From assembly GCF_001761465.1 (NCBI RefSeq), contig NZ_CP017479.1:3782001-3846000 (forward strand): a stretch of DNA of 64,000 bases, in the 5' to 3' direction. Positions within the stretch are counted from its first letter, which is position 1. Every line of letters begins with the position of its first letter. Both the position numbers and the translations under genes were made by a program. The stretch is from Flavobacterium gilvum (lineage in GTDB: Bacteria; Bacteroidota; Bacteroidia; Flavobacteriales; Flavobacteriaceae). Below are positions 1 through 64,000 of this stretch, piece after piece. Below the pieces are notes generated by a model. That model was not told the DNA's origin. It worked only from the letters and a program-made list of their open reading frames with translations, and did no database searches.

Positions 1-48
1 ATGTTTTAAAATACAACATTGACGTTTTTTCTTTATGCTTTGTTTTCT

Positions 49-996
49 CTATTTAATGGTTTGCAACTCACCATATTTGTAATTGTTCCCCAATTGGAAA
101 TTACTGTTGTCTTTTTCGAGTGTTACGTTTTTAAAAACAATCGTGTGCTTAAAAGTATTTGGTCCGCTTGTAGTGGTCGTAACTTCTACAGTACCTCCAG
201 TTCTACCGAACCATTCTTCTTTAATTGTGGGTAGTATTGGCGTAGTAGGTTGACAAAAATAATCTGATCTCAAAACACTATTAAATAAACGATACGCCAA
301 CTTATTTTTGACTGGACCTATTGTTCCAACTCTTGGGCTATTTATCGGAGTTACCTCGTTTGCAATCAACGCAGGATCAATATCTAATGTAAAAGATGCG
401 CTTTCGCTGAAAACATATACCTGACCATTATTGCTACAAATTTGCAATAATTCACTAAAATTAAATGGCAATGGATCAATGTTTTTCAAATAATCTCCAA
501 AAGGAAAAGTTTCATAAAACTGTGTTGTATTATCTTCCTTCTTAAAAGTTATATTTTTGAAAATAATATTATGATTATAACCTGTAATCCTAGTGCTGTT
601 ATTGGTTTCATCCAATTTTTTCACGGCAGTTGTCGTAATTTCTATAACACCCGAAGAGGCAAACCACTGCTTATTTATACTTGGGATTGCTGGGGGAATT
701 AAAGCACAAAGATTGTCTGCTACTACTTTTCCATTATAAAAATTATAAACCACCTGATTTGCAGAACCTATATCTAATTTAATAGGTGCATTGGGATCTG
801 TGGGATCGTTTACGAAAGTTTCTTCTGGAATGTTCAAAATCAAAGCTTCACTCTCTTTGAGTTTAAAAATAAGATTATTATCCGGGCAGCTGCTTGTGGT
901 CACAGCAGAAAAATCAATAGTATCGACTATCAAATCACCGTCATCACAACTCGCAAGAGCCAATAAACAAACCAAAATTCCTAAAAATCGTTTCAT
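49..996 (-). CDS. Lipoprotein with two internal repeats, function unknown
   Basis: I do not recognise a family. The 315-residue product starts with a short lipoprotein signal whose lipobox (LASC) places the modified Cys at residue 17, so it should be anchored in a membrane facing the periplasm or outside. The mature part is an internal duplication of about 140 residues. Each half contains a Cys followed by a P-x-I-P/P-T-I stretch, then WF, a run of ITTT/VTTT, and I-x-FKN(I/V)T. This is visible at roughly residues 90-170 and 235-310. On the minus strand a TATTTTTG -7-like box lies at 1013-1020, 17 bases upstream of the ATG, with no clear -33 partner. No neighbour shares its strand, so it is probably monocistronic. 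Existence of the gene is well supported; the role is open. Confidence 0.85.
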   Translation of the reverse strand: MKRFLGILVCLLALASCDDGDLIVDTIDFSAVTTSSCPDNNLIFKLKESEALILNIPEETFVNDPTDPNAPIKLDIGSANQVVYNFYNGKVVADNLCALIPPAIPSINKQWFASSGVIEITTTAVKKLDETNNSTRITGYNHNIIFKNITFKKEDNTTQFYETFPFGDYLKNIDPLPFNFSELLQICSNNGQVYVFSESASFTLDIDPALIANEVTPINSPRVGTIGPVKNKLAYRLFNSVLRSDYFCQPTTPILPTIKEEWFGRTGGTVEVTTTTSGPNTFKHTIVFKNVTLEKDNSNFQLGNNYKYGELQTIK

Positions 997-1065
997 TCTT
1001 TAATATTTTAAACAAAAATAGAATTTTTAATTCGTTTCTTAAACTTTAGAAGGGAAAAAGAGTTA

Positions 1066-1144
1066 CTAAGTTCCTTTTTAGAGTTACTAAGTTTCTGAGA
1101 TTCTAAGTTTCTCAGAATCTTAGAAACTTAGAAACTTAGCATCT
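1066..1144. repeat. Low-complexity CTTAGAAACTTAG-type intergenic repeat
   Basis: Intergenic DNA built from permuted copies of short words such as TTACTAAG, GTTTCTGAG, TTCTAAG and CTTAGAAACTTAG, partly self-complementary. Closely similar text recurs at 4206-4275 and 10272-10310, always outside genes. It may act as a weak transcription stop or may simply be an expanding low-complexity family. Confidence 0.6.
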
Positions 1145-1156
1145 TACATAAATCCT

Positions 1157-1164
1157 TACCTTTG
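1157..1164 (+). promoter_or_regulatory. -7 box (TACCTTTG) of the EamA permease gene
   Basis: An exact match to the Bacteroidota sigma-A -7 consensus TAnnTTTG ends 18 bases before the ATG at 1183. A TTG codon at 1162 that would lengthen the frame lies inside this box, which argues that the ATG at 1183 is the real start. No good TTG -33 box was found. Confidence 0.5.
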
Positions 1165-1182
1165 TGGCGAATTTTTTTTTCG

Positions 1183-2106
1183 ATGAAAAAACATAAATAT
1201 TATTTAGCCGCTTTTACGGCATTTTTTCTCTGGGGCTTTTTCAGTCTGGGGCTAAAACCAATAGCTCATTATCCTTCTCTCGATATCCTATTTTATCGCG
1301 TTTTTTGTAGTGCCTTAACGATGACTGCTATAAACTTAGTTTTCCGAAAAAAAAATATTCGTAAAAACTGGAATACCTTTTCGGTAATGCCTTTGCAGAA
1401 AAAAAGAAGTATTGCTGCATTAACCCTAATAGGAGCCGTAATTTTGTCTGCCAATTGGTTTATTTTTATTTATGTGGTCAATCATGTGAGTGTCAAAGCG
1501 GGTTCTCTTGCTTATTTAATCTGCCCAATTTTGACAACTGTTTTTGCATTCTTTTTGCTTCACGAAAAATTGACTAACTGGCAATGGTTGGCAGTTTCCA
1601 TCAGTGCTTTTAGTTGTGTTATATTGTCTGCAAACCACTTTCAGGATATTTTTTACAGCTTGGTAGTTGCGACAACTTTTGCCCTTTATTTGGTCAGCCA
1701 ACGCAAAAACAGCGAACTTGACAAGTTCCTTATTCTGAACATACAATTGCTATTTATTGCTTTGCTGATTTTGCCTTTTTACCCAAAATACAGCGGTGCA
1801 ATCCCAACAGAAACTTTGTTTTACCTTTGTTTGTTTAGCATTGTAGTGTTTTTTACAATTGTTCCTCTTTTCTTAAATTTATACGCATTAAAAGGCATCA
1901 ACTCTTCAACTGTGGGTATCTTGATGTACATCAACCAGATAATTAATTTTGGCTTGGCCTTTTTTTACTTTAATGAACAAATTTCGTTGGTTCAACTGTT
2001 TTCTTATTGTTTAATTTTGATATCCATTATTGTTTTTAATAAGAATATCATTTTTGAAAAAAAAAGTAAATCTGAAGAAATTGCAGTCGTTTCAAAATCT
2101 ATATAA
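1183..2106 (+). CDS. EamA/RarD-family drug/metabolite permease
   Basis: An inner-membrane transporter of the EamA (DMT) superfamily. The roughly 307-residue chain is almost entirely hydrophobic, with about ten predicted membrane segments arranged as two EamA repeats. The opening FFLWGFFSLGLKP and the phrase SANWFIFIYVVNH resemble RarD-type members. Substrate cannot be read from sequence. The ATG at 1183 is preferred over an upstream in-frame TTG because a -7 box overlaps the latter. The stop codon is followed after one base by the ATG of the cysteine desulfurase gene, so the two are probably co-transcribed. Confidence 0.85.
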   Translation: MKKHKYYLAAFTAFFLWGFFSLGLKPIAHYPSLDILFYRVFCSALTMTAINLVFRKKNIRKNWNTFSVMPLQKKRSIAALTLIGAVILSANWFIFIYVVNHVSVKAGSLAYLICPILTTVFAFFLLHEKLTNWQWLAVSISAFSCVILSANHFQDIFYSLVVATTFALYLVSQRKNSELDKFLILNIQLLFIALLILPFYPKYSGAIPTETLFYLCLFSIVVFFTIVPLFLNLYALKGINSSTVGILMYINQIINFGLAFFYFNEQISLVQLFSYCLILISIIVFNKNIIFEKKSKSEEIAVVSKSI

Positions 2107-2107
2107 A

Positions 2108-3229
2108 ATGAAAAAAGCATATCTTGATAACGCATCCACTACGCAGCTTCATCCTGAAGTAATAGCGGAAATGACCAAAATACTAACCGAAGATTACGGC
2201 AACCCTTCCTCTACACATAGTTTGGGACGCAATGCCAAAAACATTCTTGAACTTTCAAGAAAATCCATTGCAAAGCAAATAAACGCTTCCGCAGCCGAAA
2301 TTATTTTTACTTCCTGTGGTACCGAAGGTAATAACTGGATTATGCGTTCGGCTGTAAAAGATTTGAAGATAACCCGCATAATCACAAGCAAAATAGAACA
2401 TCACGCCGTATTGCATACTGCTATCGCATTACAAAATGAATTTGAAATTCAGGTTGATTATGTAAAAATCAAACCCAATGGTGAAGTCGATTTGACACAT
2501 TTGGTCGAATTATTATCGGAAGAAAAAAAGACTTTGGTTTCCTTGATGCACATAAACAATGAGACCGGAACAATACTGGACATCGACAGAGTAAGCCAAA
2601 TTTGCCAGGAGCATCGTGCTCTATTCCATTCGGATACAGTGCAATCTATTGGTAAAACCAAAATTGATTTGCAGCATACACCTGTTGATTTTATCGTGGC
2701 GAGTGCCCATAAATTTCACGGTCCAAAAGGAGTTGGTTTTGCTTTTGTTCGAAAAAATTCGGGATTACAACCTTTATTTTTTGGAGGCGAACAGGAAAAA
2801 GGTCAACGCCCGGGCACCGAAGCCATCCATCAAATTGCAGGAATGGCAAAAGCTCTGGAACTTTCTTGTCAAAATCTGGAATCCGAAAGTCAATACATCG
2901 CATCTTTGAAAGACTACGCCATAGAAAGACTAAAAACTGATTTCCCTGGATTCAAAATCAATGGGGAAAAGACACTTTATAATCTGCTCAATGTCGTTTT
3001 GCCTTTTGACGAAAGTAAAACAGCAATGATTTTATTTCATTTGGATATGAAAGGTATCGCCGTTTCAAGAGGTAGCGCCTGTCAATCGGGAAGCATTAGA
3101 CCTTCTCATGTTTTGGCCGAAATGTTATCCGATGATGATTTAAAAAAACCGAGTCTCCGAATTTCCTTCAGCCATTTTAACACAAAAGAAGATGTTGATT
3201 TATTGATTGAAGGGTTGAAAACCATATAA
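2108..3229 (+). CDS. Cysteine desulfurase (NifS/IscS-like, PLP-dependent)
   Basis: Class V aminotransferase-fold enzyme that releases sulfur from L-cysteine as an enzyme persulfide for Fe-S cluster or thio-cofactor assembly in the cytoplasm. The 373-residue chain opens with YLDNASTT, which is typical of the family. Catalytic landmarks are visible: His98/His99 in the EHHA motif, Asp176 and Gln179 in HSDTVQ, the PLP lysine Lys202 in SAHKFHGPKG, and the sulfur-carrying Cys325 in SRGSACQSGS. The frame is open for 26 codons further upstream, but that would overlap the permease gene. The ATG at 2108 gives the canonical N-terminus. No isc/suf partner is adjacent, so which pathway it feeds is unknown. 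Confidence 0.92.
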   Translation: MKKAYLDNASTTQLHPEVIAEMTKILTEDYGNPSSTHSLGRNAKNILELSRKSIAKQINASAAEIIFTSCGTEGNNWIMRSAVKDLKITRIITSKIEHHAVLHTAIALQNEFEIQVDYVKIKPNGEVDLTHLVELLSEEKKTLVSLMHINNETGTILDIDRVSQICQEHRALFHSDTVQSIGKTKIDLQHTPVDFIVASAHKFHGPKGVGFAFVRKNSGLQPLFFGGEQEKGQRPGTEAIHQIAGMAKALELSCQNLESESQYIASLKDYAIERLKTDFPGFKINGEKTLYNLLNVVLPFDESKTAMILFHLDMKGIAVSRGSACQSGSIRPSHVLAEMLSDDDLKKPSLRISFSHFNTKEDVDLLIEGLKTI

Positions 3230-3230
3230 A

Positions 3231-4202
3231 TCAATTCGCTTTCTGTTTTGCCTTTTCCTGTTTTTTGAAATAACCCCTTAATAAAAAACTGTGTTTCATC
3301 GCCTCGAGGTCTTCATTGAGAAGAATCGTTGCTTTGTTCAGATTTGTCATTGTAGAATCTATTTTTTTGACCAAATTGGGATCATTAGACAAATAATTGA
3401 TGGCTCCATTTCCATTTTTAACATTCAAAATCGTAGCATTGAGGTTGGTCACCACTTTATTTATCTCTTGGGTTGACTGATCTAGGTTGGTTACAATAGT
3501 TCTTATTTTTTGGGCTGTGGCAGGATCATTCAACACGCCTATCGCGCTATTTTTATCGCCCAAAGCCGTGACTGTTTTATTAAGATTTTCAACAATTTCA
3601 GTTGTTCCTTTACTTGTGTTTTTTAAATAATTCATGGTCTGTTTCAAATCGGATGCCATAATTGTGTCGTTGAGTAAAGTTCCCAATGAGCCTTTACCTT
3701 GTGTGATTTCTTTTGTAATTTTAAGCAAATCAGCCGTGAGCAAAGCCGCGTTTTTATTGGTTACGCTCAAGGTATTCAACATATCATCGGTACGGACGCG
3801 ATTCGAGGATTGTATCACATCTCCTGCTTCAATATGAGGTAGGTTTCCTTTTCCCGGCGTGATATTGATTACCATACTTCCCACCAAACCATCAGAACCT
3901 ATACTCGCCAAAGCATCTTTTTTAATGTTTAAAAACATCGGTTTATCTATAATCATATCCACATTTATAGTGGAATCATTTATCATCTCGATTCCCCTGA
4001 CCGTCCCAATATTAATACCTGCGTAACGTACATTATTACCGAGCTGTAGCCCATTTACATTTGTAAAAACAGCTGTTAAATGATCGGTGCTTCCAAACAT
4101 TTTTTGCTTATTGCCAACAAAATAAATAACGAGAACAAAAAGTGTTAATCCCGTTATGACAAACATGCCTAATTTTATTTTCTCCGAATCTGTTTTTTCC
4201 AT
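3231..4202 (-). CDS. MlaD-family MCE-domain substrate-binding protein
   Basis: Periplasmic lipid-binding subunit of an Mla-type ABC transporter. An N-terminal membrane anchor (about residues 12-30) is followed by one MCE domain, about residues 35-115. That domain contains FTNVNGLQLGNNVRYAGI and IGSDGLVGSMVINITPG, both typical of MlaD/MCE proteins. The remaining two hundred residues look helical or coiled coil, with regularly spaced leucines and threonines, and could form the extended needle seen in longer MCE proteins. It lies downstream of the MlaF-like and MlaE-like genes on the same strand, the usual E-F-D order. MlaB and MlaC genes are not present in the window. Confidence 0.88.
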   Translation of the reverse strand: MEKTDSEKIKLGMFVITGLTLFVLVIYFVGNKQKMFGSTDHLTAVFTNVNGLQLGNNVRYAGINIGTVRGIEMINDSTINVDMIIDKPMFLNIKKDALASIGSDGLVGSMVINITPGKGNLPHIEAGDVIQSSNRVRTDDMLNTLSVTNKNAALLTADLLKITKEITQGKGSLGTLLNDTIMASDLKQTMNYLKNTSKGTTEIVENLNKTVTALGDKNSAIGVLNDPATAQKIRTIVTNLDQSTQEINKVVTNLNATILNVKNGNGAINYLSNDPNLVKKIDSTMTNLNKATILLNEDLEAMKHSFLLRGYFKKQEKAKQKAN

Positions 4203-4205
4203 TTT

Positions 4206-4275
4206 CTAATAATTTCTGAGTTTCTAAGATTCTAAGACGCTAAGATTCTTAGTAACTAAGCATCTTAGTGACTTA
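4206..4275. repeat. Low-complexity CTTAG/CTAAG repeat between mlaD- and mlaF-like genes
   Basis: Short intergenic stretch made of TTCTAAGATTCTAAG and CTTAGTAACTAAG words, of the same family as at 1066-1144. It separates two genes that otherwise belong to one operon. Confidence 0.55.
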
Positions 4276-4280
4276 GCAAC

Positions 4281-5045
4281 TTATTTAAAAAAAGCTTGCA
4301 CCTTGAGATCTTGGGAAGTTGACAAACTCTCAAAAGTTCCTTCGGCATAATTTATTCCGTCAATTAACAAAATCATTCGGTTCGAAATCATTCTGGCACA
4401 ATCGACATCGTGCGTGATAATTATGGATGATGTATTGTATTTTTTTTGAACAGACATCATAAGCATCAGAATTTCCTTTGACGTAATCGGGTCCAATCCC
4501 GTTGTGGGTTCATCGTACAAAATAATTTTTGGTTTCAAAATTAAGGTTCGTGCCAATGCAATTCTACGCTTCATCCCGCCCGAAAGTTCATTTGGCATAA
4601 GATTGACGGTATTGGCCAAACCCACACTTTCCAAAACTTCCATAACAAGTGGAGTGGTATCGCCAATAATTCCAAATTTTTTGGAATGCCGACGCAGGGG
4701 AAATTCTAGATTTTCGCGAACCGACATCGAGTCGTACAAAGCACTCCCCTGAAAAAGAAATCCAACCTCGGTTCTAAGCTCGTCCAGAGCCTCCCGTGAA
4801 AGCTCTTTGATATCCTTGTTCATAACTTCAATACTACCTTCGTCGGGTTGCTCCAATCCGATGAGGCATTTTATCATCACCGATTTTCCGGATCCAGATT
4901 TGCCCATGACAACCAGATTTTCGCCTTGAAACAATTCCAGACTAAATCCGTCCAAAACCACATTGTCACCAAATTTTTTTTTCAGATCCTTGATGACCAC
5001 AATCGATTTTTTATTTATTTCATTCGACTCCATAGCTTCAGACAT
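4281..5045 (-). CDS. MlaF-family ABC transporter ATPase
   Basis: Cytoplasmic ATP-binding subunit that would power phospholipid movement between outer and inner membrane with the neighbouring MlaE-like permease. Walker A is GKSGSGKS, the ABC signature is LSGGMKRR, Walker B is IILYDEP followed by TTGLDP, and the switch histidine is in IITHD. The start is taken at the ATG at 5045 (MSEAMES), which overlaps the 3' end of the permease gene by eight bases and suggests translational coupling. A longer in-frame start at 5066 would lie deeper inside the permease gene. Confidence 0.9.
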   Translation of the reverse strand: MSEAMESNEINKKSIVVIKDLKKKFGDNVVLDGFSLELFQGENLVVMGKSGSGKSVMIKCLIGLEQPDEGSIEVMNKDIKELSREALDELRTEVGFLFQGSALYDSMSVRENLEFPLRRHSKKFGIIGDTTPLVMEVLESVGLANTVNLMPNELSGGMKRRIALARTLILKPKIILYDEPTTGLDPITSKEILMLMMSVQKKYNTSSIIITHDVDCARMISNRMILLIDGINYAEGTFESLSTSQDLKVQAFFK

Positions 5046-5820
5046 TATAAAAAACATTGGAAACAAAAACCGCTATAAAATCGATAATAAAAAGCAGCAT
5101 TGAAGAAAATACCACCGCCGAATTGGCCGCCAATCCTACACCGGCAGTTCCTTTTTTGCAATAGTATCCTTTAAAACACCCAACCAATCCGATGGCAAAA
5201 CCAAAGAAAAAAGATTTAATTGTGGATGGAATAACATCAAAAAACTCCAAATGATTGAAAACCTGAGTAAAATACAACAGCAAGGAAACGTCACCTTTTA
5301 AATTTTCGATCAAAAAGGATCCCAAAAGTGCGACAGCATCTCCAATAAATACCAAAATAGGCAACATCAAAGTCGTCGCCAAAATTCGGGTTACCACCAA
5401 GTATTTAAAAGGATTTGTTCCAGAAACTTCCATGGCGTCAATCTGCTCAGTAACTCGCATAGAACCCAATTCGGCACCTATTCCAGAGCCAATTCGTCCG
5501 GCACAAATCAATGCTGTTATGATGGGGCCAATCTCCCTGATAATTGAAACACTGACCATTGCAGGAATCCAGGAAACAGCTCCAAACTGCTGTAAAGTTG
5601 GCCTGGACTGTAGCGTAAATACCAATCCTATAATAAATCCTGTAACCCCGACAAGAAGCAGGGAACGATTGCCCATATTATAACATTGCCTAAGAAATTC
5701 TTTGAATTCAAAAGGGCGTTTGGATGCTTCTACAAAAAAACGTCCGGCAAAATCAGACAGTTCGCCTATTTCGAAAAGAAATTTTTTGAATGCTCCTATG
5801 ATTCCAAAATCGCTATTCAT
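5038..5820 (-). CDS. MlaE-family ABC transporter permease
   Basis: Inner-membrane permease of an Mla-type lipid ABC transporter, 260 residues with about five or six membrane segments. The loop GRIGSGIGAELGSM followed by EQIDAMEVSG is the diagnostic MlaE signature. It is the first gene of the minus-strand operon that continues with the MlaF-like ATPase (overlapping) and the MlaD-like MCE protein. The family maintains outer-membrane lipid asymmetry in Proteobacteria; the direction of transport in Bacteroidota cannot be inferred here. Confidence 0.9.
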   Translation of the reverse strand: MNSDFGIIGAFKKFLFEIGELSDFAGRFFVEASKRPFEFKEFLRQCYNMGNRSLLLVGVTGFIIGLVFTLQSRPTLQQFGAVSWIPAMVSVSIIREIGPIITALICAGRIGSGIGAELGSMRVTEQIDAMEVSGTNPFKYLVVTRILATTLMLPILVFIGDAVALLGSFLIENLKGDVSLLLYFTQVFNHLEFFDVIPSTIKSFFFGFAIGLVGCFKGYYCKKGTAGVGLAANSAVVFSSMLLFIIDFIAVFVSNVFYNV

Positions 5821-5919
5821 TCCATTTTAGAATTAATTCTTTAATAAGAATCCTACCCAAATTTACAAATATTCCTCTGATTTTCTTTACATTACCAATT
5901 AATTACTCCTGTTTTTATT

Positions 5920-6213
5920 CTAACTTTCGTACAGGCGTAACCTATTTTGGGCAGTTACTAACTCTTTTTGTAAACGTTCTATTTTTTGCAAAAGATTAAA
6001 AACAACATCAATTCCTTCTGGTGTTAATTCCAATTCATGATGCATCCTGATAATTCGTTCCAAATCGTGTATTTGGTTTTCACTAATATAGAACGACTGC
6101 TCCACCGTTTCAATCTCAATAAGTCCCAAATCATGAAGATTGGTAAAAAACGAAACATCAACCTGATAATGTGAGCAAATGGTTTGCAGTTGTATCCAGT
6201 TATCCTTATTCAT
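5920..6213 (-). CDS. cbpM: CbpM-like chaperone modulator (MerR-like)
   Basis: A 97-residue protein of the CbpM/MerR-like group that binds the J domain of CbpA-type co-chaperones. It has an N-terminal winged-helix-like half (QLQTICSHYQVDVSFF, DLGLIEI), then an ISENQIHDLERIIRMHHEL helix and a C-terminal coiled coil. Its position 33 bases downstream of the J-domain gene on the same strand is the standard cbpA-cbpM arrangement and supports the assignment more than the short sequence alone. Confidence 0.85.
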   Translation of the reverse strand: MNKDNWIQLQTICSHYQVDVSFFTNLHDLGLIEIETVEQSFYISENQIHDLERIIRMHHELELTPEGIDVVFNLLQKIERLQKELVTAQNRLRLYES

Positions 6214-6246
6214 AATTCGACAATTTTATTTTTGGAAACATAACCT

Positions 6247-7155
6247 TTATTTTTCTCTAAGTTTCGCCAATTCTTCAAACAATTCTTTTTCTCTATTGCT
6301 AAGGTTTGTGGGCAAAACAACATGATAGGAAATATACAAATCACCAAATTCCCCTTCTTTTTTATAAACCGGAAAACCTTTTCCTCTCAATTTTACTTTG
6401 GCTCCATTCTGTGTTCCGGGTTTCACAGTTAATTTTACTTTCCCTTCAAAAGTATTTGCAGTAATTTCTCCACCCAAAACTGCGGTGTACAAATCCAAAT
6501 CGACTGTTGTGTACAAGTTGTCTTTGTCCCGTTTAAAATTGGTATTGTTTTCGATAGTAAAAGTCAGATACAAATCGCCTTTTGGTCCACCATTCACTCC
6601 TTCTCCACCTTGTCCGTTTATTTTTATGACCTGCCCGTTTTCGACACCTGCAGGAATGGTCAACCGAATATTTTTTCCGTTGATGGTGAGGGTTCGCTTA
6701 TGGGTGGTGTACGCTTCTTTTAAATCCAAATGTAGCTCTGCATTAAAATCCTGCCCCTTAAACCTAACATTTCTGCGACTCCCACTATGGGTTCCTCCTC
6801 CAAACATTGACTCAAAAAAATCCGAATAATCTCCGCCACCAGAAAATCCGCTAAAGCCTCCAAATCCACCCTGCTGGCCACCCGTATATTGATACTGCTG
6901 TTGTGATCGGGCTTTTTCATACTCTTCGCCATGCTCCCAGTTTTCGCCATACTGATCGTATTTTTTCCTGTTTTCGGGATTGCTTAAAACTTCATTGGCT
7001 TCATTGAGTTCTTTGAATTTTTGCTCGGCCTCTTTGTCGTTTGGATTCAAATCGGGATGATATTTACGTGCCAATTTTCGATAGGCTTTTTTAATATCGG
7101 CTTCCGTAGCTGTTTTGTCAACACCTAATATTTTATAATAATCTATAAATGCCAT
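6247..7155 (-). CDS. cbpA: CbpA-like J-domain co-chaperone (class B Hsp40)
   Basis: Co-chaperone that stimulates DnaK ATPase and delivers unfolded clients. It has a J domain at residues 5-70 with the obligatory HPD (KYHPDLN), a Gly/Phe-rich linker at about 85-130 (repeated GGFSGF and FGGG), and two C-terminal beta domains at about 130-300. The four CxxCxGxG zinc repeats of DnaJ proper are absent, so this is the CbpA/DnaJB type, 302 residues as expected. The cbpM-like gene follows directly. Confidence 0.93.
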
Positions 7156-7554
7156 TGTACTGAAATTTTAGATTTGATGGTATTTTCATTTCCTTTTATT
7201 GAAAAAATATTTCACTATAAATTTAAGTATTTTACACAGAAAAAATCATGACAATTCTCACTAAAACAGTTATTTATAGAAATAAAAAAACTTTAAGGAT
7301 TAAAACCTTAAACTTTTAGGACAGAAAATCCTCTGCTGAAAATCATTCTCATCAAAAAGAATAAATCATAATTTTAAAAAAAAACAATTCGTATTTATTA
7401 ATTGGTTTTAGCATAAAATTTTATACTCAAAAAAATTGCCTCCAAATAAGCAAATAGAACAAAAGCTTTTTATAAATTTATTCAAATAAATGAAGTTTCC
7501 CACATAAAAAAAGCCTATTTTTACAATATAAACTTACAACAAATCTAAAATAGT
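7156..7554. other. AT-rich intergenic region between divergent genes
   Basis: About 400 bases between the divergent J-domain and M16 genes. It is very AT-rich. A weak 7-bp hairpin lies at 7292-7312 (TTTAAGG/CCTTAAA). A near-match to a -7 box, TATTTTTA, sits at 7516-7523, 31 bases before the M16 ATG. No credible small gene or RNA seen. Confidence 0.5.
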
Positions 7555-10266
7555 ATGAAAAAAATAATACTTTCTGCGTTATTTGTCTTCTTTTTGGTAA
7601 CAAATCTATTTTCACAAGAACCTGTTTTTGTCACTTCGGTAGAAGGAATAAAAGAATACAGCTTGCCTAATGGATTGAAAATTTTACTGATTCCAGATGC
7701 CGCTCAATCCAATGTTATTGTAAACATTGTATATGGAGTTGGTTCCCGCCATGAAGGTTATGGGGAATCAGGTATGGCGCATTTACTGGAACACATGATG
7801 TTTAAGCGTTCCTCAAAATTTACCGATATCAAAAAAACAATTGCCGATAAAGGAGCGCAGGCCAATGGTACAACCTATTATGACCGCACCAACTATTATG
7901 AAGCCTTACCCGCAACTGATGAAAATTTAAAATGGGCTCTCGAAATGGAAGCAGACAGAATGGTGACTTCGGCCATACTTCAATCGGATTTGAATACCGA
8001 ATTCAGTGTGGTTCGAAATGAGTTTGAAATAGGTGAAAATGATCCATCGGGAATATTAAATGATCGCATTCTTTCGACAGCCTATTTATGGCATAATTAC
8101 GGGAAATCTACTATTGGGAGTAAAGAGGATATAGAACGCGTTCCCGCCAGCCGACTAAAAGTTTTTTATCAAAAATATTACCAGCCCAATAACGCAACTT
8201 TGATTGTAGGAGGAAAATTTGATGAGAAAAAAACACTTTCCTGGATCAAGGAATACTTTGCTCCAATACCAAAATCAAAAACTGAAATCGAAAAAACATA
8301 TACTGTAGAACCAGTGCAAGACGGAGAACGTTTTGTAGAACTCAAAAGAAACGGAGATCTTCAATATATTGGTATGGCTTACCATACTCCTAGTTATTCT
8401 GACAAGGAATTTGCTGCAAATGATGCTTTGATTTCAATATTGACTAATAATCCTTCGGGAATTCTGTATAAAACATTGGTGGAAACCAAATTATCAACTA
8501 CCGTTTATGGGTACACACTTCCGCTAAAAGACCCGGGATTCAGTTATTTTGGATGTGACGTTGCCAAAGATAAGGATATCAACGTTGTTCAAAAGGCCTT
8601 TTTGGAAACAATGAATACGGTTCCCAATATGACTTTTACGGAAGAAGATTTAAAACGAGCCAAAAATGAGTTACTAAAACATTTTGAAAACACGTATAAC
8701 AAAACTCTTAACTTATCCATAGCCTTGACAGAATTCATCGGGGCTGGTGATTGGCGTTTATTTTTTATAAATAGAGACAATATAGAAGCGTTAACAGTTG
8801 CCGATATTCAAAATGCAGCCAAAAAATACTATTTACAAAGCAATAGAACCTGGGGACGTTTCATACCAGAAAAAAACAGCGAAAGAACCAAAGTAAATGA
8901 CCCCCAAGATATTGCGCCTCTTGTAAAAGGGTATAAAGGAAAAGCAATGGAAGCGAATACCAATACCTTTGAAGCCTCTGCTGCAAATATTATGAAAGCG
9001 ACAGAGGAAGGAAAATTAGCCTCAGGAGGAAGATATGCCTTGTTGGAAAAACCTGCCAAAGGAAATAAAATCGAAGGCCGATTATTATTGCGAATGGGAG
9101 ATGAAAAATCATTGAGCCAAAAATCAATGATTGCCGAATTAACAGCAAGTATGCTTAAATTAGGTACAAAAACCAGAAGCAAAAAAGACATCAACGACCA
9201 GATTGACCAATACAAACTAAACCTAAGCACAGTAGGCTCTGTTGATGGTTTATATGTAAGAATCAGCACCGATAAAGCCAATTTGGGCAATGCTTTGAAC
9301 TTGGTACAGGATATTTTAAGAAACCCTTCTTTTGATGTTGCCGAATTTGAAAAACTAAAATTAGAAGCCAAAAGCGGATTAGAATCTCAAAGAAACGAAC
9401 CTCAAGCAGTTGCCAGTCAGGAATTGGTAAAAACAATCGCTTTGTATCTAAAAACACACCCCTTTTACACAGAAACAATCGATGAAAGTCTAGCCACTCT
9501 TGACAAAATTACCATCGATGACCTGAAAAACTTTTATGCTACTTTCTATGGCGGATCCAACAGTATTGCATCTTTTGTGGGAGGTATAGATAAAGATTTG
9601 ATCAAAAAATTCTTGAGTTCGACTTTGGACAACTGGAGTCCAAAGGTTGCCTACAAAAGAATTCCAACACAATATTTTGACGTAAAATCAAGCGACAAAA
9701 CCATTCAGATAAATGACAAAACAAATGCCGTTTTATTTGGAAGAATAAATTTAAACGTAGGCGAAAAAAATCCTGATTATCCTGCTTTGGAAATGGCAAA
9801 TGAATTATTGGGAGGCGGATCATTCCTTTCATCCAGAATTCCGCAACGTTTACGCGAAACCGAAGGATTGAGCTACGGTGCCGGTTCATATCTTCAGGCA
9901 AATGCTATTGACCCAACGGGAGATTGGGGAGTTTATGCCTTTTACAATCCTACAATGAAAGATAAATTGGCAACTGCCTTAAACGAAGAAATTCAAAAAG
10001 CAATAAGCAAAGGTTTCACTAAAGAAGAATTTGACAGTTCTCTAAAATCTTGGTTACAAAACAGACAAACAATGCTTGGAACCGATGAATTTATCGTTCG
10101 TCAACTTAGAGAAAACATTGACTTGGGCAAAACATTTAAAGACTATCAGGATTTTGAAACCAAAGTTAAAAGCTTGGATGTCCAAAAAGTAAATAGCGCC
10201 TTGGTCAAATATTTTGATCCAAAAAAACTCGTAATTATAAATGCCGGGGATTTTGCTAAAAAATAA
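7555..10266 (+). CDS. Secreted M16 family zinc metallopeptidase, two-domain
   Basis: Insulinase/pitrilysin-like protease expected in the periplasm. An N-terminal signal peptide (VTNLFSQ end) is followed by an M16 domain with the inverted zinc motif HxxEH in HLLEHMMFK at about residue 80, and a downstream helix containing NEFEIGEND that supplies the third ligand region. The C-terminal half repeats the fold without the zinc motif (LGGGSFLSSRIPQRLRE at about residue 755), as is normal for the family. The 903-residue length matches two-domain bacterial M16 proteins. It is followed by an intrinsic terminator at 10356-10386 and is probably monocistronic. Targets are unknown. Confidence 0.92.
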   Translation: MKKIILSALFVFFLVTNLFSQEPVFVTSVEGIKEYSLPNGLKILLIPDAAQSNVIVNIVYGVGSRHEGYGESGMAHLLEHMMFKRSSKFTDIKKTIADKGAQANGTTYYDRTNYYEALPATDENLKWALEMEADRMVTSAILQSDLNTEFSVVRNEFEIGENDPSGILNDRILSTAYLWHNYGKSTIGSKEDIERVPASRLKVFYQKYYQPNNATLIVGGKFDEKKTLSWIKEYFAPIPKSKTEIEKTYTVEPVQDGERFVELKRNGDLQYIGMAYHTPSYSDKEFAANDALISILTNNPSGILYKTLVETKLSTTVYGYTLPLKDPGFSYFGCDVAKDKDINVVQKAFLETMNTVPNMTFTEEDLKRAKNELLKHFENTYNKTLNLSIALTEFIGAGDWRLFFINRDNIEALTVADIQNAAKKYYLQSNRTWGRFIPEKNSERTKVNDPQDIAPLVKGYKGKAMEANTNTFEASAANIMKATEEGKLASGGRYALLEKPAKGNKIEGRLLLRMGDEKSLSQKSMIAELTASMLKLGTKTRSKKDINDQIDQYKLNLSTVGSVDGLYVRISTDKANLGNALNLVQDILRNPSFDVAEFEKLKLEAKSGLESQRNEPQAVASQELVKTIALYLKTHPFYTETIDESLATLDKITIDDLKNFYATFYGGSNSIASFVGGIDKDLIKKFLSSTLDNWSPKVAYKRIPTQYFDVKSSDKTIQINDKTNAVLFGRINLNVGEKNPDYPALEMANELLGGGSFLSSRIPQRLRETEGLSYGAGSYLQANAIDPTGDWGVYAFYNPTMKDKLATALNEEIQKAISKGFTKEEFDSSLKSWLQNRQTMLGTDEFIVRQLRENIDLGKTFKDYQDFETKVKSLDVQKVNSALVKYFDPKKLVIINAGDFAKK

Positions 10267-10355
10267 TTTCTGGAAGTTACTAAGAAGCTAAAATTCTAAG
10301 TTTCTGAGATGAAAGACATATTTTGGGTTATTGAACAAAACCCAAATTATAACAG

Positions 10356-10386
10356 AAAAGGTATTGAGCAATCAATACCTTTTTTT
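10356..10386 (+). terminator. Intrinsic terminator after the M16 gene
   Basis: A 12-bp perfect stem (AAAAGGTATTGA with TCAATACCTTTT) closed by a GCAA tetraloop and continued by a run of T. Strong in plus orientation, 90 bases after the M16 stop codon. Confidence 0.85.
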
Positions 10387-10440
10387 ATGGAAAGGACCGA
10401 TTACTACTAATTTGAGTTCGGTTATTAATTTTTGGAGCAG

Positions 10441-10577
10441 AAAGATTAGGCATTTTTAGTAATCATATATCCCGCTATCCGTTACAATCTTGTGAGTCTC
10501 GTCCGAAAAGACGAGACTCACAAGGATTTTCACTGCTATCGGGGCTATAAAGAAAGATTAGGAATTTTTATAATCAT
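10441..10577. repeat. REP-like hairpin element between imperfect direct repeats
   Basis: A perfect 15-bp stem (10489-10503 with 10510-10524, loop CGAAAA) sits inside partly complementary arms CCCGCTATC and GCTATCGGGG. About 26-base imperfect direct repeats flank it: GAAAGATTAGGCATTTTTAG at 10440-10459 and its near-copy at 10552-10571, each followed by TAATCAT. From memory, similar CGCTATC-hairpin units are scattered in Flavobacterium genomes. This could not be tested here. Confidence 0.65.
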
Positions 10578-10688
10578 CCCAAAAGAAAAAATAGCAATAA
10601 TTGAACTCATATTATAACTAAAAAAAGAAGTAACTTTATTATACAAATCCAAACAAACCATTGTTTATCAATTAAATAAATCCAAAAA

Positions 10689-12074
10689 ATGAATTTCAGA
10701 ATCGAAAAAGATACGATGGGCGAAGTACAGGTTCCTGCCGACAGATACTGGGGCGCCCAAACGGAACGTTCCCGAAACAACTTCAAAATTGGTTCGCCGG
10801 CATCTATGCCAAAAGCGATTATTGAAGGATTTGCCTATCTAAAAAAAGCAGCTGCCTATACCAATTGTGAGTTGGGAGTTCTGTCGGTTGATAAACGGGA
10901 TTACATTGGTTTGGTTTGTGACGAAATACTTGCTGGACGGCATACCGAGGAATTTCCGCTAGTGATTTGGCAAACCGGTTCGGGCACACAAAGTAATATG
11001 AATGTCAACGAGGTAATTGCCAATCGTTCGCAGGTGCTAAAAAGACTCAGCATTACCGATGACGAACCTTTTATAAAAGCCAATGACGATGTAAATAAAT
11101 CACAATCTTCCAATGATACTTTCCCAACTGCCATGCATATAGCGGCTTACAAAGTAGTCGTGGAAAACACCATCCCGAATATTGAAAAATTAAAAGATAC
11201 ACTCGAAAAGAAGGCAACAAAGTTCCAATCAGTAGTCAAAATTGGACGCACTCATTTGATGGATGCCACTCCCCTGACTTTGGGTCAGGAAATCTCGGGT
11301 TATGTGGCACAGCTTGATAATGGTCTCAAAGCCGTTAAAAACACTTTACCTCACCTATCTCAAATCGCTTTGGGCGGAACTGCCGTAGGAACCGGATTGA
11401 ACACGCCAAAAGGATACGATGTAAGGGTTGCCGAATATATCAGTCAATTTACGGGTCATCCATTTGTCACCGCACCTAATAAATTTGAGGCACTGGCTAC
11501 CCATGATGCGATTGTGGAAACCCACGGCGCACTCAAGCAATTGGCCGTTTCTCTGAATAAAATAGCCAATGATATCCGAATGCTCGCATCCGGACCACGT
11601 TCTGGAATTGGAGAAATCCTTATTCCTGAAAATGAACCAGGTTCTTCCATCATGCCCGGAAAAGTAAACCCAACTCAATGCGAAGCACTGACGATGGTTT
11701 GTGCACAAGTAATTGGAAATGATATGGCTATCACTGTTGGCGGTATGCAAGGGCAATATGAATTGAACGTTTTCAAACCGATGATGGCGGCCAACTTTTT
11801 GCAATCAGCTGAATTACTGGGAGATGCCTGCCACTCATTCGACATTCATTGTGCACAGGGAATTCAGCCCAACCACAAACGAATCGAAGAGTTGGTAAAC
11901 AACTCATTAATGCTTGTTACGGCTTTGAATACTAAAATAGGCTATTATAAATCGGCAGAAATTGCACAAACCGCACATAAAAATGGTACGACTCTAAAAG
12001 AAGAAGCCGTAAGATTAGGATACGTAACCCCCGAAGAATTTGATGAATGGGTAAAACCCGAGGATATGGTTTGA
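10689..12074 (+). CDS. fumC: Fumarate hydratase, class II
   Basis: TCA-cycle enzyme converting fumarate and water to L-malate without an Fe-S cluster. The 461-residue chain carries the superfamily signature [15 protein letters not shown] at residues 318-332, whose flexible loop serine acts in catalysis. It also has [12 protein letters not shown] at 97-108, [10 protein letters not shown] at about 137 and [10 protein letters not shown] at 186-195 (Thr188/His189). The N-terminus ([22 protein letters not shown]) is canonical FumC. It is convergent with the next gene and separated from it by an AT-rich repeat. Confidence 0.96.
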
Positions 12075-12126
12075 GAAAATTATGAGTTATGAATTATTAG
12101 TTGTTTGGTAGTAAAGTTTAAAAAAC

Positions 12127-12168
12127 TCATAATTCATAATTCATAATTCATAATTCATAATTCACAAT
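12127..12168. repeat. Six-unit tandem repeat TCATAAT
   Basis: Five exact copies and one variant (TCACAAT) of the heptamer TCATAAT run up to the stop codon of the minus-strand gene. Upstream, at about 12078-12098, lies partly complementary text (ATTATGAGTTATGAATTATT), so the region could fold and terminate both convergent transcripts. Copy number may vary between strains. Confidence 0.75.
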
Positions 12169-13370
12169 TATTCCCCGTTTACATAATCCTGCAAATAACT
12201 GAATCGCTCGGTGAGTTTTCCGTTTTCGGTTATTTTGGCTCTTTTGAGGATACCATCTTTATCTCCATTAAAAAAGGCTGGCAAAACATGTTCTGAGAAC
12301 ATTTCTCCAAAACCTTCACTAGCATCTTTTGGCAACTCACAAGGCAAATTATCAACAGCCATGACTACGATTGCAGCAGGATGAAAAACATCTACTTCTT
12401 TATTTTCACTTGGCAAATAACCGTATAAAGGTTCTGCAATGGTTGAGGAGCGCAAAGTACAGGCGATTGATCCATTGACATCGCAGGAAATATCGGCAAC
12501 CACTTTTATATTGCAATCACTTGCCTGAAGCATTTCTCGGGTCAAAATTGCCGGAGCTTCATTGGCATGAAAATGTCCGGTGATATAAATATCTGAAATC
12601 TTTGTGAATCGCTCAAAATCAGAAACATATTCGGATGGATTATGATGGAAATCTGTAAAATCAAGAACTTGGCCATCTTTCCTTTTATTATAATCCAAAA
12701 CATCCAATTGGGTATAAACTGCTTGAGTATATTTTTTACTCAAATAATTTTCGGGAGTAACTTCCTTAATTTTCATGGCATCCAAAATTTCTTTGACACC
12801 ATTCCCCACTTTTCCCGTGCCGGTAACCACAATTTTTAATGGAGGTAAAATCAACCTTTTTAAATGGGTAATCAATGCATCTTTCCCAGAAAGTGTTTCG
12901 GCTTTTGGCATTTTAAACAATTCGAATTTTATTCCAAAAGCACGAAAAGCATTGTAAGTTCCAACAAATCCTGCATATCTACCAAAACCAATTAATCTAT
13001 AATTGTGAGAATTAACAATAGTTTCATAATCGTACAGGTATATTTTTTTTTCTAAAATAGCCTGTAATAACTTTCGGTTATGAGGTTGTTTCTTTATTGT
13101 ATGCGAAAAAAAGAAATAGGTTTTATTCGGAATCAAATCATCTACCGGTACTTCTTTTACACCAAAAAGAACATCACAATCGCTGACATCATTGGTAACA
13201 TCTATCCCCATACCTTGGTATTGTACATCGGTAAAAATACGGCTATCCGAACTTTCAACTCTTATGGTACAATCATGGTATTTCTGCTTTATTTTGGCCA
13301 ATTCATCAGGCGAAAAAACAACTCTTCTATCGGGTGGATTTTTTCTTTCTTTTAGGATTCCGAATTTCAT
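12168..13370 (-). CDS. Saccharopine/alanine dehydrogenase-like NAD(P) oxidoreductase
   Basis: A 400-residue cytoplasmic oxidoreductase of the alanine dehydrogenase/transhydrogenase fold. The N-terminal half contains VLFGVKEVPVDDL and KTYFFFSHTIKKQ, then YETIV and IGFGRYAGFVGTYNAFR. These strongly resemble the lysine-ketoglutarate reductase/saccharopine dehydrogenase branch. A Rossmann motif, VTGTGKVGNGVKEIL, lies at about residue 183. The C-terminal part has VADISCDVNGSIACT, matching the same family. A lysine-forming or lysine-degrading role is possible but unproven, and no lysine-pathway gene is adjacent. On the minus strand a TATTTTTG box occurs at 13406-13413, 36 bases before the ATG. Confidence 0.8.
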   Translation of the reverse strand: MKFGILKERKNPPDRRVVFSPDELAKIKQKYHDCTIRVESSDSRIFTDVQYQGMGIDVTNDVSDCDVLFGVKEVPVDDLIPNKTYFFFSHTIKKQPHNRKLLQAILEKKIYLYDYETIVNSHNYRLIGFGRYAGFVGTYNAFRAFGIKFELFKMPKAETLSGKDALITHLKRLILPPLKIVVTGTGKVGNGVKEILDAMKIKEVTPENYLSKKYTQAVYTQLDVLDYNKRKDGQVLDFTDFHHNPSEYVSDFERFTKISDIYITGHFHANEAPAILTREMLQASDCNIKVVADISCDVNGSIACTLRSSTIAEPLYGYLPSENKEVDVFHPAAIVVMAVDNLPCELPKDASEGFGEMFSEHVLPAFFNGDKDGILKRAKITENGKLTERFSYLQDYVNGE

Positions 13371-13731
13371 TTTTAAATATTCAACTTTATTAACATGTTT
13401 TGTTACAAAAATAACATTATCATTTGAAATAATTCCGTTTTTTAGAATTAATTCAACAAGGTGATAAAAATACTCTAAAGAAACCTTTTAGACAACGCAA
13501 CTAGGCAAATAATAATAAAACAATAAAAAAGAAAGGAAGAAATTAGGCATCATAAGCACTCGATAATCCAAATATTTAGCATTAAAAACCAACAATAACA
13601 TACTTAAATGTTACCAATTATACTGATCGCCAAACAAATAAAAAATGCTTTGAAAAAAAAGTTAAAATTTGAAAAAAACAGTAAATCAAAAGTTTTTGTT
13701 TCTATATATTTGCTTTTCTAGCACCACGAAA
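13371..13731. other. AT-rich divergent intergenic region
   Basis: About 360 very AT-rich bases between the divergent oxidoreductase and serine-hydrolase genes. It holds a minus-strand -7-like box at 13406-13413 and a plus-strand one at 13705-13712. No small gene recognised. Confidence 0.5.
13705..13712 (+). promoter_or_regulatory. -7 box (TATATTTG) of the serine-hydrolase gene
   Basis: Exact TAnnTTTG match ending 19 bases before the ATG at 13732. The longer in-frame TTG start at 13669 would place this box inside the coding sequence, which supports the shorter gene. A TTTG lies too far upstream for a standard -33. Confidence 0.5.
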
Positions 13732-14943
13732 ATGAATCTGACAAAAAAAACAATTATTTTAAATTTACTGCTCATAAACATACTGACGGGCTCATGTAAA
13801 AAAGACATTAAACAGGCCGAAAACAAGGAAATAAAAGACGCAGATCTTCCTGCAAACGTATTACCTAAAATGAAACCTTTGGTAAACGAAAAACCAAAAC
13901 TCACTGCCTCCTATATAGATGAGAAACACAGAGAAATAGACTCTTTTTACAATAGAAACTGGCCTAACAATAGTATGAACGGTAGTTTTCTTGTTGCCAA
14001 AAACGGACAGATTATCTACGAAAAATATGAAGGTTATGCAAATCTTAGAGATAAGACTCCGATAACGGCCGACACTCCAATCCATATTGCATCTGTAAGT
14101 AAAGTGCTTACTGCAACAGCTGTTTTGAAATTGGTAAATGCCAAAAGAATAGATTTGGATAAAAAAGTTACAGATTATCTTAAAGAGTTTCCCTATCCGG
14201 AAGTAACGGTGAGAATGTTGCTTGATCACAGAAGCGGAATGCGTAATTATGCCTATTTTACAGATCGTGATAAAAGTGTTTGGGACAGACACAATACGCT
14301 GACCAACCAAGATATTTTGACCATTATGGGAACAAAAAACATTGGTTTGGAACAAAAAACAGGTACTCGATTTGCGTATTGCAATACCAATTATGCCATG
14401 TTGGCTTTGATTATCGAAAAAATTACCAAAATGTCGTACCGAAATGCAATGGCCGAAATTATTTTTAAACCACTTGGAATGACTCATACTTTTGTTCTTG
14501 ATTTTGACAAAGACAAACATAATGTGGCACCATCCTACAAAGCCAACAGAGTTGAAATAGGCATTGATTATCTCGATAAAATTTATGGTGACAAAAACAT
14601 TTACTCGACTCCAAGAGATTTGCTGAAATTTGACAGAGCTAGAAATTCACCTTCTTTTTTGGAACCTGATTTGTTAGCCCAAGTCTATACAGGATACAGT
14701 AATGAACGAAAAGGTACTAGAAATTACGGATTGGGTATCCGAATGATTAATTGGGAAAATGGCAAGAATTTTTATTACCATAACGGTTGGTGGCACGGTT
14801 TTACCTCATCATATATTCCTCTAAAAGATGAAAATGTGACGATAATTGCCTTATCCAATAAATTCAACCGAAGCACTTATGCGGTTAGAAAACTATCTGT
14901 ACTGTTTGGGGATTATCCATTTAAGGTAAAAGATATTGAGTAG
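13732..14943 (+). CDS. Beta-lactamase-class-C-type serine hydrolase lipoprotein
   Basis: A serine hydrolase of the penicillin-binding/class C beta-lactamase fold, probably acting on peptidoglycan peptides or small esters in the periplasm. The 403-residue product has a lipobox (LTGSC) with Cys at about residue 22. It shows all three family motifs: SxxK as Ser121-Val-Ser-Lys124, YxN as Tyr216-Cys-Asn218, and HxG in NGWWHG at about residue 345. The start at 13732 gives the lipoprotein signal directly and sits just after a -7 box. It is unlikely to be a true resistance beta-lactamase; such lipoproteins are common in Bacteroidota and usually uncharacterised. Confidence 0.87.
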   Translation: MNLTKKTIILNLLLINILTGSCKKDIKQAENKEIKDADLPANVLPKMKPLVNEKPKLTASYIDEKHREIDSFYNRNWPNNSMNGSFLVAKNGQIIYEKYEGYANLRDKTPITADTPIHIASVSKVLTATAVLKLVNAKRIDLDKKVTDYLKEFPYPEVTVRMLLDHRSGMRNYAYFTDRDKSVWDRHNTLTNQDILTIMGTKNIGLEQKTGTRFAYCNTNYAMLALIIEKITKMSYRNAMAEIIFKPLGMTHTFVLDFDKDKHNVAPSYKANRVEIGIDYLDKIYGDKNIYSTPRDLLKFDRARNSPSFLEPDLLAQVYTGYSNERKGTRNYGLGIRMINWENGKNFYYHNGWWHGFTSSYIPLKDENVTIIALSNKFNRSTYAVRKLSVLFGDYPFKVKDIE

Positions 14944-15051
14944 ATTGCAGATTTTTGATTTTTGATTTCAAAATAAAGAATAAAGAATAAAGATGTTAGA
15001 CTGTAGATTTTGCATTTTATCTTTGACCAGATTTGATATTGTAATTGATTA

Positions 15052-15082
15052 TTGACATTGCCAATAAAATAAACTACATTTG
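15052..15082 (+). promoter_or_regulatory. Promoter of ssrA (TTG / TACATTTG)
   Basis: A -7 box TACATTTG (15075-15082) matches TAnnTTTG exactly. A TTG at 15052-15054 sits 20 bases upstream, the spacing of Bacteroidota -33 elements. The predicted transcript would start about 30 bases before the mature tmRNA 5' end. Confidence 0.65.
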
Positions 15083-15117
15083 CAGAATATTTGGAACTCC
15101 AATCCAATATAATAAAT

Positions 15118-15513
15118 GGGGTCGACTGGTTTTGACAGCAAGTCGAATTGAAAAGTAAGCACGTCGAGAACTGGGATAATTCTCGCAAATAAAAGGTCTC
15201 AAACTTTTTACACGGCGAAGGAAACTACGCTCTTGCTGCATAATCTGAATTATAGTAAGATTAGCCTCGTCCTACAAGGTAGGAAAGCAGGATTTACCTC
15301 GAAAGCTTTGGTTTATAGCGGTCGATTAAGGTAAATCGTAAAGATAAACCTAGATTTCCACAAGCTTCGGGTGGGTTTCGAAAATTAAGAAGCTAAGCAA
15401 AGAGCGGTTGTTCCTGACCTAACTCAGCGTCGAAAATCCATTCAGGAAATAAGCGTGTAGAAAGCTCTTTAGTTGCTTGTTTGGACCCGGGTTCGATTCC
15501 CGGCGATTCCACA
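15118..15513 (+). ncRNA. ssrA: Transfer-messenger RNA (tmRNA)
   Basis: Rescues stalled ribosomes and tags the nascent chain for proteolysis. The 5' end GGGGTCG pairs with CGATTCC near the 3' end to form the alanine-type acceptor stem. The 5' side continues GACTGGTTTTGACAG and the 3' side has a T-arm GGGTTCGATTCCCG. The tag reading frame starts at GGC 15214 and ends at TAA 15241-15243, encoding G-E-G-N-Y-A-L-A-A. The CCA tail is only partly encoded. Length of about 396 bases is normal. A strong terminator follows. Confidence 0.96.
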
Positions 15514-15533
15514 AATTCATTTTAAATGAAATC

Positions 15534-15569
15534 AAAAGCCTGTAAATCCTAAGATTTACAGGCTTTTTT
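15534..15569 (+). terminator. Intrinsic terminator of ssrA
   Basis: Perfect stem AAAAGCCTGTAAATC/GATTTACAGGCTTTT with loop CTAA and a T-run, 21 bases after the tmRNA 3' end. The A-run on the other side makes it potentially bidirectional for the incoming minus-strand PUL transcript. Confidence 0.85.
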
Positions 15570-15728
15570 GTATTTATGAATTTCGACCAAAAATACTTTA
15601 AAGCACTATAAAATAGTAGGTCTCAGAAAGTTTATTTGAAATCATTTTGCAAAACATATTTTATACAGTGATATTCGAATATTCAATTAATTTGTGCAAT
15701 CCCTTTTTCAGTTAACTCTCCCAAGGCA

Positions 15729-17645
15729 TCACTTTGGCCACACCTTGATTTCTCCATTCGCAGGTAATTCGAAAGGACCAGGAAAAGGATTGGTTACTTT
15801 ACGTTTTTTGTCAAAGTAATCAGTATCAATGCGCAATGGAGTACCATCTCCGTTCTCGAACGTTTGTTGCGGAACAATAGCTTTACCAAGCATCTCCGAA
15901 GTTACAAGACGTCTCGTTTGTTCTGTCGACCACGCAGGGTTGGAAGAAAGACGGAGCCAGGCTTGCCCATCTCTGATTTCAATGGTAGGCTTGGGGTCAA
16001 AACTTGAGTCTAGCAGTGCTTTTGTCTCCTGTGTCGAAGGGAGGCTACCTTTAGTGAAGACATTTCCTTCCATCGCCATTGGCAGCGAAGTAGTATCGTA
16101 GTGTTTAAGCGTCGAGGGAGCGATGAATATATTGTTGATGAAACGATCATCTCCACTTCGGTTGTCGTATTGACCAACAATCGCTGTGCCATGAGGAACT
16201 AAATAGGGCGTTTTTCGTGGAAGCCAACGCTCGAAAGATGGATCGACTTTACGCATAAGGTTATGCACGAAAGCAGTTCCGTGGGCGGCATTGAAGACCG
16301 ATTGGCCTGATAGGAGGATGTTGTTGGCAACGAGACAAGGACCGTGATTGACTTCAAGAAAAATATCTTGTCCGTCTCCCGCTTCGTAGAAACCTACTTT
16401 TCCAGAAGCTTTCGCTTGGTTATTGTGCATGAGATTACCCGTGATTTGAGTGCCTTGAGTCATCCAATCCAGATGCATGCCACGAAGACAGTGATGAATC
16501 CAGTTGTCACGAATGTAGGTGTCTACCGCACCATGAAATTTGATGCCCGCAATTTCCGCACCACCGTAGAGGTTCCGCACTGCAATATCGTGAATGTGAT
16601 TGCGCTCGATAATACTAAAGGCGCCACCAAAAGCACCAACAATACCTACTTCGTCGCATTCTCGAATTTCATTGTTACGCACTAAGTGGTGACCGATGGA
16701 ATCTTTGTTCCAGCCTTTCCCCAAAGCGCGTTCAATAGTCAAATTCCAATCCTTGTAACCAGGGCCGTTATTACCCCAATCATCACCGTACTTACCTAAA
16801 GACAAACCAGAACAGGCAGAGTTGCGAATGAGATTCTCCTCGATAACCCAACCTTTACTCCAGTTAGTTCCGATGATTGCTTTTTGCTCAATTGTAGGCG
16901 GAGCCCAGTTTGGTGCGGCATTTTGCAGGATAAAACCACGGACGGTAATATAGTTGATAAAGTTCTTTGTAGGATAGAAAACTGTCTGGCGAACATTTAC
17001 CTCAACTTGAGATTGGTTTGGATTCTTGCCAGGAAACTGGGCGTGAACGATTGTATTTTCTGAACCGACCTCAGCGAAGAATAACGGATTACCCTCAGCT
17101 GGTTTGAGAACCCGATCAAGAGCTGTGGCCTCTTTGAGCCACTGATCATCAAGGTAGACTGAACCAGTGTGAGTTGTACGTTCCGGCGAGTGAAACCAAT
17201 CTCCGGTTATCAAATCACCAAAAGGATTGTAGCCTCCGAAGAAGGTGTTTGGGATAACAGCTTTCCATGTATCATTTTGCTCCCTAGTCCAGCCAGTCAC
17301 GGGTTCAGAACCAGTGATAATGACTTTTTCTCCCTTGGCTGCCTGATAGGTGATTCGCTTTGATGCAGATTCGCCACCACGCGGTGGAGCAACCGTTTCA
17401 CGATAAATTCCTGTATGAACAGTTATTATATCTCCGGCCGCGGCTTTGTTGGCGGCAGCCATAATGGTTTTAAAAGGCTTTTTCAAAGAGCCTTCATTTT
17501 CATCACTTCCTTTCACAGACACGTGATATTCTTTGCCTTTAACATTACTAATCTTTCTCGAACTTTGTGCTACAACGGGAGATGTTATCAAGAATACAAC
17601 AACAATAAGTCTCAGGGGATTTACCCAATCTATAATTTTTCTCAT
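15729..17645 (-). CDS. Secreted right-handed parallel beta-helix protein (paralogue 1)
   Basis: Probable carbohydrate-active enzyme of the PUL, exported by an N-terminal signal peptide (ending PVVAQ). It starts with a DUF1565-like segment (EYHVSVKGSDENEGS, then PFKTIMAAANKAAAGD) and continues with many short N-rich beta-helix coils, such as NNEIREC and DNWIHHC. Motifs shared with the paralogues at 51577 and 53615 include GIKFHGA, LDWMTQG and EVNHGP, which probably mark the active-site face. Parallel beta-helices occur in polysaccharide lyases and in GH families such as GH110, GH120 and GH141. I cannot assign one. Composition looks more GC-rich than the third paralogue (one 60-base line sampled at 48% versus 42% in the equivalent line). 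It is the last gene of the minus-strand PUL. Confidence 0.8.
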   Translation of the reverse strand: MRKIIDWVNPLRLIVVVFLITSPVVAQSSRKISNVKGKEYHVSVKGSDENEGSLKKPFKTIMAAANKAAAGDIITVHTGIYRETVAPPRGGESASKRITYQAAKGEKVIITGSEPVTGWTREQNDTWKAVIPNTFFGGYNPFGDLITGDWFHSPERTTHTGSVYLDDQWLKEATALDRVLKPAEGNPLFFAEVGSENTIVHAQFPGKNPNQSQVEVNVRQTVFYPTKNFINYITVRGFILQNAAPNWAPPTIEQKAIIGTNWSKGWVIEENLIRNSACSGLSLGKYGDDWGNNGPGYKDWNLTIERALGKGWNKDSIGHHLVRNNEIRECDEVGIVGAFGGAFSIIERNHIHDIAVRNLYGGAEIAGIKFHGAVDTYIRDNWIHHCLRGMHLDWMTQGTQITGNLMHNNQAKASGKVGFYEAGDGQDIFLEVNHGPCLVANNILLSGQSVFNAAHGTAFVHNLMRKVDPSFERWLPRKTPYLVPHGTAIVGQYDNRSGDDRFINNIFIAPSTLKHYDTTSLPMAMEGNVFTKGSLPSTQETKALLDSSFDPKPTIEIRDGQAWLRLSSNPAWSTEQTRRLVTSEMLGKAIVPQQTFENGDGTPLRIDTDYFDKKRKVTNPFPGPFELPANGEIKVWPK

Positions 17646-17655
17646 TTTATATGAT

Positions 17656-18480
17656 TTATTTTAAAGGCAAGCCTTTTTCACTTTTATTAACAATCGCTTT
17701 TAACCACAACTCAGCAAAAGCATTCATACCGAAATCGGAAAAATGTACACCATCATATCTGTGAATAGCATGAATTAACGTATCGGTATCAGGACCTTGC
17801 AGTACGGCTTTATTTTCGTTGATAAACGATTGTTGCGCTTTTCGAATAACGTTATCTACACCCAATGGTTTGGTAGTCGCACCCGGATGATAAGAGGCAA
17901 TCGATATATACAAATCTGCAGATTGCGTTTTTCGCAAGGTTTGCAAAATCATCGCAAGCTGTTCTTTATATAGTGCCTCAGAAGTGTTTTTGAGGTTATC
18001 TGTTTCTCCTTGATGCCAAAAGATATGGGTGAGTTGAATGTGTTGGCTTTCCAACATCTGAAGGGTTTCTTCCAGTTTTTTGGAACAACCACCACTTGTC
18101 CAGCAAGCGATTTCAGAACCACCCACTGCAATCGGAATAAAAATCACTTTTGTATAAAGACCTTTGTCAATCAACATGTCTCCTAATCGGGGCCATACAC
18201 TTCCTTTATTTCCGGTGGCACCAAACAAGGGGTCTTTGGCAGCATATAATTTGCCCTTATAATAATTATAAACTGCAGCATTATGTGGCGTGTACGGATT
18301 TTGTCCATGGTTGGCCGCATTGGATTGCCCGAATGTGAGTGCAATCATTGTTTTGCCATCCTGTTGCAAATTAGCCATATTGACCAGCCTTGTTGTGTCA
18401 GCAGCAGTTGGTTCTTGTAATTGAGCATTTGCTTTGCTAAAAAAAGATGTAATAAAAACGAATACTAATAATATACGCAT
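17656..18480 (-). CDS. Secreted SGNH/sialate O-acetylesterase-like carbohydrate esterase
   Basis: Likely removes acetyl groups from glycan substrates in the periplasm. The 274-residue protein has a signal peptide ending at ANAQ. It carries the SASA/SGNH nucleophile block FGQSNAAN with Ser53, a WHQGETDN block at about residue 150, and the catalytic dyad in DGVHFSDFG (Asp243, His246). Resemblance is to the CE6/DUF303-like group. It lies 10 bases upstream of the beta-helix gene on the same strand, consistent with one transcript. Confidence 0.85.
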   Translation of the reverse strand: MRILLVFVFITSFFSKANAQLQEPTAADTTRLVNMANLQQDGKTMIALTFGQSNAANHGQNPYTPHNAAVYNYYKGKLYAAKDPLFGATGNKGSVWPRLGDMLIDKGLYTKVIFIPIAVGGSEIACWTSGGCSKKLEETLQMLESQHIQLTHIFWHQGETDNLKNTSEALYKEQLAMILQTLRKTQSADLYISIASYHPGATTKPLGVDNVIRKAQQSFINENKAVLQGPDTDTLIHAIHRYDGVHFSDFGMNAFAELWLKAIVNKSEKGLPLK

Positions 18481-18622
18481 AAGATAGTTGGTTCTAATTT
18501 GGTAATTAATTTAAACATAAATATTTTGATTTTTTTTTTGTTAAAAATGAAAAACAATCTTAAAATTGATATTTTTATTCCACAACAGATAAACCATTAA
18601 AGACAAGCTATTTAACAAAAAC

Positions 18623-20833
18623 CTATTTACCAGAAATGCTACCCCAATAATTAGTTCTCCCTTCTTGTTTCACAGCATTAACTTTCAGCGATAAATCATT
18701 TTTGTTTTTATATAAAATAACTTCTTCGCCTTTCTTAAGTTGAAAAGAATAATTGCCGTTCCCTAAATCCTTCAACTGTACATGGCCTTTAGCTTGTAGT
18801 TTTCCATCTATATTGGGATGAATAATACAAGGCTCTCCAACCAAGCTTTTTATTTTTACCCATTTTGTTTCACCACCTTTTCGCACTGCACTGATTAAAA
18901 ATGCACCTTCGGTTCTTAAGTTTTCAAATGACAGATCTTTCCATGAAGATGGAACCGCAGGAAATACCCTGATCTTGTCACCCCAACTTTGTAATAACAA
19001 CTCCTGAATAGAAGTGGCTGCGGCCAACGGAGTTTCGATCACTGGCCCTTCTTCTAAATACATGGTATTCGGTTTTGTATAGCCGAATAATTGATTCAGA
19101 TAATCAAGTGCTATATCACCCTGTCCCATTACGGCATGTATTGATGCACTTCCCGTAAATGAAAATCCGGCAAATTCTGATTTTAGGCTAAGCCAATGTT
19201 GCAATGATTTTTCGATCAGCGGTCTATTTTCTGGTTGTTCCCAATTCATGATGCACAAAGGATGAATCATAAGCATATGTGAATAATGACGGTGCGATTT
19301 ACTAAATGGCACATCCCTACCTATCATCAAACCATTTTCGTCCGTCGGGTAATCCGTTAGATTAATCAATACATCTTTCCATCGAGGAGCAAGACTGTCA
19401 TTTGGGTTTATTTTTAATAAAGTTTCGCAACCCCAACGCAATAACGATAAATCGTAATTACAATCTCTAGTAGTTCCAGCGGGATATTCAGGCGAATAAG
19501 TATAAGGTAAATGCCATTTGCCATCCGCTTCTTTCGCCATCACATCTAAGTAATAATTGATACTTCCCTTTAACAATGGAAAAAGTTTTGCTTTTATACT
19601 TTCGTCCATAGTATAGCGATATTGTAGCCAATAATTATATAAACACCAGGTAAGATCACCAAGCTCGGGTTCACCTTCTGGACCGGTTACTTCACTTAAT
19701 GGCTTCACTGTTACCGGGCTGTACAAATCCATTGTAGCTACACGACCCAATGCCAGTGCATTGTGTCGGTATGCTTCAGGTACATTCTTGCTCAAATTCT
19801 CTTTACCTGCATCAATCATTTGTACAAGCCCATTAGCTACATCCAACTGATTGGCTGCATAAAGCGGTGAATAAGTCAACTGAATATTTAGGTTAAACCA
19901 ATAAGCAGGCCATGGTGTATACCGAAACCAAGGTCCCATCAAATCTAAAGCCGGCTTTCCCTCCCTAGTAGCCGATGCCAGTTTATATAATTGTATCCAA
20001 TAAAAACTTTCCAGTTTTGAATCAGGTAGTGATATAAAACTCTGGGAATAATAATGATGCCACCATTGTCTGTGGATATTTAGCAATTGTTTTATATCCT
20101 TTTTGGTCACATTGTTTACAATTTGTGTAGCCTCATCTACCGAAGATTGCTTTCTGTTGATAGCGACTGATATATAGTACGTTTTGCTATTTGAGTTATT
20201 TTTTTCTGTCCATGCCGTAGTATAATCACCACCGGCAAGCATTGGCTGTTTGCAGTATTCGACCGCTCCGTCCTTTGCAAGAATAGCGGGTGGATTCGCT
20301 ACATATCCTTTAGGAATAGGCCGGAATTTGAAGCGGCTGTTTATGGAAACTTCAGGGCAAAACAGCCACTGAAATTTTCTTTCACCTACACTCATCTTCG
20401 TTTCAAAAACAATCACATTCGTTTGTGAGAGTGTATAGGTTCTCCATTGAATCGTTCCTTTATCAGTTACAATTGTTCCATTGGCTTCCGCATTCCATAA
20501 ATCAAGGCGAGCGGTATTCTTTAAAATTTTCCCTTCAGGCTTAAGCTCAAAATGACCTATAGGCATACGAGATCTGTCTCTGCCATCTATAACATCTGTT
20601 CGACCAATCTCCAAACGCAAGGTATTGTCATCTTTCATATACAACATAGTACCCAGCAAACCATTACCGGTAAAAACACCCTCTTCCCATTTGGTAGTAA
20701 GCGTATTATACACCATATCGTTACGGGATAGAAAATTTTTCCAGTCAATCCCTGTTTTAATTTGGGCTATGCTAGTTTGAATCAAGAATATCGACAGAAT
20801 GATACTGCCTGATTTTGCTAATTTGTTAATCAT
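18623..20833 (-). CDS. GH95-like glycoside hydrolase
   Basis: A 736-residue secreted enzyme related to GH95, a family of alpha-L-fucosidases and alpha-L-galactosidases using an (alpha/alpha)6 barrel. A signal peptide ends at SIAQ. The N-terminal beta domain carries FTGNGLLGTMLY, a variant of the family's GNGRLGAM. In the barrel, W-P-x-Y-W-F-N314-L-N316-I-Q matches the catalytic Asn pair. Ser-Pro-Glu449 matches the acid region, and His514-Arg-His-Tyr-Ser-His519 matches the conserved HRHxSH. The otherwise divergent sequence means specificity may not be fucose. It sits in the enzyme block of the PUL, 43 bases downstream of the TIM-barrel gene. Confidence 0.78.
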   Translation of the reverse strand: MINKLAKSGSIILSIFLIQTSIAQIKTGIDWKNFLSRNDMVYNTLTTKWEEGVFTGNGLLGTMLYMKDDNTLRLEIGRTDVIDGRDRSRMPIGHFELKPEGKILKNTARLDLWNAEANGTIVTDKGTIQWRTYTLSQTNVIVFETKMSVGERKFQWLFCPEVSINSRFKFRPIPKGYVANPPAILAKDGAVEYCKQPMLAGGDYTTAWTEKNNSNSKTYYISVAINRKQSSVDEATQIVNNVTKKDIKQLLNIHRQWWHHYYSQSFISLPDSKLESFYWIQLYKLASATREGKPALDLMGPWFRYTPWPAYWFNLNIQLTYSPLYAANQLDVANGLVQMIDAGKENLSKNVPEAYRHNALALGRVATMDLYSPVTVKPLSEVTGPEGEPELGDLTWCLYNYWLQYRYTMDESIKAKLFPLLKGSINYYLDVMAKEADGKWHLPYTYSPEYPAGTTRDCNYDLSLLRWGCETLLKINPNDSLAPRWKDVLINLTDYPTDENGLMIGRDVPFSKSHRHYSHMLMIHPLCIMNWEQPENRPLIEKSLQHWLSLKSEFAGFSFTGSASIHAVMGQGDIALDYLNQLFGYTKPNTMYLEEGPVIETPLAAATSIQELLLQSWGDKIRVFPAVPSSWKDLSFENLRTEGAFLISAVRKGGETKWVKIKSLVGEPCIIHPNIDGKLQAKGHVQLKDLGNGNYSFQLKKGEEVILYKNKNDLSLKVNAVKQEGRTNYWGSISGK

Positions 20834-20876
20834 AAGAATTCAACATTTTTAAAAACCTTTTCGTCCATCACCATCC

Positions 20877-23066
20877 TTATTTTTGCTTATCGAGAATTTT
20901 ATTAGTGATTATTTGTGTTTCATTTTCATTGCCGGCAATTTTAATATAAACTTGATTGTTTTTCACTTCTATGAAAACATCTGCGGGCTTATTCATGGCA
21001 AAAATGGTGTTCCCGTTTTTTTGCAATGATGAAAAACCAGTAGCAGCTAGTTTTTCAACATTGTTTTTCGAATCAATTTTTATAGCTGCCAGACCTTTAT
21101 AATTTCCAGAAAACACTGTACCGTTATCTGTAAAAGTAAAGCTTGCCAAAGCATTGTCCTGTATCGATTTTACATCGGTAAACACATAAGTGTTGTCTTC
21201 CGTTAATACTCCATTTTGTAGTTCGTTTTTCTTAATTCCCAGTTTAGCTATGGCATCCAATGAAAAAGAAGTAGCAACGGATTTACTTAAGATTTTCTTC
21301 CATTCCTCAGTAATATCATTTCCGTTAAAGTCGCTGGTGCAGTCTCCTTCTACGATTAGTTTACCTCCCTTCTTTATATATTCCTGTATAAATTTTGTTG
21401 TACTTTTCCTTGCATATTGCGGATACAGGAAAACAATGGCATCAAATTCATGTCCCTGTAAAACAGGCTTCCCATTGGCACCAATGGATAACCTTCCATC
21501 AGTAATTTCGTCTGTGGGTACCAATGCATTTAGATATCCAGCATTCCATAGCTGCATTGCCTTTTCTTCTATTTTTAATTTACCTTTTAAGTCATACGCG
21601 TTTCTTGATAACGTATCCGGATACCAATTGGTGAGTGACTCCATTCCGAATAATACCAATAATTTTATTTTGGGGAAAGAAGGATTAAAATTATTCAACA
21701 AACGGGCACAATTTTCTACTTTATTAATTTGGGCTTGCGCCAAAGGATGCTCAATACTTACTCCCCAACTCTGAACATCATTGATGGCGTGATAATGCGT
21801 GCGAATACCATATCGTAAATCGGTTAACGCTTTTGTCCAGATTTTATCCAGATTTTTGTTGTAATACATATTGTATATCGCATTCATTGGATAACTGAAA
21901 CCAATCCCCATTTGGGTAGGTGTTGGAGTGTCTTCATCGGTTTGCCCATAATCTCTTTTTATGTTCCACCAGTTCAGTCCTGTATGCCATATTTCATCAC
22001 CATCTAAAGTGTTGTGGTGCGTATCGTGGAAACCAATGAAAGTGTTTTTTCCAAAGTAAAGTTTACCTGCACGATAAATTTCCTTTTCCATTTCAATAGT
22101 TCCGCTGCGCATAACGGACATATAATTGTTTATTGCTTTGGCCCTAATACCTAGTTTCCCCGTCGGTGCATAACGCATGTCAAAAAAGGTTTGCTTTAGA
22201 TTTAAACCGGTGTTGGCTTTAAAAACAGAATCCATGGGAAGTGAATAAGGACGCTCCCTGAAAACATCTCCAGCTTTTAATAACCATGAAGGAACAATAG
22301 GCAAATTGCAGTATTCATCAAGACCTACACCATCGAAAGGAATATCGGAATATGTCTTCAAAATAGATGTAAGATTGCCCACAGCCTGAGGACTGTAATT
22401 ACTCCAGTAATTGTAGTAATGCTGGGTAAGTATATAAACAGTATAACCTTTCATGGCCTCACCTAAATCTACCGAAACTGCTACACTATTTGTCGCTTCT
22501 GTTTTTTGCACCTTTGAAGTAATGTCCGTTAGACTGCCGGGTATATAAAAACCATCTGCTGATTTTTTAAAAGCATATACACTATATAATTCGCTTTTTA
22601 ATAACAAATTCATAAATCTGGCATGCTTAGCCACAGATGTAAATGAACCTTTGCCATTATTATCCAGTTTTATTTCTCCCTCCTGTATAAGCCGAGATGT
22701 ATTTTTGAGAGGTACGGCATCTACCGGACCCCCTAACTGAAGTCCTATTCTGATTCCTTTAGCATGTGCATACTTCACCACATTATCATAAACGGGGTGC
22801 ATGGTTTTCGAATCATAAGAATTAACCCCGTTTCTTGGTGTCAGAAAAACATATGTGTATTTGCTGAAAGCGGAAATACTATCAATTTTATTTTTATATC
22901 TGGTTTCGTCGAATTGATCTTTTGTAAAAAACCAATAAGCAATCTGCGGATGATTTGCATTTTCAAAAGCCGGAATATAATTCTGAATGGTTTGATTCGA
23001 TTGTGAAGCCGCCGAAAACGAAATAAGAAGCTGAATAAACAGTAAAAACAAAAACTGTAAAGACAT
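20877..23066 (-). CDS. Secreted TIM-barrel glycoside hydrolase-like protein, unassigned
   Basis: Family not recognised. About 729 residues, with a signal peptide (IQLLISFSAASQ) if translation starts at 23066. In-frame ATGs further upstream at 23168 and 23216 also exist. The N-terminal 450 residues look like a TIM barrel: the strands include YTYVFLTPRNG, KGIRIGLQLGG, FDGVGLDEYC and NTFIGFHDTHH, the last two having acidic or His residues suited to catalysis. A later segment (about 500-640: IKLLVLFGME, FDAIVFLYPQYARK, GKLIVEGDC) resembles the glutamine-amidotransferase-like domain found in GH42 and GH106 type enzymes. PUL context and secretion make a glycosidase role likely. Confidence 0.65.
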   Translation of the reverse strand: MSLQFLFLLFIQLLISFSAASQSNQTIQNYIPAFENANHPQIAYWFFTKDQFDETRYKNKIDSISAFSKYTYVFLTPRNGVNSYDSKTMHPVYDNVVKYAHAKGIRIGLQLGGPVDAVPLKNTSRLIQEGEIKLDNNGKGSFTSVAKHARFMNLLLKSELYSVYAFKKSADGFYIPGSLTDITSKVQKTEATNSVAVSVDLGEAMKGYTVYILTQHYYNYWSNYSPQAVGNLTSILKTYSDIPFDGVGLDEYCNLPIVPSWLLKAGDVFRERPYSLPMDSVFKANTGLNLKQTFFDMRYAPTGKLGIRAKAINNYMSVMRSGTIEMEKEIYRAGKLYFGKNTFIGFHDTHHNTLDGDEIWHTGLNWWNIKRDYGQTDEDTPTPTQMGIGFSYPMNAIYNMYYNKNLDKIWTKALTDLRYGIRTHYHAINDVQSWGVSIEHPLAQAQINKVENCARLLNNFNPSFPKIKLLVLFGMESLTNWYPDTLSRNAYDLKGKLKIEEKAMQLWNAGYLNALVPTDEITDGRLSIGANGKPVLQGHEFDAIVFLYPQYARKSTTKFIQEYIKKGGKLIVEGDCTSDFNGNDITEEWKKILSKSVATSFSLDAIAKLGIKKNELQNGVLTEDNTYVFTDVKSIQDNALASFTFTDNGTVFSGNYKGLAAIKIDSKNNVEKLAATGFSSLQKNGNTIFAMNKPADVFIEVKNNQVYIKIAGNENETQIITNKILDKQK

Positions 23067-23482
23067 TCGCTTATATGATAATCTTGCAAAACATATTTTG
23101 ATATCCCGACAAATTGAAAAGGCAGTACTACTACTTAATACAAACAAGTTAATAAAAAATTTATTCATTGAAAGCCGGTTATTATTTAACCCGCAAGGTT
23201 TATTTTTTTTTAGCATACAGAAATATTGTTGTTGTTTTTTTACTCGATAACCATTTTATTTCTCACATAGTAATCTATGTAAAAAATAGTGCTATTTCTA
23301 TTCATTCTTTACAGATTAGTTATAAAACCTATGTCTCTATGTGGTTCATTTTTTTTAAAAAGAACCCGATCGATAGCGAATTGTCTAAGCAATTACTCCC
23401 AACGGGTTCTTATTAATAAAATATTATTATACCCTTTTCATCAATATGTGAAACAGGAAGATTCGATTCTTTATATTCCAAT
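23067..23482. other. Intergenic region containing MITE-like copy A
   Basis: The 416-base gap between the TIM-barrel and GH76-like genes is largely occupied by the MITE-like element at 23188-23408. The rest is AT-rich with no recognised signal. Confidence 0.6.
23188..23408. mobile_element. MITE-like repeat, copy A (about 221 bp)
   Basis: Non-coding element bounded by AACCCG at 23188 and CCAACGGGTT ending at 23408. Its reverse complement aligns along nearly all its length with 35368-35601. Shared blocks include TTCTCACATAG, AATAGTGCTATTTCTATTC, TTTACAGAT and CGATAGCGAATTG followed by AGCAATTAC. No transposase is encoded. It is probably mobilised in trans or is an old palindromic repeat. Confidence 0.7.
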
Positions 23483-24874
23483 TTACATCAGTCGAATTGT
23501 TGCACCAAGGGCATCAAGGCCTATGGATTGGCAAACACATAATCTCCATCCTAAATCTACCTTTTCTATATCCCATTTTAGAATATCATCAGCGACTCCC
23601 CATTCTTTTTTAAACTGCTGTATATATAATTTATCTTTTTCAGCGTTGGTGTATTCGGCCTTGAATTGGTTGTTCGAACTATCACGTGTTTCCCATATTG
23701 CATTTGCGGTTGCTTTGATGTTACTTTTAAAATCAACACCACTGACTCTTCCGCCAAGTATTCCCAAATATCGCATCATAATACCACGTCCAGCTAGATA
23801 ATCGCTACCAAACTCAGGCCCCATATTGGCTACCAAAGGCGCTTCGCGGATGACATGATCCATATCACTAATCAAAGTTGTTTTTATTCCTTTTGCAATT
23901 AATTCCAAATAGGCATTTATTTTATCGGTAAATACATTTACATTAAACGCTGTTCCTTTTTTATTTTTTGTTACCCATTCAGCGACATTGTCTTTGATGG
24001 CCAGCATGTTGGTAAGCGACGCTAATAACATTCCCTGGTCGCCTGTCCATACCCATCCTTTGTGCCAAGTAGGATGCGTAGTATCTTTATAACCAGATCC
24101 TTCAAAAATAGCAATTGGCCTTTCCTGTACCAATGCACCTCCGGAGGCTGTTTTCTTTAGATATTCATACTGATTCAATTGAAACCAACTATCAAACCAC
24201 ATCCACTGGTCGTAAGCCATCTCTAGGTATTTATCATTGTCTGCTATTTTTTCCGCAAGTGTTAGGCGATAAATTCGGGTTGAGAGTAAAAAAAACAACA
24301 CATTCGTTACTGTATTTTTCACACCAGTGCTTTGACCTTTGGCGTCTCCATTTCTAAAACCATGCGGAATGGGGACTGCCGATGATAAAGGGTCGTAAGC
24401 ATGGATTTTTGCCTGCTTCCAACACAAATCGGTAGAAAGCTGCAGGTATTTATCTGCTAACTCTTTATTCCCGGCACGCAATAAATATCGTCTGGCATTA
24501 AGCCCCATTAGCCCCCACCAACCAAAATCATCTGCCCAAAAATTATTAGGATCAAGACTATGGAAATAAGCCATGTTTTTTTCAAGCATCAAGTTCACCT
24601 TTTGCTGCATCAATTTTACTTCTGGCTTATCTGGCCATTTTTGCTGTACAACATCTGTAAAATTAAGACACGCATCGAAAGTATTACCTCTTCTCCAAAA
24701 ATCATTGCATTCCCAAACACTTTCAAACCTATTAAAAGCGGCTATACTCATCTTGAAGAGCTTATCAGCTTCGTAATACTCTTTGGCTTCAAAATCAATA
24801 CTACTTAAGACATTTGTATAAGGAAAAAGCAGTGCAAAAGTTCCTGTCATTTTTACAAAATTTCTTCTTTTCAT
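23483..24874 (-). CDS. GH76-like (alpha/alpha)6 glycoside hydrolase
   Basis: A 463-residue exported protein resembling GH76 alpha-1,6-mannanases. The N-terminus MKRRNFVKMTG is followed by a hydrophobic stretch, Tat-like. WADDFGWWGLMGLNAR, with Asp115-Asp116, matches the family's DD plus WW motif. WTGDQGMLLASLTNMLA at about residue 290 takes the place of the usual YNQG block. Changes in the second motif mean endo-mannanase activity should not be assumed. The start at 24874 leaves 19 bases after the GH38-like stop codon, so the two genes are probably co-transcribed. Confidence 0.68.
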   Translation of the reverse strand: MKRRNFVKMTGTFALLFPYTNVLSSIDFEAKEYYEADKLFKMSIAAFNRFESVWECNDFWRRGNTFDACLNFTDVVQQKWPDKPEVKLMQQKVNLMLEKNMAYFHSLDPNNFWADDFGWWGLMGLNARRYLLRAGNKELADKYLQLSTDLCWKQAKIHAYDPLSSAVPIPHGFRNGDAKGQSTGVKNTVTNVLFFLLSTRIYRLTLAEKIADNDKYLEMAYDQWMWFDSWFQLNQYEYLKKTASGGALVQERPIAIFEGSGYKDTTHPTWHKGWVWTGDQGMLLASLTNMLAIKDNVAEWVTKNKKGTAFNVNVFTDKINAYLELIAKGIKTTLISDMDHVIREAPLVANMGPEFGSDYLAGRGIMMRYLGILGGRVSGVDFKSNIKATANAIWETRDSSNNQFKAEYTNAEKDKLYIQQFKKEWGVADDILKWDIEKVDLGWRLCVCQSIGLDALGATIRLM

Positions 24875-24893
24875 AAATTTATCATTATAAGGT

Positions 24894-27806
24894 TTAACGA
24901 ATGAAGTCTGCAACTAATGTAATCATTCCCTTTGCAGGAACCAGCACTTCGGTCTCCATCGGATTTTTTCCTTTACCAATTGCCTTATTGTCTATTTGTA
25001 TTGATGTCGGTTTCATCTCCAGCCAGTTTACTTTTACCTGTTCGTCTTTATCAGAAACAGAACGCAACCTTACTTCCATCTTCTTGCCTGACTCATCCAC
25101 TTTCAATATTGACAGCAATACTTTTGGATTATCTGACAGCGATAATAAAGGTTTTTGACTTATTTTTTGTTTTAATGGGCTAACGATTAAAGGTTGCGAT
25201 TGCTCCATCCCAAAACGATTGGCCATTCCTGCATCATAAGCTGTATTATGTGGAAGCAGACGGTAACGGAATTCTAACTTGCCTTCCTGACTTAATGGGA
25301 AGTTAGTATGCCAGTGATTGTTTAAAGCCCAAGAGTAAATAGTTGCACTTGGCGTAAGTTTCTTAATCCATTTTGGTGAATTAGCGGCTCCTCCCAGAAT
25401 GTCTGCCGTTAAATCTCCTACTTCAAAAACAGGAGCATCTAATGAACACATAGTCACTCCTTTCTCTTTATTGGAAACATCCAGCCAGCGTTGAAAGCCT
25501 ATCCAGTTTCGATTGGCGCCATCCAATTGGTCGTTATCTATTTTCATAATACCCCATGGAATATCCACCATGGTCTCTGGCTGAGGAATATTGAACGCAA
25601 ATCCAAAATGCACCCCTTCTTTTTTGGTTATCGATTGCTTATCCAGATTGTTCTTGATATCTACGTAAGGCTGATCTTTTACAAGTGTAATTGTTCGGGA
25701 TAGGCTATTACTGCCCTCCGCGGCCGATTCTACTAAAATTGAGGCCAACAACGGACCATTTTCAAGGATTGAAATTTTCACATTTGATGTACCAGAAACT
25801 CTATTCAGCGTATCACTGCTTTTCAGGTAACGATAACTATTGATACTGCAAGCAGCTTTTGCATCAACAAATTCGTTTGCTCCTTTTGTTAAACTGGATA
25901 TATCCCCCGTTTGAGGATCAAGCACTACTTTGATGCTTCCGTTATCCAAAACGTTGTCATGAGCAAGCATGCCACTGGCGTTGTTTTTCTCTTCACTCAA
26001 CATGAAATTCTTTGATCCTAAAGCAGGAACATTTTCAGCCATGAACACTAGTTCACCAGTAGAAAGCTTTTGTGACAAAACCGTTTTTCCCGATTCATTT
26101 TTTACACTATTGTATCTACCGCTTTGCTCTTTTGAAAGCTTTACCAACTGGCTTCGATTCCAAGACAAAGTATTAAAAACACCTACTATTTCACTTTCGT
26201 TTTTGGCAACAGGAGCTAAGGCTCGCTGCATTAAATCTTTACTGATATCTTCCCCTTTTTGAAAGTATCCAAATTTGACATTCAAAATATCATTGGTGAT
26301 TGGTTGCTTTGAAGGATCCATATAACACCAGGTATGCTCCGTTCCTAGACTGACATTTCTCCAAGCTTCTTTCAAGTCTGCTCGTGGTGCAGGTTCTCCC
26401 GGATGAAGCATTGCCCAAAGCGTTTCATCCTGAATCAACCTTTCCTTAGTACTCTTGTTCATACCAGTTTGCTTAGCGGCTGTCCCCAAACCATCTGTCC
26501 AATATTCTGTATAATCTCCGGATAACACAGGTAACTGGTTCCCATACTTCTCCTCAAATTTTTTCATAATCGTTGTAGCACCTGCAATCACCAGATGGGG
26601 ATAGGCATACTCTTCATTCCAGCTTTTTACAGCCTCGGGCAGGTCTGCATCAATAGGCATATTGTCTGCCATGGCCCAGGACATCGCAAATATGTCATAA
26701 GGATAATAATCAGCCTTTTGCAATTTAGGCAACATATCAGCCAGGTATTTATCAATGAAATGCTTTCTTGGCGTATCGGTCCTTACCACTTTCATTAATT
26801 TTGTACTATCTATCTGGCCAGCCATTTTGGGCCAATAATCAAAACCCTTGGCAGCAGCTCCGGGAGAATAGCTTCCAGGCTGAAGAAAGAGCACTTTGGA
26901 TTTACCATCAATACTTTTCCACCAAAATGGACGGAAACTCATCAAATCCATAGAACGACCCACCCTATCAAAACCATTGTTGAAGGCCATAATGTATTTG
27001 ATACCCAATTGTGAAGCCACTGGAACCAATCCCCAAGTCATGCCCGGCACATCTACCTGTACAAAAGTCTCAATCTTTTTGCCGGTTAATTTTTCAAAAT
27101 CCTTACTATGCTCCAAAAATTCAAACAATTCTTCATCTACCGCCACACTAGTATTAGTATTTACATAGCTTGCATCCAGCTGCAGATACCCTTTCTTAAC
27201 GGCATCAATTACCTTCTGTTTTGCCTGAGGACTTGCCTTGCTAAACAGGCGTTCAACAGGCCATAATACCTCCGGATTCCATAGATAACGTGCTCCTTCG
27301 GGATAGGTTGCTGTTTTTTTTGCCAATTCCATCCCTTCGAAAATATTTCTTTTATGGATTGTTTCAACATTTTCTTGGGTATTGGTATAACCAATATCTA
27401 CGTGTGAGTGAGGATAGATATATACCGTCCATTGACGTAAAGCGGGTACTTTTACACTTCGCTCCAGAACTTTATTCGACTGATTTACAACGATCTTCAG
27501 TTGGCAATCTGTTTTTACACCCAAACCAGCAGGCAATAAAACATTTAGGCTGTCTATTCCATTCTTTCCATCAATAGGTAACAATTCTTTTATGCTATTA
27601 GATTGCAATGTTACTGTCCCTTTTCCTTTTAATGGAGCATTTTTAAAATATAACATCAATGATCTTCCAGGTTTTTTATCAGGACGATGGCGATAAAAAG
27701 ACTGGACTTTAACCATTAAAGAATCTGAAAAAGAGGTCTTTGCAAACACATTCAGATTACCCTGCAATAATAGAAAAAGGGCAAATAAACTAGTTAACTT
27801 ATTCAT
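24894..27806 (-). CDS. GH38-like alpha-mannosidase-related protein
   Basis: A large secreted protein (970 residues from the ATG at 27806; another ATG lies 9 bases upstream) with a signal peptide ending FAK. Residues 1-125 form a beta domain. The GH38 N-terminal module begins with HSHVDIGYTNT, whose His135/137 and Asp139 region fits the zinc site (HxD) of alpha-mannosidases. Other hallmarks are FVQVDVPGMTWG, FRPFWWK, then AMSWAMADNMPID and WTDGLGTAAK. The canonical HHDxxxGT loop is not present; WTDGLGTA stands in its place, so specificity may have changed. The C-terminal beta-sandwich is complete. The gene heads a pair with the GH76-like gene. Confidence 0.75.
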   Translation of the reverse strand: MNKLTSLFALFLLLQGNLNVFAKTSFSDSLMVKVQSFYRHRPDKKPGRSLMLYFKNAPLKGKGTVTLQSNSIKELLPIDGKNGIDSLNVLLPAGLGVKTDCQLKIVVNQSNKVLERSVKVPALRQWTVYIYPHSHVDIGYTNTQENVETIHKRNIFEGMELAKKTATYPEGARYLWNPEVLWPVERLFSKASPQAKQKVIDAVKKGYLQLDASYVNTNTSVAVDEELFEFLEHSKDFEKLTGKKIETFVQVDVPGMTWGLVPVASQLGIKYIMAFNNGFDRVGRSMDLMSFRPFWWKSIDGKSKVLFLQPGSYSPGAAAKGFDYWPKMAGQIDSTKLMKVVRTDTPRKHFIDKYLADMLPKLQKADYYPYDIFAMSWAMADNMPIDADLPEAVKSWNEEYAYPHLVIAGATTIMKKFEEKYGNQLPVLSGDYTEYWTDGLGTAAKQTGMNKSTKERLIQDETLWAMLHPGEPAPRADLKEAWRNVSLGTEHTWCYMDPSKQPITNDILNVKFGYFQKGEDISKDLMQRALAPVAKNESEIVGVFNTLSWNRSQLVKLSKEQSGRYNSVKNESGKTVLSQKLSTGELVFMAENVPALGSKNFMLSEEKNNASGMLAHDNVLDNGSIKVVLDPQTGDISSLTKGANEFVDAKAACSINSYRYLKSSDTLNRVSGTSNVKISILENGPLLASILVESAAEGSNSLSRTITLVKDQPYVDIKNNLDKQSITKKEGVHFGFAFNIPQPETMVDIPWGIMKIDNDQLDGANRNWIGFQRWLDVSNKEKGVTMCSLDAPVFEVGDLTADILGGAANSPKWIKKLTPSATIYSWALNNHWHTNFPLSQEGKLEFRYRLLPHNTAYDAGMANRFGMEQSQPLIVSPLKQKISQKPLLSLSDNPKVLLSILKVDESGKKMEVRLRSVSDKDEQVKVNWLEMKPTSIQIDNKAIGKGKNPMETEVLVPAKGMITLVADFIR

Positions 27807-28201
27807 GTTATTCATATCTAATGATTATTTTAAGGTTTATAAACTATGGAATTGAAATATCATTGGTTATAATTCCGATTTCATTTTCAAGTGATTCAAT
27901 ACTCGATCTTTCTTCAAATATAATTTTTATAACAGCAGTTAAATACAATTCCGTTAACTAAAACTTGTATTATTTTAATAAGTACAAATCTATTTTCTCA
28001 AAATAAGGTAAATATTCCATAAATTTTTCAACCCACTCAGGACTAAATTGAATACGCATAAAGAACATATTAATTGAATTAGTTTCTCAAAATTCTTCAC
28101 TATTGATAATCAAAAAGGGTAATGGAAGTCATTTTGTTTTTTGACATAAAAAAAAATTCCAAACGTTTTCAATAATAATATTTACAAACGATATGGCTGA
28201 T
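27807..28201. other. AT-rich intergenic region, nothing recognised
   Basis: About 395 AT-rich bases separate the GH38-like gene from the upstream DUF5054-like gene on the same strand. I see no small ORF, clear terminator or repeat, but such a long gap suggests that a separate promoter for the GH38-like gene lies here. Confidence 0.45.
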
Positions 28202-30931
28202 TTATTTCAGCAAAAATGTACGTGGCTGGTTGGCTCCTATTTCAAATGAAAAGGAATTGTTGATAATTGAAATCCCTTTTTTATCCATTAGTTCTCCTCT
28301 TAGATTACACAAATATGCTTTTTTGAATGAAGCGTTTGCCGGAAGCGTCACAACGCATTTTCCTGCATTGCCAGCCTCTTCCCAAAAACGGATACTCGCC
28401 TCATTCCCTTTTTTATTGAATGAAGTTACCAATACACCTTTACGATCTAGTGTCAAGCCTGTTTGCATATTAGGCAATTCACGACTTGCTTCAAATCTAT
28501 GTGCATAAGACAGGTCTGTAGAACCCAAAAATGCAGCACTTAATGGCGAACGAGTTTCTTCGGAAGGTGTTATAAGACTAGAAGTTGCATCATAATTTTT
28601 ATAACTCCAGATGTAAAATTTTGCCGAATGAGATCCTTCTATCCATTCTGTAAAATTGGTGGCCCAAACATTATTGTATAAGTTTGACAGAACTGTACCA
28701 GTAGTCAATGTCCTGGTTTTGTTGTACACGCCAATGCCAGGCTGGTCGATACTTACACCGGGTGTATTCGGACAATTCAAACCAATTCCTCCTGTTTTAT
28801 CATACATAGCCATCGCTGTGTTGAGAAAATAAAAATCATGATTGGTTTTATCAACCAAATCCTTTTGCGGATCAACGATACCGCCGGTACGTAGCAAACG
28901 ATATTCAGGTTTGTCCAAAGCAAATGGGAAAGCAATCCATCCCGCTTCAGGGTTGGCTGTAGGTTTTTTTCCATCAAGACCGACAGTGATTTCAATATAA
29001 GGCTGATTTTCGTACAGCGTATAACTCACTAGGTATTGCTGTGCGCCACTGTCATTTAGCTGGCACATAGCAGTGGCACGAACCATACTGCTATTATTTA
29101 ACCACTCTATTTTACTACATTGCCCATTGTTGCGGATCGTTTTTTGATTAGACAGTTGACTTGGCAACCTGATAAATTCCTGGGCTGCCCATTCCTCTGC
29201 ACCTGGCTTTATATAATTGTTATTGTAAGTTTGTACCTGCTCCCTTCCTAATTGCTCATATACATACTCCCCAAAAGCATACTTGCTTTTTGAATCTACC
29301 AATTCTCTATTATTTTCCTTATCATAGACCGATTGCAAAGTACCTGTAGCTGGGTTAATCGTTAATTTAAAAAACTTATTTTCTAAAACATTGGTTTGTT
29401 CATTGGCAGAAAGTGTCGATGTAGTTTCTACCGGACTATCTAGCGTTACAAAAGTTTTATAACCACCTGCAGGAATTTCAGTGGCATCAAACTCAAGTAG
29501 GTTATGATCTTGGTGAACCGGAATAATTTTACCTGTTTCGAGGTCTTTCACTGCTTTGATAGTCGGTACTTCGTGCGAGGGGTTTTCATAATAGCTTTCA
29601 AAAAGACTGACACGTCCGCTTCTTGCCCATGGCAACGGGTTATATACAGTTACATGTGGATTTTTCTCCTTTACTGATTTTGCCAGCTCAAAAAGTAAGT
29701 TCCGCTTTATGGGCCAGATCAATTTTTCGGCTTTTCGTACGTAAGCCGACTTCTCTTCCCATGATTTTTCGAGGAAATAATAATTCCCCTCAGCTTTGTT
29801 AATTTTAAAATCGTTGTCGTATTTCCAAAAAAGCTGATGCCCATGCGACATAGATGCCCCAAAAGTGTGCTCATCAAAAAGCAACATATTTTCTGTGGCG
29901 GTATTCACGTACTTATCTATGGAAACATCCCTGCCTCTCCACAAATTCATTTGGGTATTCAACTGCTCAGTAATATAAGTTTCACGCTGAAATTTTTTAT
30001 CCGTTTTCACTTCTTCAGGCATTGACATAAATCCATGGATCCAGGTATCCGGCATATCGCCTTTGATTGTTGGCAACTGTGGATTTTCCTTCATCAGCAA
30101 ATCATAAAAATCAGAGATTCTACCAATATGAATCCGTGCATTAGGCATTTTTTCTTTAGCTTCTTTTAATAGCGCAGCTACCTCTTTCGGATCCGGTGCT
30201 CCCGTGTTTTCGTGAGTATGAATCATAGCCAACCATGTTTTATGAGGCCAATTCTTTGGTGGCAAAATACCCGAACCATAATACTGTGCCCAGTAAAAAG
30301 TAAGCAGCTTTGAACCATCAGGACCTTGCCACCAAAACAAAGTTGGCACATCTGGTGATGTTGAACCTGGATTACAGCCTATGTGTAAAATATCAACACC
30401 TGCGTTTTTTAACAAAGTTGGAATAACCCAAGAATGTTCGGGAACATCGGTAAACTTGGCATCACGGGCAGGTTTTAGTCCATAACGACGGTTAATATTA
30501 TCGGCAAATGACAACCCCCTAGTAAGGTTTTCCATATCGCTCGCCTCAGTTTCTAAAGTAAAAGGTAGCGCATGTGGCACAATACGTCCGTCCTTAATGG
30601 CTTTTTCCAAACGTGGTTTATTTTCCGGAGAACAATTATCGAGCATATATTGTAACGGCCATGCGGGAATGGTCCATACAAACTGCTCATTCTTTGGTAA
30701 TGAAGCTGTTTGATCGATGGAAGCCAGTGTTTTATCTAACATAGGGCCTGAGTATTTCTGCAATACACCTTCTGCCCAATCGGTATAACCGACATCTACG
30801 TGCATTTTGAAAGCAACTACGATATCAGTTACTGTATTATTAGCGTTTCCATTTCCTGCATCAGTGGCAGCAATCTGTGCCTGCGACAATACAGGGAGTA
30901 TCAAAATTAAAATTAATGTTATTTTTTTCAT
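28202..30931 (-). CDS. DUF5054-like GH38-related secreted protein (1)
   Basis: A 909-residue exported protein (signal peptide ending LSQAQ) of the family I believe is called DUF5054, distantly related to GH38. FKMHVDVGYTDW holds His44 and Asp46 in the metal-binding HxD position. Further conserved blocks are WTIPAWPL, PFTLETEASDMENLTRGLSF, HIGCNPGSTSPDVPTLFWWQGPDG and FDEHTFGASMSHG. A C-terminal beta-sandwich begins near residue 480. Clear paralogue of the next gene (31353-34043). Likely an exo-acting glycosidase releasing an alpha-linked residue. No biochemical function for the family is known to me. Confidence 0.75.
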   Translation of the reverse strand: MKKITLILILILPVLSQAQIAATDAGNGNANNTVTDIVVAFKMHVDVGYTDWAEGVLQKYSGPMLDKTLASIDQTASLPKNEQFVWTIPAWPLQYMLDNCSPENKPRLEKAIKDGRIVPHALPFTLETEASDMENLTRGLSFADNINRRYGLKPARDAKFTDVPEHSWVIPTLLKNAGVDILHIGCNPGSTSPDVPTLFWWQGPDGSKLLTFYWAQYYGSGILPPKNWPHKTWLAMIHTHENTGAPDPKEVAALLKEAKEKMPNARIHIGRISDFYDLLMKENPQLPTIKGDMPDTWIHGFMSMPEEVKTDKKFQRETYITEQLNTQMNLWRGRDVSIDKYVNTATENMLLFDEHTFGASMSHGHQLFWKYDNDFKINKAEGNYYFLEKSWEEKSAYVRKAEKLIWPIKRNLLFELAKSVKEKNPHVTVYNPLPWARSGRVSLFESYYENPSHEVPTIKAVKDLETGKIIPVHQDHNLLEFDATEIPAGGYKTFVTLDSPVETTSTLSANEQTNVLENKFFKLTINPATGTLQSVYDKENNRELVDSKSKYAFGEYVYEQLGREQVQTYNNNYIKPGAEEWAAQEFIRLPSQLSNQKTIRNNGQCSKIEWLNNSSMVRATAMCQLNDSGAQQYLVSYTLYENQPYIEITVGLDGKKPTANPEAGWIAFPFALDKPEYRLLRTGGIVDPQKDLVDKTNHDFYFLNTAMAMYDKTGGIGLNCPNTPGVSIDQPGIGVYNKTRTLTTGTVLSNLYNNVWATNFTEWIEGSHSAKFYIWSYKNYDATSSLITPSEETRSPLSAAFLGSTDLSYAHRFEASRELPNMQTGLTLDRKGVLVTSFNKKGNEASIRFWEEAGNAGKCVVTLPANASFKKAYLCNLRGELMDKKGISIINNSFSFEIGANQPRTFLLK

Positions 30932-31352
30932 AACTATTTGCTTTTTCTATTTGACATTATGATTTACTAAAAAAAATCTTCCCTTTCAATGCTTTTCTTT
31001 TTGAGGATTAAATAATAAATTCAACCTCAAATTCAACAACATTTACGCTTTCTACAAACATTACGCTCCTAACAGAGCTTAATCAATTGAATTGATTTTC
31101 ACTGAATTTATTTCAAATAATAATCGAATCAGGTTGAAATCTATTAAATGCGATTATTTTTTTTCAATATAAAAATGCAACATCAATATTTGGCACAGAA
31201 CTAGACAAATCTTTTAAACCATCATCTTCACTCATCAAAAGAGGAAAAACTTGCTATCTAACACCTTATCCTTTTTCATTTGGAAAAAATTACGCAAAAT
31301 ATTTAAACGATTATCTGCATACTATTTTAGCATAAAAGCTACTTAATCTAAA
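30932..31352. other. Intergenic region with short dispersed repeat
   Basis: A 420-base AT-rich gap between the two DUF5054-like genes. It contains the 30-base unit at 31051-31080 (TCTACAAACATTACGCTCCT plus AAC-GAGCTT) that recurs at 47828-47857. Nothing else recognised. Confidence 0.5.
31051..31080. repeat. Dispersed 30-bp repeat, copy 1
   Basis: Differs from 47828-47857 by one base in thirty. The core GCTCCTAAC.GAGC is partly palindromic. Such GGAGC-centred units look like a Bacteroidota intergenic repeat family. Confidence 0.65.
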
Positions 31353-34043
31353 TCATTCCAAAATAAAACTCGCCGGCCCAAATCCCTTGATAGGGCAACT
31401 AAATTTTCCATTGCTAATTTTTATTGCCTTGCCATTTGCTTCACCCCGAAGATTAACTGGCCGAGCTATGGTAAAATTCTTTTGTCCTGACAGTGCAATG
31501 GTCACCTCACCCGAATTTCCGGCCATCTCCCATAAACGTAGCAATGTACCTTTATTCCCATCGGGATTATTCCCAAATTCTGTTACCAAAATGCCTTTAC
31601 GGGAGAGCTCTACCCCTTTTTGTGATGGTGGCAATGAGCCGTCTCCTTTTTCGGTAACTATTGCCTGAAGAGGATAACTTGTTTCTAAAGCGGGAACCGT
31701 CATGCTTTCGGGTTGCGTTTTGGTTTTGTCCAATGTCCAGATTCGTACACGAGAACTCCAGGAGCCAGAATACCAGTATCTGTAATTTGTATTCCACTGA
31801 TTATTGTAGAGATTGAGATATACAACAGGCTTTTTAGGGACAAAATCAAGGGAAAACTTCCAGATGCCCGGTGTATCCAAACTAATCAGCGGATGGTCAA
31901 TCGGACATATTGCTATACCATTTCCGGCAGCATCGGTCATTGTAACACCCTGACCTACCGAATAAATATCCTTATTGGCGCCTTTCAAAATATCAGTAGC
32001 AGGATTCATTATTCCCAACGGACGATATACTTTAAAATTAGGATCTTTTATATTAAAAGGAAGGGCAAGCCAATCGGCCTCAGGCCAGTTATCTTTGGCT
32101 TTGTCCAGAATAGTTATTTCTAGGTCGATATATGGTTGTCCCTCTGTAAGCGTTACGGTTAATCGTGAACCGGGTAAATGCTTAGCCGCGTCAGCAGGCA
32201 TTTCAAGAACAGCGATTTGTTGCAATGAACTGCTATTGATATTCAATTTTCCTCCAGCAGGAGACGCCATGCGATACGGAACTTCTTTCTCTGAAATCAT
32301 ACCAGTTTTGTTAATGCCGGGATGCAGCCAGTCTCCCTTCTCTCCAAAAGCCTGCCATGCACGTTTTTGCTGGTAATCTGCCGTATACTTAGCGGCTTGT
32401 TCGTAAGTAAACCGTTCGTTGAAATATTGCCCAGTCTGATGTCCTGAGATATTGGCAGCCCAATCGCGACCGGTTTTTTTGTCAATCAAAGACGAGATTG
32501 TTCCATTATTGTCATCAAACGTTATTTTATAAAATTGATTCTCGATGAACTTGTTGGCAGTATTCTGCACAATCTGCTTAGCAGGTACAGGAATTGTTTT
32601 GTAGCCGCTGGCAGGTATATCTTTTACAAATATGGGTTGTCCGTTTATCTCAACCAGTCCGTTTCGTGTCCAAGGCAATGGGTTATAAACAACGATGCTA
32701 TTGGGAGCAGATTTTACAGATTTAGCCAACAAGGACAGGTTGTCTTGTTTAAGATGATTGGCAATACGCCATGCTCCTCGGATATAATCCGTTTTATCTT
32801 CCCAAGATGCTTCAAGATCGGCATAAGTAGCAGGATCTAATTTCTTAAATTCATCGCCATATTGATTAATAGATTTACTGCCTCCCCAAGTATGTTCGGC
32901 ATACAGTGCCATCAACTCGTATGCCCTGGCCACCGAATCGGCAACTGTAGTTACAGGCAATCCCCAGGTTTTCAATTGTGTATTCAGCATAGCACCTGAA
33001 GCTATCAATGGCGCCGATTGTCGGGACATACTAATTCCTCCTGGGTCGCACATACTACCATGCACCCAAGTATCAGGCATTTCTCCTTTCACCACCGGCA
33101 ATTTGGGATGCGTAGCCAGCAAGCCTTTGGCAAAATCATCCATCGTACCCACTTTTATTTTCACACCGGGCATCTTATTCAATACTTCATCAAACAATGA
33201 TTTTACTTGTTGCGCAGTAGGAGGACCACTATTATCCAATGTTACAAGAATGGCAGGCCAAACCGCATAAGGCCAGTCCGCTGGAGGCAGTAGTCCGCGT
33301 CCAACAAAATGATCTGCCCCGCCCCAATTATCTGGCCAGCTAAGCCCAGTAGTAGTTCCATAAATACTTGAATAAAATGTTAACAATCGGGATCCATCGG
33401 GGCCTTCCCACCAAAACAATCCCGGTGTTTGTACAAATCCGCTTGGCCAGTTGCAACCTATATGCAAAAACTTCACACCGGCGTTGGAGAGAACGGTGGC
33501 CAACTCACGAGAATGAGAAGGCATATCAGTCACTTTCGCTGATTGTGGCAGGGGAAGATTGTATTGTCTAGAGAGATTTGACGCAAAATTTAGTCCACGT
33601 GTCAACACTTCTGGTCCGCATAAATCCGTTTCAACTGTAAAAGGCATCGCGTGGGTAATAAATTTCCCTGTTCGAAAAGCGTCATCCAGTTTCTGGCGGC
33701 GATCCGATGTCTGTCCTGTCCAAGGTTCCATAACTTTTGACATTACCCAACCCGGAGCTGTCCATTTAAATTGCTGTTCAACAGGCAGTGACTTCGATTC
33801 GTCCATCACTTTAAGAGCTTTGTCAATCATCTCTGTGCGGTAATACTGCACAATATCTTTCACCCTATGCGTATAGCCAATATCAAAGTGTGTCTTGAAT
33901 ATTACAATAATCTCTTTCACATTATTGTTCCTAACAAAAGGCTCGCCCTTGCTGTTTTCTGATATTTTGGTCTGTGCCAAAACACTATTTTCGCAAATGC
34001 AAAAAGCTGCTAGTAATAATAAAAAAAGTTTAGATTGTTTCAT
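31353..34043 (-). CDS. DUF5054-like GH38-related secreted protein (2)
   Basis: An 896-residue exported paralogue of the preceding gene (signal peptide ending SVLAQ). Matching landmarks are FKTHFDIGYTHR with His52/Asp54, WTAPGW, PFTVETDLCGPEVLTRGLNF, HIGCNWPSG, GLFWWEGPDGSRLLTFY and YAEHTWGGSK. Differences between the two copies around the active-site loops (for example HIGCNPGSTSPD versus HIGCNWPSGFVQ) suggest different substrate positions rather than redundancy. It lies 47 bases downstream of the PhyH-type dioxygenase gene on the same strand, so the two probably share a transcript. Confidence 0.75.
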   Translation of the reverse strand: MKQSKLFLLLLAAFCICENSVLAQTKISENSKGEPFVRNNNVKEIIVIFKTHFDIGYTHRVKDIVQYYRTEMIDKALKVMDESKSLPVEQQFKWTAPGWVMSKVMEPWTGQTSDRRQKLDDAFRTGKFITHAMPFTVETDLCGPEVLTRGLNFASNLSRQYNLPLPQSAKVTDMPSHSRELATVLSNAGVKFLHIGCNWPSGFVQTPGLFWWEGPDGSRLLTFYSSIYGTTTGLSWPDNWGGADHFVGRGLLPPADWPYAVWPAILVTLDNSGPPTAQQVKSLFDEVLNKMPGVKIKVGTMDDFAKGLLATHPKLPVVKGEMPDTWVHGSMCDPGGISMSRQSAPLIASGAMLNTQLKTWGLPVTTVADSVARAYELMALYAEHTWGGSKSINQYGDEFKKLDPATYADLEASWEDKTDYIRGAWRIANHLKQDNLSLLAKSVKSAPNSIVVYNPLPWTRNGLVEINGQPIFVKDIPASGYKTIPVPAKQIVQNTANKFIENQFYKITFDDNNGTISSLIDKKTGRDWAANISGHQTGQYFNERFTYEQAAKYTADYQQKRAWQAFGEKGDWLHPGINKTGMISEKEVPYRMASPAGGKLNINSSSLQQIAVLEMPADAAKHLPGSRLTVTLTEGQPYIDLEITILDKAKDNWPEADWLALPFNIKDPNFKVYRPLGIMNPATDILKGANKDIYSVGQGVTMTDAAGNGIAICPIDHPLISLDTPGIWKFSLDFVPKKPVVYLNLYNNQWNTNYRYWYSGSWSSRVRIWTLDKTKTQPESMTVPALETSYPLQAIVTEKGDGSLPPSQKGVELSRKGILVTEFGNNPDGNKGTLLRLWEMAGNSGEVTIALSGQKNFTIARPVNLRGEANGKAIKISNGKFSCPIKGFGPASFILE

Positions 34044-34090
34044 TAATTCTTATTTTTAGTAGATTCATTTTAATTTTTAATGCTTTTCTA

Positions 34091-35071
34091 TTATTCCGAA
34101 GCATTCTGGATGGCATTATTTCTAAGAACTGGAATGCTGCCTAAAAGATTTTTGATTTCGGAAGCTCTATCATCAAACAATAAAGGAAAAAACTGATTGT
34201 CAAGCACTTGATCTTGTGGCATCGGTGGAAAATGTTCTAATGCGGCCATACGCTCATAACCAGCAGTATTTCCCAGAGTCCCATCGGCCATGGAATTGAG
34301 TACTACTGCCCTGCGTGATCTCTCCGAATAATTGGCATACGAGCCATGCATCATCAACGGATGGTGAAAACTGGCATATCCTTTCGGTAATTCGTTGGCA
34401 AACTTATTGTCAAAAGCAGCATTCTGCTCTTCGTTTAATACGCCTCTTACAGCTTCCATATCGCCAGCTAGTCCTGTAATAGGCAACAATCCCCATTTAT
34501 GACTACCAGGCACGTAATAAAGACAACCGTTTTCTTTGTTGGCATCGTCAAGTCCAATCCAGCATGTTAGATGTTGCATAGGTTTGGTGAACGTCCAGTA
34601 AGAATAATCCTGATGCCAAGCCACTACTCCACCATGCTTTGCGGGTTTACAAAACAATTGGTCATGGAAAAAACGAAACGGCTCTCCCATCAATTGGTAC
34701 GCTGCCATACGGTAAGCCGGTGACCAAATAAGATCATGAAATCCAGGTGTTAAACGCCATCCACCGATAGCATGAAATAACACTTTACTAGGATCTTCAG
34801 ATTCATTGCTTTCATAGTGGTAGAACAGCTTTTTCTCTTCTTCATTAACCGACTGTAGTTTTACTAATTCTTCATTCAATAAATCTACCTGATCTTCAGT
34901 CAGGATTTTGACACCCGATAGATAACCGTATTCGTGAAAAAAATTGACCTGCTCTTTTGAGAGCACATATTGCTCCCATTCGGCAGCAGTAGTTGGCTGT
35001 TGAAATATATTGGCAATCGGACCAGTGAAATCTGCCAAATCAGTTAAAGGGGTAATTTCATTTTTTTTCAT
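34091..35071 (-). CDS. Phytanoyl-CoA dioxygenase (PhyH) family Fe(II)/2-oxoglutarate oxygenase
   Basis: A cytoplasmic protein (no signal peptide), 326 residues, of the non-haem iron 2-oxoglutarate oxygenase superfamily, which hydroxylates unactivated C-H bonds and can thereby demethylate O-methyl groups. The iron triad is visible: His153 and Asp155 in AWHQDYSYW, and His242 in MMHGSYANYS. An Arg for the 2-oxoglutarate carboxylate follows at about 251-254 (RSRR). VPGSHKWG is also typical. The gene lies between secreted glycosidase and esterase genes, so its substrate is probably a sugar product imported by the PUL rather than a lipid. Confidence 0.85.
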   Translation of the reverse strand: MKKNEITPLTDLADFTGPIANIFQQPTTAAEWEQYVLSKEQVNFFHEYGYLSGVKILTEDQVDLLNEELVKLQSVNEEEKKLFYHYESNESEDPSKVLFHAIGGWRLTPGFHDLIWSPAYRMAAYQLMGEPFRFFHDQLFCKPAKHGGVVAWHQDYSYWTFTKPMQHLTCWIGLDDANKENGCLYYVPGSHKWGLLPITGLAGDMEAVRGVLNEEQNAAFDNKFANELPKGYASFHHPLMMHGSYANYSERSRRAVVLNSMADGTLGNTAGYERMAALEHFPPMPQDQVLDNQFFPLLFDDRASEIKNLLGSIPVLRNNAIQNASE

Positions 35072-35599
35072 AACAAAAAGTTTTTATAATTGTCTTTAAT
35101 TATTATCTAATTAATTCAAGTTGCTAGTTAATTGATTTGTTCAATTGCAGTCCAAATACAAATAAGGTCAGTTTTATTAGAAAGGTTTCAAGTGTAACTG
35201 CATAGATTCCAAAACTACCTTGATATTGGCTCCAAAATAAATACAATCGTCTTTTTTTGGGTAGAAATCGTCTTTTTTTGATTAAAATATTTATAAATCA
35301 TTAACTCCAAACAATTAACTTCTCCTTTGTTTATAATGTTATCCAACTAGCAACTTGAATTAATTATAACCCGTTGGTTGTAATTGCTACGCCAATTCGC
35401 TATCGCTCGGGTTCTGTTTAAATAAAAACTGAAACACATTAGGAACTATAGATTTTATAGATCATCTGTAAAGAAAGAATAGAAATAGCACTATTTTCCA
35501 CATAGCCAATCTATGTGAGAAGTGAAACGGTTATTTACTCTTTTTAAAAACTATAAATTCTATGTTTCCATGTGTTAAAAAATATTTGCACCCAACGGG
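35072..35599. other. Intergenic region containing MITE-like copy B
   Basis: A 528-base gap. Its right half is the MITE-like element at 35368-35601. The left half (35072-35367) is AT-rich, with two nearby copies of CGTCTTTTTTTG at about 35250-35280 and two copies of GCAACTTGAATTAATT-like or complementary text. No gene recognised. Confidence 0.55.
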
Positions 35600-35601
35600 T
35601 T
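35368..35601. mobile_element. MITE-like repeat, copy B (about 234 bp)
   Basis: Bounded by perfect 10-bp terminal inverted repeats AACCCGTTGG (35368-35377) and CCAACGGGTT (35592-35601). It is the reverse complement of copy A at 23188-23408 over almost its whole length. Its right end overlaps the TAA stop codon of the neighbouring esterase gene, so insertion may have created that stop. No coding capacity. Confidence 0.72.
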
Positions 35602-37051
35602 AATTATATTTCCAATCAATAGCATCTGTACGAAAAGGAACAGCAGGGAGTCCTGCACCGTTAAACAGATTTGGTCTGGCTTCTTCGTTCCATGCAAAAC
35701 GAACAGCAACAGGGTTTGTAATACCAGGAGCAGACACAATGATTTTTTGACCTTCAATTATGGCAGTTGCAGGAACAAACTTACCATCATTCCCTGCTAT
35801 AGAAAACCAACTTAAAGGCTTATTATCAACACTTTTCAATCCATCACTAAAATTGAATGATAAGATAGCATTGCCATTTTGCACCTTCATACTTTTGAAA
35901 ACAGGTCCACTGCTTACTATTTTTTTATTATAATCCTTTGCAAGTGATAATAACGCTAACCTTCTGCCTACTTCCCATTTATAGGACGGGTGAATGTCCG
36001 TAAGAGTATCCACCAGATCCGAGACAACCGCCATTCCTGTGTGAGGTATCTTCAAGGATTGTGTTTGCCCTTCCCACAACTCTGGAAGCGATTCTGTAGT
36101 AAGTGTTATAGGATTCACTTGCTTGAATTTAGTATAATAATATGGAGCAATCAGTACCGAATAAAAAGGAAGTTTGTCATTCCCCCATTGTTTGCGCCAA
36201 CCTTCAATCAAAGCCTGCATTTTATCAGCATAACGTATTCCATCATTAATCAAGCAATTAGACTCACCCTGATACCAAAGAAAGCCTCGTAATGCAAAGG
36301 GGGCTAAAGGTTGAATCATGCTTTTATAATTCATTCCGGGAGCAACATTATCTATCATAAAAGGCGTTTTTTGGCTCTCTGCAGCAAATGCCGGCAAGGC
36401 CTTATAAGCCTCGTCGGGAGTCCAAGGTTCAATACGGCTCCCTCCCCATGAAGAAGAAATTACACCAATTGGAACATTTAGATTTGACTGAATAGATTTT
36501 GCGAAATAAAACCCTGCAGCTGAAAACTGTTCCAAAGCAGTCCCTCCACACTCATTCCAACCGGTTGTTGTTACATCAGGGCTACTCAATATTTTCTCGA
36601 CTTTAAATATACGAATATTTGGGTAGTTTTTAGTTAATTCCAATGCTGTGCTGTCAACTCCCACCTTCGGTTTTGCATAATTGGAAGGCAATTTCATAGT
36701 ATATTCCATATTCGACTGGCCAGAACACAACCAAACTTCACCCACAAGAATATTTGAAAGTGTAATCGTATTACTGCCAGAAATTGTCATCATTTGTGGC
36801 TTATATGACGCTTTTAATGGAGAAAGTTCCACTCTCCAATTTCCATCCGAATCCGTTTTAGTGGTTTTCTTCTGACCTGAAAAAGAGACAGTAACCATTT
36901 CGCTAGGACTAGCCCATCCCCATACAGGCACAGGTTTTTCACGTTGTAATACCATATTACTGCCCAATACTTTTGGGAGTTTCACTTGTGCTTTAATAAA
37001 AGCAGAAGATGCTAAAAGAAGCGTAAGAGTGAATAACGTTTTTATGTTCAT
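35600..37051 (-). CDS. Sialate O-acetylesterase-like SGNH esterase
   Basis: A secreted carbohydrate deacetylase of the SASA family, 483 residues, starting at the second ATG (MNIKTLF) with a signal peptide ending FIKAQ. It has an N-terminal beta domain (NMVLQREKPVPVWGWA is typical of bacterial 9-O-acetylesterases). The nucleophile block CSGQSNMEYTM holds Ser113. GVISSSWGGSRIEPWTP, WYQGESN and a catalytic Asp-x-x-His (DIHP) at about residue 360 complete the set. The stop codon lies in the terminal repeat of a MITE-like element. Sialic acid genes are absent, so the substrate is probably an acetylated plant or microbial glycan. Confidence 0.9.
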   Translation of the reverse strand: MNIKTLFTLTLLLASSAFIKAQVKLPKVLGSNMVLQREKPVPVWGWASPSEMVTVSFSGQKKTTKTDSDGNWRVELSPLKASYKPQMMTISGSNTITLSNILVGEVWLCSGQSNMEYTMKLPSNYAKPKVGVDSTALELTKNYPNIRIFKVEKILSSPDVTTTGWNECGGTALEQFSAAGFYFAKSIQSNLNVPIGVISSSWGGSRIEPWTPDEAYKALPAFAAESQKTPFMIDNVAPGMNYKSMIQPLAPFALRGFLWYQGESNCLINDGIRYADKMQALIEGWRKQWGNDKLPFYSVLIAPYYYTKFKQVNPITLTTESLPELWEGQTQSLKIPHTGMAVVSDLVDTLTDIHPSYKWEVGRRLALLSLAKDYNKKIVSSGPVFKSMKVQNGNAILSFNFSDGLKSVDNKPLSWFSIAGNDGKFVPATAIIEGQKIIVSAPGITNPVAVRFAWNEEARPNLFNGAGLPAVPFRTDAIDWKYN

Positions 37052-37105
37052 AATCAATTTTTATATGAGAAACCAAGAAAAAAAATATTGAGAATACTGC
37101 TAACT

Positions 37106-38269
37106 TTATAATTTCGGAGCGGTCAATGCGTAAGCGCACCAAAGTACAGGAGCCTGTCCGTGCAAATCACCCGTTAAGCCTTCGCGTTTGCGATAATATT
37201 CGCTACTATTACCTATGTTGGTTCCCTCACAAACTTTGGTAACATCTCCTTTTTCATCAATATAGTTTGTTGTCAAGGTAATCCAAGCTTTTCGGGCTAC
37301 CGTTCCATATTCTTTTTCATTGAGCCACCCTTTTCTCACTCCCACTATCATGGCATAAGTAAACATCGCCGTAGATGAAGTTTCTTCCCACATGGTTTCG
37401 TCGTCAATAACCTGTCTCCACATGCCATCTGGCGCTTGATATTTTTTAAGAGTCGCCATCATTTTGAGATAAGCACTCATGATTTTTGGGCGGTCTGCAT
37501 TGTTTTCCGGCAATGCACGAAGCAATTCTGCCATTCCCACAGCCATCCATCCATTTCCTCTTCCCCAGCTGAAGTGTGCTGCCGGAGCATGATAAAATAA
37601 CCCATTAGGCAATTGAATTGAATCTAGATAGACTGTCATTTCTTTGGCCGCACGATTTAAATATTTCACATCTTTTGTAGCACGGAAAGCCTGCGCCTGA
37701 ATAGAAGTTATCATAAACATATCGTCTAACCAGATGCGGGTTTGCCAAGAATAACCTCCATCAGCCCATTTTTTTTCAGAAGCTTTTGCATCTTGCGGAA
37801 GCTCCCACTGGGTGTTGGCATAATGCATTCCCATGTCAAGATACTTCTGATTTTTTGTCTGCATATAAAGTTCCAAAGGAAGCGTTCCAAATACATTGTT
37901 GTCGACATGATTCGGTTTTGGCAACAAATTAGCTTCATTTGTAAATAATGGTTGGAAACGGGCTTCAAGCTTATTGAACAGTTCTTTGTTATTTGTTGCT
38001 TTTGTAAACCAAAACCCTCCAAGCCAGGTGCAAACATCAGGATACGTGATTTGTGGTGCAGGCAAATGCATCTTCAATGGGTTTCCGTAAGTGGAATGCG
38101 GACGCGATAAAAATCGTTCGGTTATTTGAACACCAACTTTCTCTGGATTGGCTTTTGCAGGAAAGTCTTTAAAATATTTTTGCTGACTATTTGCCTGTAA
38201 AACAAATAAAAAAATCAGTGCTTTTGCACATATAATTTGGTTAAAGTTTCTACTTCTTGTCTGTCTCAT
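37106..38269 (-). CDS. GH105-like unsaturated uronyl hydrolase
   Basis: Likely hydrolyses the 4,5-unsaturated uronic acid left at the non-reducing end by a polysaccharide lyase. The 387-residue chain has an N-terminal hydrophobic signal-like segment (ending ANSQQ) and an (alpha/alpha)6 barrel. Diagnostic blocks are WLGGFWF, WLDDMFM with Asp182-Asp183, and FSWGRGNGW at 233-241, followed by a WEETSSTAMFTYA helix. Family YteR/GH105 rather than GH88 is suggested by GRGNGW. Its presence predicts that a lyase acts on the same glycan. The toroid protein encoded 39 bases upstream is the best candidate. Confidence 0.85.
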   Translation of the reverse strand: MRQTRSRNFNQIICAKALIFLFVLQANSQQKYFKDFPAKANPEKVGVQITERFLSRPHSTYGNPLKMHLPAPQITYPDVCTWLGGFWFTKATNNKELFNKLEARFQPLFTNEANLLPKPNHVDNNVFGTLPLELYMQTKNQKYLDMGMHYANTQWELPQDAKASEKKWADGGYSWQTRIWLDDMFMITSIQAQAFRATKDVKYLNRAAKEMTVYLDSIQLPNGLFYHAPAAHFSWGRGNGWMAVGMAELLRALPENNADRPKIMSAYLKMMATLKKYQAPDGMWRQVIDDETMWEETSSTAMFTYAMIVGVRKGWLNEKEYGTVARKAWITLTTNYIDEKGDVTKVCEGTNIGNSSEYYRKREGLTGDLHGQAPVLWCAYALTAPKL

Positions 38270-38307
38270 TGTGTAAATTTTATTATTTTAAACGTGGTTT
38301 TGATGGT

Positions 38308-40119
38308 CTAATAGTTGGGCATTAAATTAAAAGGTTGTGTCGTTGGTTTAGTTCCAACTTGTAATTTCAAATTATTCCACTGAACATTCAGTTGATCGTT
38401 TCCGGTTTCATCTACTTTTACATTTTTAGCACCTTTACCTAAAGTTTCGTCAATAGTCATGGCAAAACCTAAAAAAGCAGTTTTTATTTCAGATAGATTG
38501 AAATCTCTTGAATCCCCAGAATAAATAACGAAATCAATCCATGCTTTGGTGCCATCTCTTCCTGTTTCCCATTTTCCTTTCAAATCACCAAAAACTAATT
38601 TATAAGGCTGGATGAAAAAGGGTAAATCGCCGGCCAAAAATCCAAATGGCTGCAGAATATCGTTAGGCAATTTTAGATTACTGATAGTTGTAGAGGCAGG
38701 AAACTCAAATCGAAGTCTCAAATCACTTGCTTTGAATTGACCATTTTTAATACGATCAATAGTAATGTGTTTGTCACCACCATCGGTTACAAAGTTAATT
38801 CCGGTCAACACTTTGTTTTTATCCTGTACGCTATAAATACTTGCCGAACTAAAATCAAAAAAATCATGTAGAAACCTCACCTGGTAATATTCCGTTTTTT
38901 TATCGGTGCCCCAATACACAAGCAGCGGATGGCGTTGATTCCACAAACTGCAACGATTGGCTGTGGCAATTGCGTATTTTTGAGTCATATAGGCTGTTCC
39001 CTTCACCTGCGGTTCACTTTTGATAAAAACATCCGATTCTGTACGTGGATATTTTGGAGTCAAAAAATAATGCAATAAATAAGGAGGTATTTTGTGTGTC
39101 GTTTTAATATCACCCGTAAACGAAGGTGCACCTACTTTTCCGCCCGAAGCTTTGTACAGAATTCCCGAAAAAAGCGAATCCACGACAGGACTGTAAGCCC
39201 TACTGTGCGGACCAACCCATTGCCCTGTTGGCTTATGATAATGGCGTGCAATCATATTCCAGCTCAATGCATACAGAGAATCAATTTTTGCCAAAGCAGA
39301 TGGTTCTTTAATATGGCGTTGCATTCTGTTTAATTCATCCAAAGCCACTATTGTATAGGTTGGGCTATTATATTCTTCAAAACCACCATTTTTTAAGGTA
39401 AAGTCATAGAAGTTGTTCAAACGTTTTTGTGCGTATTGCAACATCTCCTTTTGTCCAAAAAGCTCGGCTGTCATATAGGTAACATAGGTTCCCATAATGA
39501 CAATATTGGTATAAGATGGAGTTATGTTTCGCTTTTGAATGGCCTGAGCTGCCAGAAGTATGGCTTTTTTTATTTTTGTTTTTAAATCAGCCGGAAGCTC
39601 TTTTTGGTGTTCCATCCAAATATCCAGCAGACTTACCGCATTAAAATCGGCCCAATTGTAATCAACAGGTGATTTTTTGGTAGCCAAAGGTTCTTCTTTA
39701 AAGTAAGGCCAAACGCCACGTGTCTTTGATCCGCTAACGGTATCCTGTAGGGCTATGGTACTCTCTATAATGTCAATTGCTTTGTTAACATTCTCCTTTC
39801 CTCCATAATCCATCAATTTTACAGCATAGAAAAGTGAACCTCGTGTTTCATGAAAATTACCGCTGGAAGCATCTATATGGTAAAACCAACCTTTTATTTT
39901 TTGGGTCAGCATTTTTTCCTTTGGGTCATAATCTTTATCAATCTTGCTTATTGAATTTAATAACCAACTCCTTTCCTGCTTTGAAATGTTCATTTGCTGG
40001 GCATGAGAGAAGGTAACAATAAAGAACATCAAACAAAATAGTTTAAGTTGATACTGTTTGTTTTTTGTGATTTGATGATTTAAAAAAAACTTTTCAGCTG
40101 CGTCAAGAATATTGCGCAT
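38308..40119 (-). CDS. Secreted (alpha/alpha)-toroid plus beta-sheet protein, possible polysaccharide lyase
   Basis: Family not recognised with certainty. From the ATG at 40119 the product has 603 residues, with a late hydrophobic segment ending FSHAQQ that looks like a signal peptide. A longer start at 40158 is possible. Residues about 60-340 look helical and toroid-like, with the striking block GGFEEYNSPTYTIVALDEL, and GPHSRAYSPVVD a little later. The C-terminal part from about 380 is beta-rich. This two-part architecture and the Asn/Tyr/His/Arg content recall lyase families with an (alpha/alpha) toroid and antiparallel sheet (PL8, PL15, PL17, PL21 type). The adjacent GH105-like gene fits a lyase role, but this is inference. 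Confidence 0.6.
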   Translation of the reverse strand: MRNILDAAEKFFLNHQITKNKQYQLKLFCLMFFIVTFSHAQQMNISKQERSWLLNSISKIDKDYDPKEKMLTQKIKGWFYHIDASSGNFHETRGSLFYAVKLMDYGGKENVNKAIDIIESTIALQDTVSGSKTRGVWPYFKEEPLATKKSPVDYNWADFNAVSLLDIWMEHQKELPADLKTKIKKAILLAAQAIQKRNITPSYTNIVIMGTYVTYMTAELFGQKEMLQYAQKRLNNFYDFTLKNGGFEEYNSPTYTIVALDELNRMQRHIKEPSALAKIDSLYALSWNMIARHYHKPTGQWVGPHSRAYSPVVDSLFSGILYKASGGKVGAPSFTGDIKTTHKIPPYLLHYFLTPKYPRTESDVFIKSEPQVKGTAYMTQKYAIATANRCSLWNQRHPLLVYWGTDKKTEYYQVRFLHDFFDFSSASIYSVQDKNKVLTGINFVTDGGDKHITIDRIKNGQFKASDLRLRFEFPASTTISNLKLPNDILQPFGFLAGDLPFFIQPYKLVFGDLKGKWETGRDGTKAWIDFVIYSGDSRDFNLSEIKTAFLGFAMTIDETLGKGAKNVKVDETGNDQLNVQWNNLKLQVGTKPTTQPFNLMPNY

Positions 40120-40559
40120 ACTTATGACTTTTATATAAAAAAAATAAAAAATATTCATGTGATAATTGATCAGGTTAAAATTTAATTCTTGTTTAAAAAG
40201 TTTTGGTTTAGTAATGTGTTCAAAAAAAATTATTGATTTGGAATACCAATTTTATTTTTAGGAAACTGTCGTTTGGAAACTCATTGAATGGCTATTCAAA
40301 CCTGTTTCAGATCATCACGTTTAATGTCTCGATTGTATGAAGTGTTGTCCTTTCTTTCAGGTAAGACAATTTGTGTTACAAATCTTTTTTGTATGGCAAA
40401 TGAAATGCAATCTTGCCAAAAAAATGGAAATGTGATTTATAACGTTAGCCTCACGCCGACCAAATCATTGAATATCAAGAAACTTCACCGCTTTTCGCAA
40501 AGCGGCGAGCCCCTGATTGGCCGACTAACCTTCGGCTACAATATTAACAATAATACAAA
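40120..40559. other. Intergenic region after susD with one hairpin
   Basis: A 440-base gap between the toroid gene and the SusD-like stop codon. A 7-bp hairpin CCGCTTT/AAAGCGG with loop TCGC lies at 40488-40505, 55 bases beyond the SusD stop on the minus strand. It has no good T-run, so it could be an attenuator or mRNA 3' stabiliser. A 91-codon plus-strand frame here is not convincing. Confidence 0.45.
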
Positions 40560-42008
40560 TTAGTATCCCGGATTATTTGGCAAAAGCTTAGGATTGGTTT
40601 GAATCTCCGTAAATGGAATTGGGAAAAGCAAGTGTTTTGATTGTATAACAGGCTTTGTTGCATAATATTTTCCAGTTCCTGTATTGGCAGCAAAATGTGC
40701 ATCCATAACAACCAAAGCACGACCTGTTCTTACTAAGTCGAACCAACGATGTCCTTCTAAGCATAATTCCAAGCGACGTTCTGTTTCTACTGCTGTTCTA
40801 AAATCAGATTGAGTAGGAGGAACAAGTAAAGTCGATACATTGGCACGCTGACGAACTTCATTATAAGGCGCTAAAGCTTCAGAAGTTCTATTCAATTCGT
40901 TCAGTACTTCGGCTTTCATTAACAATACATCAGCGTAGCGTAGTACAATCCAATCGTTCTCTGCATTAGTAGCGCTTGTCGCTTGTGCATCAATAAACTT
41001 TGCACAGTAATATGGCGTAGTTAATCCGCCAGCAGAAAAAGCTACAGAAATTGCGGCTCTCTTATCTCCTGTACTATACAAACTTGCCCATTCTGGCATT
41101 TCAGTGTTATTCTTGGCTCCTTTGCTCCCTGCCATTGTAACATTGTCTGGCAACATTTGAATACCAAAACTGCTTCCTATATTAGGCAGTGGTGCCGCCT
41201 GTAGCACTCTATTATAGCGGACAGCAAAAATAATTTCATTATTCATTTCATTGGTTGTACTAAACACACTGTTGAAATCGCTTAATAATGAATAACCAGT
41301 TACCTTATTCAAAGCAGTTAAAGCTTCATTGTATTTTTTCTCTGTCAGATACACTTTTCCCAACAAAGCATTGGCTGCTCCACTGGTAACACGACCAAGA
41401 TCAGAACTGGAATAACTTGCTGGTAAAACCGCAGCTGCTTCATTAAGATCTTTCTCGATTTGTGCATAAATTTCAGCTACGGGTCTACGTCCAAAATTGT
41501 ATGAGTCATGATAATCCTCAATAGAGGTGGCAACCAAAGGAATATCACCAAAAAGTTGAACTAAATTGAAGTAGTTTTGAGCTCGAATAAATTTTGCTTC
41601 GGCGATATAACGGTTTTTTAATGTTTCGTCCATGGCTATAGCAGCCCCTTTACCTATTACTAAATTACTTTGAGCAATAGACTTGTAGGAGGCGTTCCAT
41701 ATGACAGCAAAAGTTCCATTTGTCGAATCATATGTAAAGGTGTCTAAAACATTATAACTAGGAGCTCCTATCTGACCTGTTGAATTGTCTGACACTACAT
41801 CGCCAAATGCCTGATACGGTCCATTATAAATGGGTTGCAATGTATTGTAATCTGCAGTCAGGGCACTTTTCAAACTTGCAGCGTCATTAATATAATTTCC
41901 AGAAAACACCCTATTAGGATCCGACAATTCTATAAAATCTTGCTGACATCCAGTAAATGCACCCATTGCCAGTAAACAGATCGTTAAATATTTAGTTCTA
42001 TATTTCAT
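40560..42008 (-). CDS. SusD/RagB-family outer-membrane glycan-binding lipoprotein
   Basis: Surface lipoprotein that caps the SusC channel and binds the oligosaccharide. The 482-residue chain has a lipobox (MGAFTGC, Cys20). It shows typical SusD features: EAKFIRAQNYFNLVQLFGDIPLV, TSGAANALLGKVYL (TPR-like), and the C-terminal ETERRLELCLEGHRWFDLVRTGRA with LFPIP near the end. It begins 17 bases after the SusC-like stop codon, forming the standard susC-susD pair. Confidence 0.95.
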   Translation of the reverse strand: MKYRTKYLTICLLAMGAFTGCQQDFIELSDPNRVFSGNYINDAASLKSALTADYNTLQPIYNGPYQAFGDVVSDNSTGQIGAPSYNVLDTFTYDSTNGTFAVIWNASYKSIAQSNLVIGKGAAIAMDETLKNRYIAEAKFIRAQNYFNLVQLFGDIPLVATSIEDYHDSYNFGRRPVAEIYAQIEKDLNEAAAVLPASYSSSDLGRVTSGAANALLGKVYLTEKKYNEALTALNKVTGYSLLSDFNSVFSTTNEMNNEIIFAVRYNRVLQAAPLPNIGSSFGIQMLPDNVTMAGSKGAKNNTEMPEWASLYSTGDKRAAISVAFSAGGLTTPYYCAKFIDAQATSATNAENDWIVLRYADVLLMKAEVLNELNRTSEALAPYNEVRQRANVSTLLVPPTQSDFRTAVETERRLELCLEGHRWFDLVRTGRALVVMDAHFAANTGTGKYYATKPVIQSKHLLFPIPFTEIQTNPKLLPNNPGY

Positions 42009-42025
42009 GATTAAGAAGATTAAAA

Positions 42026-45000
42026 TTAAAAATTCAAATTAACACCTAAGATAATACTGCGAGCCAAAGGGTATGAGCTACCATTGTCAACTCCTAAAGT
42101 AGCATCGTTGCTTTGATTTGCTTCAGGATTGTATCCTGGATAATCTTTGGTCCACATGGCCAAATTTTGCGATGTCAAATAAAAACGCATCGAATCAAAA
42201 GGTAATGATTTCATTTGTGGCAATGTATAACCAAAGGTTAAATTGGTAATTTGCAAGAACGATGCATCATGAAGATAACGAGTTGAGTTAGAGTTAGTAT
42301 CTGAATTAGAATTTGCAACTCTTGGCTCCATACCATTACCTGGATTTTGCTCAGACTGCCAACGATCCAATACATTGGTTCTTGGATTCACACTACCAAA
42401 GAATCTGAATTGATTACGATCGATAGCATACATGTTTTGACCGCCTTGAGAGCCACGCATAACAATATTCAAATCGAAATTACCATACTGGAATGTATTT
42501 ACAAATCCAAAAATGTATTTAGGTGCTGCTGTACCTAAATCCTGCATATCATTTACATCAACCTTACCATCATGGTTATAATCTTCGAATTTAACATCTC
42601 CCGGTTTCATTGGAGCAGCAGTCCATACAGGGCTGTTAGCTACATCTGCTGCATTCTGATATACGCCAATTTGTTTGTAACCCCATAATCTACTAATCGG
42701 TTGTCCTTCTTCAAGTTTGTATGCATTTAAGAAACCTTGGAACAAAGGAACATGATTCGCTAACTCTAATACTTTGTTTTTATTGAAAGTGATATTAAAA
42801 TTGGTTGTCCACTTTAATTTTCCTTCAAGGTTTCTGGTAAGAAGGCCAATTTCCAATCCTTTATTTTCCACGCTACCAATATTATCTAGTATACTCAAAC
42901 CAAATCCATTGATGGCAGGAATACCTTTGTTAAGCAACAGGTTGGAAGTAGTTCTCCTATACAAATCTGCAGTTAAAGCAATACGATTTTTTAGGAAACC
43001 AAGCTCCAATCCAATGTCAGTTTGTTGATTTTTTTCCCAGGTCAAGTTGTCATTAGACAAACCAGTAGGTATATAGCCATAGTTTATGGTACCATTACCA
43101 GTACCAAAGGTATAATTACCTGGTCCCATATAACTTTGCCATGCATAATCGCCAATGTTATAGTTTCCGGTTTCACCATAACTTGCTCTCAGTTTTAAAT
43201 CACTAATCCAATCAACGTTATCCATAAACTTTTCCTGTTTAACACGCCATGCGGCCGATACTGAAGGGAAATTAGCATATTTATTATTTGTTCCAAAACG
43301 AGAAGAACCATCCCTTCTGAAAGCTGCGGCTAGTATATATTTATCCTTGTAGGAATAATTTAACCTTGTGTACATTGAAATTAGATTGTTTCCTGTATAA
43401 AAAGAACTCGCTTTAATTTCTCCTGCACCACCTACGGTATGCACAGCATCACTTAAAAAAGTTCCAGACGTACCGGTTAGCGTTTCCATTGTAGATACAT
43501 TTTGTTGAGCAGAATATCCGGCTAGAACACTAAAATCATGATCTCCAATGGTTTTATCATAGGTGAAATAATTCTCTGATACCCAGTTCTGGTTCAGCCC
43601 CACTTGTCGTTGCGCTGCTATAGCATTAAGGTTAGGATTGGTAATTGTTGCTGTATTAAAAGCTGCCCTACCTAAAGTTGAAGGGGTAAAAATATTACGG
43701 CTTAAATTACTGTTCATAAAACCAAAAGTGGTTTTAAATTTCAGCCCTTCTATAATCATAAACTCTAAATAAGAGTTTCCAAGTAACGTAACCGTTTTGG
43801 TTTTGTCTTCGTAAAGATCGATAATAGCCACTGGATTGGTAAAATTTGGCGAAAATCCTGAGTAAACTGGGTCAATAGATGGTTGTCCATAATTACCATT
43901 AGCATATTTTACAGGATATAATGAAGGCATCATCAAAGCATTTCCTAAAACACCATAAAATCCACCCAATGAACCAGTAGCGCCAGAAGTGGCTTCAGAT
44001 CCACTACCATTAGTATCTTTGTCCGTATTTATTGCATAAGAAGGCATAAATGAAACCCCTACCTTAATTCGCTTACTTAAATCGGCATCAAGATTAGCCA
44101 TTAAATTAAAACGCTCATAACCTGTACCTTTTACAATACCATCTTGAGATAAGTGTCCACCAGAAACAGAATATTTTACAGCATCAGATCCTCCACTTGC
44201 ACTCAACTGATAACTATACTGCATACCATTTCTAAATATCTGATCCTGCCAGTCGGTATCTGGTAAATTGGCAGCTGGGTTTGCATAAGCAGGTGGTATT
44301 GGCAACCCCTGATTGGCGTACCCTTCCTTCATATAATCAATCAACTGTTTAGTATTTAATACAGATACTTTATTAAGTGCTTGTTGACTACCAGCATAAG
44401 AGTTAAAAGAAAATTTGGTTTTGCCTTTAGTTCCTCTTTTGGTTGTAACGATTACAACTCCATTACCTCCTCTTGAACCGTAAATAGCTGCAGATGCCGC
44501 ATCTTTTAACACTTCAATTGATTGAATGTCTTGAGGACTAATTAGGTTAAAGGTTGAACTATCAGGTAGTGGAAAACCATCTACCACATACAAAGGTGAG
44601 TTTCCGGCAGTGATAGAGCCTGTACCTCTTACCCTGATTACGGGAGCACGACCAGGTGCACCATTCGTTCCTACTACTGTTACCCCTGCTACCTGACCTG
44701 CTAATGCAGCACCAGGGCTAGTTACAGGAAGATCTTTAATTTGCTTACTAGATACTGCAGAAACAGCGTTGGTCAACATTTTCTTCTTTTGATTTCCATA
44801 ACCAACTACAACGATTTCGTTTAAAGTGGAAGCATTTTCCTGCAAAGTAATTGTAATTGATGACTGACCATTAACTTTAATGTCTTGGGTATTAAAACCC
44901 AAAAAGCTAATCTCTAGTGTTGCGTTTTTATTTTCAACCGATATGGAAAATTTACCGTCAAAATCTGTTTGTGTACCATTTTTAGTTCCTTTCTCCAGGA

Positions 45001-45457
45001 CATTAGCTCCAGGCAAAGGCAGTCCTTTTTGATCGAGCACTCTTCCTGATACCACAATTTTTTGTTGGACAGTAGTTGTAACAACCTTCGGTTTTTCTTT
45101 AATTATAACGGTATTATTTTTACCGATAACAATATCAATATTAGCGTTTGATAGACTCTGTCTTAAAAGATCATTTGCCTCTACAGTGCCTTTTTTTACA
45201 TCTACTTTTGGAAGCCCTTTGAATATACCTTCTTCATAGAAGAATTTATAATCAGTTTGTTCCATAATTAGATCAAAGACCTCATCTACTGACATTTTTT
45301 TATCTTCTTTGACCTGTATTTTGACATGTTGTGACAAAACATGTCCAGGGGTCAAAGCAAACAGCGTAGTGCAAAACAAGAATATGAATGCTCTCATAAT
45401 ATTTTTCATAAGCCATTTTCCGGAGAGAAAATAGGTATTGGTTAGTTTTATTTCCAT
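42026..45457 (-). CDS. SusC/RagA-family TonB-dependent glycan transporter with STN domain
   Basis: Outer-membrane importer, 1143 residues. A signal peptide (ending HVLSQ) is followed by an STN (secretin/TonB N-terminal) domain at about 45-125, which contacts FecR-type anti-sigma factors. A carboxypeptidase-like CNA-B domain follows at about 132-215 (VVSGRVLDQKGLPLPGANV). Then comes the SusC signature VVVGYGNQKKK, the plug (RVRGTGSITAGNSPLYVVDG, GSRGGNGVVIVTTKRG) and a 22-strand barrel. The C-terminal SIILGVNLNF ends in Phe as expected. The STN domain, with the FecR gene immediately upstream, indicates that ligand binding triggers transcription through the ECF sigma factor. Confidence 0.95.
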   Translation of the reverse strand: MEIKLTNTYFLSGKWLMKNIMRAFIFLFCTTLFALTPGHVLSQHVKIQVKEDKKMSVDEVFDLIMEQTDYKFFYEEGIFKGLPKVDVKKGTVEANDLLRQSLSNANIDIVIGKNNTVIIKEKPKVVTTTVQQKIVVSGRVLDQKGLPLPGANVLEKGTKNGTQTDFDGKFSISVENKNATLEISFLGFNTQDIKVNGQSSITITLQENASTLNEIVVVGYGNQKKKMLTNAVSAVSSKQIKDLPVTSPGAALAGQVAGVTVVGTNGAPGRAPVIRVRGTGSITAGNSPLYVVDGFPLPDSSTFNLISPQDIQSIEVLKDAASAAIYGSRGGNGVVIVTTKRGTKGKTKFSFNSYAGSQQALNKVSVLNTKQLIDYMKEGYANQGLPIPPAYANPAANLPDTDWQDQIFRNGMQYSYQLSASGGSDAVKYSVSGGHLSQDGIVKGTGYERFNLMANLDADLSKRIKVGVSFMPSYAINTDKDTNGSGSEATSGATGSLGGFYGVLGNALMMPSLYPVKYANGNYGQPSIDPVYSGFSPNFTNPVAIIDLYEDKTKTVTLLGNSYLEFMIIEGLKFKTTFGFMNSNLSRNIFTPSTLGRAAFNTATITNPNLNAIAAQRQVGLNQNWVSENYFTYDKTIGDHDFSVLAGYSAQQNVSTMETLTGTSGTFLSDAVHTVGGAGEIKASSFYTGNNLISMYTRLNYSYKDKYILAAAFRRDGSSRFGTNNKYANFPSVSAAWRVKQEKFMDNVDWISDLKLRASYGETGNYNIGDYAWQSYMGPGNYTFGTGNGTINYGYIPTGLSNDNLTWEKNQQTDIGLELGFLKNRIALTADLYRRTTSNLLLNKGIPAINGFGLSILDNIGSVENKGLEIGLLTRNLEGKLKWTTNFNITFNKNKVLELANHVPLFQGFLNAYKLEEGQPISRLWGYKQIGVYQNAADVANSPVWTAAPMKPGDVKFEDYNHDGKVDVNDMQDLGTAAPKYIFGFVNTFQYGNFDLNIVMRGSQGGQNMYAIDRNQFRFFGSVNPRTNVLDRWQSEQNPGNGMEPRVANSNSDTNSNSTRYLHDASFLQITNLTFGYTLPQMKSLPFDSMRFYLTSQNLAMWTKDYPGYNPEANQSNDATLGVDNGSSYPLARSIILGVNLNF

Positions 45458-45508
45458 AAATTTGATTATTATTTTTGGTTAATATTAATTAAAGGTAATT
45501 TCATAAGG

Positions 45509-45544
45509 GGGTAGAGTTGTTACTTTGGTCGGTAAACTCTATCC
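45509..45544 (-). terminator. Hairpin between fecR-like and susC-like genes
   Basis: A 10-bp stem GGGTAGAGTT/AACTCTATCC (one G-T pair) with a 16-base loop lies in the 153-base gap between the anti-sigma gene and susC. There is no strong T-run on the minus strand, so it may be an attenuator or part of the susC promoter region rather than a full terminator. Confidence 0.35.
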
Positions 45545-45610
45545 TTCTTTTTTTATAGTTACTCTATATCATAGGCAAGATTTTGGTTTTAATCGGTTGG
45601 TTAGTTGTTT

Positions 45611-46789
45611 TTATCTTATTATTAATGTTTTATCTTTCATTTCATAGTTATTAATTGTAGTTGACTTCATAATTGATAAAATTTCTTTAAGGGATTGTTT
45701 TTTATCAAGACTCCCTTTAAATTCTACTGATTCCAGATTTTTATTTTCAAAAATCACATCTACATCATACCATCTGGAAATAACTTTCATTATTTCTTTT
45801 AAAGATTTTCCTTTGAAAGCAAAAACACCATCTTTCCATGATATTTCATTATAAACATCAACCGTTTTAATCTTTGAAGTATTATTTTTAATATCAAGAT
45901 TTAATTGTTCGTTTGGAACTAACTTTTGTTTTTTACTTTCAATCTCAACATTGACTTTTCCTTTTACAAGAGTCGTATAGATATTTGCCTCGTCTTTATA
46001 AGCTTTTATGTTGAATTCAGTTCCTACAACTTCCACTTTTTGCTTCATGTTATACACTTCAAAATGTGCTCCTTTATGTTCTGTACTCGGAGACACTTCA
46101 AAATAGGCTTCACCATAAACCAATTCCACTTGTCTAGTTTTTCCTTCTACAAATGCAACAGGGAATTTCAATTGAGATTCAGAATTCAGCCATACTTTTG
46201 TACCATCTGAAAGTTGTATAGTAAATTGTCCCCCCCTCGGTATTGTCAAATAATTATAAACTACTTTTGATACATCCTGTTTATTTGCATCATAAACAAT
46301 CTCTTTACCATTGCTTTTTGCATTTTGTGTTTTTACCGAAACGCCTTTTTCCAAAACAACAACTTCTCCATTCCCCAATGTTAGTGTAGCTTTATCTGTA
46401 CCTGGATTAATATTCTCAATATTGCTCTTAACTATTTCGGGAGAAATTTTGATCGGCTCATTAGATATGCTTTTATTTTTGAGAAAAAAAGTTGTAGCCA
46501 TAAGAGAAACTACAATTGCTGCTGCAACATATTTAAACCAAGGTCTTTTAACTATTGTTATAACGGGCTTATCGTTTCTTTCGTGAAACTTTGCCTTTAT
46601 CGATTTCCATGCTTTTTTATTATCAACTTCAGGAAGCCTATCTATTTTATCTACTAATTGATCTATTTTAACTTCTTTTAAAAAAGAATATTTCTCTTTA
46701 AAGCCTTTTAATTCTAATTTTTCAGAATCGGTCAAGGCTTTTAATTTTCTTTTTATAAGAAGTTCCGAAATTTTAAAAACATCTTTCAT
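45611..46789 (-). CDS. FecR-family anti-sigma factor
   Basis: Inner-membrane regulator that holds the partner ECF sigma factor until the STN domain of SusC signals. From the ATG at 46789 (MKDVFKISE) it has 392 residues: a cytoplasmic helical N-terminus, a membrane segment at about 88-106 (YVAAAIVVSLMATTFFL), the FecR domain with LTIPRGGQFTIQLSDGTKVWLN and GEAYFEVSP, and a C-terminal DUF4974/STN-like domain (SLKEIMKVISRWYDVDV). It lies between the sigma gene and susC on the same strand. Confidence 0.93.
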   Translation of the reverse strand: MKDVFKISELLIKRKLKALTDSEKLELKGFKEKYSFLKEVKIDQLVDKIDRLPEVDNKKAWKSIKAKFHERNDKPVITIVKRPWFKYVAAAIVVSLMATTFFLKNKSISNEPIKISPEIVKSNIENINPGTDKATLTLGNGEVVVLEKGVSVKTQNAKSNGKEIVYDANKQDVSKVVYNYLTIPRGGQFTIQLSDGTKVWLNSESQLKFPVAFVEGKTRQVELVYGEAYFEVSPSTEHKGAHFEVYNMKQKVEVVGTEFNIKAYKDEANIYTTLVKGKVNVEIESKKQKLVPNEQLNLDIKNNTSKIKTVDVYNEISWKDGVFAFKGKSLKEIMKVISRWYDVDVIFENKNLESVEFKGSLDKKQSLKEILSIMKSTTINNYEMKDKTLIIR

Positions 46790-46980
46790 CTTACGGGTTT
46801 TATTATAGAACAACTAAGATTGAAAAAGGTACTATCGAAAAATCATTTTTTTTTGAAAAAAATTACAGGAAAGAAAATAAAAACCAAACTTTAATGAATT
46901 AACACCACAAAATAGGTAAAAACACTTACTAAAAAGAATAGCGATTAAATGTTTTTCTAAAGAATATTTATTTTTTATGG

Positions 46981-47502
46981 TTAAACCAATAAAAAATAAA
47001 TAATTGAATCCATCGCTTTAAATTGGTCTCTTAATATTTTATAAGACTGAGTTTTTAATGTCTTAACCGTTTGAAGCTGAATCCCAAGTTCATCAGCAAT
47101 TTCAAGGTTTTTAAGTCCTTTAAGACTTAATTTTATAATTTCTTTTTTTCGCTGAGGCAAAATATCAATTGCTTTGTGTAGTTGGTAAACGATATCTTCT
47201 TCGAGCATTTGTTTTAAAAATAAATCATCATCCTCTAATGATTGTATGCTATTTTCGGCATATTTATTTTTTACAAGTTTATGCTTAATAACATTGTAAC
47301 ATTTGTTTCGAACTGCTTTGTATAGATATACTTTTAAATAGATTTCATCCTGAAAAAGATTTTCTTTTTCCCAAAAATCCACAAAAATATCTTGAACTAA
47401 ATCTTCGCATTCATCAATTGTGTCCAAAAATCGATTAGCGTATTGTACAAGGGGTCTATAATATTCATTAAATATTTTTTTTATATCTTTTTTATTGACC
47501 AT
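46981..47502 (-). CDS. ECF sigma-70 factor (FecI-like) of the PUL
   Basis: A 173-residue sigma factor likely dedicated to susC-susD and perhaps the enzyme genes. Region 2 spans about residues 12-75 (YANRFLDTIDECEDLVQDIFVDFW) and region 4 about 115-165 (LPQRKKEIIKLSLKGLKNLEIADELG). The ATG at 47502 is preferred over an in-frame TTG 18 bases upstream. Gene order sigma - FecR - SusC (STN) - SusD is the classic trans-envelope signalling arrangement. Confidence 0.93.
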   Translation of the reverse strand: MVNKKDIKKIFNEYYRPLVQYANRFLDTIDECEDLVQDIFVDFWEKENLFQDEIYLKVYLYKAVRNKCYNVIKHKLVKNKYAENSIQSLEDDDLFLKQMLEEDIVYQLHKAIDILPQRKKEIIKLSLKGLKNLEIADELGIQLQTVKTLKTQSYKILRDQFKAMDSIIYFLLV

Positions 47503-48107
47503 ATACTTCTGTGCAACCAAAATTTTTAGCTAATTAATTTTAATTTTTTCGCAAAGTAAAAAAATAAATTGAATATTGGATATGCAAATAAAAACTATGG
47601 GATTGAATTAGTTGAAAACAACAAATCTTTCCAAAATTAAACATAAAAACCCCACATAATCACAGATTTTTTTTCAACCTGAGTTCGATTAAATAGATCA
47701 TAAAACTTTTTTCAAATTACTCATATAGATTGATGTTCTTGCAAGATTCTTTTTCGAGACTTTGAAGAAATTGTTACAAAACTACAGGTCGCTCCTATGG
47801 AGCTTTATGTTGGTGATAATCCTATTTTCTACAAACATTACGCTCCTAACGGAGCTTGATAATACTAATTTCATCAAAAAGAAAGCCACAGAGTGGCGAA
47901 ATGTTTATAGAAATTAACAATTAGTTGACGATTCGGAGCTCCGTAGGTGCGAAATCGCAATTCCTAATAATAAAAAGATAAGTGTTTATGCTTAAAATCA
48001 GGTTTCTATTAAATTTAAAGTAATGGATTATAAGTAGTTAGCTCTATATTAATAATTGAACTCAGGTTATTAATTTCAAGCCAATCTATCCAGACCGGTT
48101 AATTTGC
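47503..48107. other. Intergenic region rich in GGAGC-type palindromic repeats
   Basis: A 600-base gap. Between 47785 and 47965 it contains several self-complementary units: GCTCCTATGGAGC, the 30-base repeat at 47828-47857, AAGCCACAGAGTGGCGAAATG, and GGAGCTCCGTAGGTGCGA. These look like a composite dispersed repeat. No gene seen. The promoter of the sigma gene must lie at its left end. Confidence 0.55.
47828..47857. repeat. Dispersed 30-bp repeat, copy 2
   Basis: Matches 31051-31080 at 29 of 30 bases. Here it is embedded in a longer run of GGAGC/GCTCC palindromes (about 47785-47965). Confidence 0.65.
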
Positions 48108-48923
48108 TTAGCAATATCTATTTTTTAAGAACTTCATCATATAGGCATTTACTTCCCATTGATTGCTAATTGGCATATTGTTATCCGGTAAATGAACCAT
48201 ATATGGATAAGGTCCAAATTCAGCCGTTATGGTAAGTTTTTCATTTGCTTCTTTCTTTCTCATTACAACCTTGTCCCACCAAGCCAAATGAGCATCTACC
48301 GCGTGTTGCCACTCTGGTATACGTGGATCTGGAATTTGTGGCCCTTCGGGATAACCAACCCGTGCATGAATATGATCTGTTCGTTCAATAGCTAATTGCA
48401 TGGCTTTTGTTTGGTCTTCCAAAAACGATTCGGCTACACATACCCAATGCGAAGCATCGAGGGTAATTTTTAATTCAGGTGTCTTTTCTAAATACTCTTT
48501 GGAAACATGCGCCGCAAATAAGCATTTATTGCGATGCGTTTCATGAGCCACTAGAATACCAGTCTTTTTTGTAAACCGAAAAGCCTCATTTATTAATGAA
48601 CCGTTTTGCTCAAAACTATAAAAATCCCTTCCGGTTTGCGAATCGATTTTTACACATGGGTAGTTACTAATTTTTTCGAACCAAGTACCATACAAATCAA
48701 AATGCTTAGAAAATTCGGCATCACCACTTTCAAAAAACTGTGCAATAATTTTTAAGTTATTCTGTTCTACAATGTTCCAAATATTATCCAACTCCTTTTC
48801 GGTCACATTATTAGCGATAGCATACTCGATACCGTCATACCCTTCCTGTTTTACTTTTTGACAAAAGGTTTCCCAGCTTAACAATTCGCTTCCCCAACGA
48901 GGACAAAAAAAATCTATTTGCAT
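48108..48923 (-). CDS. Xylose isomerase-like TIM-barrel sugar isomerase/epimerase
   Basis: A cytoplasmic 271-residue protein of the AP endonuclease 2/xylose isomerase-like superfamily. Candidate divalent-metal ligands sit at the usual strand ends: Glu128 in VAHETHR, Asp156 and His159 in TLDASHW, His186 in HIHARVG and Glu235 in ITAEFGP. The start ATG gives the expected first strand IDFFCPRWG. It lies 240 bases downstream of the oxygenase fusion on the same strand. In rhizobial rhizopine (moc) clusters an isomerase-like protein, MocC, accompanies the MocDEF oxygenase, so this gene may process the oxygenase product. Substrate unknown. Confidence 0.8.
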   Translation of the reverse strand: MQIDFFCPRWGSELLSWETFCQKVKQEGYDGIEYAIANNVTEKELDNIWNIVEQNNLKIIAQFFESGDAEFSKHFDLYGTWFEKISNYPCVKIDSQTGRDFYSFEQNGSLINEAFRFTKKTGILVAHETHRNKCLFAAHVSKEYLEKTPELKITLDASHWVCVAESFLEDQTKAMQLAIERTDHIHARVGYPEGPQIPDPRIPEWQHAVDAHLAWWDKVVMRKKEANEKLTITAEFGPYPYMVHLPDNNMPISNQWEVNAYMMKFLKNRYC

Positions 48924-49009
48924 TTTCTTACTCTTTTTTAAATTGTGAAATACTTTTGGATGAGACCAATAATACTGAGTTCGATTAGTTTTTTTAACAA
49001 AATAATTTT

Positions 49010-49122
49010 AACCGCAAGGATCGCAAAAAACAGTTTTATTTATAAAGCGCAAGGAACGCAAAGCTTTGCGCTCATTGCGGTATATAAACAAAGCGGTGAA
49101 AATCTTTGCGAACCTTGCGGTA
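49010..49122. repeat. CCGCAAGG-type inverted repeat
   Basis: Intergenic DNA with ends ACCGCAAGGATCGCAAA and TTTGCGAACCTTGCGGT that are near-perfect inverted copies. Between them a second pair, CGCAAAGC/GCTTTGCG, occurs. It looks like a dispersed Bacteroidota intergenic repeat, between the isomerase and oxygenase genes. Confidence 0.55.
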
Positions 49123-49163
49123 AATAAAAATTCAGTAATAATCGAATCAGGTCAATACGTTTT

Positions 49164-51434
49164 CTAAAATTCATCAAATGCGATTTGGCTGTCATTTACA
49201 CCAAAATTTTTAAGCACATCTGAACAGGCTTTGATCATCATCGGTGGACCACAGAGATAGAACTCAACGGCTGACAAGTTTGGATGCGACTTTAAATAGT
49301 TACTTTCCACCACCGAGTGAATATACCCCCTATGCCCCTCCCACTTAGCATCATCAGGCAAATCGTCTGACAGTGCTGCATGAAATTGAAAATTTTTGAA
49401 CTCCCTGCTGAGATTACGAAAGTAGTCAACATAAAAAAGTTCCTGCTCCGATCTTGCACCATACCAATAAGTTATGGTTCGCGAGGTATTAAGCGTTTCA
49501 AATAAGTGCGAAATATGAGATCGAAGTGGTGCCATTCCTGCACCGCCACCAATATAAACCATCTCTTTTTGTGTAGGTTTGATATCAAAATCTCCAAAAG
49601 GTCCCACAGCCGAGATAACTTCACCGGGCTTTAAGTTAAAAATATAACTAGAACCTCTTCCCGGTGCACAATCCTGCCCCACAGGAGGTGTGGCAATACG
49701 TACATTAAATTTCAACAGCTGATTGCTACCCGGATTTACAGCCAGAGAATAATTATTCTTGCTAACTTTTCCCTCAGTATTTTCAACAACGAGGTCAAAC
49801 AAATTGTGCGTCTCCCATACAGAGCGATATGGCTCAGGAATGTCAAAATTTCTAAATTCAATCAATTCATATTGCGGTATCTCTATTTGTAAATAGTTAC
49901 CTGCTTTAAAAACGATTTCTTTCTCAAGAGGTTCAATCACCAATTCCTTAATAAAAGTAGAAACATTCTCATTGCTTACCACTTTAAATTTCATCTGCTC
50001 AGGTTCAACAATACCGCTGCCTCCGGGCGATTCTATATCCATGTATATTTTGCCCTCCTTTAGTTCTACTGGATAAGTTCGCAAGCCCTGACAAATTGGA
50101 GCACGAGCAGGAGAACCATCCGCTAGATTAAACCTTCCATTGTGTTTAGGACATTCTATTTGGCCTCCTTTTACCAAGCCTTCGGCCAAATGCGTATTGC
50201 CGTGTGTACAGATACCATCGGTGGCATAATATTTTCCATCAGCAGCACAACTGATTGCAAAAGTCTTATTGCCAACATCAAAACGAACTACTTCTTCACG
50301 GGAAAGATTCGATGCATCGCATACCTCATGCCATCCGTTTTGCGTTTTATGATCACTTTTGAAAACGAGGTTATTGGCTGGATGATGAGCTGGTCGCTCA
50401 GGAAGTATTCTTTTGACATAATAAGAAGGATCCTTTCTTTGCTTTAGCAATGCAGGAATAATTTCTTTCCATGCCGAAATAATACTTGGGTATGGAGAAG
50501 GCATTTCGTCTTTAACCAACTCATGCAACCTTGGCAATGCATGATATGGCACCAAGGGAAACATGTGATGTTCTGTATGATAATTCATGTTCCAGTATAG
50601 AAATCTGTTAAGGGCATTCATATATACCGTTCTGCAATTAAGACGATGATCGAGCACGTTCTCTGCTAATCCTGCGTGTTGCGTCAAGCCGTAGATTGGC
50701 ATCAACCACGCACCGTAGATATTTGGCAAGCCAATAAGTAATAGAGGAATAATAGTTTTAAAATAGATTGAAACACCTATTACCAATAGGTATATCAAAA
50801 GTGTAATGCGTGCCCTGCTGTAAATCTTTTTAAACTCGCTGGCAGGAATGAATAATTTTTCGCTTTCTGACATTTGTCCACAAGCATGATGAACCATTTG
50901 ACAGAAGTAGCCAGGAATGCTATCTAGGTTAATGAATATCCCAAACAAAGCACTCAGTTTAGCGGGACGTGGCGAAACAATCTCTGGATCCCTCCCTACA
51001 ATAATGGTATCGCTATGATGCCTGTTATGACTCCATCTCCAAACTACTGATTCCCGCATCACCATAAATGATGCAATTTCATACAGCCAGTTATTCATCC
51101 AGTCTGTCTTAAATGCTGTACCATGGCTCGACTCATGCCATCTTGAATCTGATGTGGTGCCATAAATAATTCCGTACAACATAAAAGCAATTACGGATAC
51201 CCATGAAAACCAATAATAGATACCCACGGCTGCAAATGTAATCATCAGCCCAAACCAAATAACAGTATCCCTGATTGCAGGTCCGTTTTTTCTTTTTAAC
51301 AAGGCGCGCATTGTTTCTCTCGGCACATAACAAGTGTACCAATCTGCCTCAGCAAGACCTTTCTCAATTGCTTTGGCTTCATTTTCCTTAGTAATCCTGT
51401 ATGCAGGATTTGATGTGTGTATGGATAAACTCAT
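49164..51434 (-). CDS. Fused di-iron membrane oxygenase - Rieske ferredoxin - NqrF-like reductase (MocDEF-like)
   Basis: A self-sufficient oxygenase of 756 residues in one chain. Residues 1-320: a fatty-acid-desaturase-type membrane domain with histidine boxes HESSH (100-104), HNRHH (136-140) and HTEHH (286-290). GLTQHAGLAENVLDHRLNCRT resembles rhizobial MocD. Residues 360-470: a Rieske domain, Cys409-x-His411 and Cys428-x-x-His431. Residues 480-756: an FAD/NAD(P)H reductase like the C-terminal part of NqrF, with NYSLAV at 561-566, GGGAGMAPLRSHI at 629-641 and YLCGPPMM at 726-733. NqrF's own plant-type ferredoxin is replaced by the Rieske domain. In Sinorhizobium, separate MocD, MocE and MocF serve catabolism of O-methyl-scyllo-inosamine. 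Here I infer O-demethylation or hydroxylation of a PUL-derived sugar. A lipid desaturase is the alternative. Confidence 0.85.
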   Translation of the reverse strand: MSLSIHTSNPAYRITKENEAKAIEKGLAEADWYTCYVPRETMRALLKRKNGPAIRDTVIWFGLMITFAAVGIYYWFSWVSVIAFMLYGIIYGTTSDSRWHESSHGTAFKTDWMNNWLYEIASFMVMRESVVWRWSHNRHHSDTIIVGRDPEIVSPRPAKLSALFGIFINLDSIPGYFCQMVHHACGQMSESEKLFIPASEFKKIYSRARITLLIYLLVIGVSIYFKTIIPLLLIGLPNIYGAWLMPIYGLTQHAGLAENVLDHRLNCRTVYMNALNRFLYWNMNYHTEHHMFPLVPYHALPRLHELVKDEMPSPYPSIISAWKEIIPALLKQRKDPSYYVKRILPERPAHHPANNLVFKSDHKTQNGWHEVCDASNLSREEVVRFDVGNKTFAISCAADGKYYATDGICTHGNTHLAEGLVKGGQIECPKHNGRFNLADGSPARAPICQGLRTYPVELKEGKIYMDIESPGGSGIVEPEQMKFKVVSNENVSTFIKELVIEPLEKEIVFKAGNYLQIEIPQYELIEFRNFDIPEPYRSVWETHNLFDLVVENTEGKVSKNNYSLAVNPGSNQLLKFNVRIATPPVGQDCAPGRGSSYIFNLKPGEVISAVGPFGDFDIKPTQKEMVYIGGGAGMAPLRSHISHLFETLNTSRTITYWYGARSEQELFYVDYFRNLSREFKNFQFHAALSDDLPDDAKWEGHRGYIHSVVESNYLKSHPNLSAVEFYLCGPPMMIKACSDVLKNFGVNDSQIAFDEF

Positions 51435-51498
51435 AATAAATATTAGGTCGTGTTTCCTGTAATTAATTAATAATCTTTTAATTCTTTTATTCTACTTA

Positions 51499-51549
51499 CT
51501 GTCTGACAGCAGTTCATTTATACAGAAACAAATACATTGCTGTTTGACA
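51499..51549. promoter_or_regulatory. Paired CTGTYTGACA sites upstream of the oxygenase gene
   Basis: CTGTCTGACA (51499-51508, part of the palindrome CTGTCTGACAG) and CTGTTTGACA (51540-51549) are direct repeats 41 bases apart, between the oxygenase start and the beta-helix gene. The spacing is near four helical turns. Could be an operator; no consensus known. Confidence 0.35.
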
Positions 51550-51576
51550 AAAAGTGTCTTCATAGAATTCAATTTA

Positions 51577-53538
51577 TTAATTAGTCCAAACTTTTATCTT
51601 TTGCTTTCCTGTGCTTAAAATTTCAAAAGGTCCAGGAGATGGATTGGCAACATTGCGTTTATTGCCCAAGTAATCTTTATCAATTTTTAACTCAGAACCA
51701 TCAGGGTTTTCGAAAGGCGCATTGGAAATACTAGCTTTACCTAAAACAGATGACGTCATCAATTTTCTTTTTTGTTCCAGCCAGCTTTTATCCAGCGTTA
51801 TTTCCAAGTACACTTCATTTTTTTGTACTGACAAAGTATTGGCTGCGTCAAATTCATTTTTAACAAGGGCATTAGTTTCTACAGCGTCTTGCTCTTTGTA
51901 TTTTTTCATCACCTCTTCCATATCTTTTTTCACCTCTCCCATTCTCCTTTTTTCTTTTAAACCAATGGCTCGAACAGATCCTTTCGTGTATATATTCCCA
52001 TCAAAGCGTACTGGCAACAGGGCACTACTGTACTGACTTACATCACTTCCATTTACAAACAGGTTATTGATAAACTGTGTTTCTCCACTCGGATTATCGT
52101 GAAGAGCCACTATGTTTGTAGAATGGGGTAAATGCCAAGGTGTTTGGCGGCTGTCATAAAACAATACAGTGAATTTTCCGCCAAAAATATTGTGTCCAAA
52201 AACGGTTCCTTGTGAATTCATTAAAACACTTTCCTTTGAAAGCGAAATATTATTACTCACCAAAGCAGGCCCATGACTCACTTCTATAAAAAGATCTGCT
52301 TGACTATTGTCATGCAACAGATTGCCTTTTACCTGTACCCCCTGCGCCATCCAATCGAGCCATATCCCGAAGCAACCTGTGTTGTAGATATGATTATTAC
52401 TGATGATGCCATCAATGAAGCCGTGGAATTTGATACCGGCCATTTCGTAGCCGCTGAAGGCATGACGCACATGAATATCATGAATCTCATTGCCCTCCAC
52501 AATCGAGAACGCACAGCCCATGCTGCCCACCACAGCGTTTTGCTCGCAGTGGTGTATGTGGTTGTTGCGCACAATGTGAGTACCGACCGTTTCTTTGTTC
52601 CAACCATTTTTAAGGGCTTTATCAATGGTGGTGGTGTAAACTTGTGAGTTGTTACCGGCAAAGTTGTCGCCTTGGTCGAGATACTTCCCAAGTGCAACAC
52701 CGGCGCAAACGGTATAAGAAATCTCGTTATTTTCGATAATCCAGCCCTTGTTCCAATAAGCGGAAATGATACCAATCTGTCCAGCTGTAGGCGGTGCCCA
52801 GTTGGTGGCTGCCTGGGTAAGCTTGAATCCACGCACTGTGATGTAGTTGATACCCGCTTTGGTGGGACTGAAGACCGTTGGACGCACCGCAATCTCTACA
52901 TTCTCTTTATTAGGGTCAACGCCCTTGAATTGAGCCCAGATGGTTGTGGGAGCATTGGCGTCGTCCTTGCCTTTGTTGGGAGCCATGGCAAACCAGCTCC
53001 CTACATTTTCAGAGGGAGTGAGTACTTGCTTTTCGCTATAAACCTCGCGAAGCCAATCGCCGTTAAGATAGACAGAAGCGGTGTGGTTGGGACGATCCAT
53101 GGAAATAAAATAATCGCCATGCACTAAGTCGGCAAAGGGGTTGTAGTCTCCGAAAAATTTGGCTGGAAGGATGGTTTTCCAGGTGTCGTTGTCAACCTTC
53201 TCCCAATTTTTGACTGGTTCAGCACCTGTAATAACAACTTTCTCGCCCTTGGCAGCTTGGTAGGTAATGCGGTGAGCATTGTCCGTACCTCCACGCGGCG
53301 GATTGACCTGTTCCCTATATACACCAGCATGAACCGTAATCACATCTCCGGGCATGGCTTTATTGGCAGCAGCCATAATGGTTTTTAATGGTTTGTTTAA
53401 CGATCCGTCGTTTGCATCTTTTCCATTCACAGATACATGGTATTCCTTCGGATGTGGAGTTTTGTCACTATCTGATTTGTCCTTTCCAAAAGAAGCAAAA
53501 GTTGTTAATGTAACCAGCAGGGCAATAATTTTTTTCAT
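51577..53538 (-). CDS. Secreted right-handed parallel beta-helix protein (paralogue 2)
   Basis: Probable PUL enzyme, 653 residues from the second ATG, with a signal peptide (ending TTFASFG). Same plan as the other two copies: DUF1565-like start (EYHVSVNGKDANDGS), then beta-helix coils with GIKFHGF, IWLDWMAQG and EVSHGP. A helical insertion of about 45 residues, rich in Lys and Glu (KEKRRMGEVKKDMEEVMKKY), follows the helix near residue 540 and is absent from the other two. The coding sequence is compositionally mosaic: about 52360-53350 is much more GC-rich (sampled lines 48-57%) than the 3' part (32-38%). The next upstream gene is paralogue 3. Confidence 0.8.
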   Translation of the reverse strand: MKKIIALLVTLTTFASFGKDKSDSDKTPHPKEYHVSVNGKDANDGSLNKPLKTIMAAANKAMPGDVITVHAGVYREQVNPPRGGTDNAHRITYQAAKGEKVVITGAEPVKNWEKVDNDTWKTILPAKFFGDYNPFADLVHGDYFISMDRPNHTASVYLNGDWLREVYSEKQVLTPSENVGSWFAMAPNKGKDDANAPTTIWAQFKGVDPNKENVEIAVRPTVFSPTKAGINYITVRGFKLTQAATNWAPPTAGQIGIISAYWNKGWIIENNEISYTVCAGVALGKYLDQGDNFAGNNSQVYTTTIDKALKNGWNKETVGTHIVRNNHIHHCEQNAVVGSMGCAFSIVEGNEIHDIHVRHAFSGYEMAGIKFHGFIDGIISNNHIYNTGCFGIWLDWMAQGVQVKGNLLHDNSQADLFIEVSHGPALVSNNISLSKESVLMNSQGTVFGHNIFGGKFTVLFYDSRQTPWHLPHSTNIVALHDNPSGETQFINNLFVNGSDVSQYSSALLPVRFDGNIYTKGSVRAIGLKEKRRMGEVKKDMEEVMKKYKEQDAVETNALVKNEFDAANTLSVQKNEVYLEITLDKSWLEQKRKLMTSSVLGKASISNAPFENPDGSELKIDKDYLGNKRNVANPSPGPFEILSTGKQKIKVWTN

Positions 53539-53614
53539 AATCAAATAAGTTTTTTTGGAACGATGCTTTATCTTTTTTAAACGCGAGTATAATTTTCTAA
53601 ATACAGCTTGATTT

Positions 53615-55447
53615 TTACCAAACCTTTATTTTCTGTATGCCATTATTCTTTATTTCAAAAGGTCCAGGTGACGAGTTTGTTTCTAAGCGTTTTGCACCGT
53701 TGTAATCTTTATTAATAATCAGTTTTGTTCCATTTGCATTTTCAAAAGGAAGATTAGGAACAAATGCTTTTCCTAAATTATCCGTAGAAACAAGCGTTCT
53801 TTTCCCTTCTGTTGCCAGCGATTTATCCAAATTGATTTCCAAATACATTCCGTTTTTTTCGGTCAATAATTTCACATTGGCATCAAAATCAGGTTTCAAA
53901 ATATTGTCTTTATCAAAAACGGACATTTCACTATCTTTTAGATATACATTTCCTTTGAAAACCATTTCTAATTCTGCCTTATCATATCCTTTTGAACTTC
54001 CTCCATTCACAAAAAGGTTGTTCACAAAACGAACGTCTCCGCTTCTGTTATCCACAATATCCACAATTTCGGTAGAATGTGATTTGTGATAAGGTGTTTT
54101 TCTTTGCTCACCTTGAATCACATTAAATTTTCCGCCAAATAAATTGTGCGCAAATGCTGCTCCACTGGAATTCATCAATACATTTTCTTTTGAAAGAAAT
54201 ATATTATTATACATTGTCATCGGACCGTGATCGACTTCTAAAAACAAATCTTGACGAGTATTTTCATACATCAAATTGTTAGCTACAACAGCACCTTGTG
54301 CCATCCAATCCAACCAAATACCTCTATCCGCACGGTAAATTTGATTCCCAATAATTTGAACATCTATCGCTCCATGAAACTTAATTCCAGCCTGTTCTGC
54401 ACCGTCAAACAATCTTATGATGTTTATATCATGAATTATATTTCCTGTAATCGTACTAAAAGAGCACCCCATACTTCCCACAATTCCGGTTTGTTCGCAA
54501 AAAGCAATTGTATTGTTACGAACAATATGACTACCAATGTTGTCTTTATTCCATTTGTTTGCCAAAGCACGATTGATCGTTCCGTAATACGATTCTGTGG
54601 TCCCTTCTTCTTTATCCCATTCATCGCTATATTTTCCAAGAGCTACTCCAGAACATTTTGAATAGCTAATATCATTGTTTTCAATAATCCAACCTTTACT
54701 CCAGTTAGTTCCTATCAAACCTTTTTGTCCATCAGTTGGCGGTGCCCAATTCGTAGCAGCATGACACATCGTAAAACCTTTAACAGTAATATAATTTACA
54801 AATGCTTTTTTTGGATAAAAAATAGTCTCTCGGGCATTTACCTCAATCAATTCTTTGTTTGGATCTACACCAATAAACTGTGCATAAATTATTGTATTTT
54901 GGTTATCCACTTCGGCAAACCAAAGCGGATCATTTGTTTTAGCTTTTGTTAGGACTTCCTCTTTTTTTTCAGCTTCCATCAGCCATTTTCCATTCAGGTA
55001 CACACATCCTGTATGATCTATTCTGCCTTTTTTCGGCCAAAACCAATCCCCTTTTATCTGAATATTAAATGGATTATGATTTCCAAAAAAAGTATTTGGC
55101 ACAACCGCTTTCCAAGTATCATTTTCAAGTTTTGTCCATTTTTTGACTACTTCAGAACCTTTAACAATAACCTTTTCCCCTTTTGCAGCTTGATACGTAA
55201 TGCGTTTTGTTTCTGAAGTTCCTCCAGTTTCCGGCTCGATACTTTCTCTATAAGTTCCCGCATGAACCGTAATCACGTCTCCTGGTTTTGCCACTTTTGC
55301 AGCAGCAGAAATCGTTTTAAAAGGTTTCTCTTTTAAACCTTTATTGGCATCACTTCCACTGGTCGCTGAAACGTGGTATTCTGTTTGAGCTGTCGCCACT
55401 ACCGTTATGCAAAAGGCGAAGAGTATCGTTAAAACTGTTTTTTTCAT
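53615..55447 (-). CDS. Secreted right-handed parallel beta-helix protein (paralogue 3)
   Basis: A 610-residue member of the same group, with a signal peptide ending VATAQ, a DUF1565-like N-terminus (EYHVSATSGSDANKG), a beta-helix with NNTIAFCEQTGIVGSMGC, GIKFHGAID, GIWLDWMAQG and EVDHGP, and a C-terminal Pro-Gly-Pro-Phe-Glu block before the end (SSPGPFEI) shared by all three. AT-rich throughout, like the genome background, so it may be the native copy. Three paralogues in one PUL suggest related linkages at different positions of a branched glycan. Enzyme family not assigned. Confidence 0.8.
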   Translation of the reverse strand: MKKTVLTILFAFCITVVATAQTEYHVSATSGSDANKGLKEKPFKTISAAAKVAKPGDVITVHAGTYRESIEPETGGTSETKRITYQAAKGEKVIVKGSEVVKKWTKLENDTWKAVVPNTFFGNHNPFNIQIKGDWFWPKKGRIDHTGCVYLNGKWLMEAEKKEEVLTKAKTNDPLWFAEVDNQNTIIYAQFIGVDPNKELIEVNARETIFYPKKAFVNYITVKGFTMCHAATNWAPPTDGQKGLIGTNWSKGWIIENNDISYSKCSGVALGKYSDEWDKEEGTTESYYGTINRALANKWNKDNIGSHIVRNNTIAFCEQTGIVGSMGCSFSTITGNIIHDINIIRLFDGAEQAGIKFHGAIDVQIIGNQIYRADRGIWLDWMAQGAVVANNLMYENTRQDLFLEVDHGPMTMYNNIFLSKENVLMNSSGAAFAHNLFGGKFNVIQGEQRKTPYHKSHSTEIVDIVDNRSGDVRFVNNLFVNGGSSKGYDKAELEMVFKGNVYLKDSEMSVFDKDNILKPDFDANVKLLTEKNGMYLEINLDKSLATEGKRTLVSTDNLGKAFVPNLPFENANGTKLIINKDYNGAKRLETNSSPGPFEIKNNGIQKIKVW

Positions 55448-55541
55448 GTTTACGCTTTAGTTTTTTTGTCTAGTCTAATAGTTGTTTTTGAATTATTTAT
55501 AATTCTTTCTATACTAATATTACTATATTATCTTAATTTTT

Positions 55542-56948
55542 TTATTTGATAAATAATGATTCTATTTCTTCCAATGATTTTGCTTTGGTTTCTTTTACTT
55601 TCATCCACATATATACAAAAGCCAACACACATATAATTGCATAAACAAACATTGTTATTGCAGTGCCCAACTGTTTTGTCATTATCGGGAATGTTAATGT
55701 CACAGCAAAATCAGCTAGCCATAACGAAAGTGTTGCCACAGACAACGCCATGCTTCGAACGAGGTTCGGAAAAATTTCTGAAAGATATACCCATACCACA
55801 GCACCCAGCGTACACCCAAACGAAGCCACATACAATAACATAAAAACCAAAACAATGTAATGATCAAAATATTTAAATTGAAAACAAAGTCCGACAGCTA
55901 CCAATGAAACACACATCATTATACAACCTACAAGCAACATCTTTTTTCGACCCACTTTATCCACTAATAGTATCGCCACAAAAGTAGCCAGCACATTTAC
56001 CACGCCTATAGCGATTGTTTGCAAAAATGGCGAAGAACCGTTTGCTGAAATTTCTTTAAAAATAACTGGAGCATAATAAATAATAGAGTTAATACCCGTT
56101 ATTTGTTGGAACACCGCCACCATGATTCCAATAATCATAACTGGTCGATAGGTTTTACTAAAAAGTTGTTTGATCGAAATTTTATTTTCGGAATAAAAGC
56201 TTTGTTCGATTTCTGCCACTTCCTGCTCAATCGATATGCCCTCCGAAATTTTCTCAAGAATTTTTTCTGCCTCTTTTTTTCTTCCTTTCATAATGAGCCA
56301 TCTTGGCGTTTCGGGCACGGCGAGCAACAACAGAAAAAACACAATTGATGGAGCCGCCTGAGAAGCAAACATCCAACGCCAGCTATTGGCCCCTAAATCC
56401 GAAAACATATAATTGGAAAAATAAGCCAACAGAATCCCTAATACAATCGCCATTTGATAAAAAGCAACCAATCGTCCTCTCCATGTTGGGGGCGCAATTT
56501 CGGCAATATACATAGGTGAAACCATCGCAGCTGCACCCACACCAAGTCCGCCTATCAATCGATATAGTATAAATGAATATAATTCTGTCGAAAGTCCCGC
56601 ACCAATACCTGATACTGCAAAAAGAACTGCACAAATCATGAGCGTAACACGTCTACCTAACTTATCTGCAAGAACTCCCGCAATCATAGCTCCAAAAGCA
56701 CAACCTATAAGTATGGAACTAACAGACCAGCCAAGCATATATTCATCCAGTTTGAAGTAAGTTGTGATATAAGGAATAGCTCCTGATATAATAGCAGTAT
56801 CAAATCCAAAAAGCAGCCCGCCTAGAGCGGCTACGAAACTGACCAGAATAATGAAACTTAAATTTCCGGATTCAGTAAGTCGCTGTTCATTTGTTAAAAC
56901 AATTGCGGATTCATCACCGCCGGTTGCATGTGGTTGGTTTGGTATCAT
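55542..56948 (-). CDS. MFS sugar porter
   Basis: A proton-coupled monosaccharide importer of the inner membrane, 468 residues with twelve predicted membrane segments. Sugar-porter signatures: LGGLLFGFDTAIISGAI in helix 1, DKLGRR after helix 2, GGLGVGAAAMVSPMYIAEI in helices 4-5, PETPRWL at mid-protein, QQITGINSIIYYAP in helix 7 and DKVGRK after helix 8. The ATG at 56948 (MIPNQPH) is preferred. It is divergent from the AraC gene and probably brings the monosaccharides released in the periplasm into the cytoplasm. Confidence 0.92.
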   Translation of the reverse strand: MIPNQPHATGGDESAIVLTNEQRLTESGNLSFIILVSFVAALGGLLFGFDTAIISGAIPYITTYFKLDEYMLGWSVSSILIGCAFGAMIAGVLADKLGRRVTLMICAVLFAVSGIGAGLSTELYSFILYRLIGGLGVGAAAMVSPMYIAEIAPPTWRGRLVAFYQMAIVLGILLAYFSNYMFSDLGANSWRWMFASQAAPSIVFFLLLLAVPETPRWLIMKGRKKEAEKILEKISEGISIEQEVAEIEQSFYSENKISIKQLFSKTYRPVMIIGIMVAVFQQITGINSIIYYAPVIFKEISANGSSPFLQTIAIGVVNVLATFVAILLVDKVGRKKMLLVGCIMMCVSLVAVGLCFQFKYFDHYIVLVFMLLYVASFGCTLGAVVWVYLSEIFPNLVRSMALSVATLSLWLADFAVTLTFPIMTKQLGTAITMFVYAIICVLAFVYMWMKVKETKAKSLEEIESLFIK

Positions 56949-56972
56949 AGTTGTATATATTATTGGTTGAGC

Positions 56973-56980
56973 CAAAAATA
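56973..56980 (-). promoter_or_regulatory. -7 box (TATTTTTG) of the MFS gene
   Basis: The minus strand reads TATTTTTG, an exact TAnnTTTG match, 25 bases upstream of the MFS ATG. It overlaps one arm of the inverted repeat at 56979-57006. Confidence 0.45.
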
Positions 56981-57006
56981 GAAACACATTATTATAATTG
57001 TTTCTA
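56979..57006. promoter_or_regulatory. Candidate operator: TAGAAACA-12-TGTTTCTA
   Basis: A perfect 8-bp inverted repeat with a 12-base spacer lies in the divergent promoter region between the MFS and AraC genes and touches the MFS -7 box. Position and symmetry suit a dimeric regulator such as the adjacent AraC-type protein. Confidence 0.45.
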
Positions 57007-57110
57007 TTTTATTATCAAAAAAATAAACTATCTTACCACAAAAAAAGTAAAAGATATTAAATACAATAGAAATACTGTTAATTTCATAAACAATTTTCAC
57101 ATTAAACAAA

Positions 57111-57998
57111 ATGCAACCATTAATTCAGCGATTATTATCTAATAATTCCAATTCTTTTTTAGCAAGAACATTTCGTACACCCCATTTTGAAGTTGGCTGG
57201 CATCAGCATATCGAATATGAATTAATTCTTTTTACAGAAGGATCAGGCATCAGTTTTATTGGTAATCATGTAGGTGAATTTGAAACAGGTGATATTTATT
57301 TCATTGGTTCGAACCTTCCACATACATTTCAAAAAAACGGCAATCAGGTTGCCAGCGCAGTAGTCGTACAATTTAGAGAAGACTTTTGGGGCAAAGATTT
57401 TATGCAAATACCAGAGAATCGTGAACTCAAGAATTTATTTGATTCATCTATATTGGGGATGAAAATAAATAGGGAATGTAAACAGTTATTAACACCAATT
57501 ATTAAAGAGCTTGAATACGCCGAGGGAGTAAAACGTATTTTACTCTTACTCGAAGCTCTTTCTCTACTTGCAACTAAGAAAGATAACATTATTCTTTCTA
57601 CTCAAATAGCCAAAGAGTACAATAAAAAAGACATGGATGTTCTGGACAAAATAATCCAATTTACTATTTCTTCATATCGCGAACAAATTTCACTTTCAGA
57701 TACTGCAAAAATTGCCTGCATGAGTGTACCATCTTTTTGTCGAAATTTTAAACAAAGAACAAAGAAAACCTATAATGGGTTTTTGAACGAAATACGTATT
57801 GCCAATGCCTGCAATCTTCTATCAGAAACAAACAAACCGGTTTTGGAAATTTGTTATGAAAGTGGCTATACTACATTGGCAAATTTTCACAAACAATTTT
57901 TGAAAATAAAAAATATTACCCCTCTACAATACAGAAAATTGTTCTCCCCTGAGAATATTCGAAAAGGAACCAACATTGGTATTAATGAAGTAAAATAA
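57111..57998 (+). CDS. AraC-family transcriptional regulator with cupin sensor domain
   Basis: A 295-residue cytoplasmic regulator. Residues about 20-105 form a cupin-like sugar-sensing domain (HQHIEYELILFTEG, GDIYFIGSNLPH). Residues about 185-285 are the double helix-turn-helix: ISLSDTAKIACMSVPSFCRNFKQ, then RIANACNLLSETNKPVLEICYESGYTTLANFHKQF. It is the only plus-strand gene next to the PUL and is divergent from the sugar porter, so it probably activates the porter and possibly the beta-helix genes in response to a monosaccharide. Confidence 0.92.
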   Translation: MQPLIQRLLSNNSNSFLARTFRTPHFEVGWHQHIEYELILFTEGSGISFIGNHVGEFETGDIYFIGSNLPHTFQKNGNQVASAVVVQFREDFWGKDFMQIPENRELKNLFDSSILGMKINRECKQLLTPIIKELEYAEGVKRILLLLEALSLLATKKDNIILSTQIAKEYNKKDMDVLDKIIQFTISSYREQISLSDTAKIACMSVPSFCRNFKQRTKKTYNGFLNEIRIANACNLLSETNKPVLEICYESGYTTLANFHKQFLKIKNITPLQYRKLFSPENIRKGTNIGINEVK

Positions 57999-58042
57999 TA
58001 GCAGTAAAACATCGCCCTAAACCAAACCCGAAGTTTTACTTT

Positions 58043-58091
58043 CCCAAACAAAAAGCCTGTAAGTTCAATACTTACAGGCTTTTTGTTTGGG
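58043..58091. terminator. Bidirectional intrinsic terminator
   Basis: A perfect 22-bp stem (58043-58064 with 58070-58091) with loop TCAAT, built on AAAAAGCCTGTAAGT. T-runs on both strands serve the convergent AraC (+) and lipoprotein (-) genes. Confidence 0.85.
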
Positions 58092-58101
58092 AACAGAATT
58101 A

Positions 58102-59118
58102 CTATTTTTCAAAATAAAGATAATTAGTGTTGCCGCTTGAATCCCGGAATCGTATATGCGAACTATTGAACTCAAACAATTTCCAATTATTATTCAGTTT
58201 ACTGAGAATATCAGAGTTGAAACTTATTTTTAATTCCGTTGTACCATACTGTGTTTTACTTTCCCATTGACCAATTTCAGAAATTCCAGCTTTGGTGGCA
58301 ACCACTGTTTTATCACTATTAAATACAAATGAATAACCGCTGTAGGATGAAGTTTTGTCCGAACCAACAAAAAAATAAGGTATCATCCAAGAACCTGTTG
58401 TAATTGTTTGCATAAAATCAAGCGAAACAATTTTGTTTTCCGGGCAGTAATCAATAGCATATTTTATGGCATTTTCAAAATCCAAATTACTCGTAATTGA
58501 TTTTGTCTGATTATTGTAATCGACAATTGAAATTGGATAGTTTAATGAAATATACTGGCTGGCTGTCAAATTTTTTATAAAATTAAAAAAAGCTTGATCA
58601 CTTGTAATTGATACAGAACTTCCTGCCTGATTCGCGCTGTTATAAACATTAATTGTTATTGGATAATTGATATTTAGCCCATTTATTTTGCATAAAAGAT
58701 CAGGGTAAAGATTCCAATAATTGATTAAAGAATCAAAATCTGCTTCATTTGGAATATCCTTTTCGATGTAATTATAGTAAACCATCTTTACAGGAAAACC
58801 AATTTTTACAATATCATTATCATTGTTGTATGCATTGATATTATCTACTACTTTTTTATAATCTGCATCACTGTTTATTGCAATGTTTGTATTATTTACA
58901 GTAACTGTATATGGGAATTTTATGGTGCAGTAACTTGACCCATCGATTACATTATCCTGCACCGTTTTGACCATTGCAACCCTTTGCAAATTGCTCATAA
59001 GAGGAGAAGCAACTGTAACAGTTTCCTGTGTATGAGTATCTTGCTCATCAATTTCGCTTTGACAAGACAACAAAAACAGGAAAACTACTATTGATAAATA
59101 TTTTTTTATGGCAAACAT
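58102..59118 (-). CDS. Repeat-containing lipoprotein, function unknown
   Basis: Unrecognised family. From the ATG at 59118 the product has 338 residues and a lipobox (LFLLSC, Cys18). The body contains about four tandem repeats of roughly 70 residues. Each has a strand of the type hydrophobic-x-Y/F-P-I/V followed by x-Y-N, then a helix such as DADYKKVVDNINAY, EADFDSLINYWN, DQAFFNFIKNL or LDFENAIKYAI. The last 90 residues are different (GYSFVFNSDKTVVATKAG, IGQWESK) and resemble a lipocalin-like domain. It lies upstream of, and divergent from, the ECF sigma operon. Surface or periplasmic role unknown. Confidence 0.82.
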   Translation of the reverse strand: MFAIKKYLSIVVFLFLLSCQSEIDEQDTHTQETVTVASPLMSNLQRVAMVKTVQDNVIDGSSYCTIKFPYTVTVNNTNIAINSDADYKKVVDNINAYNNDNDIVKIGFPVKMVYYNYIEKDIPNEADFDSLINYWNLYPDLLCKINGLNINYPITINVYNSANQAGSSVSITSDQAFFNFIKNLTASQYISLNYPISIVDYNNQTKSITSNLDFENAIKYAIDYCPENKIVSLDFMQTITTGSWMIPYFFVGSDKTSSYSGYSFVFNSDKTVVATKAGISEIGQWESKTQYGTTELKISFNSDILSKLNNNWKLFEFNSSHIRFRDSSGNTNYLYFEK

Positions 59119-59290
59119 ATTTATATTTTTACAAATGTAATAAATTTTCAAGAAAATGTTTTTTTAATAAATTCAACATCAAGGGTTTCTGTTTCATTTT
59201 TTATTACTAAATTATCACAGGAATAAATAACATTTCTGTTTCCTATATAACAATCCGTTTTATTTTTACCCTACTTATATCAAAAACAAA

Positions 59291-59298
59291 TATTTTTG
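59291..59298 (+). promoter_or_regulatory. -7 box (TATTTTTG) of the second sigma operon
   Basis: Exact TAnnTTTG match 23 bases upstream of the sigma-factor ATG. No clear TTG at -33. Confidence 0.45.
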
Positions 59299-59321
59299 TA
59301 TTAGACAAATTGAAAATTTAG

Positions 59322-59837
59322 ATGACAAACATAACTCCATCAAATACTTGTGATGAAATAATATTTTCATCTTTTTTTAAAAGTCATATAAAAGCACTTC
59401 GAAATTTTCTTCTTTACAAATTTGGCAATATCGACCAGGCAGAGGATTTAGCACAGGAGGCATTTATAAAGCTTTGGCAAAACTGCGCTTCGGTACCAGT
59501 TGAAAAAGCAAAATCATACATTTATACTATTGCCAATAATAGCAGCCTCAACGAAATTGCACATCAAAAAGTTGTTTTGAGATATAAAAAAAACTTTACC
59601 GGTTTGGATAAAACCAATCAAAATCCAGAATATCTTTTAGAAGAGCAACAATTTCAAGTCAAACTGTTGAAGGCTATCGAAAATTTAAACGAAAAACAAC
59701 GCGTTGCCTTTTTAATGCATCGGATTGACGGAAAAAAATACAGCGAAATTGCCTTGAACCTAGATATTAGCGTAAAAGCGGTAGAAAAACGCATTCATTT
59801 GGCTTTGTTAAGCTTACGCGAACAAATTGATTTATAA
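59322..59837 (+). CDS. ECF sigma-70 factor (FecI-like), second system
   Basis: A 171-residue ECF sigma factor. Region 2 lies at about residues 20-85 (NIDQAEDLAQEAFIKLWQ) and region 4 at about 110-165 (LNEKQRVAFLMHRIDGKKYSEIALNLDISVKAVEKRI). First gene of a three-gene operon with a FecR anti-sigma and a TonB receptor. It differs clearly from the PUL sigma factor, so the two systems are unlikely to cross-talk. Confidence 0.94.
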   Translation: MTNITPSNTCDEIIFSSFFKSHIKALRNFLLYKFGNIDQAEDLAQEAFIKLWQNCASVPVEKAKSYIYTIANNSSLNEIAHQKVVLRYKKNFTGLDKTNQNPEYLLEEQQFQVKLLKAIENLNEKQRVAFLMHRIDGKKYSEIALNLDISVKAVEKRIHLALLSLREQIDL

Positions 59838-59887
59838 AAGTAGGGATAATTGGTTTCCAATTGTTTTAATGATATAACAAAAGTACG

Positions 59888-60787
59888 ATGGAAAAAGATC
59901 GCATATTAGCAAAATGGCTTAACAATGATTTGTCCCCAGACGAATTAGCTGAATTTGAAGCAAGTCCCGATTTTGAAAAATACCAAAGAATAATAAAATA
60001 CACGGAAAATCTGGAAGTTGATGACTTGGATGAAGACACGCTGTTATCCAACATTCTCAGTCAGAAAAAAAGTGCTCCAAAAACGGTGCCTTTATACAGA
60101 AAATGGATGTTTCAGGCAGCCGCCATATTAGTGTTGGCGCTCGGAATTACTTTTATGTTTAAATTTTTTGTAACCCAAACTCAGACTGCAAATTTTGGAG
60201 AAAAAACAACTTTTTCACTACCTGATAATTCAGTAGTGGTGCTGAATTCCGGTTCTGAAATAAACTATAAAAAATGGAATTGGGACAACAACAGACGTCT
60301 TGAATTAAAAGGGGAAGCATATTTCAGAGTCGCCAAAGGCAAACGTTTTGAGGTGCAAACCAACCTCGGAAAGGTAACGGTTCTGGGAACGCAATTCGAC
60401 GTTAAAGCCCGAAAAAACAGATTTGATGTCGTGTGTTATGAAGGCCGTGTAAAAGTCAACTATCAAAACGCACAAGTATTGCTAATTCATGGGGAAAGCG
60501 TTATATTTGAAAATGGAAAACAACTCAATACGAGGGTAAATTCATCACAACCGGAATGGATGAACAATCAGATATGTTTTTATAGAGAAAATATCAAATC
60601 GCTTTTAGACGAAGTTCGAAGACAATATAATATTACAATCGAATTAAATTCAAAAAACACAACCTCCTTATTTACAGGTAAATTACCTGCAAATAACCTG
60701 GATATCGCCTTGCATATTATTAGTACAACTTATAATTTAGAAACCAAAAAAATCTCAAAAAATAAAATAATTTTCGACGAAAAATAA
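59888..60787 (+). CDS. FecR-family anti-sigma factor, second system
   Basis: A 299-residue membrane-spanning regulator of the preceding sigma factor. It has a short cytoplasmic helical N-terminus (LAKWLNNDLSPDELAEFEA), a membrane segment at about 77-95 (AAAILVLALGITFMFKFF), a FecR domain (TTFSLPDNSVVVLNSGSEI, GEAYFRVAKG) and a C-terminal DUF4974-like domain. Its stop codon directly abuts the ATG of the receptor gene, indicating translational coupling. Confidence 0.93.
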   Translation: MEKDRILAKWLNNDLSPDELAEFEASPDFEKYQRIIKYTENLEVDDLDEDTLLSNILSQKKSAPKTVPLYRKWMFQAAAILVLALGITFMFKFFVTQTQTANFGEKTTFSLPDNSVVVLNSGSEINYKKWNWDNNRRLELKGEAYFRVAKGKRFEVQTNLGKVTVLGTQFDVKARKNRFDVVCYEGRVKVNYQNAQVLLIHGESVIFENGKQLNTRVNSSQPEWMNNQICFYRENIKSLLDEVRRQYNITIELNSKNTTSLFTGKLPANNLDIALHIISTTYNLETKKISKNKIIFDEK

Positions 60788-63319
60788 ATGTTTATCCCCA
60801 AACGATTTTATTTTTTATGTTTTACATTTTTCCTTGTCCTGAATCTTTTTTCTCAAGACAATCAAACTGTTGTGCCTTTTAAAAAAATAATAATCGAAAT
60901 TGAACAACAACATCAAGTTAGCTTTAATTATACCGAAAATAATATCGTCGGGTTACAATTAGTCCCACCAAAAAAATCACTTTCGCTCGAACAAAAATTG
61001 GTGTATCTAGAAAGAAAAACCAATTTGCATTTTGAAAATATTGAAAACCAATATATCAATATTTACAAAAAAGAGAATAAATCACAAATAGTTTGCGGGT
61101 ACGTTTTTGCGGCAGATAATATGCCTATTGAAAACGCAAACATTCATTTGGCTGACACCACACTGATTGCAACGGATTCAAAAGGTTATTTTGAATTTAA
61201 CAAAAGGGACAAAAACATTTTTTCTGTCAGTCACATCGGATTCATAACCCAGAAAATTGAATCCGATAATTTGGATACAAAAAATTGTCTCAAAATACTA
61301 TTGGAACCCGAAATTACACAACTCGATGAAATCAAAGCTAATGCTATTTTGGCTTCGGGTATTTCCAAAAACAAAGATGGTTCATTTGAAATAAAACCTA
61401 AGAAATTTGGTATTTTGCCCGGACTTATTGAACCAGACGCTTTGCAGACCATGCAACAAATTCCCGGCGTAAACAGCATTGACGAAAGTGTTTCGAGCAT
61501 CAATGTTCGCGGCGGAACGCACGACCAAAATTTATTTCTGTGGAATGGAATACGAATGTTTCAAACAGGACATTTTTTTGGTTTAATATCGGTTTTCAAT
61601 CCCAATCTGGCCCACACCATTTCTATTTATAAAAACGGAAGTTCTGCATTTTACGGAGAAAGCGTTTCGAGCGTAGTGGCCATTTCTTCAACTCCCGAAA
61701 CAACAGAAAAAAACACTTTTAGCGCAGGAATCAATATGATTAATGCGGATGTTTATGCAAAATACAATCTTTCGAAAAAGAGTTATATCGAAATTTCGGC
61801 ACGTAAATCCATTACTGATTATGTAGAAACGCCAACTTATAAAGAATATTTCGATAAAATATTTCAAAACACAACAATCTCTGATTTTTCGCTAAACCAA
61901 AATATCGATTATCAAAGCAAGAAAGAATTTGATTTCTATGACGCTACGCTAAAATATGTACAAAAAATAGGACTTCGAGACCAAATAGTTATGGATTTAA
62001 TAACCATAAAAGATAATCTGGAAGTTTTTCAAAGTGCAACCTCAAATGACTTAGCAAAGTCTGAAAATAATATTTTACGCCAAAAAAATTACGGTGGAAA
62101 TTTGTCTTGGAAAAGAAACTGGAACAGCTCAAACATCACCAAAATCAATATTTACAATTCTTCCTATGAACTATTTGCTAACCAAAAAATGACCTCTGGA
62201 AATCTAAACGTCATTCAGGGAAATACGGTTGACAATAATGGAATTAATCTGGAAAATGACCATGTCATCAGCTCAAAATTTAGTTTTAACGAAGGGTATC
62301 AGTTCAATGAAATTGGTGTTACTAATCTGGAAGAGGTAAGTAATCCTGATTTTTATCGTAAAATAAAAGACGTACTGAGGACACATGCTTTAATTTTGGA
62401 AGGGAAATACAATGATACTATTTCCAGACTCTATTTTAAAGTAGGAACCCGAATCAATTATATCCAAGAATTTAAAAAATATAGTGTTGAACCCCGAATT
62501 CAATTCGGCTACGGAATTAATAAAACCCTCAATTTGGAACTGCTTGGCGAGATGAAAAGTCAAAATTCTCAACAAATCATTTATTTACAGAAAGATTATT
62601 TCGGAATTGAAAAGAGGCGCTGGATTGTATCAGATAACAACACAGTCCCTATCCAAAGAAGCAAACAAATATCCTTAAATTTATTCTACAAACAGAATGA
62701 TTGGCTGCTGGATATCGAAAATTTTTATAAAAAAGTAACCGGAATTACAACCTCTAGCCAAGGTTTTCAGAATCAACTGGAGTTTATCAGGACAACTGGC
62801 GATTATGAAGTTTTAGGAACAGAAATTCTGATTCAGAAAAAAATAAAACAATTTCTAACTTGGTTAAGTTATACCTACAATGACAATAAATATGATTTTT
62901 CCAATTATGAATACCCTATTTTTCCAAATAACTTTGAACTGATTCATACTTTATCTTGGGCAGGAATGTATGAGAAAAACAATTTTAAAATAGCGTTGGG
63001 AACAAAATTCACTTCGGGTAAACCCAAAACCACTCCTGCCAGCTTTGATATAAATCCTTACAATCCCGTTGTGACTTACAACAACCCTAATAATTCGAAT
63101 TTAAATTCCTTCTTTCAGGTTAATTTTTCTTCTACTTACAAATGGGAAACCACAAATGGTATTCTATTCAAATTGGGAATATCAATCCTAAATATCCTAA
63201 ACAAGAAAAACGAAATCAACAAATATTATAGAATAAGTTCTCTAACAAATTCTATAGAAGAAGTTGAAACCTACTCTTTGGAAAGAACTCCAAATATGAG
63301 TTTCAGAGTTTCATTCTAA
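60788..63319 (+). CDS. TonB-dependent receptor with STN-like and carboxypeptidase-like domains
   Basis: An outer-membrane receptor of 843 residues with a signal peptide (ending LNLFSQ). An STN-like domain at about 25-95 should signal to the adjacent FecR. A CarboxypepD-like beta domain follows at about 100-175 (CGYVFAADNMPIENANIHLAD). The plug at about 215-310 includes LQTMQQIPGVNSIDESVSSI, NVRGGTHDQNLFLWNG and the phrase GSSAFYGESVSSVVAISS. A beta-barrel ends in FRVSF, with terminal Phe. No SusD gene follows, so this is a FecA-like rather than SusC-type receptor. Ligand unknown; iron or copper complexes, or a small organic molecule, are possible. Confidence 0.9.
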   Translation: MFIPKRFYFLCFTFFLVLNLFSQDNQTVVPFKKIIIEIEQQHQVSFNYTENNIVGLQLVPPKKSLSLEQKLVYLERKTNLHFENIENQYINIYKKENKSQIVCGYVFAADNMPIENANIHLADTTLIATDSKGYFEFNKRDKNIFSVSHIGFITQKIESDNLDTKNCLKILLEPEITQLDEIKANAILASGISKNKDGSFEIKPKKFGILPGLIEPDALQTMQQIPGVNSIDESVSSINVRGGTHDQNLFLWNGIRMFQTGHFFGLISVFNPNLAHTISIYKNGSSAFYGESVSSVVAISSTPETTEKNTFSAGINMINADVYAKYNLSKKSYIEISARKSITDYVETPTYKEYFDKIFQNTTISDFSLNQNIDYQSKKEFDFYDATLKYVQKIGLRDQIVMDLITIKDNLEVFQSATSNDLAKSENNILRQKNYGGNLSWKRNWNSSNITKINIYNSSYELFANQKMTSGNLNVIQGNTVDNNGINLENDHVISSKFSFNEGYQFNEIGVTNLEEVSNPDFYRKIKDVLRTHALILEGKYNDTISRLYFKVGTRINYIQEFKKYSVEPRIQFGYGINKTLNLELLGEMKSQNSQQIIYLQKDYFGIEKRRWIVSDNNTVPIQRSKQISLNLFYKQNDWLLDIENFYKKVTGITTSSQGFQNQLEFIRTTGDYEVLGTEILIQKKIKQFLTWLSYTYNDNKYDFSNYEYPIFPNNFELIHTLSWAGMYEKNNFKIALGTKFTSGKPKTTPASFDINPYNPVVTYNNPNNSNLNSFFQVNFSSTYKWETTNGILFKLGISILNILNKKNEINKYYRISSLTNSIEEVETYSLERTPNMSFRVSF

Positions 63320-63792
63320 CTCAATTTCTACAAACCATAGTTCGATTATTTTTGTTTTATTTACTCTAACAGGGTTCTAAATCACAAGTGTTCAGAAGTT
63401 AGTAAAAGTTAGATATTTCGATAACATATTATCCGTAAAGTTTGTCATTCCGACGAAGGAGGAATCTCCGTTAGATTCTCGACAAAGATTGGAGATTTTG
63501 ATTACAGAATTACTTACTGAGATTCCTCCTTCGTCGGAATGACAAAATTGTGTAAAAAATTAGCCGAGTAATATCTTTGTCAACTCATCTGAAAACTTGT
63601 GATTTAGAACCCTGTCAGAGTAAATAAAAAAGGATTTCTACTTTCTTTCAAAAAAACTACAACTTCTTGGTAGGGTAATCTGCACCAAAACTGTTTTACT
63701 ATAGAATACTGATAAAAACAGGTGTGATTTCCTGTACAATAATTACAAAAAAGGAGATCTATTTTATTAACTAACCAATAAATAATTAAGCT
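63320..63792. other. Intergenic region dominated by a nested inverted repeat
   Basis: A 470-base gap. The inverted-repeat element occupies 63358-63626. The remaining 165 bases up to the lipoprotein ATG are AT-rich and hold an AGGAG-like run at 63751-63757, 36 bases before the ATG, too far for a usual ribosome site. No other signal. Confidence 0.6.
63358..63626. repeat. Nested inverted-repeat element (269 bp)
   Basis: Outer arms of 32 bases (63358-63389 and 63595-63626) match at 31 of 32 positions. Inner arms of 27 bases (63441-63467 and 63520-63546) match perfectly, with a 52-base loop between them. The inner arm TTTGTCATTCCGACGAAGGA continues GGAATCT. I recall GTCATTCCGACGAAGGAGGAATC as a dispersed flavobacterial repeat, untested here. 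The transcript would fold into a long hairpin. Could be a non-autonomous mobile element or an unusual terminator. Confidence 0.8.
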
Positions 63793-64000
63793 ATGAAAAA
63801 TTTGAAAACAATCTATCCAATGGCTCTTCTAGCAATAACAATAATGTCCTGTAGTGGTGGCGGTGGCGATGATTCACCAGCTCCTGAACCTCCTCCAACC
63901 ACAGGCGGTGGCGGGACAACTGTAACGGCCCCTACTTATACGGCAAATATAAAATCAATTATTGACGGAAACTGTGTAACCTGTCACAACCCGTCTGGAG
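63793..64000 (+). CDS. Lipoprotein with CxxCH haem motif, partial (runs off window)
   Basis: The first 69 codons of a gene cut by the window end. The product begins MKNLKTIYPMALLAI, with a lipobox (TIMSC, Cys19), then a Gly/Asp/Pro/Thr-rich linker (GGGGDDSP, PEPPPTTGGGG) and a folded start, TYTANIKSIIDGNCVTCHN. The CVTCH is a c-type haem attachment motif preceded by I-x-x-I-I-D-x-x-C, as in the cytochrome c-like lipoproteins of Bacteroidota. Probably a surface or periplasmic electron-transfer or haem protein. It may be linked to the upstream TonB receptor, but the inverted-repeat element separates them. Confidence 0.8.
   Translation, partial: MKNLKTIYPMALLAITIMSCSGGGGDDSPAPEPPPTTGGGGTTVTAPTYTANIKSIIDGNCVTCHNPSG

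Follow-up and report, generated by a model that had tools for sequence, protein, structure and literature searches.

A single-chain fusion of a MocD-type oxygenase, a Rieske ferredoxin and an NqrF-type reductase in a Flavobacterium glycan locus, a candidate O-demethylase of methylated sugars

The stretch analyzed here (the window, 64,000 nucleotides of Flavobacterium gilvum) carries on its minus strand, at positions 49164..51434, an intact frame with an ATG start and zero internal stops that encodes a protein of 756 residues. It is the sole gene of its type found in the 4.40-Mb genome, where two weaker partial matches lie elsewhere. Pfam and NCBIfam resolve three domains in this protein, hereafter the fusion, all on the minus strand: a MocD-type di-iron oxygenase (residues 1-345; 50400..51434), a MocE-like Rieske [2Fe-2S] ferredoxin (residues 368-467; 50034..50333), and an NqrF-type FAD/NADH reductase (residues 480-756; 49164..49997). 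The oxygenase part, with two hydrophobic membrane stretches, matches FA_desaturase at residues 77-320 (E 1.7e-34) and shows the HExxH, HxxHH, and HxxHH boxes expected of a MocD-type member of that family as HESSH at 100, HNRHH at 136, and HTEHH at 286. The Rieske part (Pfam Rieske, 368-455, E 8.8e-18) carries the CxH...CxxH pattern as CTH at 409 and CPKH at 428; over residues 368-467 it scores 118.7 bits with MocE_fam_FeS (TIGR02377), below the cut-off of 136.15 that a Paenibacillus ferredoxin (L021) passes with 145.6 bits. The reductase part matches NAD_binding_1 at 628-738 (E 6.2e-15), has GGGAGMAP at 629 and CGPPMM at 728, and reaches 326 bits with the NqrF profile (TIGR01941, cut-off 295), its best solved relatives being NqrF chains (PDB 7qty, 2r6h, and others). 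Domain profiles and motifs thus agree with the preliminary description of one 756-residue chain joining a di-iron oxygenase, a Rieske ferredoxin, and an NqrF-like FAD/NAD(P)H reductase, and the electron chain is self-contained as it had proposed, all three components being found in a single frame.

The His boxes and the Rieske Cys and His residues are invariant in an alignment of 13 fusions, and the His boxes remain so across 45 oxygenase domains, down to 25% identity. An AlphaFold2 model of the oxygenase domain alone reached a pLDDT of 84.3 (45 sequences); that of the whole fusion was poor (64.8; 13 sequences). In a Foldseek search with the oxygenase model, the matches at E below 1e-3 were two chains from chloroplast FtsHi motor complexes (13% identity), and no desaturase or alkane hydroxylase was named among the best 50 of its 74 matches, so that the fold comparison was hardly informative; a PDB profile search with the oxygenase alignment gave zero matches at E up to 1.

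The fusion lies in an operon-like row on the minus strand, in the order MFS sugar porter (XylE-like, likely the first gene of the operon; 55542..56987), two GH120-like beta-helix proteins (53615..55447 and 51577..53544), the fusion, and a xylose-isomerase-like TIM-barrel protein (48108..48923), with gaps of 94, 70, 142, and 240 bases. The TIM-barrel protein stays below the Pfam AP_endonuc_2 cut-off (26.6 versus 31.1). A divergent AraC-family regulator (57111..57998, plus strand) precedes the row; among the matches listed, it is 27 to 36% identical to AraC regulators of the ADH loci described below. The neighboring unit, also on the minus strand, comprises an ECF sigma factor (46981..47520), a FecR-type anti-sigma factor (45611..46813), a SusC-type TonB-dependent receptor (42026..45457), and a SusD-type surface glycan-binding protein (40560..42008), followed on the same strand by a GH88 family hydrolase (37106..38269), a SASA-type carbohydrate esterase (35600..37057), a PhyH Fe(II)/2-oxoglutarate dioxygenase (34091..35071), three GH38 or GH38-like alpha-mannosidases (31353..34043, 28202..30931, and 24894..27815), a GH76 alpha-mannanase-like protein (23483..24913), a GH95-type glycosidase (18623..20833), a second SASA-type esterase (17656..18480), and a third GH120-like protein (15729..17645) that clusters with the other two. 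With SusC and SusD paired beside glycosidases, this is a SusCD-type polysaccharide utilization locus, as had been claimed. As a guess, the GH38, GH76, GH120, and GH95 enzymes would fit a methylated mannose- and xylose-bearing glycan, for example O-methylated microalgal N-glycans (PMC6344472).

The kinship to rhizobial MocD-MocE that the preliminary description had put forward holds: the oxygenase part is 53 to 55% and the Rieske part 44 to 47% identical to MocD-MocE of Rhizobium etli and Acidiphilium plasmids. MocD-MocE gene pairs similar to residues 1-470 of the fusion occur in 277 plasmid records, including 239 from Rhizobium, Sinorhizobium, or Ensifer; the best rows reach 49 to 52%, and over residues 3-467 identity is ~50% in the best plasmid matches.

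Nor is the fusion a peculiarity of the window locus, since 47 fused loci, the window included and one (L219) truncated, were examined overall and fall in one clade. Named genomes yielded 53 related loci in one scan, and all three parts were present in 12 of them, which excludes a chance frame; these comprise one Chitinophagaceae locus, four from Winogradskyella, one from Mucilaginibacter, five from Verrucomicrobiota MAGs (one Opitutaceae), and one from an Acidobacteria MAG. Full-length matches, counting the window's own, occurred in 3 of 395 genomes of its phylum (mostly with two candidates per genome scored) and in 6 of 299 genomes of its family. A relative at E below 1e-60 was found in 28 of 337 Verrucomicrobiota genomes, at 33 places of which one is a locus already known (L011). 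All 32 others were fetched: 27 are fused, the truncated L219 among them, and four (L240-L243) are two-part oxygenase-Rieske fusions. A tree of 95 oxygenase domains unites all 46 complete fusions with the truncated L219 in a single clade (support 100/99), most simply explained by one fusion event. Verrucomicrobiota make up most of this clade; the rarer Bacteroidota sit in several separate places, which suggests that the gene was transferred between lineages. The window gene pairs with that of the Chitinophagaceae genome (L004; support 100/100), and the tree places the fused clade as sister to the proteobacterial MocD group with a support of 93/47 only. The placement of a fused oxygenase in a SusCD-type locus stands for the window, whereas most of the fused homologues seen belong to Verrucomicrobiota and lie in loci where no SusCD pair was detected.

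With near-copies (L008, L009, L018, G456, and G392) left out, 42 fused loci remained, and we tallied the three genes closest to the fusion in each (126 genes, minus two long proteins, i.e., 124) against 115 control proteins from 20 regions at hand-picked places in seven carrier genomes. The leading families were AraC (12), aldose epimerase (6), MFS_1 (4), aldo/keto reductase (4), and sugar porter, Gfo/Idh/MocA, rhamnosidase C-terminal domain, and creatininase (3 each), each found at most once among the controls (AraC, 12/124 versus 1/115, Fisher P = 0.003); three loci that share a gene set (L006, G671, and G395) account for every creatininase and for three of the four aldo/keto reductases. The control regions also held some glycan genes (two GH43, two sulfatases, and two TonB plugs). 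A sugar marker lay within 9 kb in 19 of the 42 loci, the markers being partly drawn from these same loci. In the 27 Verrucomicrobiota loci, which supplied no markers, one was present in 8 within 9 kb and in 6 within 4.9 kb, compared with 1 of the 20 control regions, each 12 kb long, a weak contrast obtained with a narrow marker set. Among unfused MocD relatives of Bacillota, a Gfo/Idh/MocA marker accompanied 13 of 25 loci, one of which (L020) had supplied it.

These neighborhoods bear on the possibility that the fusion is a fatty-acid or membrane-lipid desaturase or hydroxylase that lies in the locus by chance, a reading that the FA_desaturase match would suit. Apart from GDSL hydrolases (2 of 124), no fatty-acid or phospholipid family occurs among the 25 commonest of the 102 neighbor Pfam families, the remaining 77 having one member each at most, so that the lipid-gene company which the preliminary description had named as evidence against a role in sugar catabolism was not seen among these commonest families. 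Moreover, the operon-like row of the fusion also contains GH120-like and sugar porter genes, with spacings of 70 to 240 bases, and the fusion, TIM-barrel, and GH120-like genes adjoin in the Chitinophagaceae genome too. Altogether, we regard a lipid enzyme as highly improbable.

The partners of the fusion differ from locus to locus. In Mucilaginibacter, rhamnosidase-like genes flank it on both sides; in G608, it is accompanied by a RhaT-type symporter and a GH2; and in four Winogradskyella, G671, and G395 it occurs with SusCD, aldo/keto reductase, and creatininase, with KduI in all except G395. Such differences suggest that the fusions perform one chemistry on different sugars. The TIM-barrel protein of the window is 78% identical to its counterpart in L004, 47% to that in G608, and 38% to one beside MocD in Microbulbifer. 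The first clustering of neighbors relied on longest ORFs chosen greedily, which in GC-rich Zobellella included antisense frames, and later comparisons covered every frame; for L015, which gave no BLAST match, they did not confirm the initial grouping of Zobellella genes (L015-L017) with the TIM barrel of the window. In seven Verrucomicrobiota loci, a protein of ~300 residues lies beside the fusion; its representative has no Pfam match and a weak hydrolase match (E 0.007).

The closest relative of the window locus is that of the Chitinophagaceae genome (L004), whose fusion is 89% identical to ours and stands in a matching glycan locus. The comparison covers the fetched stretches, in which part of the window glycan genes were found: SASA, fusion, PhyH, TIM-barrel, GH120-like, GH95, and GH38 genes are common to both, with best pairs at 58 to 89% (PhyH, 78%; TIM barrel, 78%; GH120, 58 to 81%, with 79% for the third window gene; GH95, 82 to 84%; GH38 at 24894..27815, 79%). 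Between PhyH and the fusion, L004 carries on one strand an ADH, an esterase, FdhD, and an FdhF/YdeP oxidoreductase whose identity as a formate dehydrogenase is not assured. The ADH is closest to FoADH (8H2A, 497 bits) and ZoADH (8H2B, 475 bits); the esterase falls far below the S-formylglutathione hydrolase cut-off. ADHs of this type are neighbored by an esterase and by a P450 with its redox partners, and ADH deletion in Zobellia impairs growth on 6-O-methyl-galactose and leaves growth on galactose unaffected (PMC10033563). The analogy with P450-based demethylation of 6-O-methyl-galactose, drawn in the preliminary description, thus gains substance from a locus that unites the fusion with the ADH-esterase pair of P450 loci. 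The P450-locus ADH did not detoxify formaldehyde (PMC10033563); we therefore dropped the assignment of the ADH as a formaldehyde dehydrogenase and take it as a mark of demethylation loci, by which formaldehyde release is not proven.

The pair lies within 9 kb of the fusion in 1 of 47 fused loci, L004, some loci ending at contig ends. Formaldehyde genes near the fusion are accordingly not a general rule: ADH, esterase, FdhD, and FdhF within 9 kb were found only in L004, the exception being one FdhD-like gene (151 bits) near L227. The window lacks the pair, and no close copy of ADH or FdhF was found in its genome; a DNA search of that genome with the ADH-FdhF stretch of L004 gave no match, which shows little alone. 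Among 11 carrier genomes checked, 7 were without the ADH and three more than L004 had one, 53 to 63% identical, on contigs other than that of the fusion; in Mucilaginibacter, the ADH lies with an esterase near a SusCD pair on a contig separate from that of the fusion.

The oxygenase fold family is known to hydroxylate and desaturate many substrates. The fusion could thus be a C-H hydroxylase of a sugar or sugar acid, using the same electron chain to yield a hydroxylated or keto sugar, and the Gfo/Idh, epimerase, TIM-barrel, and aldo/keto reductase neighbors would suit any odd sugar. However, its nearest studied relatives serve the catabolism of an O-methyl inosamine (PMC3538637), and L004 carries the ADH-esterase pair of demethylation loci. 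We consider such a hydroxylase unlikely; it ranks next after a methyl-sugar O-demethylase.

In 397 genomes of the window's family (Flavobacteriaceae), the ADH was present in 40 at E below 1e-120, and the 20-kb regions around it were fetched. All 40 contained the esterase, and 27 contained P450, ferredoxin, and reductase clusters, named from one member each, with 14 of the 27 passing a strict haem-site pattern. A window-type PhyH, 53 to 70% identical to that of the window, was present in 11 of the 40, directly next to the pair in 10. Three regions held both P450 and PhyH and five neither; no fusion was seen in these 40 regions. Such PhyH genes occupy 44 places in 41 of the 397 genomes, so that random placement would give ~0.0005 per region, a crude expectation that ignores the clustering of glycan genes; the observed 11 of 40 exceeds it by far. 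Two more PhyH copies (74 to 75% identical) occur in the window genome, both within three genes of SusC.

These observations make PhyH a second candidate demethylase of the window locus, beside the fusion that had been proposed as such. PhyH might even be the methyl-sugar demethylase there, with the fusion acting on another group, e.g., an O-methyl inositol or a methyl group at a second position. The position of PhyH by the ADH-esterase pair points that way, as do its presence together with the fusion in both L004 and the window, the three regions with two oxygenase types, and the demethylation of 2'-O-methyl nucleosides by PHYHD1-type members of the PhyH family (PMC12709175). Nevertheless, a demethylating PhyH is compatible with the fusion being a demethylase too, and it is the fusion, not PhyH, that lies in the row of the porter and TIM-barrel genes. 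We therefore judge this division of labor to be quite unlikely.

Altogether, we favor the prediction that the fusion O-demethylates a methylated sugar as a single-chain, membrane-bound enzyme dependent on NADH and O2, with a probability of about 0.7, because of the ~50% identity to MocD-MocE, the sugar-catabolic rather than lipid neighbors, and the matching L004 locus with its ADH-esterase pair. Oxidative O-demethylation of a sugar from the glycan, suggested earlier, is hence the best-supported predicted function. In the proposed model, glycosidases and esterases of the SusCD locus would release a methyl-sugar, which the MFS porter would import. In the cytoplasm, NADH would reduce the FAD of the NqrF-type domain, and electrons would pass through the Rieske [2Fe-2S] cluster to the di-iron site, which would activate O2 and hydroxylate the O-methyl carbon. 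The hemiacetal would then collapse into free sugar and formaldehyde, and the adjoining TIM-barrel protein would probably feed the sugar into catabolism. A wider hypothesis, which we hold tentatively and with a little more doubt than belief, is that glycan-degrading bacteria remove sugar methyl ethers with at least three unrelated oxygenases, namely P450, PhyH, and the single-chain di-iron fusion, that any of these can draw on the ADH-esterase pair as a shared auxiliary module, and that the fusion, being independent of redox partners in its host, may spread from phylum to phylum as a single gene.

Algal glycans contain methyl ethers, which block the catabolism of sugars, and the P450 route is the one demethylation route that we found described for glycan users. 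Among the papers listed by a literature search with most subscription journals outside its coverage, none was by title on a fused MocD-Rieske-NqrF protein or on MocD or PhyH in glycan loci, and no assay of any fused member was found in the literature searched. If the prediction is true, a one-gene demethylase would provide an enzyme with no need of partner proteins as well as a marker for demethylation capacity in Verrucomicrobiota, a relative being present in 28 of the 337 genomes sampled from this phylum. The ADH-esterase pair beside different oxygenases offers a way to find further demethylases, and this co-location helps to ask about the role of the ADH, which PMC10033563 leaves open.

Among known systems, MocDEF itself reportedly demethylates rhizopine, according to a model of 1998. 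In R. etli, mocDEF neighbors a fixV homologue and a pfam01261 gene and is tied to L-3-O-methyl-scyllo-inosamine catabolism (PMC3538637), for which mocDEF is among the genes required (PMC10107442). From its layout, the R. etli p42e locus compared here, in which a reductase gene comes after MocD-MocE and genes for a LacI regulator and a TIM-barrel protein lie alongside, is probably the R. etli locus of PMC3538637. Besides the identity of the oxygenase and Rieske parts, the fusion shares with this system a TIM-barrel gene near the cluster in both R. etli and Acidiphilium. It differs in that the rhizobial components are three separate genes rather than one chain, in the LacI gene beside the rhizobial cluster, and in the surroundings, with zero glycan-degrading genes in the R. 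etli and Acidiphilium plasmid regions shown. Moreover, the third gene after MocD-MocE in R. etli p42e and Acidiphilium pACMV1 is of the Pyr_redox_2 plus Reductase_C type, and in Paenibacillus cellulosilyticus the gene in the place of MocF matches putidaredoxin reductase, whereas the third domain of the fusion is of the NqrF type. The MocF label given to this third part in the title of the preliminary description, whose text also calls it NqrF-like, must therefore be abandoned: in the fusion, the MocD- and MocE-like parts have been combined with a reductase of the NqrF family that is not homologous to MocF. The fusion would act like MocDEF, yet by its reductase it is no MocDEF system.

The third domain, above the NqrF cut-off and 42 to 51% identical to long NqrF-like matches in the phylum sample, resembles NqrF of the Na+-pumping NADH:quinone reductase. 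Unlike NqrF, it sits behind an oxygenase and a Rieske domain, the N-terminal 128 positions of the profile have no match in the fusion (the profile being matched from 129), so that the N-terminal 2Fe-2S ferredoxin domain is missing, and glycan genes take the place of an Nqr operon. The P450-ferredoxin-reductase demethylase of 6-O-methyl-galactose in porphyran users shares with the fusion the setting in glycan loci and, through L004, the ADH-esterase pair, but consists of three separate proteins with an unrelated oxygenase. PhyH-type Fe(II)/2-oxoglutarate O-demethylases (FJS/PHYHD1) likewise demethylate a methylated sugar unit oxidatively (PMC12709175); they belong to an unrelated family and use 2-oxoglutarate in place of a reductase chain. 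The fusion is thus at a moderate distance from known systems: its parts are known, and its architecture and setting are new.

The PhyH dioxygenase gene at 34091-35071 (minus strand) represents, in addition to the oxygenase-ferredoxin-reductase fusion, a second candidate methyl-sugar demethylase of the window. In two regions from the same family, Flavobacteriaceae (L143 and L146), a PhyH gene ~70% identical to that of the window directly adjoins the ADH-esterase pair typical of P450-type 6-O-methyl-galactose demethylation loci. Two extra PhyH copies, 74-75% identical, are carried by the window's own genome (G000:C1:1322006-1322947, region L266, and 2581754-2582671, region L267), each with SusC within three genes. 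The 616-aa protein of the window (38308-40158, minus strand), without a Pfam match, has a very close paralogue near one of these copies (L266 352-2190; 1215 bits).

Across the 20-kb regions around ADH, from 40 of 397 Flavobacteriaceae genomes, the esterase accompanies ADH in every case (40/40; L143-L182). Both P450 and a window-type PhyH are absent within 20 kb in 5 of the 40 (L151, L162, L171, L175, and L180), and these may harbor yet another demethylase.

The GC content reaches 40.5% in the fusion gene (49164-51434), compared to 37.6% in the glycan locus (15729-57998) and 34.8% in the remaining window. The higher value of the gene would be consistent with its having been acquired by transfer.

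In seven Verrucomicrobiota loci (L215, L217, L221, L226, L229, L235, and L236), the fusion is directly followed by a gene for a ~300-aa protein, whose representative had no Pfam match and only weak hydrolase likeness. In the Opitutaceae MAG (L011), the gene directly after the fusion encodes a RACo-type corrinoid activator (L011:12317-13948). Since RACo-type proteins serve corrinoid methyltransferases, including O-demethylases, two demethylation chemistries may lie side by side in this locus.
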